The position numbers were made by a program, and so were the translations under genes. Positions 1 to 47,768 of a stretch of 47,768 nucleotides of DNA are shown piece after piece. The stretch's first letter is position 1; each line of letters begins with the position of its first letter. The notes under the pieces were generated by a model that saw nothing but the letters and a program-made list of their open reading frames with translations, was not told where the DNA came from and ran no database searches. The stretch lies in IMG/VR virus record IMGVR_UViG_3300032240_000797, positions 1-47,768 of that record; one strand, 5' to 3'. Source of the DNA: a virus.

Positions 1-306
1 AACCATTAGGACCCTCCATCCACATCTGAGTAATCATATGGGATACACGGTCCAAATTCACTTTGAGGTCTTCAGGATGGTCAACTTCTCCAAGCACTGA
101 ATAACCATTTTGAATCTGATCGTTCAGTGTTTTAACAGCCTTTTCGATTTCATGAACAGGATACACACGCTGGTTAGCGTTACGTATGCCGCCTTGAATA
201 GCAATACCTTTTAAGTAAAGGCTCTTGCCATCCTTGTCGTCAGACTCTAAAACTACTTGAGCTTGATCGAAACTCAAGTGTTCTCTTAGATAGGAAATTG
301 GTTTCA
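1..306 (-). CDS. gp21: Prohead core scaffold protease, gp21-like (partial, C-terminus outside window)
   Basis: Only the first 102 codons are present; the gene runs off the left edge. The family is the T4 gp21 serine protease, which sits in the prohead core and cleaves scaffold, core, internal and capsid proteins after the head shell is built. The sequence shows the typical N-terminal half: start MKPISYLREH, an NANQRVYP motif near residues 43-50 (the conserved N-x-R-x-YP of prohead proteases) and GEVDHP at 73-78, whose His77 is the expected catalytic histidine. The catalytic serine would lie outside the window. The ATG at 306 follows the stop of the prohead core gene by 15 bases, and a purine-rich AGAGAAAACAGG precedes it. 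It is the last gene seen of a portal-to-protease head cluster, in T4-like order. I am confident of the family. Confidence 0.88.
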
Positions 307-321
307 TCCTGTTTTCTCTAA

Positions 322-1320
322 TTAAGCGTTACGGTTAGGAGCGCCGTTTAATGGGCTCTTTACTTGACCAACGCTAGTTTGACCAGCTTTATCGCCTGTG
401 CCAGAACCTACTGGGCCTGGGCCTGCGCTTTTCTTCTCAGCACCGTGGCCGCCTGGAACTTGTTTCAAGTTCTTAACGCCCATTTTGCCTCCAGGTACGT
501 TACCGTTACCTGTGCCTAAATCTTTAGCATTGCTTAGGAAGCCACCAGCTTTACCTTCTGGACTTGTTCCTGTATTAGAACCAGATCCTGTACCACCCTT
601 AAGGATGTTACCAGGTGTAGCACCTGTTTCAGGCTTGCCCTTACCAGAGCTTACTGCGCTTTTGTCGTTTACGCTAGGAGTATTTTTCTCACCAGATCCA
701 GCACCGGCTAGTTTGCCTTGGGCCTTTTGGTTGTTACCTTCCCAGTCGTTGCCAACTTTCTCAACGTACTCGCGAGTCATACGCTTGCCTTCAAAAGCAG
801 GTTGACCCATCATTTCCATTTCGTCACCTTCGCCGTCTTCTTCGTCTCCGAAGTCACCGTGTGGTTCTTCACCGCCTTGTGCGGCTTCTAAATCAGCAAA
901 GGCTGCTTCTAATTCTTGAATAGCATTCTTGATGTCAAAAATAGCTTTATCTTCAGCTTCTTCTGGACCTTCTTCGCCATCAGTAGCGCCAATTTCGTCG
1001 CCAAATTCACCAGTTTCATCACCGGATCCGCCAATTGGCTCTTCTTCATCATCTCCGTCCATCATGTAACTATCTTCTAGTTCCATGCTTTCGTCTTGTT
1101 CTTCGTCAGCGCCTTCGTCGACAGATTCGTCAGCTTCTTCGGCAGCTTCTTCCATTTCGTCAGTATCGTCAGCAGGAGCGTCAGCTTCCTCTTCTTCTGC
1201 GATTAGGTTTTCATATATATCTCTTGATTTCTCAACAACGATTTCATGGAATAGCTCATTAGCTTTATCCATTTCTTCGTTAACGATGAAATCTAACAAT
1301 TGTTCAAATTTGGTAGACAT
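322..1320 (-). CDS. Prohead core (scaffold-associated) protein, gp67/gp68 type
   Basis: Encodes 332 aa from the ATG at 1320, preferred over an in-frame upstream start at 1350 because AAGGAG lies about nine bases before it. The N-terminus (FEQLLDFIVNEEMDKANELF) matches the prohead core proteins annotated in marine T4-like phages. Residues about 40-170 are extremely acidic, rich in Glu and Asp, and the remainder is Gly/Lys/Ser-rich and basic, starting with a conserved-looking segment YVEKVGNDWEGNNQKAQGK. Acidic core proteins of this type fill the prohead and are cut to peptides by gp21, whose gene lies directly downstream. It is far longer than T4 gp67 (80 aa) or gp68 (141 aa), mainly through the acidic tract and the Gly-rich tail. 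A late-promoter-like element and three hairpins lie upstream, so it may be transcribed separately from the portal gene. Confidence 0.75.
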   Translation of the reverse strand: MSTKFEQLLDFIVNEEMDKANELFHEIVVEKSRDIYENLIAEEEEADAPADDTDEMEEAAEEADESVDEGADEEQDESMELEDSYMMDGDDEEEPIGGSGDETGEFGDEIGATDGEEGPEEAEDKAIFDIKNAIQELEAAFADLEAAQGGEEPHGDFGDEEDGEGDEMEMMGQPAFEGKRMTREYVEKVGNDWEGNNQKAQGKLAGAGSGEKNTPSVNDKSAVSSGKGKPETGATPGNILKGGTGSGSNTGTSPEGKAGGFLSNAKDLGTGNGNVPGGKMGVKNLKQVPGGHGAEKKSAGPGPVGSGTGDKAGQTSVGQVKSPLNGAPNRNA

Positions 1321-1360
1321 TGCGTGGTTCTCCTTAATTGGTTGCGGCAAGTTTGTATTA

Positions 1361-1368
1361 TATTTACA
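1361..1368 (-). promoter_or_regulatory. Candidate late promoter TGTAAATA
   Basis: On the minus strand the bases read TGTAAATA, one mismatch from the T4 late -10 element TATAAATA. The site is 40 bases upstream of the prohead core ATG at 1320, leaving room for a leader with the AAGGAG ribosome site. It has no -35 element, as expected for gp55-directed late promoters. The match is short, so the call depends on its position. Confidence 0.4.
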
Positions 1369-1395
1369 GATATAGAATAATACCTGCGCGAAACA

Positions 1396-1480
1396 GGCGA
1401 AAAACAGTCAATTTCGCCAAATTTATTCTAAGATTGCCTTAGAATTTCTAGTTTTTGTCTAAAATATTTAAGATTTAGAC
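1396..1480. other. Cluster of three perfect inverted repeats between head genes
   Basis: Three hairpins lie in the 180-base gap between the small head gene (ends 1502) and the prohead core gene: 1396-1418 (GGCGAAA/TTTCGCC, 9-base loop), 1425-1445 (ATTCTAAG/CTTAGAAT, 5-base loop) and 1457-1480 (GTCTAAA/TTTAGAC, 10-base loop). None is followed on the minus strand by a clean run of T, so they are not textbook intrinsic terminators. They may slow or end transcription from the portal operon, or act as RNA processing or stabilising structures that set the core protein's expression apart. Confidence 0.5.
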
Positions 1481-1501
1481 AAGAAAAATTATCTTACAGT
1501 A

Positions 1502-1747
1502 TTATGCCGCGGCAGCTTCAGGAGGAGGAGCCGCGTACATTTTCCTAACTAATGCTCTTTCGTTTTGGATTTCTTGTTCGTGTGCTTCACCAGCTTTACG
1601 AATATCGTTGATCATCCTTAGAGTAATTCTACTCTTTCTAATGTCTTTCCTACGCAAAATACCAGTATCGTTTTGACTTAGATACTTGTCATCTTCCTGT
1701 GGACCAACATTTTTATCGTCAAAATAAATGAATTCTCTTAAAAACAT
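1502..1747 (-). CDS. Small prohead/virion protein next to portal (gp67/gp68-like position)
   Basis: Encodes 81 aa from the ATG at 1747, 10 bases after the portal stop; a longer frame reaching 1828 would overlap the portal C-terminus and starts with portal-antisense-like low complexity, so I rejected it. The protein begins MFLREFIYFDD, has a central basic block (LRRKDIRKSRITLRMINDIR) and ends in an Ala/Pro tail (YAAPPPEAAAA). Small proteins of this kind lie between portal and protease genes in marine T4-like phages and are usually annotated as prohead core proteins. The gp67/gp68 label comes from position and overall look; I see no diagnostic motif. Confidence 0.6.
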   Translation of the reverse strand: MFLREFIYFDDKNVGPQEDDKYLSQNDTGILRRKDIRKSRITLRMINDIRKAGEAHEQEIQNERALVRKMYAAPPPEAAAA

Positions 1748-1757
1748 AGTATGGTAT

Positions 1758-3488
1758 TTATGCTGGAGGAGGTGCCGCTGCCTCAGGGGCTGCGCCGCCA
1801 GCGGGAGGCGCACCAGGAACTTCTTCACCGGCTGCTCCTGGCGGAGGCGGAGCTGTCAAACTATTAACATCTGCTGACATTCCTGCTGCAGTTACACCAG
1901 CGCCGCGTAGTTGTGCGTTAACTGACATATCAGCATTAAAGTCTGTATTTTCTTCACGCCATAATTTTTCGTTTTCACTAACTTCTTCTTGTGTTAGGCC
2001 TAAAAATCTTTTAAGAGCAAAACGTTTACTAACCATTGGAATAGCTGCCATGGTGTTAAATGTGTTTACACGGGCTGTATCCATTTCTGCTTGGCGGTAA
2101 CTAGCAAAGTTTTGTGGTGGATTAAATTTTAAATCAAACAAATTGTTATCAATATTAATACCTTTGTTACGCATGTACAGCTTGAACTCGGTATCAAATT
2201 GCTCATTCATTAATGATTGTAGTCGCTCGCAATATTTGTTGAATCGTAGCTCTTGAATATAGGCTGTCCCGACTCGTCCGTCATTGAAATTGCTTCCTCC
2301 GTCATCACTACCAGTTGGTAGGTAAGAACTTGGAATACGAAGAGCACGGAATAACTTATTAGTAAAATACTTAAGGTCATCAATTTCTCCTAGGTTTTGT
2401 CCACCTTGCAGAATCTCAACTTTGGATCCACGACCTTCTGCCGTTTGTGGAAAGAAATAATCTTCATTGATACTCAACGGATTATAACTGCTGTCTATAA
2501 CAGTTTGACTTCCGCCAGTATTACTAGGAATGCGTCTTTGGTTAACTTCATTTTTAACACGTTCAACAAATCCCATGGCCAAATGGCTTGGCATATTACC
2601 TACATCAATGTAAAACACCCTGCGTTCTGGCGCACGTTGTACACGATAGATGATAATACTATCTTCTAATAATTCTTTTTGTTTGAATACTTTGAAGATA
2701 CTTTCCATTAAGCTATTGCCAAACGGATAGTTATTGTCAATGCCTTCACTCATTGAAATGTGAATTACATGTTCAGCATCAATGGCGTACTGATTTTGAT
2801 TTTGACTAAATCTACTGCCACTGGTACTTGTAGGAAATGCTCCAACCATACCACGTGAGCCACCGGCTCCACCTTGTCCTGTGCCGTAACTACCGCCAAA
2901 CTGACTGCCACCACCTTGTGTATTACTTGGTTGAATTGCTGTTGTTGCTAGTGCTTCTAGATTAGGGTTAAAGTCACGAATCATATATTGCTCAGGCTTC
3001 TTGCCTTCACTTTCGTTGACAATAATTTTGTCTAATTTTGCTGGATCAATATACATCCATGCTTGTGTTTCAGGATCTCTAACAAAGAATACATCACCAT
3101 ATTTGAAAGCATTTCTAACAATTTTAAAAATACGTTTTTCAAATTTGTTTAGTTTTGTCCACTGTTGTAGATACTTTTTAATAATATTAACTTCAGTTCC
3201 TGTAGCCTGATCTTTAAATTTAATGCTAAACGGTGTACCGTTTTCATCATTAGTTTGGCTACAGAATTCTGCTAAAATGTCTAGTGCGGCATTGACTTCA
3301 CTGTCGCTGTCCATGGTATCGTATTGTCCATAACGTTCTAAACGATTAGGGTGGCCAGCATAAACATCGGGCAAATAACTAGAATAGTTAGTTCTAACAG
3401 GGTTAGTATTATTGCTGTTACCCATGCCACTAATTAAACTAGAAGCTCCAGATGTGTTAACAGGTGTAAAGTATTTTTTCCAAGACAT
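1758..3488 (-). CDS. gp20: Portal vertex protein, gp20-like
   Basis: Encodes 576 aa, slightly longer than T4 gp20 (524). Portal proteins form the dodecameric ring at one capsid vertex; they start head assembly, dock the terminase for DNA packaging and join the tail. The N-terminal region YGQYDTMDSDSEVNAALDIL, the KYGDVFFVRDP segment and the central IYRVQRAPERRVFYIDVGN and DLKYFTNKLFRALRIPSSYL blocks are typical of T4-like gp20. Two low-complexity regions are unusual: a Gly/Ser/Gln-rich insert at about residues 190-235 and a Pro/Ala-rich C-terminus (about 545-576). The gene follows the tape-measure-like gene by three bases, so both probably share one late transcript. Confidence 0.93.
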   Translation of the reverse strand: MSWKKYFTPVNTSGASSLISGMGNSNNTNPVRTNYSSYLPDVYAGHPNRLERYGQYDTMDSDSEVNAALDILAEFCSQTNDENGTPFSIKFKDQATGTEVNIIKKYLQQWTKLNKFEKRIFKIVRNAFKYGDVFFVRDPETQAWMYIDPAKLDKIIVNESEGKKPEQYMIRDFNPNLEALATTAIQPSNTQGGGSQFGGSYGTGQGGAGGSRGMVGAFPTSTSGSRFSQNQNQYAIDAEHVIHISMSEGIDNNYPFGNSLMESIFKVFKQKELLEDSIIIYRVQRAPERRVFYIDVGNMPSHLAMGFVERVKNEVNQRRIPSNTGGSQTVIDSSYNPLSINEDYFFPQTAEGRGSKVEILQGGQNLGEIDDLKYFTNKLFRALRIPSSYLPTGSDDGGSNFNDGRVGTAYIQELRFNKYCERLQSLMNEQFDTEFKLYMRNKGINIDNNLFDLKFNPPQNFASYRQAEMDTARVNTFNTMAAIPMVSKRFALKRFLGLTQEEVSENEKLWREENTDFNADMSVNAQLRGAGVTAAGMSADVNSLTAPPPPGAAGEEVPGAPPAGGAAPEAAAPPPA

Positions 3489-3491
3489 AAT

Positions 3492-5756
3492 TTAAATTTT
3501 GAATAAGTCGCCGCCCATAGCTTTAACAGCATCTACTGTTCGTCTGCTGTTTTCTGCTGTTTCTTTAGTATAACGAACTACATCGGCCATGTGCTTATTT
3601 AACGTTGCAAATGGATCGACGCCACTTTCTGCTCCCATGGCAGGCATTGCGTTACTTTCTGCAGCCATTTTCAACGCGGCATCAGCAGGCATTGGTGGTA
3701 GCCCAGATGTATCAACTGCTCCGTTTGGATCTAATTTACTTTTAGCATCGTTACCACCAAAAAACTTAGATCTGTTTTGCCATAATCCGTAAGCGCCGCC
3801 AGCTAATCCGCCTAGGGCGCCTCCGACTACTGTTCCTGCTCCTGGGATAACACTACCTACCATGGCACCCATACCGGCCCAGTTAGCGGCTGTCTGTCCT
3901 ACTTCTAAACCAGCGGCAGTTTTTTCGTGTCCATTTTCTGCCGCATAATCTGCTGCCGCGCCAAGTGCCAATCCTCCAATCAATCCGCCTATACCACCTT
4001 TTAGACCACCAAGCAACTTTCCACCTATTCCAGGTTTTTTAACACCACCTGGTTTATTGTTTGTTTTAGTTCCAGCTTTTTCGCCTAAGCCTGCTTCGGC
4101 GGCTAATCCTCCGCCGCCTATTGGTTGTACATATAATGCTTTACTAGGACTGCTTCCAGGTTGTCCTATTCCTAATAATTTTTTAGCTACAGCACCTGTG
4201 GCAAACAAAGATGCTAATACTGCTACGCCGCCGCCAACGGCTAATATTAATTTTTGTGTACTTCCTTCGAGTCCATTAAACCAAGTTAGAGCAGAGCTTA
4301 TCATTTCTGCAAACTTTGCTATCCATTCAGTAACAAATTTAAGAGCAGGCTGTAACTGTTCTAGTATTGTAGTACCTAAGTCTTGGAGAGTCTTTTCAGT
4401 TTGAGCCGCTTTATCTGCTTCTCCTTTTTCTCTTTTTGCTCGATTATCTGCTATCTCTTTTAACTGTTTCTCACCTTTTTCAGCAGTTTGTGTTCCTTGC
4501 TGTTCGGCAGCATTCCTTGCTTTAAGAATAGCCATGGCCGCTTCAGAAGTTGAGCCGCTTTGCATACTCAAAGCGCCTTGCTGGTTCTCAAATCTCTTCG
4601 AAGCTACTACTGCCGCTTCAGTGGCCTTTGCGCTTAATCTTTGTTGGCTTGCTAGATCTCCACCCGCCCTGGCATTATCTACCATAGACTGACTCACGGC
4701 AGCAACTTCAGGAGCCATTGCTTGTAGTTTTTGCGAAGCCTCAGTCATAGGTGGAATACCTAACGCCTGCGCCATTGCCATTTCTTCACCAGCTTTACCA
4801 AACTTAGTTCTCATCTCAGTCATGGCCTGTTCCATAGATTTACGCTGTGGCTCAGTCATGTTCATCAATGCTGCCTGATAGGCAGCATTACCTTGTCTAG
4901 CTTTTTGTTCTTTTTCTAGTTCGTCTTTGTTTTTACCTGTAATTTGGGCCAACGCATCTAACTGCGTCATATATTCTTTAGCACCTTTGGCAAGTCCAGC
5001 ACGGTCCGACATTTCTTCTCGAGTGCGGCCTCCAGTAGTAGCAATATAATTAGCTAGCCCTTCATTAACATCTTTTGAAGTAAGCCCTAGTGCTCTTAAC
5101 TCTCTGCCAGCATCACTGTTTCTAAGTTCTCTGGCTGCAGTGTTAAATGCCTGCATTCCTTGTTCAGCGGTGCCGCCCATTTTTGCCAATGTTTCACTGT
5201 TGGCCTTCATAAAAGCAGTTTGCTCGCCTAGTGTCATGCCAAGCTGAGAAGCATTTAATCTCATGCCATTAAGATCGCCAGCAAAGTTTACACCGCTTTT
5301 GCTAATTTCTCTATAGGCATTTAAATTTTGTTCTTGCATATTGGCAATCTTGCCAATGCCGCCTAACACCATTCCTAGTAAGGGACTAAAATTGCTTACT
5401 GAGTTACTGGCCATATTAAAGGCAGTACTCATCTTACCTTGGCCGTTGATTAAATCGCCAACAAAAGGAGCTATCTGAGAGCCCCATTGTCTTAGTTGTT
5501 CAGATGCTAGGTTTGTGGTTACCCAAAGTGTTTTAAAAGTGCCAGCGCCTTTGGCGGCTTGTTGTCCAACTTGGTCAATCTGATCATTGGCTTCTTTGAC
5601 ATCTATGCCATTTTTCTGTGCTAACCCTCTAATTTGATCTATAGTCTGCTTGTTAGCAGATAAGCTACTTTGAAGTAATAATTTGAGCGTGGCTTCAGTT
5701 GCCGCGTTATTCAGCTCTACTTGTTCGTTGCCTATGGTACCGGTTACGTCAGCCAT
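3492..5756 (-). CDS. Tape-measure-like tail protein
   Basis: Encodes 754 aa. I do not recognise a close T4 homologue. The make-up fits a tail tape-measure protein: a long, mostly helical, Ala/Gln/Lys-rich N-terminal half (about 1-480), then a hydrophobic stretch LAVGGGVAVLASLFATGAVA near 505-525, then Gly-rich hydrophobic segments near 585-610 (GGLKGGIGGLIGGLALGAA) and 630-660. Tape-measure proteins set tail length, fill the tube and may enter the cell envelope during DNA delivery. It is the first gene of the minus-strand head cluster, read away from the gp26-like hub gene. The alternative is another internal or ejected virion protein with membrane-active segments. The ATG at 5756 has a candidate late promoter about 65 bases upstream. 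Confidence 0.5.
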   Translation of the reverse strand: MADVTGTIGNEQVELNNAATEATLKLLLQSSLSANKQTIDQIRGLAQKNGIDVKEANDQIDQVGQQAAKGAGTFKTLWVTTNLASEQLRQWGSQIAPFVGDLINGQGKMSTAFNMASNSVSNFSPLLGMVLGGIGKIANMQEQNLNAYREISKSGVNFAGDLNGMRLNASQLGMTLGEQTAFMKANSETLAKMGGTAEQGMQAFNTAARELRNSDAGRELRALGLTSKDVNEGLANYIATTGGRTREEMSDRAGLAKGAKEYMTQLDALAQITGKNKDELEKEQKARQGNAAYQAALMNMTEPQRKSMEQAMTEMRTKFGKAGEEMAMAQALGIPPMTEASQKLQAMAPEVAAVSQSMVDNARAGGDLASQQRLSAKATEAAVVASKRFENQQGALSMQSGSTSEAAMAILKARNAAEQQGTQTAEKGEKQLKEIADNRAKREKGEADKAAQTEKTLQDLGTTILEQLQPALKFVTEWIAKFAEMISSALTWFNGLEGSTQKLILAVGGGVAVLASLFATGAVAKKLLGIGQPGSSPSKALYVQPIGGGGLAAEAGLGEKAGTKTNNKPGGVKKPGIGGKLLGGLKGGIGGLIGGLALGAAADYAAENGHEKTAAGLEVGQTAANWAGMGAMVGSVIPGAGTVVGGALGGLAGGAYGLWQNRSKFFGGNDAKSKLDPNGAVDTSGLPPMPADAALKMAAESNAMPAMGAESGVDPFATLNKHMADVVRYTKETAENSRRTVDAVKAMGGDLFKI

Positions 5757-5780
5757 TGTTTTTCACTAGTTCTATGCGTA

Positions 5781-5788
5781 GATAAATA
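5781..5788 (+). promoter_or_regulatory. Candidate late promoter GATAAATA for the hub pair
   Basis: GATAAATA differs from T4 TATAAATA at the first base only. It lies 53 bases before the gp26-like ATG at 5842, in the 85-base divergent gap. It faces the minus-strand element at 5821-5828, so transcripts from the two would overlap by about 40 bases. Confidence 0.5.
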
Positions 5789-5820
5789 TAGTAAAGAAGA
5801 TTATTCCCTTTACCACAAGT

Positions 5821-5828
5821 TATTTATC
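5821..5828 (-). promoter_or_regulatory. Candidate late promoter GATAAATA for the tape-measure/portal operon
   Basis: The minus strand reads GATAAATA, the same word as the plus-strand element 40 bases away, and lies 65 bases before the ATG at 5756. It is the only promoter-like element seen for the tape-measure and portal genes. Confidence 0.5.
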
Positions 5829-5841
5829 GGAGACACAAACC

Positions 5842-6711
5842 ATGGATTTAGTACAGCAACACCCAACAAACCCTCTAGCAATGTTCATGAGGCAACCTAA
5901 AATTTATATTGGTTTGCCCAGTGGCGGGCAATATTGGCCAGCAGGTAGTTTGGAACCAACTGAAACAAATTCATACCCTGTTTACTCAATGACAGCAAAA
6001 GATGAATTGTTGCTACAGGTTCCTGATGCGTTAATGAATGGACAAGCAGTAGTGGATGTTATTCAAAACTGTATTCCTAACATTAAAAACGCATGGCACA
6101 CTCCAAACATTGACATTGATGTGTTATTAATTGCCATTCGTCTTGCTACATACGGTGAAAAATTATCAACTCCTATTACTGTCACAGACGGTATTGAATA
6201 CGAATATCAAGTTGACTTAAGAAATGTTCTTGATGATTTAATGTCAACTATTTCTTGGAATCCTATAGTTCCTATATCTAATGAGTTAACTATTTTTGTT
6301 AAACCTTTGACGTATAAAGATATTACTAAAGCATCTATTACTACATTTGAAACACAAAAACTAATTCAAATTGCCAATAACGAAACATTATCTGACGACG
6401 ATAAAACAAAATTGTTTAACGAAAGTCTAGCAAAGTTAACAGAAGTTACACTAGGTACAGTTAAAAGTAGTATTTTTAAAGTTGATAGCAGTAACGGTTC
6501 TACTGATAATCCTCAACATATCAGTGAATTTGTTAATAACATTGATAAGAATATTTTTAATTTGGTACAAACTCATCTTGAAAAAATGAAAGAACAGAAT
6601 ACATTAAAACCTTTACGTGTAACTGTTGACGACGATATGAGAATGAAAGGAATTACAGGTGAAGTTCTCGAAATTCCTATACAATTTGATCCAACAACTT
6701 TTTTCGCATGA
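5842..6711 (+). CDS. gp26: Baseplate hub protein, gp26-like (T4_baseplate family)
   Basis: Encodes 289 aa, against 208 in T4 gp26. The N-terminal segment KIYIGLPSGGQYWPAG, followed by EPTETNSYPVYSMTAKDELL, is the hallmark of the gp26/T4_baseplate family, whose members take part in building the central hub of the contractile tail baseplate. The middle part (PNIDIDVLLIAIRLATYGE) is also typical. GGAG lies ten bases before the ATG at 5842. The last bases overlap the next gene in an ATGA junction, so the two are probably translationally coupled. In T4, gene 26 is followed by gene 51, so the pairing supports the call. Confidence 0.8.
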   Translation: MDLVQQHPTNPLAMFMRQPKIYIGLPSGGQYWPAGSLEPTETNSYPVYSMTAKDELLLQVPDALMNGQAVVDVIQNCIPNIKNAWHTPNIDIDVLLIAIRLATYGEKLSTPITVTDGIEYEYQVDLRNVLDDLMSTISWNPIVPISNELTIFVKPLTYKDITKASITTFETQKLIQIANNETLSDDDKTKLFNESLAKLTEVTLGTVKSSIFKVDSSNGSTDNPQHISEFVNNIDKNIFNLVQTHLEKMKEQNTLKPLRVTVDDDMRMKGITGEVLEIPIQFDPTTFFA

Positions 6712-6935
6712 GGCTTTTGTATCTTGACGCCAAGGGTGTTGATGCGCTGGTTGAAAGATACGAAAAAGATACAAAAGCCTTAAAAGAAGAACTATTAAGA
6801 ATTTCTTGGTTTATGAGAGGTGGTGTTAGTTACCACGATGCTCAAATGTTAACTTTTGATGAAAGACAATTAGTGGCAAAACTAATTGAAGGTAACTTAG
6901 AAACTACTAAAGAAAGCGGATTGCCTTTCTTTTAA
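6708..6935 (+). CDS. Small hub-cluster protein (gene 51 position)
   Basis: Encodes 75 aa and starts inside the gp26-like stop (ATGA). It has a short helical N-terminal half and a conserved-looking second half: SWFMRGGVSY, then LTFDERQLVAKLI and ending NLETTKESGLPFF. I know this pattern from small proteins next to gp26 in marine T4-like phages, sometimes labelled gp51 (hub assembly catalyst). It is much shorter than T4 gp51 (249 aa), so I leave the symbol empty. Position suggests a chaperone or small subunit of hub assembly. Its stop overlaps the stop of the convergent 593-aa gene. Confidence 0.7.
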   Translation: MRLLYLDAKGVDALVERYEKDTKALKEELLRISWFMRGGVSYHDAQMLTFDERQLVAKLIEGNLETTKESGLPFF

Positions 6936-8713
6936 ATATCCATTCCTAAAAATCTGCTGTGGAATTTATCTTCTTTAACAGCACTAAATTTTGTTTGAGC
7001 ATATTGTACAACTTGCTGTCTACGATCGCCTCGAACAGCTTTAATTGAATTAACAGCTTGATCAACTGCGGCTTTACCAGCAGGTACACCAACTTTACCT
7101 GCTTTGGCCTTACCAGCAGGTGCTGTTGCTGGATCCATTGTTGGTTCAATTCTACCACTAGGATCTGCTGTAGGATCAGTTGCGGCAGGTGTATCAGCAA
7201 CACCAACAGCTTTCATAGCAGGATCAATAATAGTAGCATCTACACCTTGTTTTTGTAAAAATGATTTTACTTCAACTGAATCAGTTGGACTACCAGCAGA
7301 TTTCCAAGCACTCATTAATTTGTCTGCGGTAATTTTAGTTGTTAAATTTTTACCAACTGTAGCGGCTTTGTTAGCAACTGCGCCAAGAGCATTACCGGCA
7401 GCACCTTTAATTGTATCCCACATGCCTTCGTTGACAGGAAGACCGTCTATAATTCTAAACAATCTACGAATTTGATCTTCACGTAGACTAATACCTTGTA
7501 TTTGATTTAACAATTCTTGAGCTTTTTCTTTGCTAATCATAGGACGAGGAGTTTCTCCACTGATTACTTTTTTCAAATATTCAGGATCAAATCCACTCGA
7601 AGCACTAGAAGCTGTATCGGCTGCTTGTTGTAATTGTCCACCATTTTGTGCTTGCCAATCCAAAGCCGCTTGTGCTTTTTCTGCACTGATCATAGGACGA
7701 GGATGTTCACCACTGATTACTTTATTCAAATAATCGGCGCTCATTCCAGCACCTTGTGGCGGTGTTGATGCGGCTGCGCCTGCAGTGTTGCTGTAATCAG
7801 ATAACGAAGCACCTGGTGGTAAACGTGGACGAATAGGAGCATCAGTTACACCAGCACTCGGGTCTGCTGACGCACCCATTGAAACTGTTCCACCAGAAGT
7901 AGCTTGGTTACTAATCCCTGTCTGACCTGTCATAGCGTGAGCAGTATCGCGACTAACAGAGTAAGTTGAGCCATCTGGTTTTTGAATTGTAACTCCTGAA
8001 TTTGCGTTACTTGAATCTAAACCAACAATTTTTTCACCATCTGGAAGTTCTTGTCCTACGCCTAGTTGAGCGCCAGGAGGAGCATCAGTAGGAACATCAG
8101 CTTCTGGCTTACCTTTTAAATGCTGTCCAATCTGTCCAGCGGCATAGGCCATAGCGCCAGTCTTACCACCTTGATAGGCGGCACTACTAAACTTCTCACC
8201 TTGTAATAGTTTGTCGGTCATTTTTAACAAACCTAGTACAGCGGCTCCACCTAGTCCTGCTCCGCTGATACCAGCGGCGGCAATAAGAGCACTGTAAATT
8301 AAACCTTGTGCTATTGGATGTGCTTTGGCAAAAGCACGATATTTTTGAATTACTTGATTAACAGCATTATCTGGGCCACCAAGACCTGCTTCAATTTTGG
8401 CAACGGCGCTATCGTAAGCAGAGTCAACATTTTTAATTGGACCCGAATCTTGAATCTTAGTTTTTAAATCTTCCCATGCTTTGTTAACTGCGCTGGCGGC
8501 ATCTTTGCCTTTGCCCAGCATGGTTCTATTACCGCCGGCATCAGTGGCACCTTGTTCAACTTGCTGGAATAACTTTTGAATCTGGTCAGGAGTTAGCGCG
8601 GCTTCTTTTAAAGCACGGCCGGCATTTTCCCAAAGTCTATAAGACTTAGCTTCTGTTAATCTAACGCCCTCTGCTAGGACATCAGAATTTTCCAATAGTT
8701 GGTTTAATTTCAT
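6932..8713 (-). CDS. Ala/Gly-rich virion or internal-head protein with paralogous modules
   Basis: Encodes 593 aa; of a type common in marine T4-like phages, mostly annotated as structural or hypothetical. It starts MKLNQLLENS, followed by a helical domain with LTPDQIQKLF, a hydrophobic region at about 135-165 (AQGLIYSALIAAAGISGAGL) able to enter a membrane, and a Gly/Pro/Thr-rich middle. Two imperfect copies of a roughly 28-residue unit follow (YLNKVISGEHPRPMISAEKA and YLKKVISGETPRPMISKEKA). The C-terminal region carries LMSAWKSAGSPTDS, then GKVGVPAGKAAVDQAVN, and ends HSRFLGMDI. The GKVGVPAGK block recurs in the neighbouring 312-aa-type protein. The gene overlaps that neighbour by ATGA. I infer a particle protein, perhaps packaged in the head; no enzyme motif is seen. 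Confidence 0.7.
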   Translation of the reverse strand: MKLNQLLENSDVLAEGVRLTEAKSYRLWENAGRALKEAALTPDQIQKLFQQVEQGATDAGGNRTMLGKGKDAASAVNKAWEDLKTKIQDSGPIKNVDSAYDSAVAKIEAGLGGPDNAVNQVIQKYRAFAKAHPIAQGLIYSALIAAAGISGAGLGGAAVLGLLKMTDKLLQGEKFSSAAYQGGKTGAMAYAAGQIGQHLKGKPEADVPTDAPPGAQLGVGQELPDGEKIVGLDSSNANSGVTIQKPDGSTYSVSRDTAHAMTGQTGISNQATSGGTVSMGASADPSAGVTDAPIRPRLPPGASLSDYSNTAGAAASTPPQGAGMSADYLNKVISGEHPRPMISAEKAQAALDWQAQNGGQLQQAADTASSASSGFDPEYLKKVISGETPRPMISKEKAQELLNQIQGISLREDQIRRLFRIIDGLPVNEGMWDTIKGAAGNALGAVANKAATVGKNLTTKITADKLMSAWKSAGSPTDSVEVKSFLQKQGVDATIIDPAMKAVGVADTPAATDPTADPSGRIEPTMDPATAPAGKAKAGKVGVPAGKAAVDQAVNSIKAVRGDRRQQVVQYAQTKFSAVKEDKFHSRFLGMDI

Positions 8714-9636
8714 TTGGCATTTAATACTTTGGATAGGTATAAAATTCTATCAACGTTTTCGTTGTAGCCTTTTACAATGTTTGGATTATCTTCTTCTGGA
8801 GGAGTAGTAGGGGCAGCTGGTGCGGCAGCAGGAGGTGTACCAGCAGGTGCAGCGGCTGGAGCAGGTGCTTTAGCCAACGCATCAATTTTATCTTTAGCAT
8901 ACTTAACAACATCTTGTCTTCTATCACTGCGTACAGTTTGAACAACGTTTACTGCTTGATCAACTGCGGCTTTACCAGCAGGTACGCCAACTTTACCTGT
9001 TTTTGCTGGTGCTGTAGCATCAGCAGGAGCACCAGTAGTAGGTGCCGGTGTTGTTGCTGTTGGAGTAGCTTGAGGAGCGGTATTACCTGCAGCGGGCGGA
9101 GTTGTAGTTCCAGCTGGTGCTGTACCTGCGGCCTTCGGGTCTACTTTGTTATTTGCTTTAAACCATGCAGTTCTTTCTTCTTGACTAGCAAATGGTTTAC
9201 CTGTATGCCCGTCAAATCCAAATCCTTTATCAGCTGTATCGTCTGCTGGAGCGGCAGTAGTTGCGGCAGGTGGAGTTTGTGCTCCAGCGGCAGGTGGCGT
9301 AGTTCCTGTATTAGCTGTTGGTTTTGCAGCAGGAGTTCCGCCTGGAGCGGCTGCAGCTTTATTAGCTACAGCGGCTTGGTAATTTACACCACCGGCAGCA
9401 GGTGCGGGTGTAGTAGATGGAGCATTAGTTTGAGCAGGTGCTTCATCGTCACCACTTACCACTGCTTTACCAGCTTGGAATCCTTTTTTAACTGCGCCAG
9501 GTATACCAGCAATGCCGCCAGCAACTGCTCCAACTCCTTGGGCAACACCTCCAACAGCTTTACCTATACCTCTTCCAATACCAGCAAGGCTTATTTCATC
9601 AACTTGTTCTTCGACTAGTAATTCATTGATACGCAT
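8710..9636 (-). CDS. Ala/Pro/Thr-rich virion or internal-head protein, paralogue of its neighbour
   Basis: Encodes 308 aa from the ATG at 9636 (MRINELLVEEQ); a TTG 12 bases upstream opens the same frame but has no ribosome site. Residues about 15-50 are a Gly-zipper-like hydrophobic stretch (GIGRGIGKAVGGVAQGVGAV). About 65-215 is a low-complexity Ala/Pro/Thr linker broken by a short ordered segment (GFGFDGHTGKPFASQEERTA). The C-terminal module GKVGVPAGKAAVDQAVN plus VRSDRRQDVVKYAKDKI is nearly the same as one in the downstream gene. The short N-terminus resembles capsid-targeting leaders that T4-type prohead proteases cut after Glu, so packaging into the head is plausible but unproven. A perfect T4 late promoter lies 27 bases upstream. 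Confidence 0.7.
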   Translation of the reverse strand: MRINELLVEEQVDEISLAGIGRGIGKAVGGVAQGVGAVAGGIAGIPGAVKKGFQAGKAVVSGDDEAPAQTNAPSTTPAPAAGGVNYQAAVANKAAAAPGGTPAAKPTANTGTTPPAAGAQTPPAATTAAPADDTADKGFGFDGHTGKPFASQEERTAWFKANNKVDPKAAGTAPAGTTTPPAAGNTAPQATPTATTPAPTTGAPADATAPAKTGKVGVPAGKAAVDQAVNVVQTVRSDRRQDVVKYAKDKIDALAKAPAPAAAPAGTPPAAAPAAPTTPPEEDNPNIVKGYNENVDRILYLSKVLNAK

Positions 9637-9662
9637 AATAGATTCCAAAAAAATATTAAATT

Positions 9663-9670
9663 TATTTATA
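9663..9670 (-). promoter_or_regulatory. Late promoter TATAAATA
   Basis: The minus strand carries TATAAATA, an exact match to the T4 late promoter -10 element, 27 bases before the ATG at 9636. It heads the two-gene Ala-rich virion protein operon and separates it from the early-type operon to the right. Confidence 0.65.
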
Positions 9671-9677
9671 CCTATTA

Positions 9678-9753
9678 AAGTGAACTACGTTCACTTGCTT
9701 CTGCGCTATCGCTTACGCTCTAGCTTGAAGCATATTGTTTCGTCGAAGACGAA
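9678..9753. repeat. Run of three inverted repeats
   Basis: 9678-9696 is a perfect 8-bp stem with a 3-base loop (AAGTGAAC TAC GTTCACTT). 9697-9731 is closed by GCTTC/GAAGC. 9739-9753 is a 6-bp stem with a GAA loop (TTCGTC/GACGAA). They follow one another without a gap of more than eight bases, just upstream of the late promoter on the minus strand. A GCTTACGCT word inside the second recurs at 10091. Confidence 0.55.
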
Positions 9754-9774
9754 TTTAAATATTATCTAGATTCT

Positions 9775-10127
9775 ATGGTCACACTTTGCCCGCACAGGGC
9801 AAAGTTAACATTATCTGAGTTCGACAAGTCACTTAGTGTTAGAGCATTACAGTGGCGGTTGTCCGGTACCACGAGCTCCGTCTTTACAACGGCAGCATAC
9901 AAATACACACTAACGCATTTGTATACTTGGGGTTTTTCTCCCCTCATTTTGCCTTTTTCTATGTTTCTAACAATCAAACCGCGGCGAATTTGCGATCTTG
10001 GTCCTGTAAAGGATACTGATTGAGAACTCTTAACGGCGAGAGATTTCCATCCCTGTGATCCAAGATCCAGGTTTAGGGCGTACGAGATTAGCTTACGCTT
10101 GCTGTTACCGTTTAAGGAGCCTAAATT
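9775..10127. ncRNA. Gene-free, highly structured interval; candidate non-coding RNA
   Basis: No convincing gene lies between 9637 and 10120. The stretch looks richer in G and C than its neighbours and holds many perfect stems: 9783-9805 (ACTTTGCCC/GGGCAAAGT, 5-base loop), 9897-9924 (ATACAAAT/ATTTGTAT), 9929-9943 (GGGG/CCCC), and a long-range 8-bp pair GATCTTGG (9994-10001) with CCAAGATC (10060-10067) enclosing two small hairpins. GCGTA (10078-10082) pairs with TACGC (10094-10098), and TTTAGG (10072-10077) with CCTAAA (10120-10125). Flanking G-U pairs weakly favour the plus strand. Open frames exist on both strands but lack a supported start. No match to tRNA, tmRNA, RNase P or group I intron cores was seen. 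A decayed gene is the main alternative. Confidence 0.35.
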
Positions 10128-10549
10128 TTATTTCTAATGTGGGAGCCATGTACACGGACAGAGATTTGTCCGTTATAATAATCTGTTGATTCTAATACTT
10201 TGCGGTCGAATTGTTCACGGGCCTCAATGTAAGATGTTTCTGCTTTTGATTTACAATAGTGTAATATTTCGCGAGAGAAATTTTCTTTGCCTAATTTTTC
10301 TATATCTGCTGTTAATTCAACGCTGGACCCGTAATATTCCTGCCAGTCACTGTCGATTTTGCTTCGAATCTTCTTTTTCTTCTTGGTGCCGTTCTTTAAC
10401 TTTACAGTCTTGTAGGTCGTTTTACTAAATTTTGCTAGTTTTTTGCCAATGTATTGGCGTCCTGAGATTGTATTAGTAATGTTATAAACAAAACCAATAC
10501 AATCTTCGGGTAATTCATTTACAACTTGTCCTTGATAAGTCCAGGTCAT
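10121..10549 (-). CDS. GIY-YIG family endonuclease (Seg/homing-type)
   Basis: Encodes 142 aa from the ATG at 10549, which shares one base with the methyltransferase stop (TAATG). It has the GIY-YIG core: GFVYNITN at 19-26 for the first motif and QYIGKK at 32-37 for the second. A strongly basic insert (TKKKKKIRSK) follows, then DWQEYYGSS, and the conserved YIEAREQFD with the expected catalytic Glu, then YYNGQ. T4-like phages carry many free-standing nucleases of this family (Seg proteins), which cut DNA and often promote their own spread. No separate DNA-binding domain is visible at the C-terminus. Coupling to an ordinary gene in an operon suggests a settled resident, or one with a DNA-processing role. 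The structured interval starts at its stop codon. Confidence 0.85.
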   Translation of the reverse strand: MTWTYQGQVVNELPEDCIGFVYNITNTISGRQYIGKKLAKFSKTTYKTVKLKNGTKKKKKIRSKIDSDWQEYYGSSVELTADIEKLGKENFSREILHYCKSKAETSYIEAREQFDRKVLESTDYYNGQISVRVHGSHIRNKI

Positions 10550-11289
10550 TAATCTTTCCAAGACGCAACATGCTGACTTGGGCTAAAACTTTGAACATCC
10601 ATTCCTAGTTTATTGAACATAAATGCTAGACTCTTTGAAGAGTGCATACATACATGTCCATTTCTAGGAGCAATATACCAATACTCTGATCCAGCATCTC
10701 TGATAATATCATTGATTAGTGTGCTAAAAACAATTTGCCCACTGTCAGGATTGATAAAACTTATCATTTCTTTAATAGTTTCCCAAGGTGTTGGAGTATG
10801 TTCTAGTACTTCAAATGCAGTTAACACATCAAACTTTGTATCTTTATCAAATACTGGATCTGTTTTCCACATAGGATCCCACCCAACAGCATTATAACCT
10901 AACTTTACAAGTTCTTTACTGAATAAGTCGTTGCCAGCACCGTAATCTAATACGCTGATAGATTTATCTCCGCCTAACATAGGACTAAACCAATTAGCAC
11001 AGTCTCTAGGACGTTTACCACCATAATCTGGATCTACTCTAATATAGTCGTCATTGTAGATGTTTGCAAGATAGTCGTCAACTTTCCACGAATCTAAATC
11101 TGTAGTAAAAATAAATCCACAGCTAGAGCATTTGTGATAGTAGACAGCATAGCCAACTTGTGAAAAAAGTTTTAATCCTTTTTCTTCTTCACAGGTCCTA
11201 TTGAAATCTTTCACTCCTAAAATAGAAGTGTTACTATCACAGATTTTACATCGTAGTCCGTGATATTTGCTTTTCACATCAACTATCAT
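10549..11289 (-). CDS. Class I SAM-dependent methyltransferase with N-terminal zinc-binding region
   Basis: Encodes 246 aa. An N-terminal CKIC (14-17) and CSSCG (54-58) form a likely four-cysteine zinc site. The Rossmann-type SAM-binding motif is VLDYGAGNDLFS (113-124), with an acidic residue in GWDP (136-139), and FDVLTAFEVLEHTPTP (153-168) is typical of the Methyltransf_23-like group. This layout is shared with small-molecule and sugar C- or O-methyltransferases rather than with DNA methylases; I see no DPPY-type DNA methylase motif. The substrate cannot be told from the sequence. The start at 11289 overlaps the stop of the small basic protein (ATGA), and the end overlaps the GIY-YIG start. 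Its place in the recombination/sigma factor operon suggests early or middle expression. Confidence 0.82.
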   Translation of the reverse strand: MIVDVKSKYHGLRCKICDSNTSILGVKDFNRTCEEEKGLKLFSQVGYAVYYHKCSSCGFIFTTDLDSWKVDDYLANIYNDDYIRVDPDYGGKRPRDCANWFSPMLGGDKSISVLDYGAGNDLFSKELVKLGYNAVGWDPMWKTDPVFDKDTKFDVLTAFEVLEHTPTPWETIKEMISFINPDSGQIVFSTLINDIIRDAGSEYWYIAPRNGHVCMHSSKSLAFMFNKLGMDVQSFSPSQHVASWKD

Positions 11290-11483
11290 GACTTAGATTT
11301 GGCTTCCTTGCGAGCATTCTTCTCGGCAGTGATTTCGTTACGACGGGCTTTAACTAGCTTACCAAGTTCTGCTAGTGCTTTGCGAGCACGAGTACCTGCG
11401 GCGCTATTGCCACCAGTGAACTTAGCATCTTCTGCTAAAAATTCTGCAAAAGTCGTTTGTAATTGTGTATTGGTATCGTTCAT
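11286..11483 (-). CDS. Small basic histone-like protein
   Basis: Encodes 65 aa with an acidic-to-neutral N-terminus (TFAEFLAED), a central GGNSAAGTRARKALAELGKL and a Lys/Arg-rich C-terminus (RRNEITAEKNARKEAKSKS). Short proteins with the AAGTRARKAL signature are frequent in marine T4-like phages and are often annotated as histone- or nucleoid-like. Basic charge and size suit nucleic-acid binding, but this is inferred. It overlaps both neighbours by four bases, so it is tightly coupled within the gp46/gp47 operon. Confidence 0.7.
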   Translation of the reverse strand: MNDTNTQLQTTFAEFLAEDAKFTGGNSAAGTRARKALAELGKLVKARRNEITAEKNARKEAKSKS

Positions 11484-11761
11484 TTTTTCTTTTCCTTAAG
11501 TCTTTTCTTTTCTGCTCGAGCTTCTCGATTTTTTCTTAATCTTTCTGAATTAGCATCAACCATTTCTTGATGTGATTCAAAACTATAAAGAAATAGTTCT
11601 TTTTCTACTACCTTTAACTCTCTAAGTAGCCGCCGGAGATTTCTCATCCTTGGGATACTTATCAATTTCATATAGTCCTGATGACAATTATGATATTCTA
11701 CAACCAAGGTAACAAAACGATTGTAGGTTTCTTTGTATTTGTCTAGTTTAGGCGTCGACAT
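11480..11761 (-). CDS. Hypothetical protein, helical, basic C-terminus
   Basis: Encodes 93 aa from the ATG at 11761 (MSTPKLDKYK), which lies inside the last codons of gp46; an upstream in-frame ATG at 11773 would add only four residues. I do not recognise a family. The protein is predicted mostly helical, with many Arg/Leu/Glu repeats (MRNLRRLLRELKVVEKELFL) and a C-terminus almost wholly Lys/Arg/Glu (KNREARAEKKRLKEKKK). Overlaps of 14 bases with gp46 and four bases with the histone-like gene point to shared expression. A nucleic-acid-binding accessory is possible but unproven. Confidence 0.65.
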   Translation of the reverse strand: MSTPKLDKYKETYNRFVTLVVEYHNCHQDYMKLISIPRMRNLRRLLRELKVVEKELFLYSFESHQEMVDANSERLRKNREARAEKKRLKEKKK

Positions 11762-13526
11762 AATCAACATCATTACTGTAACTGGTAAAACCGTTTTCTT
11801 TAATTACTCTTAAAACGTTGTTCACACGCCCTATTAACTCGTCCTTGTGTGATATTAAGTATATATTCTTATTGCGTTCCCTGGCCATCTTTTTTAGGAC
11901 CGCTAGAGCACTTTCTACACCTGCAGCATCCATTCCAGCATCAACTAATTCGTCGATAAACAATAAATTAATATTTTGATACAGTCCTTCCCAAACATCT
12001 CGGAAAGCAAAACTCAAACTTAAAATTAATCTATTACGTTCACCACGTGACAAGTTGTCAAAATCAAGATCTTGTCCTAGTTGTGTAATTTCAACATTCA
12101 AGTCATTGAGGAAAATTACACGATGTGGAAGACCTAGTTTATCAATATAGTATCCAAGTCTCTTGTTTAGATAATTTAAATTCTGATCAATAATCTTTTT
12201 ACGAACAAAACTATCTTTGTTGGTTAAGAGTTTGTATAAAAATTCTTGATGATCGCGTAACTTGGTTAAGCTGTTAATTGAATCCCAGCTAACTTCTTGG
12301 ATAGCTGTACGATTCAATTCTTGTATTTGTTCTTCGTAGGGATTTGGCTCATCAATTTTGGTAGTTAGATTTTTTTCTAACTGATCTAAATTATTTTTAT
12401 GCCCTAGTGCTTCTGCTTCTGTATCATAAAATGTAACAGGTCTATGCGGAATATCTCCAGTACCTATTTCTTCTACGATTTGTTTAAGCTGGGCTGTTAC
12501 TCTTTGGAAATATTCGTAGGCTTCGTCAAAATGTTTGTTAGCAGTAGCAGTCATTTCTTCATGCTTATGATCATGAAGTTCCTGCTCGCAAGCATGACAC
12601 TTTTTATTTCCTAGACTTTCTAATTCTGTATTATATTTCTTAAGAGTCTTTTCAGCTTGGATTACAGCAGATTCTAATGTGGCTTTTTGTTTGTTCAGTC
12701 CGCGAATTTTAGTATCTAATTCTTCCCACTCTTTTAAAGAAGTATGCAATTTTAATTCAGCATCAATGTCCACGCTTTCTAATTTCATTATAGCGCGACC
12801 AAGACTTTCAATGTCTGTGTCTTTTTTAGTTTCCCAGGCAGAACTTTTAATCTTTAAGCTATCAATACTCTTTTGAACATTGTCGTTGGCGGTTTTAACA
12901 CCTTCAATTCTGAATTGTTCTTTTTGTATTTGGTCTTTAGTTTCTTTGACTATAACTTTTAAAGCTTCTGCTTTTTCACTTAATTGAGTAATGCCTAATA
13001 ACTGCTCAATAACTTCTCGTTGATCGGCGGCTCGCATACTAAGGAACGGTTCTGTGTAAGTATTCAGTGCTACCAGGTGCTTAAACATAGTGTGAGACAT
13101 TTCAAGCATTTGTTCAATGGCTTTTTGTGTTTCGCGACTATCGCCTTGACTGTCATCTTCTTCTTTAGACTCGATCTGATGATCGTTGATAAACAACTTG
13201 AGAACATTAGGCTTACGTCCTCGTTCTATTCTATACTTAATACCTTGTTTTTCAAACTCAGCAGTGACCAACATGTGTTTCCCGTTGGTCTTATTGATCA
13301 AGTTTTCTTTTTTGATATTTGTTAGTGCTTGTCCGTACAATGCGTAACTTAAAGCATTAATAATAGTAGTCTTACCTGTGCCGTTACGTGAACCTGTGTC
13401 GTCCCCGCCCAAGTCAATGTTTGCTCCTAACACAAGAGTAAGATGCTCTTTGTCAAAATCCACTGCTTGGGTCTGATTGCCCACGCTCATAAAGTTTTTT
13501 ACGGTTAAATTTTTTAGCTTAAACAT
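11748..13526 (-). CDS. gp46: Recombination nuclease ATPase subunit, gp46-like (Rad50/SbcC family)
   Basis: Encodes 592 aa (T4 gp46: 560). With gp47 it forms the Rad50-Mre11-type complex that resects DNA ends for recombination-dependent replication and helps degrade host DNA. Visible parts: Walker A GSRNGTGKT at 45-53; long coiled coil from about 185; zinc-hook CHAC at 310-313 in the middle; ABC signature LSRGER at 492-497; Walker B LLFIDE at 521-526; and the H-loop ISHKDE near 553-558. The hook and both nucleotide-binding halves are complete, so the protein should be active. The start ATG shares a base with the gp47 stop (TAATG). Confidence 0.96.
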   Translation of the reverse strand: MFKLKNLTVKNFMSVGNQTQAVDFDKEHLTLVLGANIDLGGDDTGSRNGTGKTTIINALSYALYGQALTNIKKENLINKTNGKHMLVTAEFEKQGIKYRIERGRKPNVLKLFINDHQIESKEEDDSQGDSRETQKAIEQMLEMSHTMFKHLVALNTYTEPFLSMRAADQREVIEQLLGITQLSEKAEALKVIVKETKDQIQKEQFRIEGVKTANDNVQKSIDSLKIKSSAWETKKDTDIESLGRAIMKLESVDIDAELKLHTSLKEWEELDTKIRGLNKQKATLESAVIQAEKTLKKYNTELESLGNKKCHACEQELHDHKHEEMTATANKHFDEAYEYFQRVTAQLKQIVEEIGTGDIPHRPVTFYDTEAEALGHKNNLDQLEKNLTTKIDEPNPYEEQIQELNRTAIQEVSWDSINSLTKLRDHQEFLYKLLTNKDSFVRKKIIDQNLNYLNKRLGYYIDKLGLPHRVIFLNDLNVEITQLGQDLDFDNLSRGERNRLILSLSFAFRDVWEGLYQNINLLFIDELVDAGMDAAGVESALAVLKKMARERNKNIYLISHKDELIGRVNNVLRVIKENGFTSYSNDVDYVDA

Positions 13527-14539
13527 TAAAGATTATTATAAATTTCTAGTAGAGTTGCTTTATCAAAGTCTTTGGAATCGATGTTAACTAATTGTTCTGT
13601 GACAATTTGATCAACACTTTCAAACTTTTGATCTGGATTATCGTCTATTGTACCATCTAAGTTGGTTTTATCTTGTATCAGACTTATTTCTCTGATATCG
13701 TAGTCTTTAACAAACGTTTCTTTGATAAAATTAGCTTCTTCGTAACTGATGTCAATATCTAAATTTACTTTGATATACATCTTGCTTTTCATAATGCTTT
13801 CGGCATTGTCGATTAAATCGCTGAGTTTAACAACTCTAAACTTAGGACAGTCGGGCCAGTCTATAAACTTAGGTTCGCCGCCCCACTCTAACGTCATCAT
13901 ACCGCGTTGATCATCGCCTACGTCGGCAAAGTTGTGTGGAAACGCATTGCCCATGTAAACAATTTTATCTCGTTGCTGACGCTTGTGGAAGTGTCCGCTG
14001 AACACATAATCTTGATGTTGGAAATGATGTGATTGTAGCTCTCCGTGGTCTGGCATCTGTACCATCGCGTTCATAAAGAACAATGGTAATTCAAAATGTC
14101 CAAACATGTATTTGCTTTTGATTTTAGAAATGTCTTTCCATTCGTCACCTACCAACCACGGTACTAAAGTCACATCACCAATGGTGGTTACTGTTTCGAC
14201 TACAGTAACGCCTGGAATATGTCGTCCAAAAGCAGAGCTATGAATATCTCTCTTGTCCTTATAGAACAAATCGTGATTGCCTGGAAACCAGAAGAACTGC
14301 TCAAATGCAGCTCCTAATTTTTCCAAGCATCTGATACTTGTATCAAGTGTAATTAAGTTTAGACTGTTACGATTATGGCTCCAGTCCCCAAGAAAGATAC
14401 AGGTTTCGCATCCTTCTTTTTGGGCTTCTTCGATAAACCAATCTACAAATTCTTCACAGTCTTTTAAATGTGTTGCTGAATTACTTTTTAGTCCAAAGTG
14501 TATGTCAGTAAAACACGCTACCTTTTTAAACAAGGGCAT
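13526..14539 (-). CDS. gp47: Recombination nuclease subunit, gp47-like (Mre11/SbcD family)
   Basis: Encodes 337 aa (T4 gp47: 339). It is a calcineurin-like metallophosphoesterase and the nuclease partner of gp46. All metal-binding motifs are present: DIHFG (12-16), GDWSHN (51-56), GNHD (87-90), GHFE (147-150) and GHFHKR (182-187). The C-terminal part (about 230-337) should bind the gp46 coiled-coil base. GGAG lies about a dozen bases before the ATG at 14539. It is the second gene of the operon after gp55, 48 bases downstream, and is coupled to gp46. Confidence 0.96.
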   Translation of the reverse strand: MPLFKKVACFTDIHFGLKSNSATHLKDCEEFVDWFIEEAQKEGCETCIFLGDWSHNRNSLNLITLDTSIRCLEKLGAAFEQFFWFPGNHDLFYKDKRDIHSSAFGRHIPGVTVVETVTTIGDVTLVPWLVGDEWKDISKIKSKYMFGHFELPLFFMNAMVQMPDHGELQSHHFQHQDYVFSGHFHKRQQRDKIVYMGNAFPHNFADVGDDQRGMMTLEWGGEPKFIDWPDCPKFRVVKLSDLIDNAESIMKSKMYIKVNLDIDISYEEANFIKETFVKDYDIREISLIQDKTNLDGTIDDNPDQKFESVDQIVTEQLVNIDSKDFDKATLLEIYNNL

Positions 14540-14587
14540 ATATTATTGTTCTCCTACAGCGAGTTTAGCAGACTTATAGAACAAATG

Positions 14588-15520
14588 TCAAGCCTCTGTT
14601 TCGTCGTTAGGTGTTTCTTCTTCAACAACTTCTTCCTCGGAAGTTTCCTCAGTTTTTGGCATCCTGAAGTTTTTATATATTTCTGCTTGTCTGGCAATTT
14701 CTTCTGCGTATAACTGTGAATTTTGTCTAGTCATACTAGGAGTTAGTCCAGCGTCTTCTAATAGATCGTCTCTGATATTTTGACTCTTTTTCTCAACGTT
14801 TAAGATTCGAGTAAAAGAATTAGTAACGGCTGCGGTATAGTAAGCAAATGGATTGTCTGATTTACTTTCGTCAAACTGTAAACCAATCTGCGATAATTGT
14901 AGAATAGCTTGGCCTTTCATCTCGTCAACATAGGTATAACCTCGCCAGTTACTACGCTGTGCGTATCTTTCAGACAATTTAATAAACATTTTACCTAAGT
15001 TTTCGGTGATTCTTCCGTGATCTTTGCTAAAGTGTCCTGTAGTGATAGGGCCTTTCCAATGGCTCTTTCCTATACATATAAGTTCATCTGCGTCGTTAAA
15101 TTTCCAATGTTGGAATGGAGGAAAGTTAACTTTATCGTGTGCGTCTGCTGTGCTTTTAACAGTCTTTTTTCTACCAGGTGCTTGTGGAATATGATCAAAT
15201 GTCATAATACGTATTACAACATCGGTCTTGGCTATTGTCTTGTAATCAGGAGTAACATCAAGTAGTTTTGTTTTTTTATCTCCCGATGCCCTGGCAATGT
15301 TAAATGCTTCTACACCAAGTCTTTTGGCTTTAGCACGTTTAGCATCTGCTATTGTTCTTATGTTAATCTTATCTAAACTTGATAAAATGATATCGTATTG
15401 ATGATATTCTGGTTTTTCAAAAACTGAAAACGAACATTTGCTACGATGTATTTCTGTTAATAAATCCCTGTTATTTAGATATTTTACTTTTTTTGGTAAA
15501 ACGGAAATTGATATGGTCAT
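14588..15520 (-). CDS. gp55: Late-transcription sigma factor, gp55-like, with a large internal insertion
   Basis: Encodes 310 aa, against 185 in T4 gp55. gp55 is the small sigma-like factor that directs host RNA polymerase to TATAAATA late promoters. Two parts match marine gp55: an N-terminal YLNNRDLLTEIHRSK (14-28) and a C-terminal region of about 175-260 with NWRGYTYVDEM, then SDNPFAYYTAAVTNSFTRIL, then VEKKSQNIRDDLL. Between them lie about 130 residues without counterpart in T4 gp55, including basic and helical segments. The C-terminus is strongly acidic (about 290-310). I see no hydrophobic-acidic tail like the T4 clamp-binding end, so clamp dependence is unclear. A sigma70-like promoter, and possibly a late promoter, precede it; AAGGAT lies 11 bases before the ATG. 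Confidence 0.8.
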   Translation of the reverse strand: MTISISVLPKKVKYLNNRDLLTEIHRSKCSFSVFEKPEYHQYDIILSSLDKINIRTIADAKRAKAKRLGVEAFNIARASGDKKTKLLDVTPDYKTIAKTDVVIRIMTFDHIPQAPGRKKTVKSTADAHDKVNFPPFQHWKFNDADELICIGKSHWKGPITTGHFSKDHGRITENLGKMFIKLSERYAQRSNWRGYTYVDEMKGQAILQLSQIGLQFDESKSDNPFAYYTAAVTNSFTRILNVEKKSQNIRDDLLEDAGLTPSMTRQNSQLYAEEIARQAEIYKNFRMPKTEETSEEEVVEEETPNDETEA

Positions 15521-15546
15521 GTTTTTATTATTATCCTTGTGTTGTA

Positions 15547-15574
15547 ATTATAACACACTTTTTGGCAAGGTCAA
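15547..15574 (-). promoter_or_regulatory. Sigma70-like promoter for the gp55 operon
   Basis: The minus strand reads TTGACC (15569-15574), a 16-base spacer and TATAAT (15547-15552). The -10 is perfect and the -35 has five of six consensus bases. Transcription would start about 15540, giving a 20-base leader before the gp55 ATG. This is what an early or middle gene read by unmodified host polymerase needs. Confidence 0.7.
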
Positions 15575-15598
15575 CCGAAATATATAATATTAGCATTT

Positions 15599-15606
15599 TA
15601 TTTATT
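15599..15606 (-). promoter_or_regulatory. Candidate late promoter AATAAATA upstream of gp55
   Basis: The minus strand reads AATAAATA, one base from TATAAATA, 79 bases before the gp55 ATG. It could add late transcription of gp55 (self-reinforcing), but an AT-rich gap makes a chance match possible. Confidence 0.3.
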
Positions 15607-15607
15607 G

Positions 15608-15615
15608 AGTAAATA
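15608..15615 (+). promoter_or_regulatory. Candidate late promoter AGTAAATA for the baseplate operon
   Basis: AGTAAATA keeps the TAAATA core of the late element and lies 21 bases before the gp48-like ATG at 15636, with AAGGGA between. It is the only promoter-like element at the head of the 32-kb plus-strand tail operon. Confidence 0.4.
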
Positions 15616-15635
15616 CACTATAAGGGAAAAAATCT

Positions 15636-16703
15636 ATGGCAGATCTTACCGATCTTAATAATCAAAAAGACGAGTTAACAGCTCGGGCACAAAGTCAAAT
15701 TAGCGATTACCAGAATGCTCTTGGTAATCTTTCTAGTGCTCAAGGCGGTGGAGGAACAGCGGCTGAAATAGCATCTGCTCAAACTGCGGTTGACGATGCT
15801 AAGTCTATGCTTGATGATACCAAAGATTCATTAAAGCAGGTAGAACAACAAATTGCAGCGGCAACACCTGAACCTACTACCAATGTATCTCAGTCGGATG
15901 TTGTTAATGAAGCAAAACAAGCTTCTGCCACCATACTAGGTGATACCTCACAGTTTGCGTTATCCTTAAAAAGTTCTCTAGGACTTGGTTTAAAATCATT
16001 AATAGGATTTGGTGCTTTACCAAAAAAACCCGTTAGGGCCAAAGTTAACACTTTAAACTCTAGGAACGAGCCAATTAACGACGATCTTAGAGTTAAGATA
16101 CGTGTTCCTTCAGAATACTACCAATCATCATTTACACAAGGTCTTAATGGTGAATTGTCAAATTTAACAGGAATTATTTTTCCTTATACTCCAACAATTA
16201 GCTACGAACACAAAGCTGATTACAATTCTCAAAGTCCTATTCATAGCAATTTTGCTGTGTATTTTTATAAAAACAGTTCTGTAAGTCCTATAAGCATATC
16301 TGGAAAGTTTACAGTACAAAACGAAAAAGACGCAGGTGTTTATCTTGCCACAGTTCACATGTTAAGGTCTTTAATGAAAATGAGATCAGGAGGGACTAGA
16401 ATGGATCCTTCAAGCGGAAGCCCGCCTCCTGTTTGTCGGTTAGATGCCTACGGAGACTTTATGTTACAAAATGTTCCTGTGGTAATTTCTAGCTACCGAG
16501 TTGAATTGCCCGACAACGTTGATTATTACACTATTGGAAAAACAGGCGGAGTTGGTGAAAGTACGTACAGTAAAACATCTGTTCCTACCTTATCAACTAT
16601 CGCAATAACATGTATTCCTGTCTATAGTAGACGTGAAATGCAAGAATTTGCGGTAACAGATTGGTTAGGAACTAGCGCCGCAAGGAAGGCAGGATTTCTA
16701 TAA
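15636..16703 (+). CDS. gp48: Baseplate tail-tube cap protein, gp48-like (gp48/gp54 type)
   Basis: Encodes 355 aa, close to T4 gp48 (364). gp48 and gp54 are tube-like proteins that cap the baseplate hub and start tail-tube assembly. The N-terminal 90 residues form an Ala/Gln-rich predicted coiled coil. The core has RVKIRVPSEYYQ-type strands, GIIFPYTPTISYEHKADYNS (residues about 178-197), the SGSPPPVCRLDAYGDFMLQNVPVVISSYR block typical of the family (given here only as a region, about 265-295) and a C-terminal basic SAARKAGFL. The neighbours gp53 and gp5 support a baseplate role; gp54 is the alternative assignment. Its stop overlaps the gp53 start (TAATG). Confidence 0.75.
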   Translation: MADLTDLNNQKDELTARAQSQISDYQNALGNLSSAQGGGGTAAEIASAQTAVDDAKSMLDDTKDSLKQVEQQIAAATPEPTTNVSQSDVVNEAKQASATILGDTSQFALSLKSSLGLGLKSLIGFGALPKKPVRAKVNTLNSRNEPINDDLRVKIRVPSEYYQSSFTQGLNGELSNLTGIIFPYTPTISYEHKADYNSQSPIHSNFAVYFYKNSSVSPISISGKFTVQNEKDAGVYLATVHMLRSLMKMRSGGTRMDPSSGSPPPVCRLDAYGDFMLQNVPVVISSYRVELPDNVDYYTIGKTGGVGESTYSKTSVPTLSTIAITCIPVYSRREMQEFAVTDWLGTSAARKAGFL

Positions 16704-17002
16704 TGACAATATATAATAAAACCAGTCCTTATTATAAGACAAGCACTGAAAATGGATATTTAGACATCATGGAATTTAGAGATATTCCTGCTGAACGTGA
16801 TGATATATCATTTACGGTTACTAAAAATTACGAATATAGACCTGATTTACTTGCCTATGATTTATATGGCGATGTTAATTTATGGTGGGTGTTTTCAATA
16901 AGAAATAAAAATTTAATAAAAGATCCTATCTACGATTTAGAATCTGGACTACAAATTTATTTGCCAAAGTTAACTACAATTAAATCTGCGCTAGGAATAT
17001 AA
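16703..17002 (+). CDS. gp53: Baseplate wedge protein, gp53-like (short, LysM-like fold)
   Basis: Encodes 99 aa, half the size of T4 gp53 (196). gp53 joins baseplate wedges to one another and to the hub. Diagnostic segments are SPYYKTSTENGYLDIMEFR, IPAERDDISFTV, YRPDLLAYDLYGDVNLWWVF and DPIYDLESGLQIYLP, the last being the LysM-like fold portion. Only this core is present, so the C-terminal half of T4 gp53 is absent. It starts in a TAATG overlap and is followed by TAAAATG. Confidence 0.88.
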   Translation: MTIYNKTSPYYKTSTENGYLDIMEFRDIPAERDDISFTVTKNYEYRPDLLAYDLYGDVNLWWVFSIRNKNLIKDPIYDLESGLQIYLPKLTTIKSALGI

Positions 17003-17003
17003 A

Positions 17004-20000
17004 ATGGCTGGAGTACCGAGTTCTTCTCCTGGAAGGGTTAATAATACAACACCAAACGTATCTACAGCTACGGTTAAAACTGTTGAGTCGTCTACCCCTG
17101 TAACTGATATAACAAAAAGAGAAGTATTATTTTCGGGCCAGTCGAATGTTTTAAATGGTTATAGAAGCTATACCTATAAGTGGACACTGGCAGCTTTAAA
17201 ACCGGGATACGACAAAAAACCTGAATTATATAGATCCTCTACACTTGATCTGGTAATTTTAGAATCTGGAGGTAAAGGAACTAGGGGAATAGTTTCTCCT
17301 GATGATCTTGCTACTAAGATAGCAGAGGCAAATAAAAACTATGATAGAGTTGCCACTGACCAAGCCGCTACAGTTGATTCTGTTAAGGCAGCTGAACGAG
17401 AAAAATCTTCTACTCTAGAAAGACTTAATTCTACTGAAGGACTAGTAGCGGCATTTAATGCTGAAAGCCCTGGTAGATTTGATATGTTCATTGACCGGGT
17501 TGAAATTTATTCTATTTTTGGCATTGGTGAAAGTGGACAACAAGTGTCGCAGCCAAATTCAATTAAATTTGAAATTGTAGAACCTTATAGTGTTAATGGT
17601 TTTATGGAAGCATTACAAGTTGCTGGGGTTGCGGCAGGAAATGCCAGCTACCTACAAAGTAACTATGTTCTTAAATTAGAATTTTTAGGATATCCTGATA
17701 ATGATTTAACTGAACTACGTCCTCCTGAAGTTATACCAAATAGTTCAAGATACTTTCCATTTAGATTTTTGAATGTTGAAATGGAAATTACAGAATCGGG
17801 AGCAAAATATAGATGTTCAGGGAATCCTATAAACGAAAAAGCCTACGGTAATCCTGATGTTCTTAAAGAACCTACATCAGCATCTGGTAGTAAAGTTGGA
17901 GAAGTACTAAAAGATTTAATTGGAAAATTAAATGATCAAATAAAAAGAAATTCTCAAAATAGTAAAACCGCTACTACTCTAAATAGTAACCAAGACGAAT
18001 ACGATATTAAATTTCCTGTATGGGATAGTAAAAATGGTTGGGACTTTGAAAAAGAAAACGACATAGCTAAAGCAGATATTATAAAAATTTTAAAAGATCC
18101 TGCTGTTTATAAATTTCCAGATCCTGCTAAACAAGAGAACAAAGGCAAGAGTAACTATAATCCTAGAAGAAGTAACTCTCCTAGGGCCAACTCGTCAGCC
18201 GGTGGAGGAAGAGGAACTGCCACTGATCCTAGACGCACAGACGCACCAGATCCTAATTCAGTTATGTTACATCCAGGTGCTGGCGGAAGTAAGCCACAGA
18301 TTCAATTTAATGAAAAGGCATTGATATCACATATCATTCCTGCGATTATAAGAGACAGTGAATATCTTAAAGATATTTTAAAGGACATTGATAAAAATGT
18401 TGATCAATTTGGTTATATTGATTATTTTTTACTTAGAACAGAAGTTGTAAAAAAAGATGATTACGATCCTATTGCTAAAAGAAATTACGAAAAATATACA
18501 TTTATTGTTTCGCCATTTAAGATACATTTTACTAAGATTCCAGGTTATCAGTCACATAAAGTACCAGAGTCAAAACTAAAAGTTTTAAGTACAAGAGAAT
18601 ACAACTATCTTTATACAGGAAAAAATGTAGATGTACTAGGGTTTAAATTAAACTTTAACAATTTGTTTTTTGAAGCAGTTCCAGTAAACAACGGTAATAC
18701 TGAACAACCTAACTCTAAACAAGGTATTGCTAGGGAAGGGTCTTCTGTAGTCAGGAATACTGGCGCTGGAGGATCTAAAGAAGAAATTTCTCAAAGGAAT
18801 GTTCCTACTCCACAATCTGCTACTAATCCTGATAGTCTTAATGTTGTATCAGGTACAGTAACAGGTAATCAACGACAGGATGATCCTTATTCTATTCTGG
18901 CTAAGAATATGCACACTGCTATTACTAACTCTAAAGCTAGTATGTTATCAGGCGATTTAGAAATATTAGGTGATCCGTTTTTCTTGGTAACAGGAGGTAT
19001 GGGAAATTACAATCCTAAACCGTCAGGCGGTGGTCCTCAATCTACATTAGATGGGGAAGCTAATCAAGTATACGGAGAAGTTCTTATAACTATTAATTTT
19101 AGAAATCCTGTTGATATTAATAGTTTAGAAAAAGGTGGATTACACCTCTTTGATAAAAAACGTGTGCCGTTTAGTGGAGTATACAGTGTACAAAATGTAA
19201 CTAGTACATTTCAAGACGGAGTGTTTAAACAAAAAATAAATGTACTAAGAGCACCTGGGCAAGTTCTTGACGAGTTTACAAATCCAACCAACAAAACAGA
19301 AACATTAGCAAGTCAATATAGACTTACTCCTAAGGCTATTGATTCTCCAATGGCGTCAACCACCGTAGGTATTCCTGCTGGAGACAGACCAGATACTCTT
19401 AATTTGTTATCACAACAACAACGAGGGTTGCCTAGTCCAGGATTACCAGGTGTATTAAGTAATTTTACAGCAGCCGCAGGAGGCCTTGGAGGAAACGCAT
19501 CAAATTTATTAAGTCAAGTTAGTGGTGCTGTAACCAACGGTATAGGAAAATTAACTGCTGCAGCAAGTGTGTTTGGCGGAGCAATACCCGGCGGTGCTGA
19601 TCAGTTAGCATCAGGTATAAGATTAAATGCCGCAGGTGTAACAAACTTAGCACAGTCAGTTTTAGGGTCTGCTGCATTGGTTAGCCAGGTATCTAATTCT
19701 TTACAAAACTCATTCCCTGTAACAAATGTAGCTGTTAATTTAGCAAGTAGTATTGTATCTAAAGCAAATTCTGTTATTAATTCTGTGTCTGCTCCTGGCA
19801 GCGGCATTGGCGCTGGTGCGTCTGTGTTTATAGAAAAGTCAGCAGTTGCCGCCGCAACATCGGTTGCTGTAGCATCAGCATCTAGTGTACCCGATTCGGC
19901 AAGTTTACAAATTGCTGGAACTACAGCATTACCAACAGATATAAGATCTATTTCAGGAATTGGTTCAAGTCTTAGTGGGGATTCGTTGGCTAGAGTTGCA

Positions 20001-20741
20001 GCATTAGGTTCTGCGTCAAAAGACATAGTAAATGGAATTGGAGATAAAATTAAAAGTTTAACTAATGGAGTATCAACAGACCCTACGGCAATAGCAAGTA
20101 AATTTGGTATCAATGCTCAACAGTTATCAGGATTAAGTGGAAATTTACAAAGCAAAATCTTGTCACAGGTTGCTGACATTTCAAAGAGTATACCAGCAGA
20201 TACTGATTTATCAAAAGCAATGTCACAAGGATTAGTAGTAGATTTTATACCTGCTAAAAAATTTGCTAATATACCAGCATCGATGCCATATACCGTTGCT
20301 TCAGCCGCTGAGGTTAATCAAGCAGATCTACAATCTATTGCTGCCAAAGGAGGCCCTGCTGCATTAGCAAGGGCATTCGGAGTTAGTGATGTAACAAAGA
20401 TTTCTTCTGATTTATTACCTGCTGACTTAAAAACAAATATTTTAAGCAGTGTTGACACAAACTTAAATAACCCACTAGCAAGTTTAAAAACACAATTTGG
20501 CTCAATTGATTCTAAAGCACTTGGTGATAAATTATTATCAGCAAAATCTCAACTATCAAGTATTTCCGGGACTTTAGGACAATCGGTTGAGTCAAAATTA
20601 AGTTCCGTTAATGCCATTGTGGGTAGCACAGTAAACAGTGGCGGAAATCTTGCTCTTAGTGTAACTTCACAGTTCGGTAGTGTAGCTTCCGGCAATAGTC
20701 CTTTAGAAAAATTAATCAATAACAACAACGGGGGAGCTTAA
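17004..20741 (+). CDS. Large baseplate-associated structural protein
   Basis: Encodes 1245 aa. Its homologues are common beside gp53 and gp5 in marine T4-like phages and annotated only as virion structural proteins. The N-terminal 300 residues hold ordered segments such as FDMFIDRVEIYSIFGIG (about 160-176), KFEIVEPYSVNGFMEALQVA and YFPFRFLNVEMEITESG, which look like a tube or hub-type domain. A later segment (about 640-670) reads ASMLSGDLEILGDPFFLVTG. From about residue 790 to the end the sequence is a long Ala/Ser/Gly/Leu-rich tract of low complexity, likely helical and extended. No enzyme motif is visible. Position suggests a hub or central-spike-associated protein. It begins in a TAAAATG junction with gp53. 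Confidence 0.75.
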   Translation: MAGVPSSSPGRVNNTTPNVSTATVKTVESSTPVTDITKREVLFSGQSNVLNGYRSYTYKWTLAALKPGYDKKPELYRSSTLDLVILESGGKGTRGIVSPDDLATKIAEANKNYDRVATDQAATVDSVKAAEREKSSTLERLNSTEGLVAAFNAESPGRFDMFIDRVEIYSIFGIGESGQQVSQPNSIKFEIVEPYSVNGFMEALQVAGVAAGNASYLQSNYVLKLEFLGYPDNDLTELRPPEVIPNSSRYFPFRFLNVEMEITESGAKYRCSGNPINEKAYGNPDVLKEPTSASGSKVGEVLKDLIGKLNDQIKRNSQNSKTATTLNSNQDEYDIKFPVWDSKNGWDFEKENDIAKADIIKILKDPAVYKFPDPAKQENKGKSNYNPRRSNSPRANSSAGGGRGTATDPRRTDAPDPNSVMLHPGAGGSKPQIQFNEKALISHIIPAIIRDSEYLKDILKDIDKNVDQFGYIDYFLLRTEVVKKDDYDPIAKRNYEKYTFIVSPFKIHFTKIPGYQSHKVPESKLKVLSTREYNYLYTGKNVDVLGFKLNFNNLFFEAVPVNNGNTEQPNSKQGIAREGSSVVRNTGAGGSKEEISQRNVPTPQSATNPDSLNVVSGTVTGNQRQDDPYSILAKNMHTAITNSKASMLSGDLEILGDPFFLVTGGMGNYNPKPSGGGPQSTLDGEANQVYGEVLITINFRNPVDINSLEKGGLHLFDKKRVPFSGVYSVQNVTSTFQDGVFKQKINVLRAPGQVLDEFTNPTNKTETLASQYRLTPKAIDSPMASTTVGIPAGDRPDTLNLLSQQQRGLPSPGLPGVLSNFTAAAGGLGGNASNLLSQVSGAVTNGIGKLTAAASVFGGAIPGGADQLASGIRLNAAGVTNLAQSVLGSAALVSQVSNSLQNSFPVTNVAVNLASSIVSKANSVINSVSAPGSGIGAGASVFIEKSAVAAATSVAVASASSVPDSASLQIAGTTALPTDIRSISGIGSSLSGDSLARVAALGSASKDIVNGIGDKIKSLTNGVSTDPTAIASKFGINAQQLSGLSGNLQSKILSQVADISKSIPADTDLSKAMSQGLVVDFIPAKKFANIPASMPYTVASAAEVNQADLQSIAAKGGPAALARAFGVSDVTKISSDLLPADLKTNILSSVDTNLNNPLASLKTQFGSIDSKALGDKLLSAKSQLSSISGTLGQSVESKLSSVNAIVGSTVNSGGNLALSVTSQFGSVASGNSPLEKLINNNNGGA

Positions 20742-20746
20742 TTTAA

Positions 20747-23059
20747 ATGGGAATTGAAACAAGAGGCCTGGCCAAATTACCATCGCCTGGACCATTTTTA
20801 GCTGAAATCACCAATCACTTAGATCCTATGTACATGGGCAGTCTCGAGGTTTCTCTAATCAAAGGTATGCCTGGGTCTGTTAAGGCACAGTCGGCTACTT
20901 ACATTGTTAAGTATATGAGTCCTTTTTATGGAGTAACATCAGTTAGATTTGAAGGAACAAATGCCAGCGATTTTAATGACGTACAGAAATCTTATGGCAT
21001 GTGGATGGTGCCACCTGATGTTGGAACAACTGTTATGGTCATTTTTGTCGACGGTGACCCTAATCAAGGATATTGGATAGGTTGTATTCCAGACGCATTC
21101 CAAAATCATATGGTTCCTGGAATTGCTGCCACTAAGCAAGTTAACGTTACATCTGAACAAAGACAAAAATATGGAACTGATTATCTGCCAACTGGCGAAT
21201 TTTTAAAAGGTATATCGAAGCAAACTTTAGATCCTAACAAGCAATCAAAACCTGTACATCCTTTTGCTGATAGATTGTTGTCTCAAGGATTGTTACTTGA
21301 CAATGTTCGCGGAGTAACATCATCAAGTGCTCGTAGAGAAGTTCCTAGCGGTGTGTTTGGTATTAGTACTCCTGGACCGTTAGATACTAGTTCGGGTGCT
21401 AAACGAGGTAAAGTTGGTTATGATGGAGATGTTAAAACACCTGTTAGTAGATTAGGTGGTAGTACCTTTGTCATGGACGACGGTGACACTGATGGACAAA
21501 ACGAACTTGTGCGTATTAGAACAAGAACAGGGCATCAGATACTATTACATAACAGTCAAGATTTAATTTATATTGCTAACAGCAAAGGTACTGCGTGGAT
21601 TGAAATGACCAGCAGAGGCAAAATAGATATCTATGCCAAAGATAGTATTAGCATACATACAGAAAATGATTTTAACTTCCGTGCTGATCGTGACATTAAT
21701 TTAGAAGCAGGTAGAAATGTTAATATCAAAGCAATTGGTAACATGGAAACTAATGTACACGGACATTACTTTTTAATGGTCGATGACGAGGCTAAGATTT
21801 CTATTAGAAATGACAAACATGAAGTTGTAGGTAAAGATAATAAGATTACAGTAGGTCAAGATTATCACTTAGGAGTTAATAAAGATATATTAATTTCTGC
21901 CGGAGACCAATATAATCTTGCTGCCGAAGGCGAAATTAGACAAGGTACTGGTTCTAGTTTTCATATAGGAGCCTCTGGCGCATTATATGAATCTGCTAGC
22001 GAAATACAAATGAACGGATCAACTGCCGCTTCTGCTCCGGATACCCCAACAGCGGCAGTACAACCTCCGCCTTTATCTACATACCAACTGCCTAACAGAA
22101 AAAAATCAGCAGGATGGTCAAATGGCAATTTTTATAAAGCAGATCCTGTTAAAAGTATCATGCAAAGAATGCCAACATTCGAGCCGTGGGATCAACACGA
22201 AAACGTTAATCCTGATAAATTTGATCCTGGGAGAACTGATAACACTTTACAAAGTAGAGAAGCGGCAGGTGTTGCTCCTAACCCTAATCAGGGAAAAGTT
22301 GATCCAGTTAATCCGCCAGATATTGTTCCGGGAACCTGCGATCCTAAGTATGCCAAAGAAATAAATGCTACTGCCGCACAACCTGGTATATCAGCATTAA
22401 AAGCTGCCTGTGCTAAATTTAATATAACTTCTCCAATTGCTATTGCCGCAATATTGGGTATTGCTGGAGGAGAAAGTAAATGGAAGTTAGTAACAGAAAG
22501 TTTCAATTATACATCTGCTGACAGGTTGCTACAGGTATTCCCTAGTGTGTTTAAAGGCGATAGAGATTTAGCAAACCAGTACGTTGGAAATCCTAATAAT
22601 AGTCTGCCAGAATTTTTATATGGCTATCAAGGATCCAAAGGCAAGGGCATGGGTAATACCCAAACAGGCGATGGTGCAAAGTTTATAGGTAGAGGATACA
22701 TTCAGTTAACTGGACGTAGCAATTATACAAAATATAGCAAAGCATTATATGATAGAGGTATTGTAAGTTCCGCATCGGCATTGGTAGACAATCCTGATCT
22801 AGTCAATGATCAGGCAATCGCAGCCGCGGTAGTATGTGCTTATTTTATCGATAGAGTAAAAGTATCTCAAACAGATGCTGGATATTTTGAAGCGGCCTAC
22901 AGAGCAGTAGGATTATGTACACCTGATATTCATGCCGCCAAACAAGCATTCTACGAATGTTTCTTAGGACAATTAACAGGCGGAATCGTACAAACAGGAT
23001 CGGGTACTATCTTAACAACCAGTGATGGAACACCTGTAAAAACTGGGGTTGGAAAATAA
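20747..23059 (+). CDS. gp5: Baseplate hub/needle protein gp5 with C-terminal GH19-like lysozyme domain
   Basis: Encodes 770 aa (T4 gp5: 575). The N-terminal about 15-150 is the OB-fold of gp5/VgrG proteins (FLAEITNHLDPMYMGSLEVS, then VPPDVGTTVMVIFVDGDPNQ and GYWIGC). About 245-420 is a repetitive beta-helix needle (IYAKDSISIHTENDFNF, DRDINLEAGRNVNIKA). A Pro/Gly linker follows (420-525). The last 245 residues form a GH19 chitinase/lysozyme-like domain: GGESKW near 574-579 with the likely catalytic Glu576, SADRLLQVFP, and FIGRGYIQLTGRSNYTKYSK near 646-665. The protein would puncture the outer membrane and cut peptidoglycan during injection. In T4 the lysozyme is a different family and sits between OB-fold and helix, so domain order and enzyme both differ. 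Confidence 0.88.
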   Translation: MGIETRGLAKLPSPGPFLAEITNHLDPMYMGSLEVSLIKGMPGSVKAQSATYIVKYMSPFYGVTSVRFEGTNASDFNDVQKSYGMWMVPPDVGTTVMVIFVDGDPNQGYWIGCIPDAFQNHMVPGIAATKQVNVTSEQRQKYGTDYLPTGEFLKGISKQTLDPNKQSKPVHPFADRLLSQGLLLDNVRGVTSSSARREVPSGVFGISTPGPLDTSSGAKRGKVGYDGDVKTPVSRLGGSTFVMDDGDTDGQNELVRIRTRTGHQILLHNSQDLIYIANSKGTAWIEMTSRGKIDIYAKDSISIHTENDFNFRADRDINLEAGRNVNIKAIGNMETNVHGHYFLMVDDEAKISIRNDKHEVVGKDNKITVGQDYHLGVNKDILISAGDQYNLAAEGEIRQGTGSSFHIGASGALYESASEIQMNGSTAASAPDTPTAAVQPPPLSTYQLPNRKKSAGWSNGNFYKADPVKSIMQRMPTFEPWDQHENVNPDKFDPGRTDNTLQSREAAGVAPNPNQGKVDPVNPPDIVPGTCDPKYAKEINATAAQPGISALKAACAKFNITSPIAIAAILGIAGGESKWKLVTESFNYTSADRLLQVFPSVFKGDRDLANQYVGNPNNSLPEFLYGYQGSKGKGMGNTQTGDGAKFIGRGYIQLTGRSNYTKYSKALYDRGIVSSASALVDNPDLVNDQAIAAAVVCAYFIDRVKVSQTDAGYFEAAYRAVGLCTPDIHAAKQAFYECFLGQLTGGIVQTGSGTILTTSDGTPVKTGVGK

Positions 23060-23067
23060 AATAAATA
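23060..23067 (+). promoter_or_regulatory. Late-promoter-like AATAAATA before gp25
   Basis: AATAAATA ends only four bases before the gp25 ATG at 23072, so a transcript from it would have almost no leader or begin inside the gene. It may be a chance match or serve downstream genes only. Confidence 0.2.
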
Positions 23068-23071
23068 TATT

Positions 23072-23509
23072 ATGCCTTACAAAAATATCGAAATTGGTGA
23101 TCCTAAAACTGTTGTACAGAAAGTTGTACAACAAAGTCAGTTTTATAAAGGATTTAGTTCTACCAGCAACAGTAATGCTGGTAGTAGATTATTTGATTTT
23201 GATCTTGTAAAACAAGATATTATTAATCATTTCAACACACGCAAAGGAGAGCGTGTAATGAATCCTACATTTGGTACTATCATATGGGATTTATTAATGG
23301 AGCCATTAACTGACGAAGTTAGGGCCGCTCTTAGAGATGACGTGGATAGAATTTGTAATTTTGATCCTCGTGCTACTCCTACGCAGATTGATTTAATAGA
23401 ACAAGAAGGTGGATATATTTTAGAAATAACATTGGTCTTGAATAATACAGATCAATCAACCAATCTTAGACTATCATTTAATCAGGAACTAGGGTTGCAG
23501 GTACAATAA
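23072..23509 (+). CDS. gp25: Baseplate wedge protein, gp25-like
   Basis: Encodes 145 aa (T4 gp25: 132). gp25 belongs to the GPW/gp25 family; it binds gp6 and nucleates the contractile sheath on the baseplate. Family features seen: DLVKQDIINHFNTRKGERVM, NPTFGTIIWDLLMEPLTDE (residues about 70-88) and a C-terminal strand pair ending LRLSFNQELGLQV. No clear ribosome site precedes the ATG at 23072. It is flanked by gp5 and gp6, an order kept in T4-like baseplate operons of aquatic phages. Confidence 0.93.
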   Translation: MPYKNIEIGDPKTVVQKVVQQSQFYKGFSSTSNSNAGSRLFDFDLVKQDIINHFNTRKGERVMNPTFGTIIWDLLMEPLTDEVRAALRDDVDRICNFDPRATPTQIDLIEQEGGYILEITLVLNNTDQSTNLRLSFNQELGLQVQ

Positions 23510-23529
23510 TATACCTGGATAATAACTCA

Positions 23530-23537
23530 AATAAATA
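23530..23537 (+). promoter_or_regulatory. Candidate late promoter AATAAATA for gp6 and the giant gene
   Basis: AATAAATA lies 19 bases before the gp6 ATG at 23557, in a 47-base gap, one of the few gaps in this operon. It may boost transcription of gp6 and the 14-kb gene behind it. No strong ribosome site is visible between it and the ATG. Confidence 0.4.
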
Positions 23538-23556
23538 GGTTATACAGAATAAAATT

Positions 23557-26500
23557 ATGATCCCATCCACCAACAGTAAACTTTTAGTCGCAGAAGATTG
23601 GAAAAAAATATACCAAAGTTATCGTAATGCTGACTTTAAAAGCTATGACTTTGAAACAATTCGAAGAACCATGATTCAATATCTTCAGGAAAACTATCCT
23701 GAAGACTTTAACGATTTTATTGACAGCAGTGAATACATTGCTCTTATTGATTTAATTGCTTATCTAGGACAGAACCTAAGTTTCCGAATTGACTTAAATG
23801 CTCGTGAAAACTTTTTAGAGACAGCACAACGTAGAGATAGCATACTTAGATTAGCACAGTTGGTAAGTTATGTTCCTAAACGTAATACTCCTGCCAGTGG
23901 ATTTTTAAAAATTACAGGCGTGTCGACTACTGATTCTGTTGTAGACTCCAGTGGCGTTAACCTTGCAAATACAACTGTATCATGGAACGATTCCAGTAAT
24001 GTAAATTGGTACTCACAATATCTTACTATTTTTAATTCAGCAATGGCTGGATCGTATGTTTTTGGAAGACCGTATGATAGAAAAACTATTGACGGAGTTT
24101 TAACAGAACAATATAGAATTAACAGCGCCAATACTGACATTCCATCGTTTAGTTTCTTAAAAGATATTAACGGTACTAATATGAATTTTGAGGTTGTCAG
24201 TGCTACTTTCTCTGGAGAATCTGCTATCTACGAAGATCCTCCAAGACCTGCTAACACATTGGGGTTAATTTATAAGAACGACAATCAAGGAGCAGGAAGT
24301 AGTAACACAGGATTCTTTGCTCATTTTAAACAAGGTTCATTGGGCCTTGCTAGTTTTTCAATTGATACACCTGTTCCTAATGAAATTATAGGTATCAATA
24401 CTCCGGGGATCAATGATACCGATGTATGGTTATGGCAATTAGGCTCTAACAATAATTTTTCTACATTGTGGACTAAAGTTCCGGCTATCACTGGAAATAA
24501 TGTAATCTATAACAGTATTAATAAAAGCGAAAGAAACGTATACAGTATCTCCTCTAGAGATCAGGATCAAATTGATTTAAGTTTTGCCGACGGTAGCTTT
24601 GGTAATTTGCCTAAAGGTCAGTTTAGATTAATATATAGAACAAGTAACGGTTTAAGTTATACAATTAAACCTGAGCAAATGGCAGGCATAACAATTGAAC
24701 TTCCTTATTATAATAAAAGTGGGCAATCTCATACACTAACATTAACATTGAGCCTACAATATACTGTTAATAATAGTTCTGGCCCTGAAAGTAATGCTAG
24801 TATTCAAAATAAAGCACCGCAATCTTATTATACACAAAATAGAATGGTTACGGCAGAAGATTATAACATTGCTCCGTTAACATTAGGTAGTGATATTTTA
24901 AAAGTTAAAAGTGTTAATAGAGTAAGCAGTGGAATTAGCAAGTATTTTGATTTAAGCGACATTAGTGGAAAATATGGTCGTACAAATATATTTGCCACAG
25001 ATGGTATTGTTTATAAAAACGAACACGAAGGGTCTTTTGAATTTGATTTTACAAATAAGAATGAAGTGTTCTCGATTATTAAAACAAAGCTAGAACCTAT
25101 TGTTTCTTCTAATTCTATGAGATCATTCTACATGGATCGATATGCTAGACCAGATCTTGGATATTTAAATTTAGAATGGAGTCAGGTTAACAATATTGCC
25201 GAATCTAGCAGAGGATATCTATATAACACTTCAACAAATATAGCTCAGTCTGTAGCAGGTTTTACTGACAGTAATTTAAAATATATTGCTCCTGGAGCAT
25301 TGGTAAAATTTGTTCCTTCGGCTGGATATTTCTCATCAAAAGGTGCTCAGGTTCCGGGACAAAGCCAATCTACTCAAAATTATATTTGGGCTAAAGTAGT
25401 TCAAGTTATAGGCGACGGATCAAACAGTGGATTAGGAGCATTGGATGATGGAACAGGTCCTATAATTCTTAGCGATGTTATACCATCAAACGCAGTCCCT
25501 GTTGAAGTTATACCTAAGTTTGTTAATATATTCACGTATGCCTTTGAAAGCGAATTAGTTTCGTTATGCTTATCTCAAAGAAATTTTGGATTGTCATTTG
25601 ATAGATTCACCCGAACATGGAATATTATTTCTGATACAAATATTAATTTAACAGATCCTTTTAGCTTCAACTATCAAAAAGATGTTAGTAATTCTGCCAA
25701 AGATTCAAGTTGGTTGGTAGCATTTACATGGACAGGAAAAAATTATAAAGTTAGATATCGTGTAACTGATTACATTTTTGAAAGTGAAAAAGAAACAGCG
25801 TTTTTTATTGATCCTAATAATGTTAGCTATGATTATACATCAGACACTGTTATAAAAGATCAAGTTAATATACTTTCAATCAACACAGCGGTTGTTCCTG
25901 CCACTGCCGTTAACACATCAACTTATGGAAGTTTAGGTTCAGATTACACATGGCAAATTGATAATTCTATTATTGAACCTGACGGTTATGTTGAGCCTAA
26001 AAAAGTTAAGATAAGTTTTTACGATTACAATAATTTAGGTCAGATCACAGACCCCGATGCTTTTAATAATGTTGTTGCTCCTTTGTCAACTAGTACAGTA
26101 ACAGGTTTTAATGACAAGTTTGTTTATTTTTATAAAACAGCAGGTGGCGTCCGTTACGAATTAACTTCAACTAATATTTTAGCTTATCCAACTGAAGCTG
26201 ATGTAAATGTAACTCCTGCCGACGGAGATTTATTCTATTTCTACGACGAAACTATTAATGTTGTAAAAAAATATTCAGTGGACGCTGTTAACATAGAATC
26301 AACTTGGGTCTACCAGCCAAATTATTTTGCCTACCCTGGTAGAAGTAATTTAAAATTTCACTATGTTCACAACAGCGGAGAAGATAGAAGAATTGATCCA
26401 AGCAAGAGTAATTTAATGGATGTTTATTTGCTTACATCTCAATACGATACAGATTATAGAAGTTGGTTATCAACAAGTGCTGGAGCAGAACCCTTACCTC

Positions 26501-26979
26501 CAACTAGCTCAAGTCTTTCACAAAATTATTCTTCAAAACTTGATTCTATAAAAACAATCAGTGATGAAATAATTTTTCAACCTGTAAAATATAAAATATT
26601 ATTTGGTTCAAAAGCCAATGTTAATTTACAGGCAACTTTTAAAGCAGTTAAAAATCCTTATGTTCCTACCAGCGACAATGATTTAAAAACTAGAATTCTT
26701 TCTGCTATCAATGATTTTTTTGCCCTGGAAAATTGGGACTTTGGACAACCATTCCATTTTAGTGAACTAGCAACATACGTAATGAACTTAATGACACCTG
26801 ACATAACAAATTTTGTAATAGTACCAAAATCAAATAATTTTGGTAGTCTCTACGAGGTAGCTTGTTTGACTAACGAGATTTTTATTAGTGGCGCAACCGT
26901 TTCTGATATAGAAATAATTGATGCTATCACAGCAAGTCAGTTGAATACAACATCAATTATAACTAACAGCGGAACTTAA
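23557..26979 (+). CDS. gp6: Baseplate wedge protein, gp6-like
   Basis: Encodes 1140 aa, much longer than T4 gp6 (660). gp6 dimers form the inner ring that joins wedges and drives the baseplate's change of shape. The N-terminal 110 residues match the family closely: WKKIYQSYRNADFKSYDFET, IQYLQENYPEDFNDFIDSSE, ALIDLIAYLGQNLSFRIDL and NARENFLETAQRRDSILRLA, followed by YVPKRNTPASGF. The C-terminal 120 residues also look typical (SAINDFFALENWDFGQPFHF). The middle contains additional beta-rich sequence, which explains the length. It is joined to the giant gene by TAAAATG. Confidence 0.9.
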   Translation: MIPSTNSKLLVAEDWKKIYQSYRNADFKSYDFETIRRTMIQYLQENYPEDFNDFIDSSEYIALIDLIAYLGQNLSFRIDLNARENFLETAQRRDSILRLAQLVSYVPKRNTPASGFLKITGVSTTDSVVDSSGVNLANTTVSWNDSSNVNWYSQYLTIFNSAMAGSYVFGRPYDRKTIDGVLTEQYRINSANTDIPSFSFLKDINGTNMNFEVVSATFSGESAIYEDPPRPANTLGLIYKNDNQGAGSSNTGFFAHFKQGSLGLASFSIDTPVPNEIIGINTPGINDTDVWLWQLGSNNNFSTLWTKVPAITGNNVIYNSINKSERNVYSISSRDQDQIDLSFADGSFGNLPKGQFRLIYRTSNGLSYTIKPEQMAGITIELPYYNKSGQSHTLTLTLSLQYTVNNSSGPESNASIQNKAPQSYYTQNRMVTAEDYNIAPLTLGSDILKVKSVNRVSSGISKYFDLSDISGKYGRTNIFATDGIVYKNEHEGSFEFDFTNKNEVFSIIKTKLEPIVSSNSMRSFYMDRYARPDLGYLNLEWSQVNNIAESSRGYLYNTSTNIAQSVAGFTDSNLKYIAPGALVKFVPSAGYFSSKGAQVPGQSQSTQNYIWAKVVQVIGDGSNSGLGALDDGTGPIILSDVIPSNAVPVEVIPKFVNIFTYAFESELVSLCLSQRNFGLSFDRFTRTWNIISDTNINLTDPFSFNYQKDVSNSAKDSSWLVAFTWTGKNYKVRYRVTDYIFESEKETAFFIDPNNVSYDYTSDTVIKDQVNILSINTAVVPATAVNTSTYGSLGSDYTWQIDNSIIEPDGYVEPKKVKISFYDYNNLGQITDPDAFNNVVAPLSTSTVTGFNDKFVYFYKTAGGVRYELTSTNILAYPTEADVNVTPADGDLFYFYDETINVVKKYSVDAVNIESTWVYQPNYFAYPGRSNLKFHYVHNSGEDRRIDPSKSNLMDVYLLTSQYDTDYRSWLSTSAGAEPLPPTSSSLSQNYSSKLDSIKTISDEIIFQPVKYKILFGSKANVNLQATFKAVKNPYVPTSDNDLKTRILSAINDFFALENWDFGQPFHFSELATYVMNLMTPDITNFVIVPKSNNFGSLYEVACLTNEIFISGATVSDIEIIDAITASQLNTTSIITNSGT

Positions 26980-26980
26980 A

Positions 26981-29900
26981 ATGGCAAATAAAAAGATTAA
27001 ATCAGTTAACCTGTTACCTGAAATATTTAAGTCTGATAAAAATAAAAAGTTTTTATCAAGTACACTTGACCAGTTAATACAACCTGCTGATTTAGAACGC
27101 ATTGATGGATATGTTGGATCAAAAATTACTCCAACATATAATCCTGAGAGCGATATTTACTTACAAGAAACCAACAAGTTACGTAAAGATTATAGTCTTG
27201 AACCCGCAATGGTAGTTTATAATACTACCAGTGAAATTCAGAAGGTAGTTGCCTTAGATGATTTAACAAACGAAATTTCTGTATATGGTGGAATAAACAA
27301 TAACCTTGATAGACTATATGGTCCTCAGTATTATTCTTACGATCCTCAAATTGATTTAGATAAATTTGTTAATTATCAAGAATATTACTGGTTAGTAACA
27401 GGGCCCGATACTGTTGAAATAACAGGAACTCCTAGAAATTCAACTAGTACATACGTTGTTCGTAATTCAGATGTATCTTTTATTTTTACTCCTGATGGTA
27501 TAAATGAAGATCCTTTAATAACTTTATACAGAGGAAATACCTACAATTTTCAATTAAATTCTGATAAGAATTTATATATTAAGATTGCTCCATCCCCTGC
27601 TGATCAAGATCTGTATTCTGTTAACACAACTAATAATGGAACATCAACAGGCATACTTACAATAGTTGTTGATGTTAATACTCCTAGCACACTATACTAT
27701 GCTAGCGATGATAGAAATTTCCAAGGCAAGATCCTTGTAAAAGATTCAACTGAAAATTCTATTATTAACGTTGAAAAAGAAGTTATTGGAAAAAAGAATT
27801 ATAAATCTGGTAACGGAATTGATTTATCAAATGGAATGAAAATTAGATTTGGCGGTACTGTTACTCCTACATTCTATCAAGATAAAGAATTTTTTATTGA
27901 AGGAGTCGGGGATTACATTCGCTTGATTGATTACAATTCTTTATTAAATCAATCAGTACTTGGTACACAGTATGATGATAATTTTGATGCCACTCCGTTT
28001 GATGATTATCCGTTTGACACTTTTAAAAATCTTCCTCTAACTCCAGAGTATGTTACTATCAATAGAGCAAGCAGAGATTTAAATCCTTGGACACGTTATA
28101 ATAGATGGTTCCACTCTAGTGTTATTAAAAAGAGTGCTGAACTAAATGGTATAGATGCTACATACCCTGCTGACTATAGAGCTAAAAGACCTATTATAGA
28201 ATTTAAAGCCAATTTACAATTATATAATTTTGGTAAAGTTGCGATTAAGGGTGTTGATCTAATAGATACACGCTCAACTGAAGTTTTTAAAATTGTTGAA
28301 GGCTCTGCGGGATACTGGGTTGATGGTGTTTTGCTTGAACAAGGACATAGAGTAATTTTTAATAATGATAAAGATTCAAAAGTTAGAGGAAAAATCTACG
28401 AAGTAAATTACATTATTATTAAAAATTCAGCTAGAATGCAGTTAAAAGAAGTTGTTGACCCAACAACTGGAGATTCCATAAGCGTGGCATTAGGAGATAC
28501 TAATGGCGGAGCTAGTTATTACTTCGATGGCGATAAATGGATAAGATCACAACAACATAATAGATTAAATCAGTTTCCTAGATTTGATTTATTTGATAAT
28601 AATGGATACAGTTATAGTAACAAATCTGTTCATTTAAGTAATTTTGCAGGAAATTCTGTATTTGGTTATTCTGTAGGAACAGGAGACAATGACGCGGTCT
28701 TAGGTTTTCCTTTAAAATATAAAAATAGTTCAGGTGTAGGAAGTTATCTATTTAGAAATTACTTTATGACAGGGAAATTTTCTATAACAGAAAATGAATA
28801 TTCTACTACATCTACTACTGTATCTACAGCGTTGACTTATCTAAGGATTAATGATGAGCAAGGAGATAAGTTTGTTAATGTATGGAGACAAGCTGAACAT
28901 TATCAAATTCCAATCTTACAATTTCAAACGCTAACATCTAATACATCTACTATTGAAATTAATTGTATAGACAATCCTCAAATTACTGATTTAACATTAG
29001 ATGTTTTAGTTAATAATAATAAAATACAAACTTCTGAATATTCTATAGAGACTGTTAATGGAAGATTATCTGTTAATTTTGTAACAGAACAATCTTCTAA
29101 TTCAACTGTGTTATTAAAAGTTTACACAGATAAACCGACTAATAATAATGGATTTTACGAAACACCGTTGGGATTAACAAATAACCCATTAAACGGTCCG
29201 ATTGCTGAGATGACACTTTCAGAGATTAGTGATCATACTCAAACAATGGTTTACAGAGATTCTAACTGGAGTGGTGTATTTCCTGGAGTTAGTAATATTA
29301 GGGATTTACCTGAATTTACAGCCTATGGAAGTAGATTAATTTCAAATGCTACTCCTATGCCTTTTGCTCAGATGTTTATTGGTAATCCTGAACACAATGT
29401 AGTAAGTGCTATCCAACGATCTGCTAGTTGGTATTCTCAATTCAAATTAGAATTTTTAAGAAGAATATCAAATTATTCAGATCAAAAAAACCCAATTGAC
29501 GCAGTTGACGAAATACTTAAAGCTATTAATTTTAGAAAGAATATTTTATCTCCTTATTATCTTTCAGATATGGTAGCATATGGACAGGATAAAACAGTAA
29601 GAACATGGACAGTTACTAGTGTTAGAAATACTGTATATCCAATATCTTCAGATTTTAATTTAACAACATTAAGTTTAAGATCTGTTTTAGTATACCTAAA
29701 TGGTGTTCAGCTGTGTGTTGACTTAGACTATGAATTTTTACCAAACGAAGGTTCTGTTAATTTTATAAGAACACTACAAGAAGGTGACGTAATTGAAATA
29801 CACGACTATTCAAATACCGAAGGTTGTTATATTCCTCCAACACCTACTAAGTTAGGTTTATATCCTAAATTCAGACCTCACAAATATAAAGATTTTACGT

Positions 29901-32900
29901 TTATAGGAACAAGACATAAAAACGTCATACAAGGGCATGACGGTAGTATAATGCTGGCTTACAACGATTATAGAGATAGTATAATTGTAGAGCTAGAGAG
30001 AAGAATTTACAATAACATTAAAGTTCAATACAGAGAAGACCTGTTCAGCATAAATGATGTTATTCCTGGCGCATTTAGAAAAACAGAATATTCCAATGAC
30101 GAAGTAACTCAAATATTACAAGCTGATTTTATGAATTGGGCAGGAATTTTTGGCATTGATTACCAAAATAACGATTCATTTGATGAAGCAGATCCCTTTA
30201 CATGGAATTATACAGGTACATACAATACTTTAACAGACACTAATATATCTGGGTATTGGAGAAATATTTACAAATATTTTTATGATACAGATTACCCTCA
30301 CACAAGACCTTGGGAAATGCTTGGCATTGCTGTTAAGCCAAGATGGTGGGATAGCGAATACGGTCCAGCACCGTATACCTCTGGTAACGAATTGCTATGG
30401 ACAGATATTGAACAAGGTAGAATAAAACAAGGAACTAATGCTGGAATTAATAGCAGATATGCTAGACCCGGCTTAAGTCAAATATTACCAGTCGATGAAA
30501 CTGGAAAATTAATATCTCCTGATGTATTAATTGCTAAAAATTCAACTCCATTTAACAGAAGACAAAATTGGAAATTTGGTGATATGGGCCCGGTAGAAAC
30601 TTCTTGGAGAAGAAGCAGTCAGTGGCCGTTCGCTGTTCAACGATTACTTGCGTTAACCAAACCCTCAACCTATGCGGCATTGATGTTTGACACATCGCGT
30701 ATGAACAAAAACATTGCTGGACAATGGACATACGGTGATAATAATTCTTTCTTAGATCTTAAAAATTTAATTATTCACGATGACAATAATGCGTTAACAG
30801 CTGGGTATGGAGTGTACGTAGTTGAAGCAGGTAGAATGAAAGATTCTGATTATATCAATAAATTAAAAAATGATATAAACTACATGAATATGAATCTATT
30901 CCATAAAGTAGGAGGATTCATTAGTAAAAATAAAATCAGAGTTATTGTTGATGCCATTGCGCCAACTTCTTCAGATTCTGGTTCTTTGTTACCTCAAGAA
31001 AATTATACATTACATTTAAATGTAAGTGCGCCTGTTGAAGCAGTTGGTATTAGCGGAATTGTAATTCAAAAAGCCAATGGAAAATATGTTATTAAAGGAT
31101 ACGATAAGTATCGTCCTTACTTTAACACTTTTAAACCTATTAGAAATAGTACTACCCCATCAATAACAGTTGGCGGAATTTCTGAATCGTTTGTTGATTG
31201 GGTATACCAATCATCTTCGTCTAATAATGGATTATCTGCAGCAGATGTTACAACTGCTAATTCTGCTACAACAGGGCATTTTTATCAGCAAGGACAAATT
31301 GTACGTTATAACAGTAGATATTATAGAGTAAAAACTAGTCATACTGGCGAATCTGTTTTTGATTCTACACTATATACTCCGTTACCATCCTTACCACTAA
31401 AGGGTGGTCGCTCAGTTCAAGTGGCAAAAACTTTTGAAAGTTCAATTACAAAAGTTCCTTACGGTACTTCTTTCTCAACAATACAAGAAGTTTATGATCT
31501 TATAGTTGGGTATGGAAAATATTTAACTTCTGTAGGATTCATATTTGACGAGTTCAATGCTGATTTAAATGATTTATTAGATTGGAATTTTTCAGCTAAA
31601 GAATTTTTATATTGGACTACACAAAATTGGGCCGACAATAGTATTATTACACTAAGTCCGTTTTCTGGACAAATTAAATTCCAACGTGCTGGCACAGTAG
31701 TTGATAATATTTTTGAAAAATCCTACGACTATAGTATATTAAGGGCCGATGGATCTTTAATGCCAGGTAAAAATTTAAGTGTTAACAGACAAGACGGTTT
31801 ATGTACCATATCTACCATTAATACAACTGATGGAATTTATTTTGCGTACATTCGACCTGTACAAAAAGAACACGGCATGGTATTTGATAATACCACAATT
31901 TTCAACGATGTAATATTTGACGTTGAAACAGGTTATCGTCAGCGTCGAATGCAATTCATTGGTTTTAGAACTGCCAACTGGGATGGAGATTATTTTAGCC
32001 CAGGATTTGTGTACGATACTGCAAAAGTTGAAAATTGGAAAAAATACACAGATTATCAATATGCCGATGTTGTAAAATTTAATGGTAGTTATTATTCTGC
32101 CAAATCTAAAATCTTTGGATCAGCTAGCTTTAATGTCAACGATGGCTGGGTATTGTTAAATGAAAAACCTACTGCTGATTTGTTACCTAACTTTGATTAT
32201 AAAGTTTCTCAATTTGAAGATTTTTACAGTTTAGATATTGATAACTTTGATACAGCACAGCAAAAAATGGCTCAGCATATTATTGGATATACACCTAGAG
32301 TATATCTAAATAATATTTTTACAGATCCTATTGCTCAGTATAAATTCTATCAAGGATTTATCAAAGAAAAAGGTACACGAAATGCTGTTGAAAAAATTTC
32401 CAAAGCAACAATTCATAATCAGCAAGGTGAACTTGGCTTTAATGAAGAATGGGCATTTAGAACAGGATTCTACGGGTCATATCAAACATATCAAGAAATA
32501 GAATTTCCATTAGTTGAAGGAACATTTATTGAAAATCCCCAAATTATAAATTTTGTGGATACACAGCCTTTATTAAAATCAAATGACCTAATTTATTATT
32601 CTACACTGTCTCATATGGTTATTGTGCCTGATAATTATAATCCAGACACTGTATTTTCTGTTACCACATCTACTTTTTTAGATAATGGATTTAAATTGCC
32701 AGTTGCTGGATATGTTAGATATGATGACGTAGATTCAACTGCTTATAGCGAAAACAGTTTATTAGATATTGCTAATAATCAAGATCTAAAAGAAGGAACA
32801 ACAATTTGGCTTGGGTTTAAAAACAACGGAGACTGGGATGTTCTACGTTATGAGAGATCTGAGATAGGAGTAATAGGTGTTTATGTTAGTTCACCTGGCA

Positions 32901-35900
32901 GTGAAATTACATTCACTACAAATTATTTCCATTATTTAAATGTTGGCGATGTTGTATCAATTACTAAATTTAATACACAGGTAAACGGTGTCTATAAGAT
33001 TACTTCAATTCCTCAGTTAAATCAATTTACTGTTGCTTCTACATTAGCATCAATTGAAAACGCAGAGCTTCCTAGCCCAGGATTGTTGTTTAAATTTAAT
33101 AGTAAGCGATATGAAAAATTTGATAGCATTCCTCCAGATTCTACTTTACTTGAATTGCCATACGGAACTAAATTCTGGATAGATAATAATCAAGAAGGAA
33201 AATGGGAAGTTTATCAAAAGACTCAAAACTATAATAATATAGCTACCTTTGGTGCGGCTACTCCTGCCAACCAACAATTAGGATATAGCATTAGTAAAAA
33301 AATTAATGACAATACTGTTGTTGTAGGAGCTCCTGGTTATGTTTCCTCAAACTTAAGAGATAAAGGTCGTATATTTGTATACAATAAAACAACAGATGGT
33401 ACAAATTTTAGATTTAGTTATGTAATTAATACTGATGAAAAAACTTATTATGTAAATTCGTCTATACCTACAAGTCCAACGGAGTTTGGATATGCTGTAA
33501 ATTATGATACACAAACATATCATGGATCTGGATTTGGACTATTACTAGCAGGAGCACCATCTGCCTCTGGGGTTGTTTCTAAGAGATGGCCACAAAGTAG
33601 TGTTAGAACTTCTCCTGGTGCTATTAATACAGTAACAGGATATACTACCTCTACATATTCTCAAGAAGGTTTGTTAAAAATTAGTAGTATTGATACTACA
33701 TTTAAAAATGAACAGACAGAGATTGTGTTGCTTGACCCAATGCCAAGTAACTTTGGAAAATTTGGTTCTTCGATATCTATTAATAATTTAGAGAATACAA
33801 GTTCTAGAATATTGTATGTTGGAGCTCCTGGTACAGCTACCACAGGCACAGGCGGAAACGTTTATGTTTTCAAAATTGAAACTAATGCTACTTCGACTGT
33901 ATATGCCTCTGGATGTAAGATAGGAAAAACTTACGAAATAACAGAAATTGGCAGTACTGCTACTACCAATTGGAATTATGTTGCTGGAACTTCTAATGTA
34001 TCTTATATGGTAGGAGACAGATTTGTATGTGTTGCTACAACATCCAGCGGCGATAAACAAGGTAAGGCATGGCCCTGTGTTGATATTTCTTATCAGGGCA
34101 CTTTAAACACTCCTTTTTCTGATGTCAATGTGAACTTAATACAATCTACAGGAACATTGTTTGGGTCTAGTATTAGTAGTATTAAAAATGGAATGATTGC
34201 TGTTGGCGCCCCCGGTTACGATTCACAATCTGGATTAGTAACAATCTATAACACATCTACATTTGAAACCAAGTTAGATAGAAGAAGAGCCTATGATTTT
34301 GCCTTTGAAAGTTTAAAAATTGCGGTTGGTCTATTACCCAACGATATTAATTACGATATTACAGGAAACGGTAGGGTTGATACCGGCGACGGTTTTAAAT
34401 TTTTACAGATAGCACAAAATGGTAATACTCCTACTGGTGTTAGCACAAGTACTTTAATATACAAAAGTTTGCTACATCCAGTAAAGCCTTATGCTCAGGC
34501 AATTTACGCTCCTAGTGAATTTAAGGGAGTATCAAACTTTGGCAACTCTGTTGTTTTATCAAGTGATGGTTCACAACTATTTGTATCTGCGCCTCTTCAT
34601 GTAAATCAAGATTTATCACATGGTGCTGTGGTAATATACAATAAAGATTCCACAACAGGATTGTTTAATACAAGTACCTATACAATATTAAGTAATCCGT
34701 TACCTAAATCTACATTAAATTTTGGACAATCTTTAGATTTTAATCTAGAAACAAATACATTGGTTATCACGGCAGTTGGTACAAGTCGGCCAAATATAAC
34801 ATTTGATACTAGTGATACTACATTTGATTCTGGGGCAACAAAATTCTATGGAGAAATACCAAACATTGGTACAGCTTATGTATATAACAAAAAGGTAGAT
34901 AGATTTGTATTAGCTGACGAATTATTAGTTTCTAATTATGTAGAAGGATCTAATTTTGGTTATAGTACAGTTATTACTCAAAATGAAATCTTTGTAGGTG
35001 CTCCGGCAGTTAATACAACAGCTACTAGCGGATTCTATCAATTTAGTAAAATAAATTCTTCTATTGACAGTTGGCAATTACTAAGACAACAAGAAGATAA
35101 AGTAGAAATTGACCAATTCCAACGTGTGTCTTTAATTAACACATTTGATGAACAAGTAATTGACTATCTTGATATTGTTGACCCTTTAACAGGAAAAATT
35201 CCAGGACTAGCAGATCAAGAAATCAAGTTCAAATCTGCTTATGATCCTGCTGTATATTCTATTGGAGTTGCTGGTACAGTTAATGATACAACATCTAACT
35301 GGTTAGATGAACATGTTGGCGAACTATGGTGGGATTTAAGTACTGTTAAGTATGTATGGTATGAGCAAGGCGAATTATCATATAGAAAAAATAACTGGGG
35401 TAAATTATTCCCAGGAGCAACAATTGATGTATACGAATGGGTAGGTTCGGAATATCTACCAAGCGAGTGGAGCTCACAAGCAGATACATCTGGTGGATTA
35501 ACACAAGGAATAAGTGGCCAACCTAAGTTCTCAGATAACAGTGTAATATCTGTGAAACAAGTTTACAATTCAGTAACAAACTCTTTTAGTAATTATTATT
35601 ACTACTGGGTAAAAAATAAAGTAACTCTACCAACGTCTAAAAATCGTAGAATGAGTGCTTATCAAGTATCTAGCTTGATCGCCGATCCTACTAGTTATGG
35701 ATATAAGTATGCTTCTTTCTTATCAAAGAATTCTGTTGCTCTGTCTAACATAGGAAATACATTAGTTGATACAAGAATAAATCTTAATGTTGCTATAGAC
35801 TCGATTAATAATCAAATACAAAAGCATACAGAATGGTTATTACTATCCGAAGGAGAAGCTACTAATGTTCCAAACATTCTTCTTGAGAAAAAACTATTTG

Positions 35901-38900
35901 ATAGTTTATTAGGACATGATAGTTTAGGAAACCAAGTTCCTGATCCAACGTTGCCTGATAGAACAAAATACGGGCTTGGAATCAGACCTCAACAAACTTT
36001 GTTTAAAGATAGACGACAAGCATTAAGAAGTCTTGTAGAATTTTCAAATGAAATTTTATTAAAAAATCAAATAACTGGAAATTATAGTTTTACACGTTTC
36101 AATGCTCAAGAAGCTCCGCCTGATGTTTACAGCAACGAATGGGATCAAACTGTAGAAGATAACGAAGCATTATTGCTCGTTGATACTGTTAAATTTGCTA
36201 CGGCTGAATTATCATGTACCGTTAAAGACGGAAAAGTACGCAGTGTTTCTATTATAAATCCAGGATATGGTTACAGGAATAGACCAACTATTAAACTAGT
36301 TAACGAAATAGATCCTATATTAGATGCTAAACTTGTTGCTGAAATTGATGCCAATGGCAGTGTGATCTCAGTTACTGTTGAAGATGCTGGATCTGGATAT
36401 TCTTCTGCTCCAACTTTAATTGTTCGTCCTTATACTATTATAGTTTTGTCCGACACATTATATAACGGTAAGTGGACAAAATTTGCGTGGAATATTAATA
36501 CACAAGACTGGGATAGAATTCAAACACAAAAATATAACACTCCGTTATACTGGGATTATGTTGACTGGACCAGTGATAGTTATAATAAATTTATTGACTA
36601 TACATTTACTGTAGGAGAGCTCTACGAGGTTAATACACTTGTTTCTAAATTAAAACCTGGACAATATGTTAAGGTACAAAATTGTGGTGACGGTTTAGCC
36701 ATTGTATTAGAAAAAACAAGTTCTGATGTACTTGGTACATTTGATCCTGATTTTAATATGGTGTTCAAAGAAAACGGAACTATACAAATTAGCAATGGAA
36801 TTTGGGATGTTACTAATAACAATTTAGGATTTGATAAAAATAATAGTTACGATCAAACTTTATATGATCAAACACTTGATATCGAACTAGGATATATTCT
36901 TGATGCGTTAAAGAAAGATATCTTTATTAACGAATTAAAAGTTAATTGGAATTTGTTCTTCTTTAAGGCAGTTAAATATGCTCTTACAGAACAAAAATTA
37001 TTAGATTGGGCATTTAAAACTTCGTTTATTAATGTTACTAACTATGCTGGAAACCTAGATCAACGACCTGTATACAAATTACAAAATAGTGATTACTATG
37101 AAGAATACATGAAAGAGGTTAAACCTTATCATAGTCAGATTAGAAAATTCACTACAAACTACGGAGTACTTGAACCTAGTCAAACATTTGTTTCTGACTT
37201 TGATTTACCATCAATATACAACACAGCCACAGATTCATTTATAACAATTGATGAATCTAGTGATTTAACAAGTGTTTATCCTTGGAAATCTTGGGCCGAT
37301 AATAATAGCTTTGTTGTAGAAAGTATTTCAGTGGCCAACGGAGGAGCAAATTATATATTTCCTCCAATTATTACAATTGATACAGCTCCCGGAGATTCTG
37401 GAACAGGTGCAACTGCCGCTGCCTATATTGGGTCTGGAAAAGTTATTCAAGTTGTTGTAACAAATCCCGGGCAAGGATATAAGACAGCTCCGATAGTTAC
37501 ATTAACTGGTGGCGGCAACGAAGATCTAGTTCCTGCCGCATTGTCTGTAAAATTAGGAAATAACAAAATACGTACTAATTTAATAGGAATGAAATTTGAT
37601 AGAGTAGGATCTGTTAATGAGATTGGATCAAATACAGTTACTGATTCATTTAACTGTAATGGTGAGACCAACGAATTTGTGTTGAACTGGTTGGCAGAAC
37701 CAGATAAGACTAAAATTACAGTTACACTAGACGGCGCCTATGTTTTAAGTTCTGATTATACTGTAAAATATTACACAGAGTCAGTTGGCGGATATCAAAA
37801 GAAATTTTCTAAAATTGTATTTTTAAATTATGTGCCTGTTGTATCTACAGTACTAACAGTTTCATATGCTAAAAATATTGAAATATTTACTGCCGCTGAA
37901 AGAATCTTAAGTTATTATACAGCTACATCTGGAATGCCAGGGTTAGATATGGCACAGTTAATGGATGGAGTTGAATATCCTAAAACACAGATAAAAACAA
38001 TTGGATTTGACTATACTAGTAAGTGGGACAACCAGAATGAAGTAAATGGAATACAGGTCTATGCTAGTCCATACGGACAATCAAGCTGGGCCGACGATGT
38101 TAGCGCCTATACACAGGCTACTGTTGCTTCGTCTATATCTCTATTTGCTAATACAAATACTATTTTCGTAAGTACCACAACAGGAATTTCTGTAGGACAA
38201 TATGTTAACATTGTTAGTGGTATAACAAATAAACTTAGTAGTTCCACAGTAAAAGTTATTGCTGTTAATACAAACTCTGTTAAAATTGATGCCAGTACCA
38301 CTGGTGTAATTCTCAAAGGCGACCCAATAGAATTTTGGACCTATGATTCTAATTTTAGTATTCTTGACAGTGCTATTGATGGAGGAACATGGAGTTTAAC
38401 TACAAGTAATTACCTAATTGGTGCGCTAGGAGTCAAACCTGAAGATATTATTATTGATGGCGATGGATTCTATACCCCAAATACAAGTCATGCTCCTGAA
38501 GAGTTTGTTCCTGGTGAAAGTGCTGATGCTGTTGGAATTAGTGTTTACACTAAATCAGGATCAGGATCCCCACTGGTGTATACAGGTTATGTCAATGTAG
38601 ATGCTTCTACAAATGTCAGCACCACAGCAATTCTAGGAATTAGACCTATGAATTATGATAGTATTACTGTTGTTTATAATAATAAAATTTTACAGCCAAC
38701 TGCTCAGCAATTTTTTGCTAATCCACTTGACAGTGATTACTATTATTTAAATTTTGATACTAACGAAATTCTTATTGGACCTAGATCTTCCTCTGGAAAA
38801 CTAGGTTATACAATTATATCAGTTGGTGGCGAAAACATTGTTGACCATGATGCTGTAACTGCATATTTTACTAGTACAGGACAGGTAGAAAGTTTATCAT

Positions 38901-41113
38901 ATTATTCAGATATTAAACGTGCGTATGTTACAGTTGATGGGCAAATTATTACTACAACAAGTACGTCTTATACAAACAAATATTTTGAATTAACTTATGC
39001 TAACCCAATGGATAAACGTGCTGTTGCCAGAGTTCATAATTTAGATGCCACCACCAGCGCAACAATACAAGCATGGTTCTTTGATGCCGACACAGATCTT
39101 TATAACGAAATTAGAGAAGAGACCTACGTAATTAACTCTAGCACTCAGTATACTGGCGGAACAGTTAATAGGCTACCCGGTAATATTGAACCATATGCTC
39201 CTCAAGTTATCTTAGAAGTCAATTTTAATAATGACAATGATGGGTATCAAAGATTGCTACCACCGTTTGTTAGTTATTACACAGTTGTTGATTACAGAAT
39301 AAGAACGTTTAGTGTTGATAACAATAGAAATCACTTTAATGATTTTAAAGCTATCAATACAGGCACAGGATTCACTGTAAATAACGTCTTGGTCTATGTC
39401 AACGGAGTAGCATTGGCTCCTGGATTTGACTATACAGTAGCTCCAGATTTGCCATTAATGACAAATCCAAAAGTTACTATAATTGACGGAATACTTGCTA
39501 CAGGTGATGTAGTAGCTATTGTTGCCAAACCCGATTATGGATGGGAATATGATATTGTTAACAAACATATTGTTCTTAACGGTTATGTCACCGACTGTGT
39601 TGTAAAAATTATTACTTACACAGATCACGACAAGATGCTAATGTGGACAGAAAGATTCTCAGGAAACACATACAGAAGATTTAAAATTGGTCGTAAAGTA
39701 TTAAACAACAATTATGTATGGGTACAATTGAATAGAAAACCGTTAGTTAATAAGATAGATTATATTTTATTAGAAGACGGAATAACTGTACAACTAAGTG
39801 ATACTATACAAGTAACGTCTGCTGATGAAGTATTAATTACAACATTTAGTTCTCAAGAAGTAAATTCAGATGTTTTAGGTTATAGAATTTTCAATGATAT
39901 TCTTGGAAGAACATCTTTCAAGAGAATTTCTAAACAAAACTCTACATATCTAACTGAGCCTCTATCATTTACACACACTGAAATTCATGTAGCAGATGCT
40001 AGTGTATTAACACCGCCGTCTGTTCATAGAAAAGTGCCAGGCGTTGTATTAATTGATGGCGAACGAGTTGAATTTTACAAAATTGTAGGAAATACATTAA
40101 CTCAGCTACGTAGAGGTACGCTAGGAACAGGTCCTAATCATGTTGTTGAACCAAACACCAAAGTTATTGATCAAGGTATTAATCAAACAGTTCCTTTCAG
40201 CGAACAGATCTTAGTTCAAAATACACTAACATCTAACGCTACAAGTTATGTAATTAGTACATCGTCATCTTTAGTAATTGGTGATGGCATTAAATTATCA
40301 GTTGGTCCTGTCTCAAATGTAATTGATTCTGCCAAGTCTCTTGATTATTCTATTACTGCTTTAAAAATGGTAGTAGGTATTCTTCCAGTCAATCTTGCCT
40401 ACGACTTAAACGGTGATGGATTAGTTACATTAACAGATGCTATTGCCTATATTAAGATATCAGTAGGAAAACCAATTGGTTTTACTCCAGTAACTACATC
40501 TAACTATAATGAATTATTTGTAGTAACTTATCCTGTTCCAGCAGTTGATCAGGTATCTGTATACTACGGTGGAAGATTGTTGAATAAAAAACCAACGTTC
40601 TATCATGACACATCAATAGGGTATGATAGTCCTGAATTTAATGTAATTGGATCTACATCAACAGTACTTGGTCTACCAGTATCGAGTATTAATTATCTAA
40701 CAGATGGTGATGCATATATTGTAACAGCAACAAATCAAGTATGGGTATATAAAAACTCTGTTGAAATTGATGCTGTTAATGGATTTGTTTACAGAGGATT
40801 AAATTATCTGCCTGCTGAATTTAGTATCAATACATCTACTCAAACAATTGGGTTAAATATTAAAGATGGAGTACAACCAAATATTAGATTATCCGTAGTT
40901 AAAAAACAATTTGCTAGAAGTTTAAGCTGGAATAGCATTGTCGATGATTTGACAACACTGTCATTATTAGATAGCACGTCGACTCAGGCAAGATTCTTGC
41001 AAGCAAGACCAGCAGAATTGCCAGACAAATATTATTACGGAGGAACTACTTCTTTAACAGATAGCGGAATTTCTCTAACTGATAGATATGGAGATCCATT
41101 AACAGGACTATAA
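26981..41113 (+). CDS. Giant baseplate/tail-associated structural protein (4710 aa)
   Basis: One uninterrupted frame of 4710 codons sits in the position of T4 genes 7 and 8, after gp6. The N-terminus (VNLLPEIFKSDKNKKFLSST, then DPQIDLDKFVNYQEYYWLV) and a region near 1000-1130 (LYPKFRPHKYKDFTFIGTRH, RDSIIVELERRIYNN) resemble large structural proteins after gp6 in aquatic T4-like phages. Residues about 2100-2695 carry seven FG-GAP-like blades (FGxS...VGAP...GxVxVY), a probable beta-propeller. Dockerin-like units lie at about 2434-2478 and 4447-4497, the second with a full calcium loop DLNGDGLVTLTDA. Two GxGY repeat pairs occur near 3086-3150 and 3447-3509. No signal peptide or enzyme motif is visible. 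A scaffold for wedges and fibres, perhaps also a receptor binder, is inferred. Confidence 0.8.
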   Translation: MANKKIKSVNLLPEIFKSDKNKKFLSSTLDQLIQPADLERIDGYVGSKITPTYNPESDIYLQETNKLRKDYSLEPAMVVYNTTSEIQKVVALDDLTNEISVYGGINNNLDRLYGPQYYSYDPQIDLDKFVNYQEYYWLVTGPDTVEITGTPRNSTSTYVVRNSDVSFIFTPDGINEDPLITLYRGNTYNFQLNSDKNLYIKIAPSPADQDLYSVNTTNNGTSTGILTIVVDVNTPSTLYYASDDRNFQGKILVKDSTENSIINVEKEVIGKKNYKSGNGIDLSNGMKIRFGGTVTPTFYQDKEFFIEGVGDYIRLIDYNSLLNQSVLGTQYDDNFDATPFDDYPFDTFKNLPLTPEYVTINRASRDLNPWTRYNRWFHSSVIKKSAELNGIDATYPADYRAKRPIIEFKANLQLYNFGKVAIKGVDLIDTRSTEVFKIVEGSAGYWVDGVLLEQGHRVIFNNDKDSKVRGKIYEVNYIIIKNSARMQLKEVVDPTTGDSISVALGDTNGGASYYFDGDKWIRSQQHNRLNQFPRFDLFDNNGYSYSNKSVHLSNFAGNSVFGYSVGTGDNDAVLGFPLKYKNSSGVGSYLFRNYFMTGKFSITENEYSTTSTTVSTALTYLRINDEQGDKFVNVWRQAEHYQIPILQFQTLTSNTSTIEINCIDNPQITDLTLDVLVNNNKIQTSEYSIETVNGRLSVNFVTEQSSNSTVLLKVYTDKPTNNNGFYETPLGLTNNPLNGPIAEMTLSEISDHTQTMVYRDSNWSGVFPGVSNIRDLPEFTAYGSRLISNATPMPFAQMFIGNPEHNVVSAIQRSASWYSQFKLEFLRRISNYSDQKNPIDAVDEILKAINFRKNILSPYYLSDMVAYGQDKTVRTWTVTSVRNTVYPISSDFNLTTLSLRSVLVYLNGVQLCVDLDYEFLPNEGSVNFIRTLQEGDVIEIHDYSNTEGCYIPPTPTKLGLYPKFRPHKYKDFTFIGTRHKNVIQGHDGSIMLAYNDYRDSIIVELERRIYNNIKVQYREDLFSINDVIPGAFRKTEYSNDEVTQILQADFMNWAGIFGIDYQNNDSFDEADPFTWNYTGTYNTLTDTNISGYWRNIYKYFYDTDYPHTRPWEMLGIAVKPRWWDSEYGPAPYTSGNELLWTDIEQGRIKQGTNAGINSRYARPGLSQILPVDETGKLISPDVLIAKNSTPFNRRQNWKFGDMGPVETSWRRSSQWPFAVQRLLALTKPSTYAALMFDTSRMNKNIAGQWTYGDNNSFLDLKNLIIHDDNNALTAGYGVYVVEAGRMKDSDYINKLKNDINYMNMNLFHKVGGFISKNKIRVIVDAIAPTSSDSGSLLPQENYTLHLNVSAPVEAVGISGIVIQKANGKYVIKGYDKYRPYFNTFKPIRNSTTPSITVGGISESFVDWVYQSSSSNNGLSAADVTTANSATTGHFYQQGQIVRYNSRYYRVKTSHTGESVFDSTLYTPLPSLPLKGGRSVQVAKTFESSITKVPYGTSFSTIQEVYDLIVGYGKYLTSVGFIFDEFNADLNDLLDWNFSAKEFLYWTTQNWADNSIITLSPFSGQIKFQRAGTVVDNIFEKSYDYSILRADGSLMPGKNLSVNRQDGLCTISTINTTDGIYFAYIRPVQKEHGMVFDNTTIFNDVIFDVETGYRQRRMQFIGFRTANWDGDYFSPGFVYDTAKVENWKKYTDYQYADVVKFNGSYYSAKSKIFGSASFNVNDGWVLLNEKPTADLLPNFDYKVSQFEDFYSLDIDNFDTAQQKMAQHIIGYTPRVYLNNIFTDPIAQYKFYQGFIKEKGTRNAVEKISKATIHNQQGELGFNEEWAFRTGFYGSYQTYQEIEFPLVEGTFIENPQIINFVDTQPLLKSNDLIYYSTLSHMVIVPDNYNPDTVFSVTTSTFLDNGFKLPVAGYVRYDDVDSTAYSENSLLDIANNQDLKEGTTIWLGFKNNGDWDVLRYERSEIGVIGVYVSSPGSEITFTTNYFHYLNVGDVVSITKFNTQVNGVYKITSIPQLNQFTVASTLASIENAELPSPGLLFKFNSKRYEKFDSIPPDSTLLELPYGTKFWIDNNQEGKWEVYQKTQNYNNIATFGAATPANQQLGYSISKKINDNTVVVGAPGYVSSNLRDKGRIFVYNKTTDGTNFRFSYVINTDEKTYYVNSSIPTSPTEFGYAVNYDTQTYHGSGFGLLLAGAPSASGVVSKRWPQSSVRTSPGAINTVTGYTTSTYSQEGLLKISSIDTTFKNEQTEIVLLDPMPSNFGKFGSSISINNLENTSSRILYVGAPGTATTGTGGNVYVFKIETNATSTVYASGCKIGKTYEITEIGSTATTNWNYVAGTSNVSYMVGDRFVCVATTSSGDKQGKAWPCVDISYQGTLNTPFSDVNVNLIQSTGTLFGSSISSIKNGMIAVGAPGYDSQSGLVTIYNTSTFETKLDRRRAYDFAFESLKIAVGLLPNDINYDITGNGRVDTGDGFKFLQIAQNGNTPTGVSTSTLIYKSLLHPVKPYAQAIYAPSEFKGVSNFGNSVVLSSDGSQLFVSAPLHVNQDLSHGAVVIYNKDSTTGLFNTSTYTILSNPLPKSTLNFGQSLDFNLETNTLVITAVGTSRPNITFDTSDTTFDSGATKFYGEIPNIGTAYVYNKKVDRFVLADELLVSNYVEGSNFGYSTVITQNEIFVGAPAVNTTATSGFYQFSKINSSIDSWQLLRQQEDKVEIDQFQRVSLINTFDEQVIDYLDIVDPLTGKIPGLADQEIKFKSAYDPAVYSIGVAGTVNDTTSNWLDEHVGELWWDLSTVKYVWYEQGELSYRKNNWGKLFPGATIDVYEWVGSEYLPSEWSSQADTSGGLTQGISGQPKFSDNSVISVKQVYNSVTNSFSNYYYYWVKNKVTLPTSKNRRMSAYQVSSLIADPTSYGYKYASFLSKNSVALSNIGNTLVDTRINLNVAIDSINNQIQKHTEWLLLSEGEATNVPNILLEKKLFDSLLGHDSLGNQVPDPTLPDRTKYGLGIRPQQTLFKDRRQALRSLVEFSNEILLKNQITGNYSFTRFNAQEAPPDVYSNEWDQTVEDNEALLLVDTVKFATAELSCTVKDGKVRSVSIINPGYGYRNRPTIKLVNEIDPILDAKLVAEIDANGSVISVTVEDAGSGYSSAPTLIVRPYTIIVLSDTLYNGKWTKFAWNINTQDWDRIQTQKYNTPLYWDYVDWTSDSYNKFIDYTFTVGELYEVNTLVSKLKPGQYVKVQNCGDGLAIVLEKTSSDVLGTFDPDFNMVFKENGTIQISNGIWDVTNNNLGFDKNNSYDQTLYDQTLDIELGYILDALKKDIFINELKVNWNLFFFKAVKYALTEQKLLDWAFKTSFINVTNYAGNLDQRPVYKLQNSDYYEEYMKEVKPYHSQIRKFTTNYGVLEPSQTFVSDFDLPSIYNTATDSFITIDESSDLTSVYPWKSWADNNSFVVESISVANGGANYIFPPIITIDTAPGDSGTGATAAAYIGSGKVIQVVVTNPGQGYKTAPIVTLTGGGNEDLVPAALSVKLGNNKIRTNLIGMKFDRVGSVNEIGSNTVTDSFNCNGETNEFVLNWLAEPDKTKITVTLDGAYVLSSDYTVKYYTESVGGYQKKFSKIVFLNYVPVVSTVLTVSYAKNIEIFTAAERILSYYTATSGMPGLDMAQLMDGVEYPKTQIKTIGFDYTSKWDNQNEVNGIQVYASPYGQSSWADDVSAYTQATVASSISLFANTNTIFVSTTTGISVGQYVNIVSGITNKLSSSTVKVIAVNTNSVKIDASTTGVILKGDPIEFWTYDSNFSILDSAIDGGTWSLTTSNYLIGALGVKPEDIIIDGDGFYTPNTSHAPEEFVPGESADAVGISVYTKSGSGSPLVYTGYVNVDASTNVSTTAILGIRPMNYDSITVVYNNKILQPTAQQFFANPLDSDYYYLNFDTNEILIGPRSSSGKLGYTIISVGGENIVDHDAVTAYFTSTGQVESLSYYSDIKRAYVTVDGQIITTTSTSYTNKYFELTYANPMDKRAVARVHNLDATTSATIQAWFFDADTDLYNEIREETYVINSSTQYTGGTVNRLPGNIEPYAPQVILEVNFNNDNDGYQRLLPPFVSYYTVVDYRIRTFSVDNNRNHFNDFKAINTGTGFTVNNVLVYVNGVALAPGFDYTVAPDLPLMTNPKVTIIDGILATGDVVAIVAKPDYGWEYDIVNKHIVLNGYVTDCVVKIITYTDHDKMLMWTERFSGNTYRRFKIGRKVLNNNYVWVQLNRKPLVNKIDYILLEDGITVQLSDTIQVTSADEVLITTFSSQEVNSDVLGYRIFNDILGRTSFKRISKQNSTYLTEPLSFTHTEIHVADASVLTPPSVHRKVPGVVLIDGERVEFYKIVGNTLTQLRRGTLGTGPNHVVEPNTKVIDQGINQTVPFSEQILVQNTLTSNATSYVISTSSSLVIGDGIKLSVGPVSNVIDSAKSLDYSITALKMVVGILPVNLAYDLNGDGLVTLTDAIAYIKISVGKPIGFTPVTTSNYNELFVVTYPVPAVDQVSVYYGGRLLNKKPTFYHDTSIGYDSPEFNVIGSTSTVLGLPVSSINYLTDGDAYIVTATNQVWVYKNSVEIDAVNGFVYRGLNYLPAEFSINTSTQTIGLNIKDGVQPNIRLSVVKKQFARSLSWNSIVDDLTTLSLLDSTSTQARFLQARPAELPDKYYYGGTTSLTDSGISLTDRYGDPLTGL
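33278..35065 (+). repeat. Seven FG-GAP-like repeats encoded in the giant gene
   Basis: The encoded units begin LGYSISK, FGYAVNY, FGSSISINN, FGSSISS, FGNSVVL, FGQSLDF and FGYSTVI. Most carry VGAP, AGAP or SAP about 12-18 residues later and close with a G-x-V/F-x-V/I-Y-N strand. Seven is the blade number of integrin-type beta-propellers. A phage-type module with YEITEIGSTATTNW follows blade 3, and a dockerin-like unit lies between blades 4 and 5. Confidence 0.65.
34281..34413 (+). repeat. Dockerin-like unit 1 in the giant gene
   Basis: Encodes FAFESLKIAVGLLPNDINYD followed by the loop DITGNGRVDTGDG. It matches unit 2 at 40321-40473 in length and pattern: a helix with LKxxVGxLP, then Y-D, then a calcium-type loop, then a second helix. 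Loop positions 1 and 12 are Asp, 5 is Asn. Confidence 0.55.
40321..40473 (+). repeat. Dockerin-like unit 2 in the giant gene
   Basis: Encodes YSITALKMVVGILPVNLAYD then DLNGDGLVTLTDA, a complete EF-hand-like calcium loop with Asp/Asn at positions 1, 3, 5 and 12, followed by the helix AIAYIKIS. Confidence 0.6.
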
Positions 41114-41114
41114 A

Positions 41115-42263
41115 ATGCCACAAGTAACGCAATTACCAATTTTAAGCACAGCAACCAACCAAACATACATGTTGGTTGTTGATAATCAAGCCACTAGGAG
41201 GCTAAGTTTTGCTCAGGTAGCAAGCCAAATTGGCAGTATACCAATCGGGCCTAGTGGACTTAGAGGTCCAAGCGGTCCAAGCGGATCTAGAGGACTTAGT
41301 GGGCCTGCCAGTATTGGTCCAAGCGGACAAAGTATTTCTGGTCCAAGCGGACCAAGCGGACCTGCTAGTACAATACGTGGTCCAAGTGGACCAAGTGGAC
41401 AAAGCATTGTAGGCCCAAGTGGCCCAGGCGGAGCCGGTTCGATTGGCCCACAAGGTAACCAGGGACCGCAAGGTCCTCAAGGTTCGGCCGGAGCAGCCGG
41501 ATTAAGTGGACCAAGTGGACAAAGCATTGTAGGCCCTAGTGGTGCTGATAGTACGGTATCTGGTCCAAGCGGGCCTCAAGGTGATCTAGGGCCTCAAGGA
41601 GCAAACGGAACAGATGGAGTTACAGGGCCAAGCGGACCTAGTGGAGTTAGCGGCCCAAGAGGTGCTACAGTAGGTAATCAAGGACCTAGTGGAGTTAGCG
41701 GACCTACTGGAGTACAAGGAAGTCAAGGACCGATCGGTGCTCAAGGAACTGCTGGACCAAGCGGCCCATTAGGACCACAAGGCATCGGCCCTAGCGGACC
41801 AAGCGGTCCAGCAAGCACAGTAGCAGGACCGAGCGGACCAAGCGGAGTTAATGGAAACGTAGGTGTTGACGGAGCAAGCGGCCCTAGCGGCCCGAGGGGG
41901 CCTAGCGGAAGTCAAGGGCCACAAGGGCCACAAGGTAGTCAAGGCACACAAGGTTCCGTAGTATCTCTCGCTACAGGAACGTATACAGTTGGTATATTGT
42001 ATGCTAATACACTAACTATCACCGGTATAGGTGCCGCAAATATAAATTCTGCCAATGATTTAAATCTTAATGCCGTTGGTCAAGTTAAAGTAAATTCACC
42101 ATTTGTATTGACAACTGCTACAACAGCACAATTATCTGCTCTAGGAGGAACAACACAACGAGGTGCCATGGTATATGTTATTGATGCCAGTGGCGGAGCC
42201 CAACCTTGTTTCTTTGATGGAACAAATTGGAGACAGGTAGTTGACAGAGCATCAATAGCATAA
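41115..42263 (+). CDS. Collagen-like tail fibre protein
   Basis: Encodes 382 aa in three parts. Residues 1-44 form a short attachment domain (TYMLVVDNQATRRLSFAQVA). Residues about 45-281 are Gly-X-Y triplets, mostly GPS, with a few breaks such as SIG and STIR; these should form a collagen triple helix. Residues about 283-382 form a small C-terminal head (GTYTVGILYANTLTITGIGA, then FFDGTNWRQVVDRASIA) that probably trimerises the fibre and may touch the receptor. Gly-X-Y stalks are used in phage fibres as thin rigid rods. It lies between the giant gene and the protease-like gene with one-base spacing on both sides. Confidence 0.85.
   Translation: MPQVTQLPILSTATNQTYMLVVDNQATRRLSFAQVASQIGSIPIGPSGLRGPSGPSGSRGLSGPASIGPSGQSISGPSGPSGPASTIRGPSGPSGQSIVGPSGPGGAGSIGPQGNQGPQGPQGSAGAAGLSGPSGQSIVGPSGADSTVSGPSGPQGDLGPQGANGTDGVTGPSGPSGVSGPRGATVGNQGPSGVSGPTGVQGSQGPIGAQGTAGPSGPLGPQGIGPSGPSGPASTVAGPSGPSGVNGNVGVDGASGPSGPRGPSGSQGPQGPQGSQGTQGSVVSLATGTYTVGILYANTLTITGIGAANINSANDLNLNAVGQVKVNSPFVLTTATTAQLSALGGTTQRGAMVYVIDASGGAQPCFFDGTNWRQVVDRASIA
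41247..41960 (+). repeat. Collagen-like Gly-X-Y coding repeat
   Basis: About 79 triplet-lengths built largely from the DNA word GGNCCAAGCGG and its variants. A 33-base exact direct repeat occurs at 41384-41416 and 41504-41536, 120 bases apart and therefore in frame, so unequal exchange would shorten or lengthen the stalk by 40 residues. Confidence 0.85.
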
Positions 42264-42264
42264 T

Positions 42265-44877
42265 ATGGAACATTTTAAGTATTACGTAGTTGTTGAAGAT
42301 CCTGTTTTTAAAGAGGCAGTATCTGCTGAACTAAAATCACAAGATGGTACTGATCATATTCCAGATCGATCAGTAGATTGCCATGACGAAATGGAATATA
42401 GTGAATATAATTCTATATTTTTATTAACCACCGAGGAAGCAGAAGTTTTAAAAAATGATCCTAGAGTTAGAGATGTACACAGGATACCTGCCGAACTTGG
42501 AATTTTTCCTAAAAAATGTGGAGTAAGAACAGGAGTATTTGAAAGGGCTAATACAGCACCTACTACCACAGCAAGAAATTGGGGACTTATTCGATCTATA
42601 TCTACTTTTAATTCTTACGGAACTTCTACTACAACTTCGTCGTCGTATACATATAACCTAGACGGAACTGGAGTTGACGTTATTGTTATGGATACAGGAG
42701 TTGAACCATATCATCCTGAGTTTTCTGTTAACGCTGATGGATCCGGCGGAACAAGAGTAGTTAATCATGATTGGACACAGTACGGATATTTGTCAACTCC
42801 GACTGGGGGATTTTTAGGCGACTGTGACGGACACGGAAGTAATGTTGCTAGTATTATAGCAGGAAATACCTGTGGCTGGGCACCTGGCGCAAAAATTTAT
42901 TCATTGAGAGTTGTAGGAAATACTTATACCACTGAACGTGACATCACTGATGGTAGAGTACTAGGGTTAGTTAATGAACATTTAGCATGGGCATCCATTA
43001 TTGCTTTTCATAATGCTAAATCAGTTGATCCTGCTACCGGATACAAAAGACCTACTGTAGTTAATTGTAGTTATGGATATCCTTCTACCTACAATAATCT
43101 AAAATCAATAACATATCGTGGTTCAACAACTTTAACAACTGCAACTATTGGAACTTATGGTACTATAGGTTCTAATGTTGATCCTTATTACGGAGGAAAT
43201 CACGGATATAGATATTCTGCTATCGACGCTGATATATCTTCAGTGTTAGCTGCAGGAGTTATAATTGTTGGCGCCGCTGGAAATGACACTCATAAAATTG
43301 ATGTACTTAACGGACTAGATTATAATAATTATTGGACTGACACAAGCAACTCTTCTTATTATTATCATCGAGGTGCTACACCTGGAGCTACATCTGGAGT
43401 TATTTGTGTTGGATGTATTTCTTATGCTGTACCTGAACATCGAAGAAGTTTTAGTTGTGCCGGACCTAGAATAGATGTATGGGCACCAGGAGACCAAATT
43501 TTAGGTGCATTTACAAATAGTGTATATTCTTATGCTGCCATAGTTGATCCTAGAAGTAGTGTATCAACTTCAAGTGGAGCAAGTTATTACCTACAAAAGA
43601 TATCTGGAACTAGCCAAGCCTCTCCGCAAGTTGCTGGGGTGGTAAGTTGTTTATTACAAGCAAGACCTTGGATGACTCCTGCTCAAGTTAGATCGTGGAC
43701 AACTGCTACTGCCTCTGTTGCTAACTTAGATGAAACATATTATGGAATGACAGGAACATATACCAATTGGGCAGGGTTAATGGGTGCTCCACAAAAATTG
43801 TTATATCAGCCCTTTAATCAAGATATTACTATGTCTGTAAGTCATTTAGGAACCTCCACTGTAGCTTATCCTAGTTTTTCAACATTTTTATCTTCTACTA
43901 TATCAACTTCAGTTACGGCAGCTCAGTTAGGTAATAGAAAAGAAGGACTTAATACTGGATCTACCGGTACTACACTAGGAATTCATAGTACCTGGACATT
44001 TAGCGGTACTAACATAACAATGCTAGCATCTGGTATTCCATACCATAGTTATTTTAATGCCGCTGCCGCCAATATACCTTATGTTCAAAATTATAACAAA
44101 ACTTGGACATATAGAGGCGGAACTAATGTAGCTGGATCTAATACTCCTACTGGTGGAGGATATATTGGATTTTGGTTAAATGGTATTGCTATGTTTAATC
44201 CTAGTGCTCAAGGCGGAGCACCTGGTGGATATACTACATTTGCTAATTGGCACTATAATGCTGCCTACGAAGCAGGCGAAACATACGGTTATTCATTTGG
44301 GGAAGATAGCGGGGGTGGACATGCCGCTCCTAACGGAGTTGGAAATGGAACATATCATTATCATGACGGTAGCATGATTATAACAGGAGCATGGGTAACT
44401 GGTAACGGACACACATCAGGAGTTTATGGTGCAACAGGCATAGCTGAATGTAATGTTATTCCTTACTTAAATGGAGGACTTACACATTTCAACGGACATA
44501 GTAAAATTATGGGTGTTACCGCTGATGGATATCCTATATATGGTCCATATGGTTATAGTACTGCTACTGATCCTAATAGCGGAGTTAGAAGAATGGTACC
44601 GGGTTATGCGTTAAATCCGACCTTTGTTGCTAACAATGCTAGAACAACAAATGGTACAACTCCTGCGGTAAATTCCCAGTACCCGTTAGGTATTTTTGTT
44701 GAAGACTGGAGCTATGTTGGCGGCGGAGATCTAGATACACACAATGGTCGTTATTGTGTAACTCCAGAATATCCAAACGGAACTTATGCTTATTTCTTAG
44801 CGTTTGATGCTGATTTGAAACCTACATATCCTTATGTAGTAGGTAATACTTATTATGGGGTGCCGGCAACCTTATGA
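42265..44877 (+). CDS. Subtilisin-like serine protease fused to a YHYH domain
   Basis: Encodes 870 aa. Residues about 130-510 form an S8 subtilase with all key residues visible: Asp143 in VIVMDTGVEPYHPEF, His190 in DCDGHGSNVASIIAG, oxyanion Asn340 in GAAGNDT and Ser450 in ISGTSQASPQVAGVV. Residues 1-110 look like a propeptide-like or adaptor domain (VLKNDPRVRDVHRIPAELGI); no signal peptide is seen. Residues about 570-860 form a YHYH-type domain with HWSYHYH-like GTYHYHDG (694-702), VTADGYPIYGPYGY and FVEDWSYVGGGDLDTHNGR. The gene sits between two fibre genes with one-base junctions, so a virion-borne protease acting on host surface proteins or on fibre maturation is likely. The catalytic set is intact, but substrate and virion location are inferred. 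Confidence 0.88.
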   Translation: MEHFKYYVVVEDPVFKEAVSAELKSQDGTDHIPDRSVDCHDEMEYSEYNSIFLLTTEEAEVLKNDPRVRDVHRIPAELGIFPKKCGVRTGVFERANTAPTTTARNWGLIRSISTFNSYGTSTTTSSSYTYNLDGTGVDVIVMDTGVEPYHPEFSVNADGSGGTRVVNHDWTQYGYLSTPTGGFLGDCDGHGSNVASIIAGNTCGWAPGAKIYSLRVVGNTYTTERDITDGRVLGLVNEHLAWASIIAFHNAKSVDPATGYKRPTVVNCSYGYPSTYNNLKSITYRGSTTLTTATIGTYGTIGSNVDPYYGGNHGYRYSAIDADISSVLAAGVIIVGAAGNDTHKIDVLNGLDYNNYWTDTSNSSYYYHRGATPGATSGVICVGCISYAVPEHRRSFSCAGPRIDVWAPGDQILGAFTNSVYSYAAIVDPRSSVSTSSGASYYLQKISGTSQASPQVAGVVSCLLQARPWMTPAQVRSWTTATASVANLDETYYGMTGTYTNWAGLMGAPQKLLYQPFNQDITMSVSHLGTSTVAYPSFSTFLSSTISTSVTAAQLGNRKEGLNTGSTGTTLGIHSTWTFSGTNITMLASGIPYHSYFNAAAANIPYVQNYNKTWTYRGGTNVAGSNTPTGGGYIGFWLNGIAMFNPSAQGGAPGGYTTFANWHYNAAYEAGETYGYSFGEDSGGGHAAPNGVGNGTYHYHDGSMIITGAWVTGNGHTSGVYGATGIAECNVIPYLNGGLTHFNGHSKIMGVTADGYPIYGPYGYSTATDPNSGVRRMVPGYALNPTFVANNARTTNGTTPAVNSQYPLGIFVEDWSYVGGGDLDTHNGRYCVTPEYPNGTYAYFLAFDADLKPTYPYVVGNTYYGVPATL

Positions 44878-44893
44878 CCATGAATATTTCCTT

Positions 44894-44901
44894 GATAAAT
44901 A
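44894..44901 (+). promoter_or_regulatory. Candidate late promoter GATAAATA
   Basis: GATAAATA lies in the gap after the protease gene, 21 bases before the ATG at 44923 and only 12 before an earlier in-frame ATG at 44914. It favours 44923 as the start. It could drive the downstream fibre genes separately. Confidence 0.45.
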
Positions 44902-44922
44902 CCTTATTGGAACATGAATAAA

Positions 44923-45537
44923 ATGAATACTAAACCTAACGAACATGGCAAAATCAGCATAGAAGGACATCTAAAGATCTATGATCCTGTTAATAATGAA
45001 GTTTTTATTAACAAAAGAAATGCCATCCACTATGAAAATTTTGCCATTGCCCTAGCACGTAGCGTAAGCAATCAGGGTTACGGATTTATTGCTGACATGG
45101 CATTTGGCAACGGCGGTACTCGTGTTGACCAAACAGGTATTATTACATACTTAACTCCTAACACAGTAGGAACAAGTAGTGCTCTATATAATCAAACATA
45201 TACAAAAACAGTTGATGCTAAACAAACATATGACTTAGATCCTAGTAGAAATTTCATGGAAGTAAGACATGTAGCAGGAACACCTTACGCTGATGTTTTA
45301 GTAAGTTGTTTGTTAGACTTTGGTGAACCCGGCGGACAGAGTGCGTTTGATAATTCTAGTTACACAGATGGAAAGTTTGTATTTGACGAAATTGGTTTAA
45401 TGTCTTACAGTCCTGACGGTCAAGGAACTGGAGACTTGTTAACTCATGTTATTTTCCATCCAGTTCAAAAATCATTAAACAGACTAATTCAAGTTGATTA
45501 TACAGTTAGAATTCAGAGTCTAACCAACGGAATGTAA
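44923..45537 (+). CDS. Conserved virion structural protein of the fibre/baseplate cluster
   Basis: Encodes 204 aa from the ATG at 44923; the ATG at 44914 would place GGAA only a few bases before it and nearly abut the promoter. The N-terminal HLKIYDPVNNEVFINKRNAI and HYENFAIALARSVSNQ, then ADMAFGNGGTRVDQTGIITY, are typical of a protein found among baseplate and fibre genes of marine T4-like phages and annotated as structural. It probably forms a beta-rich connector for fibres. I do not see clear similarity to T4 gp8, gp9 or gp10. It is joined to the next gene by TAATATG. Confidence 0.7.
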   Translation: MNTKPNEHGKISIEGHLKIYDPVNNEVFINKRNAIHYENFAIALARSVSNQGYGFIADMAFGNGGTRVDQTGIITYLTPNTVGTSSALYNQTYTKTVDAKQTYDLDPSRNFMEVRHVAGTPYADVLVSCLLDFGEPGGQSAFDNSSYTDGKFVFDEIGLMSYSPDGQGTGDLLTHVIFHPVQKSLNRLIQVDYTVRIQSLTNGM

Positions 45538-45538
45538 T

Positions 45539-47320
45539 ATGCCATATACTATAAATTTTTCAGATCCGTCAAAAACAACATCAGTAACAGTACCAGACAT
45601 GCCGCCTGGCATTAACACTGTTGACACTAGTCTTTCATTAGTCGGTAGAGGATATCCAAACTACGGACAAAAAATGGCTGAAAATTTTGTACATTTACTA
45701 GAAAATTTTGCCAGCGCATTACCACCTAGCAATCCAATAGAGGGACAACTATGGTACGATACCAGTGATCCTAATAATAAAGTTCTTAGGATCATGGATG
45801 GTACAGCAAGTGCTACACGTTGGCCGAGCGCCAATGGAATTTATCAACAAGGAACAGATCCTCGTTTTTCAAATAACTTATCTTCGGCAGGATTAAAAGT
45901 TGGAGACTTATGGGTTGATACCGCAAATAATCAAGTTAAAATTTATAACAGTAATGGATGGACTGTAGTTGGTCCTAATTTTTCAGATGGTATATTAAAA
46001 AATGGTCCTATTGTTGTACCGTTAACTGATAACAAGAATCCTCCTAATACATATAACGTTATTCAGTTATGGTCAGAAGGAAATGTTACAGCAATAATAT
46101 CTGGGGTGGCATTTACTCCTAGGGTTGTTATTGAAGGTTTTACAACACTTCTCCCTGGTCTTAATTTAAGAAGTGATGGCAAATTTAATGGAACTGCTAT
46201 ATCAGCAGAAACATTAACTGTTAATGGATCAAAATACGGTAGCGAAAGATTCTTAAGAAAAGATGATTCATCTACTCCTAGTGTTTCTGGCCAAGGACAA
46301 ATTATTACAGGTCGTGTTTTATGGCAGACCCCTGTTAATCAATCTGGTAGTCAAGGGCGTGATGGTATTGTTATTACAAACTCATCTACTCCTACAGGAT
46401 CTGAGTATGTACAGTTTTATAAAAATACCAACGATGCTTGGATTTTAAATAATACAGTTGCTGGAAAAATTTATTTAAAGGTTAGACCTAATAGCAGTCC
46501 AGCTCTTTCAAATATTGTTGTTGTTGGTTCTGATTTAGTTAATATTAATACATCGACTAGAGTAGCAGGTAATGTTAGTGTTTCAGAAACATTAACGGTA
46601 GAATCTACAATAAGTAACTCGTTGATTGTAAATGGAGGTGCGTTAGTAAATGGCACATTAACAGCTAGTCAAAATATTAATGTTGCCGGTAATGTAACAG
46701 TATCTGGATCATTAAGTGTTGGATCAACAATATTACCTAGCACAACAGAAGTTTATGATCTAGGATCATCATCAAAATCTTATAACAGATTGTATGTTAA
46801 ATCTGTTGGAACAACCGCTACAACATATTATGGTAATTTAGTAGGACTTGCAACAGGATTAAGAGACGCTGTAACATTTAGATTACAAGGACAAGTAACT
46901 GCCACTTCTTTTATATACAGTGGAGCAACAGTTACCGCTACATTTAATACATCGTTAACTCCTAGCGCATTTACAGCTCAACCTGTTTTAACATCTGCTC
47001 AATCTACATCTTCGTTAATGATTTTACAGGGTGGTTCAATTGCCACTATTACAAAAGAAAATTTACTTCAGAGTATATTTCCAGTTGGTATGATAACTGC
47101 GTACGGCGGCCCGTGGACATCGTCGGCTCCGAGTGGATGGTTGCTATGCGACGGTGCCTCCTACAATCAATTAGATTATCAACAGTTATTTGGAATAATT
47201 GGCATTACCTATGCAAAACCTGCCGATTTATCAGGAACAACTTTTAGGGTACCTGACATGCGTGGATCCACTACCGCTACAAATGCTACTATTAAAATAA
47301 CATATATTATAAAGACATAA
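45539..47320 (+). CDS. Tail fibre protein with phage tail-collar domain
   Basis: Encodes 593 aa. The N-terminal 140 residues form a fibre module (AENFVHLLENFASALPPSNP, then EGQLWYDTSD and VGDLWVDTANNQVKIYNSNG) that recurs in the next gene. The middle (about 330-420) is beta-repeat-like and Ser/Thr/Val-rich (VAGNVSVSETLTVESTISNS). The C-terminus (about 515-575) is a tail-collar domain as in T4 short tail fibres: FPVGMITAYGG, then PSGWLLCDGASYNQLDYQQL, and TFRVPDMRG. It probably serves host attachment or the short-fibre collar. Junctions are TAATATG before it and TAAAATG after it. Confidence 0.85.
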   Translation: MPYTINFSDPSKTTSVTVPDMPPGINTVDTSLSLVGRGYPNYGQKMAENFVHLLENFASALPPSNPIEGQLWYDTSDPNNKVLRIMDGTASATRWPSANGIYQQGTDPRFSNNLSSAGLKVGDLWVDTANNQVKIYNSNGWTVVGPNFSDGILKNGPIVVPLTDNKNPPNTYNVIQLWSEGNVTAIISGVAFTPRVVIEGFTTLLPGLNLRSDGKFNGTAISAETLTVNGSKYGSERFLRKDDSSTPSVSGQGQIITGRVLWQTPVNQSGSQGRDGIVITNSSTPTGSEYVQFYKNTNDAWILNNTVAGKIYLKVRPNSSPALSNIVVVGSDLVNINTSTRVAGNVSVSETLTVESTISNSLIVNGGALVNGTLTASQNINVAGNVTVSGSLSVGSTILPSTTEVYDLGSSSKSYNRLYVKSVGTTATTYYGNLVGLATGLRDAVTFRLQGQVTATSFIYSGATVTATFNTSLTPSAFTAQPVLTSAQSTSSLMILQGGSIATITKENLLQSIFPVGMITAYGGPWTSSAPSGWLLCDGASYNQLDYQQLFGIIGITYAKPADLSGTTFRVPDMRGSTTATNATIKITYIIKT

Positions 47321-47321
47321 A

Positions 47322-47768
47322 ATGGCCTATACAATATTAAACACTGATGGAACAACGCTAACATTATTAGCCGATGGAGTAGTTGATAAAACTACAACTA
47401 GTCTTACTTTGGTAGGTAAAAATACCAATGGATATGGTCAATACATTAACAATAACTTAGTTAAATTAATGGCAAATTTTGCTAGCACTACAGGAAGTCC
47501 TCCAAGTAATCCGTTAAAAGGGCAGTTATGGTACGATACCACTGTTAAAAATTTAAAAGTTTACGATGCTACTTGGAAAACAGTTAGCGGTGCGTATGTA
47601 GCTGATGTAAGACCTACTAACCTAGGAACTGGGGACTTATGGTGGGATACATCCAATCAACAATTAAAAGTTTTTGTAAACGGAAATGCTTATACTGTTG
47701 GCCCTTCAATTCCTAAAGGAGTCGGTACCACAGGATTTATAATTCCATCGACACCTATTAAAGATGTG
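47322..47768 (+). CDS. Second tail fibre protein, paralogous N-terminus (partial)
   Basis: The first 149 codons are present; the gene runs off the right edge. The protein starts MAYTILNTDGTTLTLLADGV and repeats the N-terminal module of the preceding gene: SLTLVGKNTNGYGQYINNNL (compare SLSLVGRGYPNYGQKMAENF), SNPLKGQLWYDT and TGDLWWDTSNQQLKVFVNGN. It begins one base after the stop of its neighbour. The paralogy suggests that several fibres share an attachment module while their distal parts differ; the distal part is not in the window. Confidence 0.82.
   Translation, partial: MAYTILNTDGTTLTLLADGVVDKTTTSLTLVGKNTNGYGQYINNNLVKLMANFASTTGSPPSNPLKGQLWYDTTVKNLKVYDATWKTVSGAYVADVRPTNLGTGDLWWDTSNQQLKVFVNGNAYTVGPSIPKGVGTTGFIIPSTPIKDV

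Follow-up and report, generated by a model that had tools for sequence, protein, structure and literature searches.

A proteinase K-type subtilase joined to a YHYH domain in the fibre/baseplate gene run of a phage: a candidate virion-associated protease

The virus record IMGVR_UViG_3300032240_000797 (IMG/VR), from a large tailed phage, carries, among its tail-fibre genes, a gene whose product combines a subtilisin-like (S8) protease with a YHYH domain, which raises the question of what a protease of this type does at such a position. Phage-tail enzymes are known mainly as cutters of sugar or peptidoglycan. The window analysed was the whole stretch of 47,768 nucleotides, and the following features are used below.

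41115..42263, + strand: collagen-like tail-fibre protein (Pfam Collagen 5.1e-21; PHROG tail fibre 4.8e-37)
42265..44877, + strand: S8 (proteinase K-type subtilase)–YHYH fusion protein, 870 aa, ATG start (ORF read and Pfam)
42265..42504, + strand: putative I9-like propeptide, residues 1–80 (predicted topology; sub-cut-off Pfam I9 matches in relatives)
42520..43833, + strand: mature subtilase catalytic domain, residues 86–523 (Pfam S8 match at 134–487; fold match)
42691..42693, + strand: codon of catalytic Asp143 (D in 80/80 relatives)
42832..42834, + strand: codon of catalytic His190 (H in 80/80 relatives; begins model helix 190–199)
43282..43284, + strand: codon of Asn340, oxyanion hole (N in 80/80 relatives)
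43612..43614, + strand: codon of Ser450, nucleophile in the GTS motif (S in 80/80 relatives; model helix 449–466 starts there)
43963..44859, + strand: YHYH domain, residues 567–865, Pfam core 625–849 (PF14240; profile match 567–865)
44914..45537, + strand: 207-aa protein, phrog_11259, of unknown function (PHROG 1.2e-67)
45539..47320, + strand: 593-aa fibre protein with a tail-collar domain (Pfam PF07484 8.7e-15)

A preliminary description of the locus had proposed a complete S8 residue set, a C-terminal YHYH-type domain and a separate Pfam search for each half. Both assignments were borne out, each half scoring far above its curated cut-off: residues 134–487 matched PF00082 (E 2.6e-33, 116 bits, cut-off 21.8) and residues 625–849 matched PF14240 (E 1.8e-30, 106.8 bits, cut-off 25). 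The residues D143, H190, N340 and S450 lie in the S8 motifs VIVMDTG, DGHGS, AAGND and GTSQASP, respectively. The one-base junctions that had been described on both sides were found only upstream, where a single base separates the stop codon of the collagen-like gene from the ATG; the downstream gap is 36 bases. Likewise, the collagen-like fibre upstream was confirmed, whilst the ‘virion protein’ downstream belongs to phrog_11259, a family of unknown function, and its virion role is an inference. By eye, the N-terminus of the protease does not resemble a hydrophobic leader.

Structure prediction, which had also been proposed, gave a confident AlphaFold2 model of residues 1–536 (pLDDT 90.8, 60 aligned sequences) with a proteinase K-type fold. 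In a VIA fold comparison the model matched the keratinase 5wsl_A with Z 36.9 (rmsd 2.1 Å over 279 residues) and proteinase K (2prk) with Z 34.3, and the Pfam score, the residue set and the subtilisin-type fold together place the protein in peptidase family S8. In the mixed S8 and YHYH alignment made for full-length folding, the YHYH-only rows were misaligned across the S8 part. The four catalytic residues were kept in all 80 non-redundant relatives, far above chance; these relatives are mostly 33–60 % identical. Between close S8 pairs dN/dS was 0.07–0.25; the catalytic residues of the family are evidently held under strong purifying selection.

Several S8 proteins in other contigs depart from this plan. 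Tandem S8 genes occur in L186 (2118–3635) and L189 (2104–3645), the first copy having Glu where the catalytic Asp is expected, with His, Asn and Ser kept, which suggests a degenerate partner copy. In L042 (6001–10086) the 1361-aa S8 protein has a C-terminal extension matching Pfam AGS_C, a nucleotide-sensor domain (E 8.1e-6; 26.3 bits against a cut-off of 26.7), and S8 proteins of like size are present in L053 and L078. Cupredoxin-like modules were seen inserted in a phage S8 domain (L004 4264–12210, residues ~290–395), at the C-terminus of a phage S8 protein (L195 2570–4615, residues 620 on) and inserted in a phage YHYH protein (L007 9854–11221); they carry the type-1 copper signature GHPF ... 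C-Q-F-H-x-x-M, with Pfam Cupredoxin_1 reaching only E 0.063.

The region ahead of the catalytic domain was a point missed by the preliminary description. Residue 86 of the model corresponds to residue 1 of mature proteinase K-type enzymes, and PDB proteinase chains align to the model only from residue ~82–100 onward. Directly ahead of the mature part lies an N-terminal domain, modelled with high pLDDT, whose predicted b-a-b-b-a-b topology is the layout of the I9 subtilase propeptide and whose conserved residues are P33, R35, L54, E58, D65 and R67. Pfam I9 (PF05922) gave no match in the window protein; in relatives it reached E 0.11–0.38 (11.9–13.7 bits against a cut-off of 21.2) in the correct register, the best score (L186, E 0.11) spanning nearly the whole profile. 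A search of PDB sequences with an N-terminal profile returned matches at chance level only, among them the ProteinT propeptide chain, in the right place, at E 0.98. The fold comparison of the 1–536 model hardly probes the propeptide, the list being filled by the catalytic domain. Because the proteinase match begins at residue 86, residues 1–80 look like an I9-type propeptide, an assignment that is likely rather than proven given the I9 scores under the Pfam cut-off. Such a propeptide would make the protein look like a zymogen needing processing.

At least 418 IMG/VR stretches were found to encode relatives of the S8 protease, compared with 2 among 84,980 genomes of bacteria and archaea. As both scans used short peptide patterns, these numbers are approximate, but the difference between them is wide. 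The family is phage-enriched and close to absent from cellular genomes. Its best PHROG match is phrog_9158, which has no assigned function, and many members are without names. Among phage records, 40 matched the S8 half and 463 the YHYH half, and most YHYH-bearing cyanophages had no detectable S8 gene. S8 peptidases in cyanophages were already noted in 2010, and YHYH domains on tails in 2020–2021 (PMC7029224, PMC7824862). No relevant paper came up in a literature search on subtilisin-like proteases associated with virions. Relative to the literature that was found, four points are new: the domain resembling a propeptide, the wide spread and predominantly viral character of the family, the repeated pairing of S8 with YHYH and a link to virion proteomics.

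The YHYH motif of the window protein is Y697 H698 Y699 H700. Both motif histidines were kept in just 41 of 83 phage YHYH domains, and H698, a third His, in only 54. No variation was seen at H745, D754, D814, D824 and N827 and very little at H741 and D681; for the five and H741 the counts were 81–83 of the 83. The window domain carries all of these residues. The domain has been described as having a His triad and an Asp with predicted Zn binding, and proposed to be a tail-associated Zn-dependent hydrolase (PMC7824862); it has also been counted among carbohydrate-binding and host-recognition domains (PMC7029224). The preliminary view that no activity is firmly established for YHYH remains accurate, the hydrolase role so far being a prediction (PMC7824862). 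A structure model of the YHYH part had a pLDDT of 30 (14 alignment rows), and a YHYH profile had no match among PDB sequences at E 1. From its conserved residues, the module is a probable metal-binding domain. It is related to a protein of known particles: SSM1_102, the T4-GC969 product of cyanophage S-SM1, has a YHYH match of E 1.7e-44, and the purified virions of that phage contained T4-GC969 as one of 41 detected proteins (PMC3037559). In another contig, the YHYH protein of L160 (5059–10464) has a weak alpha/beta-hydrolase-type match ahead of its YHYH domain (palmitoyl thioesterase, E 3e-4, below cut-off).

A search for the same fusion in other phages, as had been suggested, was successful. 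Two further contigs, L009 and L117, encode the same end-to-end architecture: the L009 protein (864 aa) is 61 % identical to the window protein overall (56 % in S8 and 69 % in YHYH), and the L117 protein (851 aa) is 41 % identical end to end. The fusion is therefore not an assembly artefact, since both contigs encode both halves end to end. L009 has two S8 genes, a plain one at 251–2191 (646 aa) and the YHYH-fused one at 5998–8589, the latter flanked directly on both sides by collagen-like genes. In a tree of 30 S8 sequences, L117 fell in a different clade, distant from the window and L009, and a single group of the three was rejected (p-AU 6e-23). In the YHYH tree the window and L009 domains were sisters (support 100/99), whilst the placement of L117 relative to them was not resolved and a single clade was not rejected (p-AU 0.06). 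These trees indicate that S8 and YHYH were joined, or one half was exchanged, at least twice.

Looser forms of the pairing were also found. In six contigs (L132, L137, L151, L160, L186 and L189) one or more S8 genes lie one or two genes ahead of a YHYH gene, and in the cultured cyanophage S-BM3 both domains occur within one 2648-aa protein. From Pfam alone, the ‘peptidase S8’ label of the S-BM3 protein could be taken for a misannotation, but a profile specific to the family detected an S8 domain in it, complete with the four catalytic residues. The fused form is rare, comprising three contigs and the divergent giant version in S-BM3. That the pairing recurs suggests that both domains act at the same place.

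The protease gene of the window sits inside a fibre/baseplate gene run, and this setting recurs in its relatives. The upstream neighbour could be read for 81 S8 genes: the gap to it was exactly 1 base in 24 of them, and most gaps were −4 to +5; the neighbour was collagen-like in 23 of the 81, compared with 72 of 1064 ORFs overall. By PHROG assignment, fibre families accounted for about 22 of 62 upstream neighbours and the baseplate-fibre connector phrog_677 for 17 of 62, whilst downstream neighbours included phrog_677 (11/58) and the baseplate wedge phrog_438 (9/58). Relatives of the phrog_11259 protein, 60–76 % identical, also directly follow S8 genes in other phages, and baseplate genes flank the protease gene of S-CREM1 and of S-H38, two phages of Synechococcus.

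The window baseplate protein is closest (~34 %) to those of jumbo T4-like phages with several Gram-negative hosts, and a 2-kb test stretch of window DNA had no match among phage records. In the jumbo Agrobacterium phage Atu_ph07, which has a baseplate protein related to that of the window, the S8 gene and a tail-fibre gene are two genes apart. By CDS count its product is gp329, with checkpoints at gp215, gp288, gp292, gp293 and gp327 in agreement, and the third virion-protein cluster published for this phage comprises CDS 284–329 (PMC6102473); gp329 is the last gene of that cluster, and may itself have been detected in virions. Elsewhere in the window, a single ORF of 4710 aa (26981–41113) comes right after a 1140-aa baseplate protein, and Atu_ph07 has a 4449-aa ‘structural protein’ at the matching position. 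A Gp5-like tail hub is encoded at 20747–23059; towards its C-terminus it matches profiles of the endolysin/GH19 chitinase type (phrog_181 3.1e-32; PF00182 below cut-off).

Compared with known enzymes, the window protease shares its fold (Z 34–37) and D/H/N/S set with proteinase K, aqualysin I, Meiothermus keratinase and ProteinT, and with proteinase K-type subtilases the start of its mature domain and a propeptide-like N-terminal domain. It differs from those subtilases in being phage-encoded, in its long insertions, in having a C-terminal YHYH domain and no visible export leader, and in its location in a fibre cluster; where the sequences align, identity is only ~30 %. The peptidases of phages S-CREM1, S-H38, P-SSM2 and ACG-2014 (phrog_9158, phrog_3677) share the S8 subfamily of the window protein, N-terminal domain included, and also lie inside fibre/baseplate gene runs; unlike the window protein, the cyanophage subtilisin-like peptidases examined have no YHYH in the same ORF, and the S8 protein of ACG-2014j has a cupredoxin-like tail instead. 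Other tail YHYH proteins (PMC7824862; S-SM1 T4-GC969) share PF14240, the tail/baseplate association and the His/Asp set, but their domains are usually found in giant baseplate-type or small separate proteins rather than after S8. The S-BM3 protein resembles that of the window in having S8 with D/H/N/S and YHYH on one chain, and differs in its very divergent S8, a cupredoxin-like insert, ~900 residues between the domains and an Ig-type domain. In jumbo phages with a baseplate protein related to that of the window, Atu_ph07 gp329 and the S8 peptidase of the Sinorhizobium phage Phosso also place an S8 catalytic domain beside a tail-fibre gene run (hhalign probability 99.7 for Atu_ph07), but are 1251–1287 aa long with a different C-terminal region.

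For the window protein we consider the chances about even that it is a serine protease that matures itself, is carried on the virion as part of the host-adhesion apparatus and digests protein on the host surface at adsorption. It would be made late, together with the fibres; residues 1–80, acting in the manner of I9 as intramolecular chaperone and inhibitor, would assist folding and then be removed in cis near residue 80–100, after which the mature enzyme would be mounted with fibre/baseplate proteins and clip a host-surface protein at adsorption. The YHYH domain, with its conserved His/Asp set, may bind metal and either hold the enzyme at its target or add a second hydrolytic activity. So placed, the protease would do to proteins what enzymes on the tails of other phages do to polysaccharides. 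The particle-borne protease of the preliminary description is partly supported and stands as the best-supported reading, on its catalytic residues, fibre/baseplate setting, viral bias and virion YHYH relative. Since hundreds of other phages have the S8 family, a protein-cutting tool on the particle is probable.

The main rival is fibre maturation, and most of the evidence for surface digestion fits it too. The protease would in that case cut the adjacent collagen-like fibre or other tail proteins at assembly, and might or might not remain in the particle. The tight coupling to the upstream structural gene, the phrog_11259 synteny retained as the S8 proteins diverge and a zymogen architecture that would delay activity all speak for such a role; however, the upstream neighbours vary so widely that no common substrate is apparent, and the many YHYH cyanophages lacking a detectable S8 show that such particles do not generally need one. 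We regard maturation as rather unlikely, and an accessory host-contact tool is favoured over an essential assembly enzyme because S8 presence is patchy (40 compared with 463 records) and the neighbours are variable.

If the protease instead degraded host proteins within infected cells or during lysis, its position in the fibre cluster would reflect no more than late expression. S8 enzymes are able to act in the cytosol, as intracellular subtilisins do, and the sequence has no obvious export leader, but the fused YHYH domain has homologues in a virion protein detected by MS, S8 is repeatedly paired with fibre and baseplate genes, and the S8 gene of Atu_ph07 is found at one end of a virion cluster defined by MS, which makes this explanation improbable. 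Least probable is a non-catalytic S8 fold used as a binding or structural module of an adhesin: the Glu-bearing copies of L186 and L189 demonstrate that degenerate copies exist, but an intact catalytic set in every one of the relatives and the strong purifying selection argue against it.

Returning to digestion of the host surface, the viral family of proteinase K-like zymogens may, as a tentative generalization, consist of modular adhesion-apparatus proteases, autoprocessed on assembly, lying beside the fibres, retargeted by exchangeable modules (YHYH, cupredoxin-like, glycine-rich) and cutting protein receptors or surface layers before injection. The recurrent S8–YHYH pairing offers a concrete partner activity for testing the role of the enigmatic YHYH domain. 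If proteases of this kind are indeed widespread in tail clusters, many aquatic phages would be able to digest cell-surface protein, which would matter for host range, for the masking of receptors and for surface layers made of protein.
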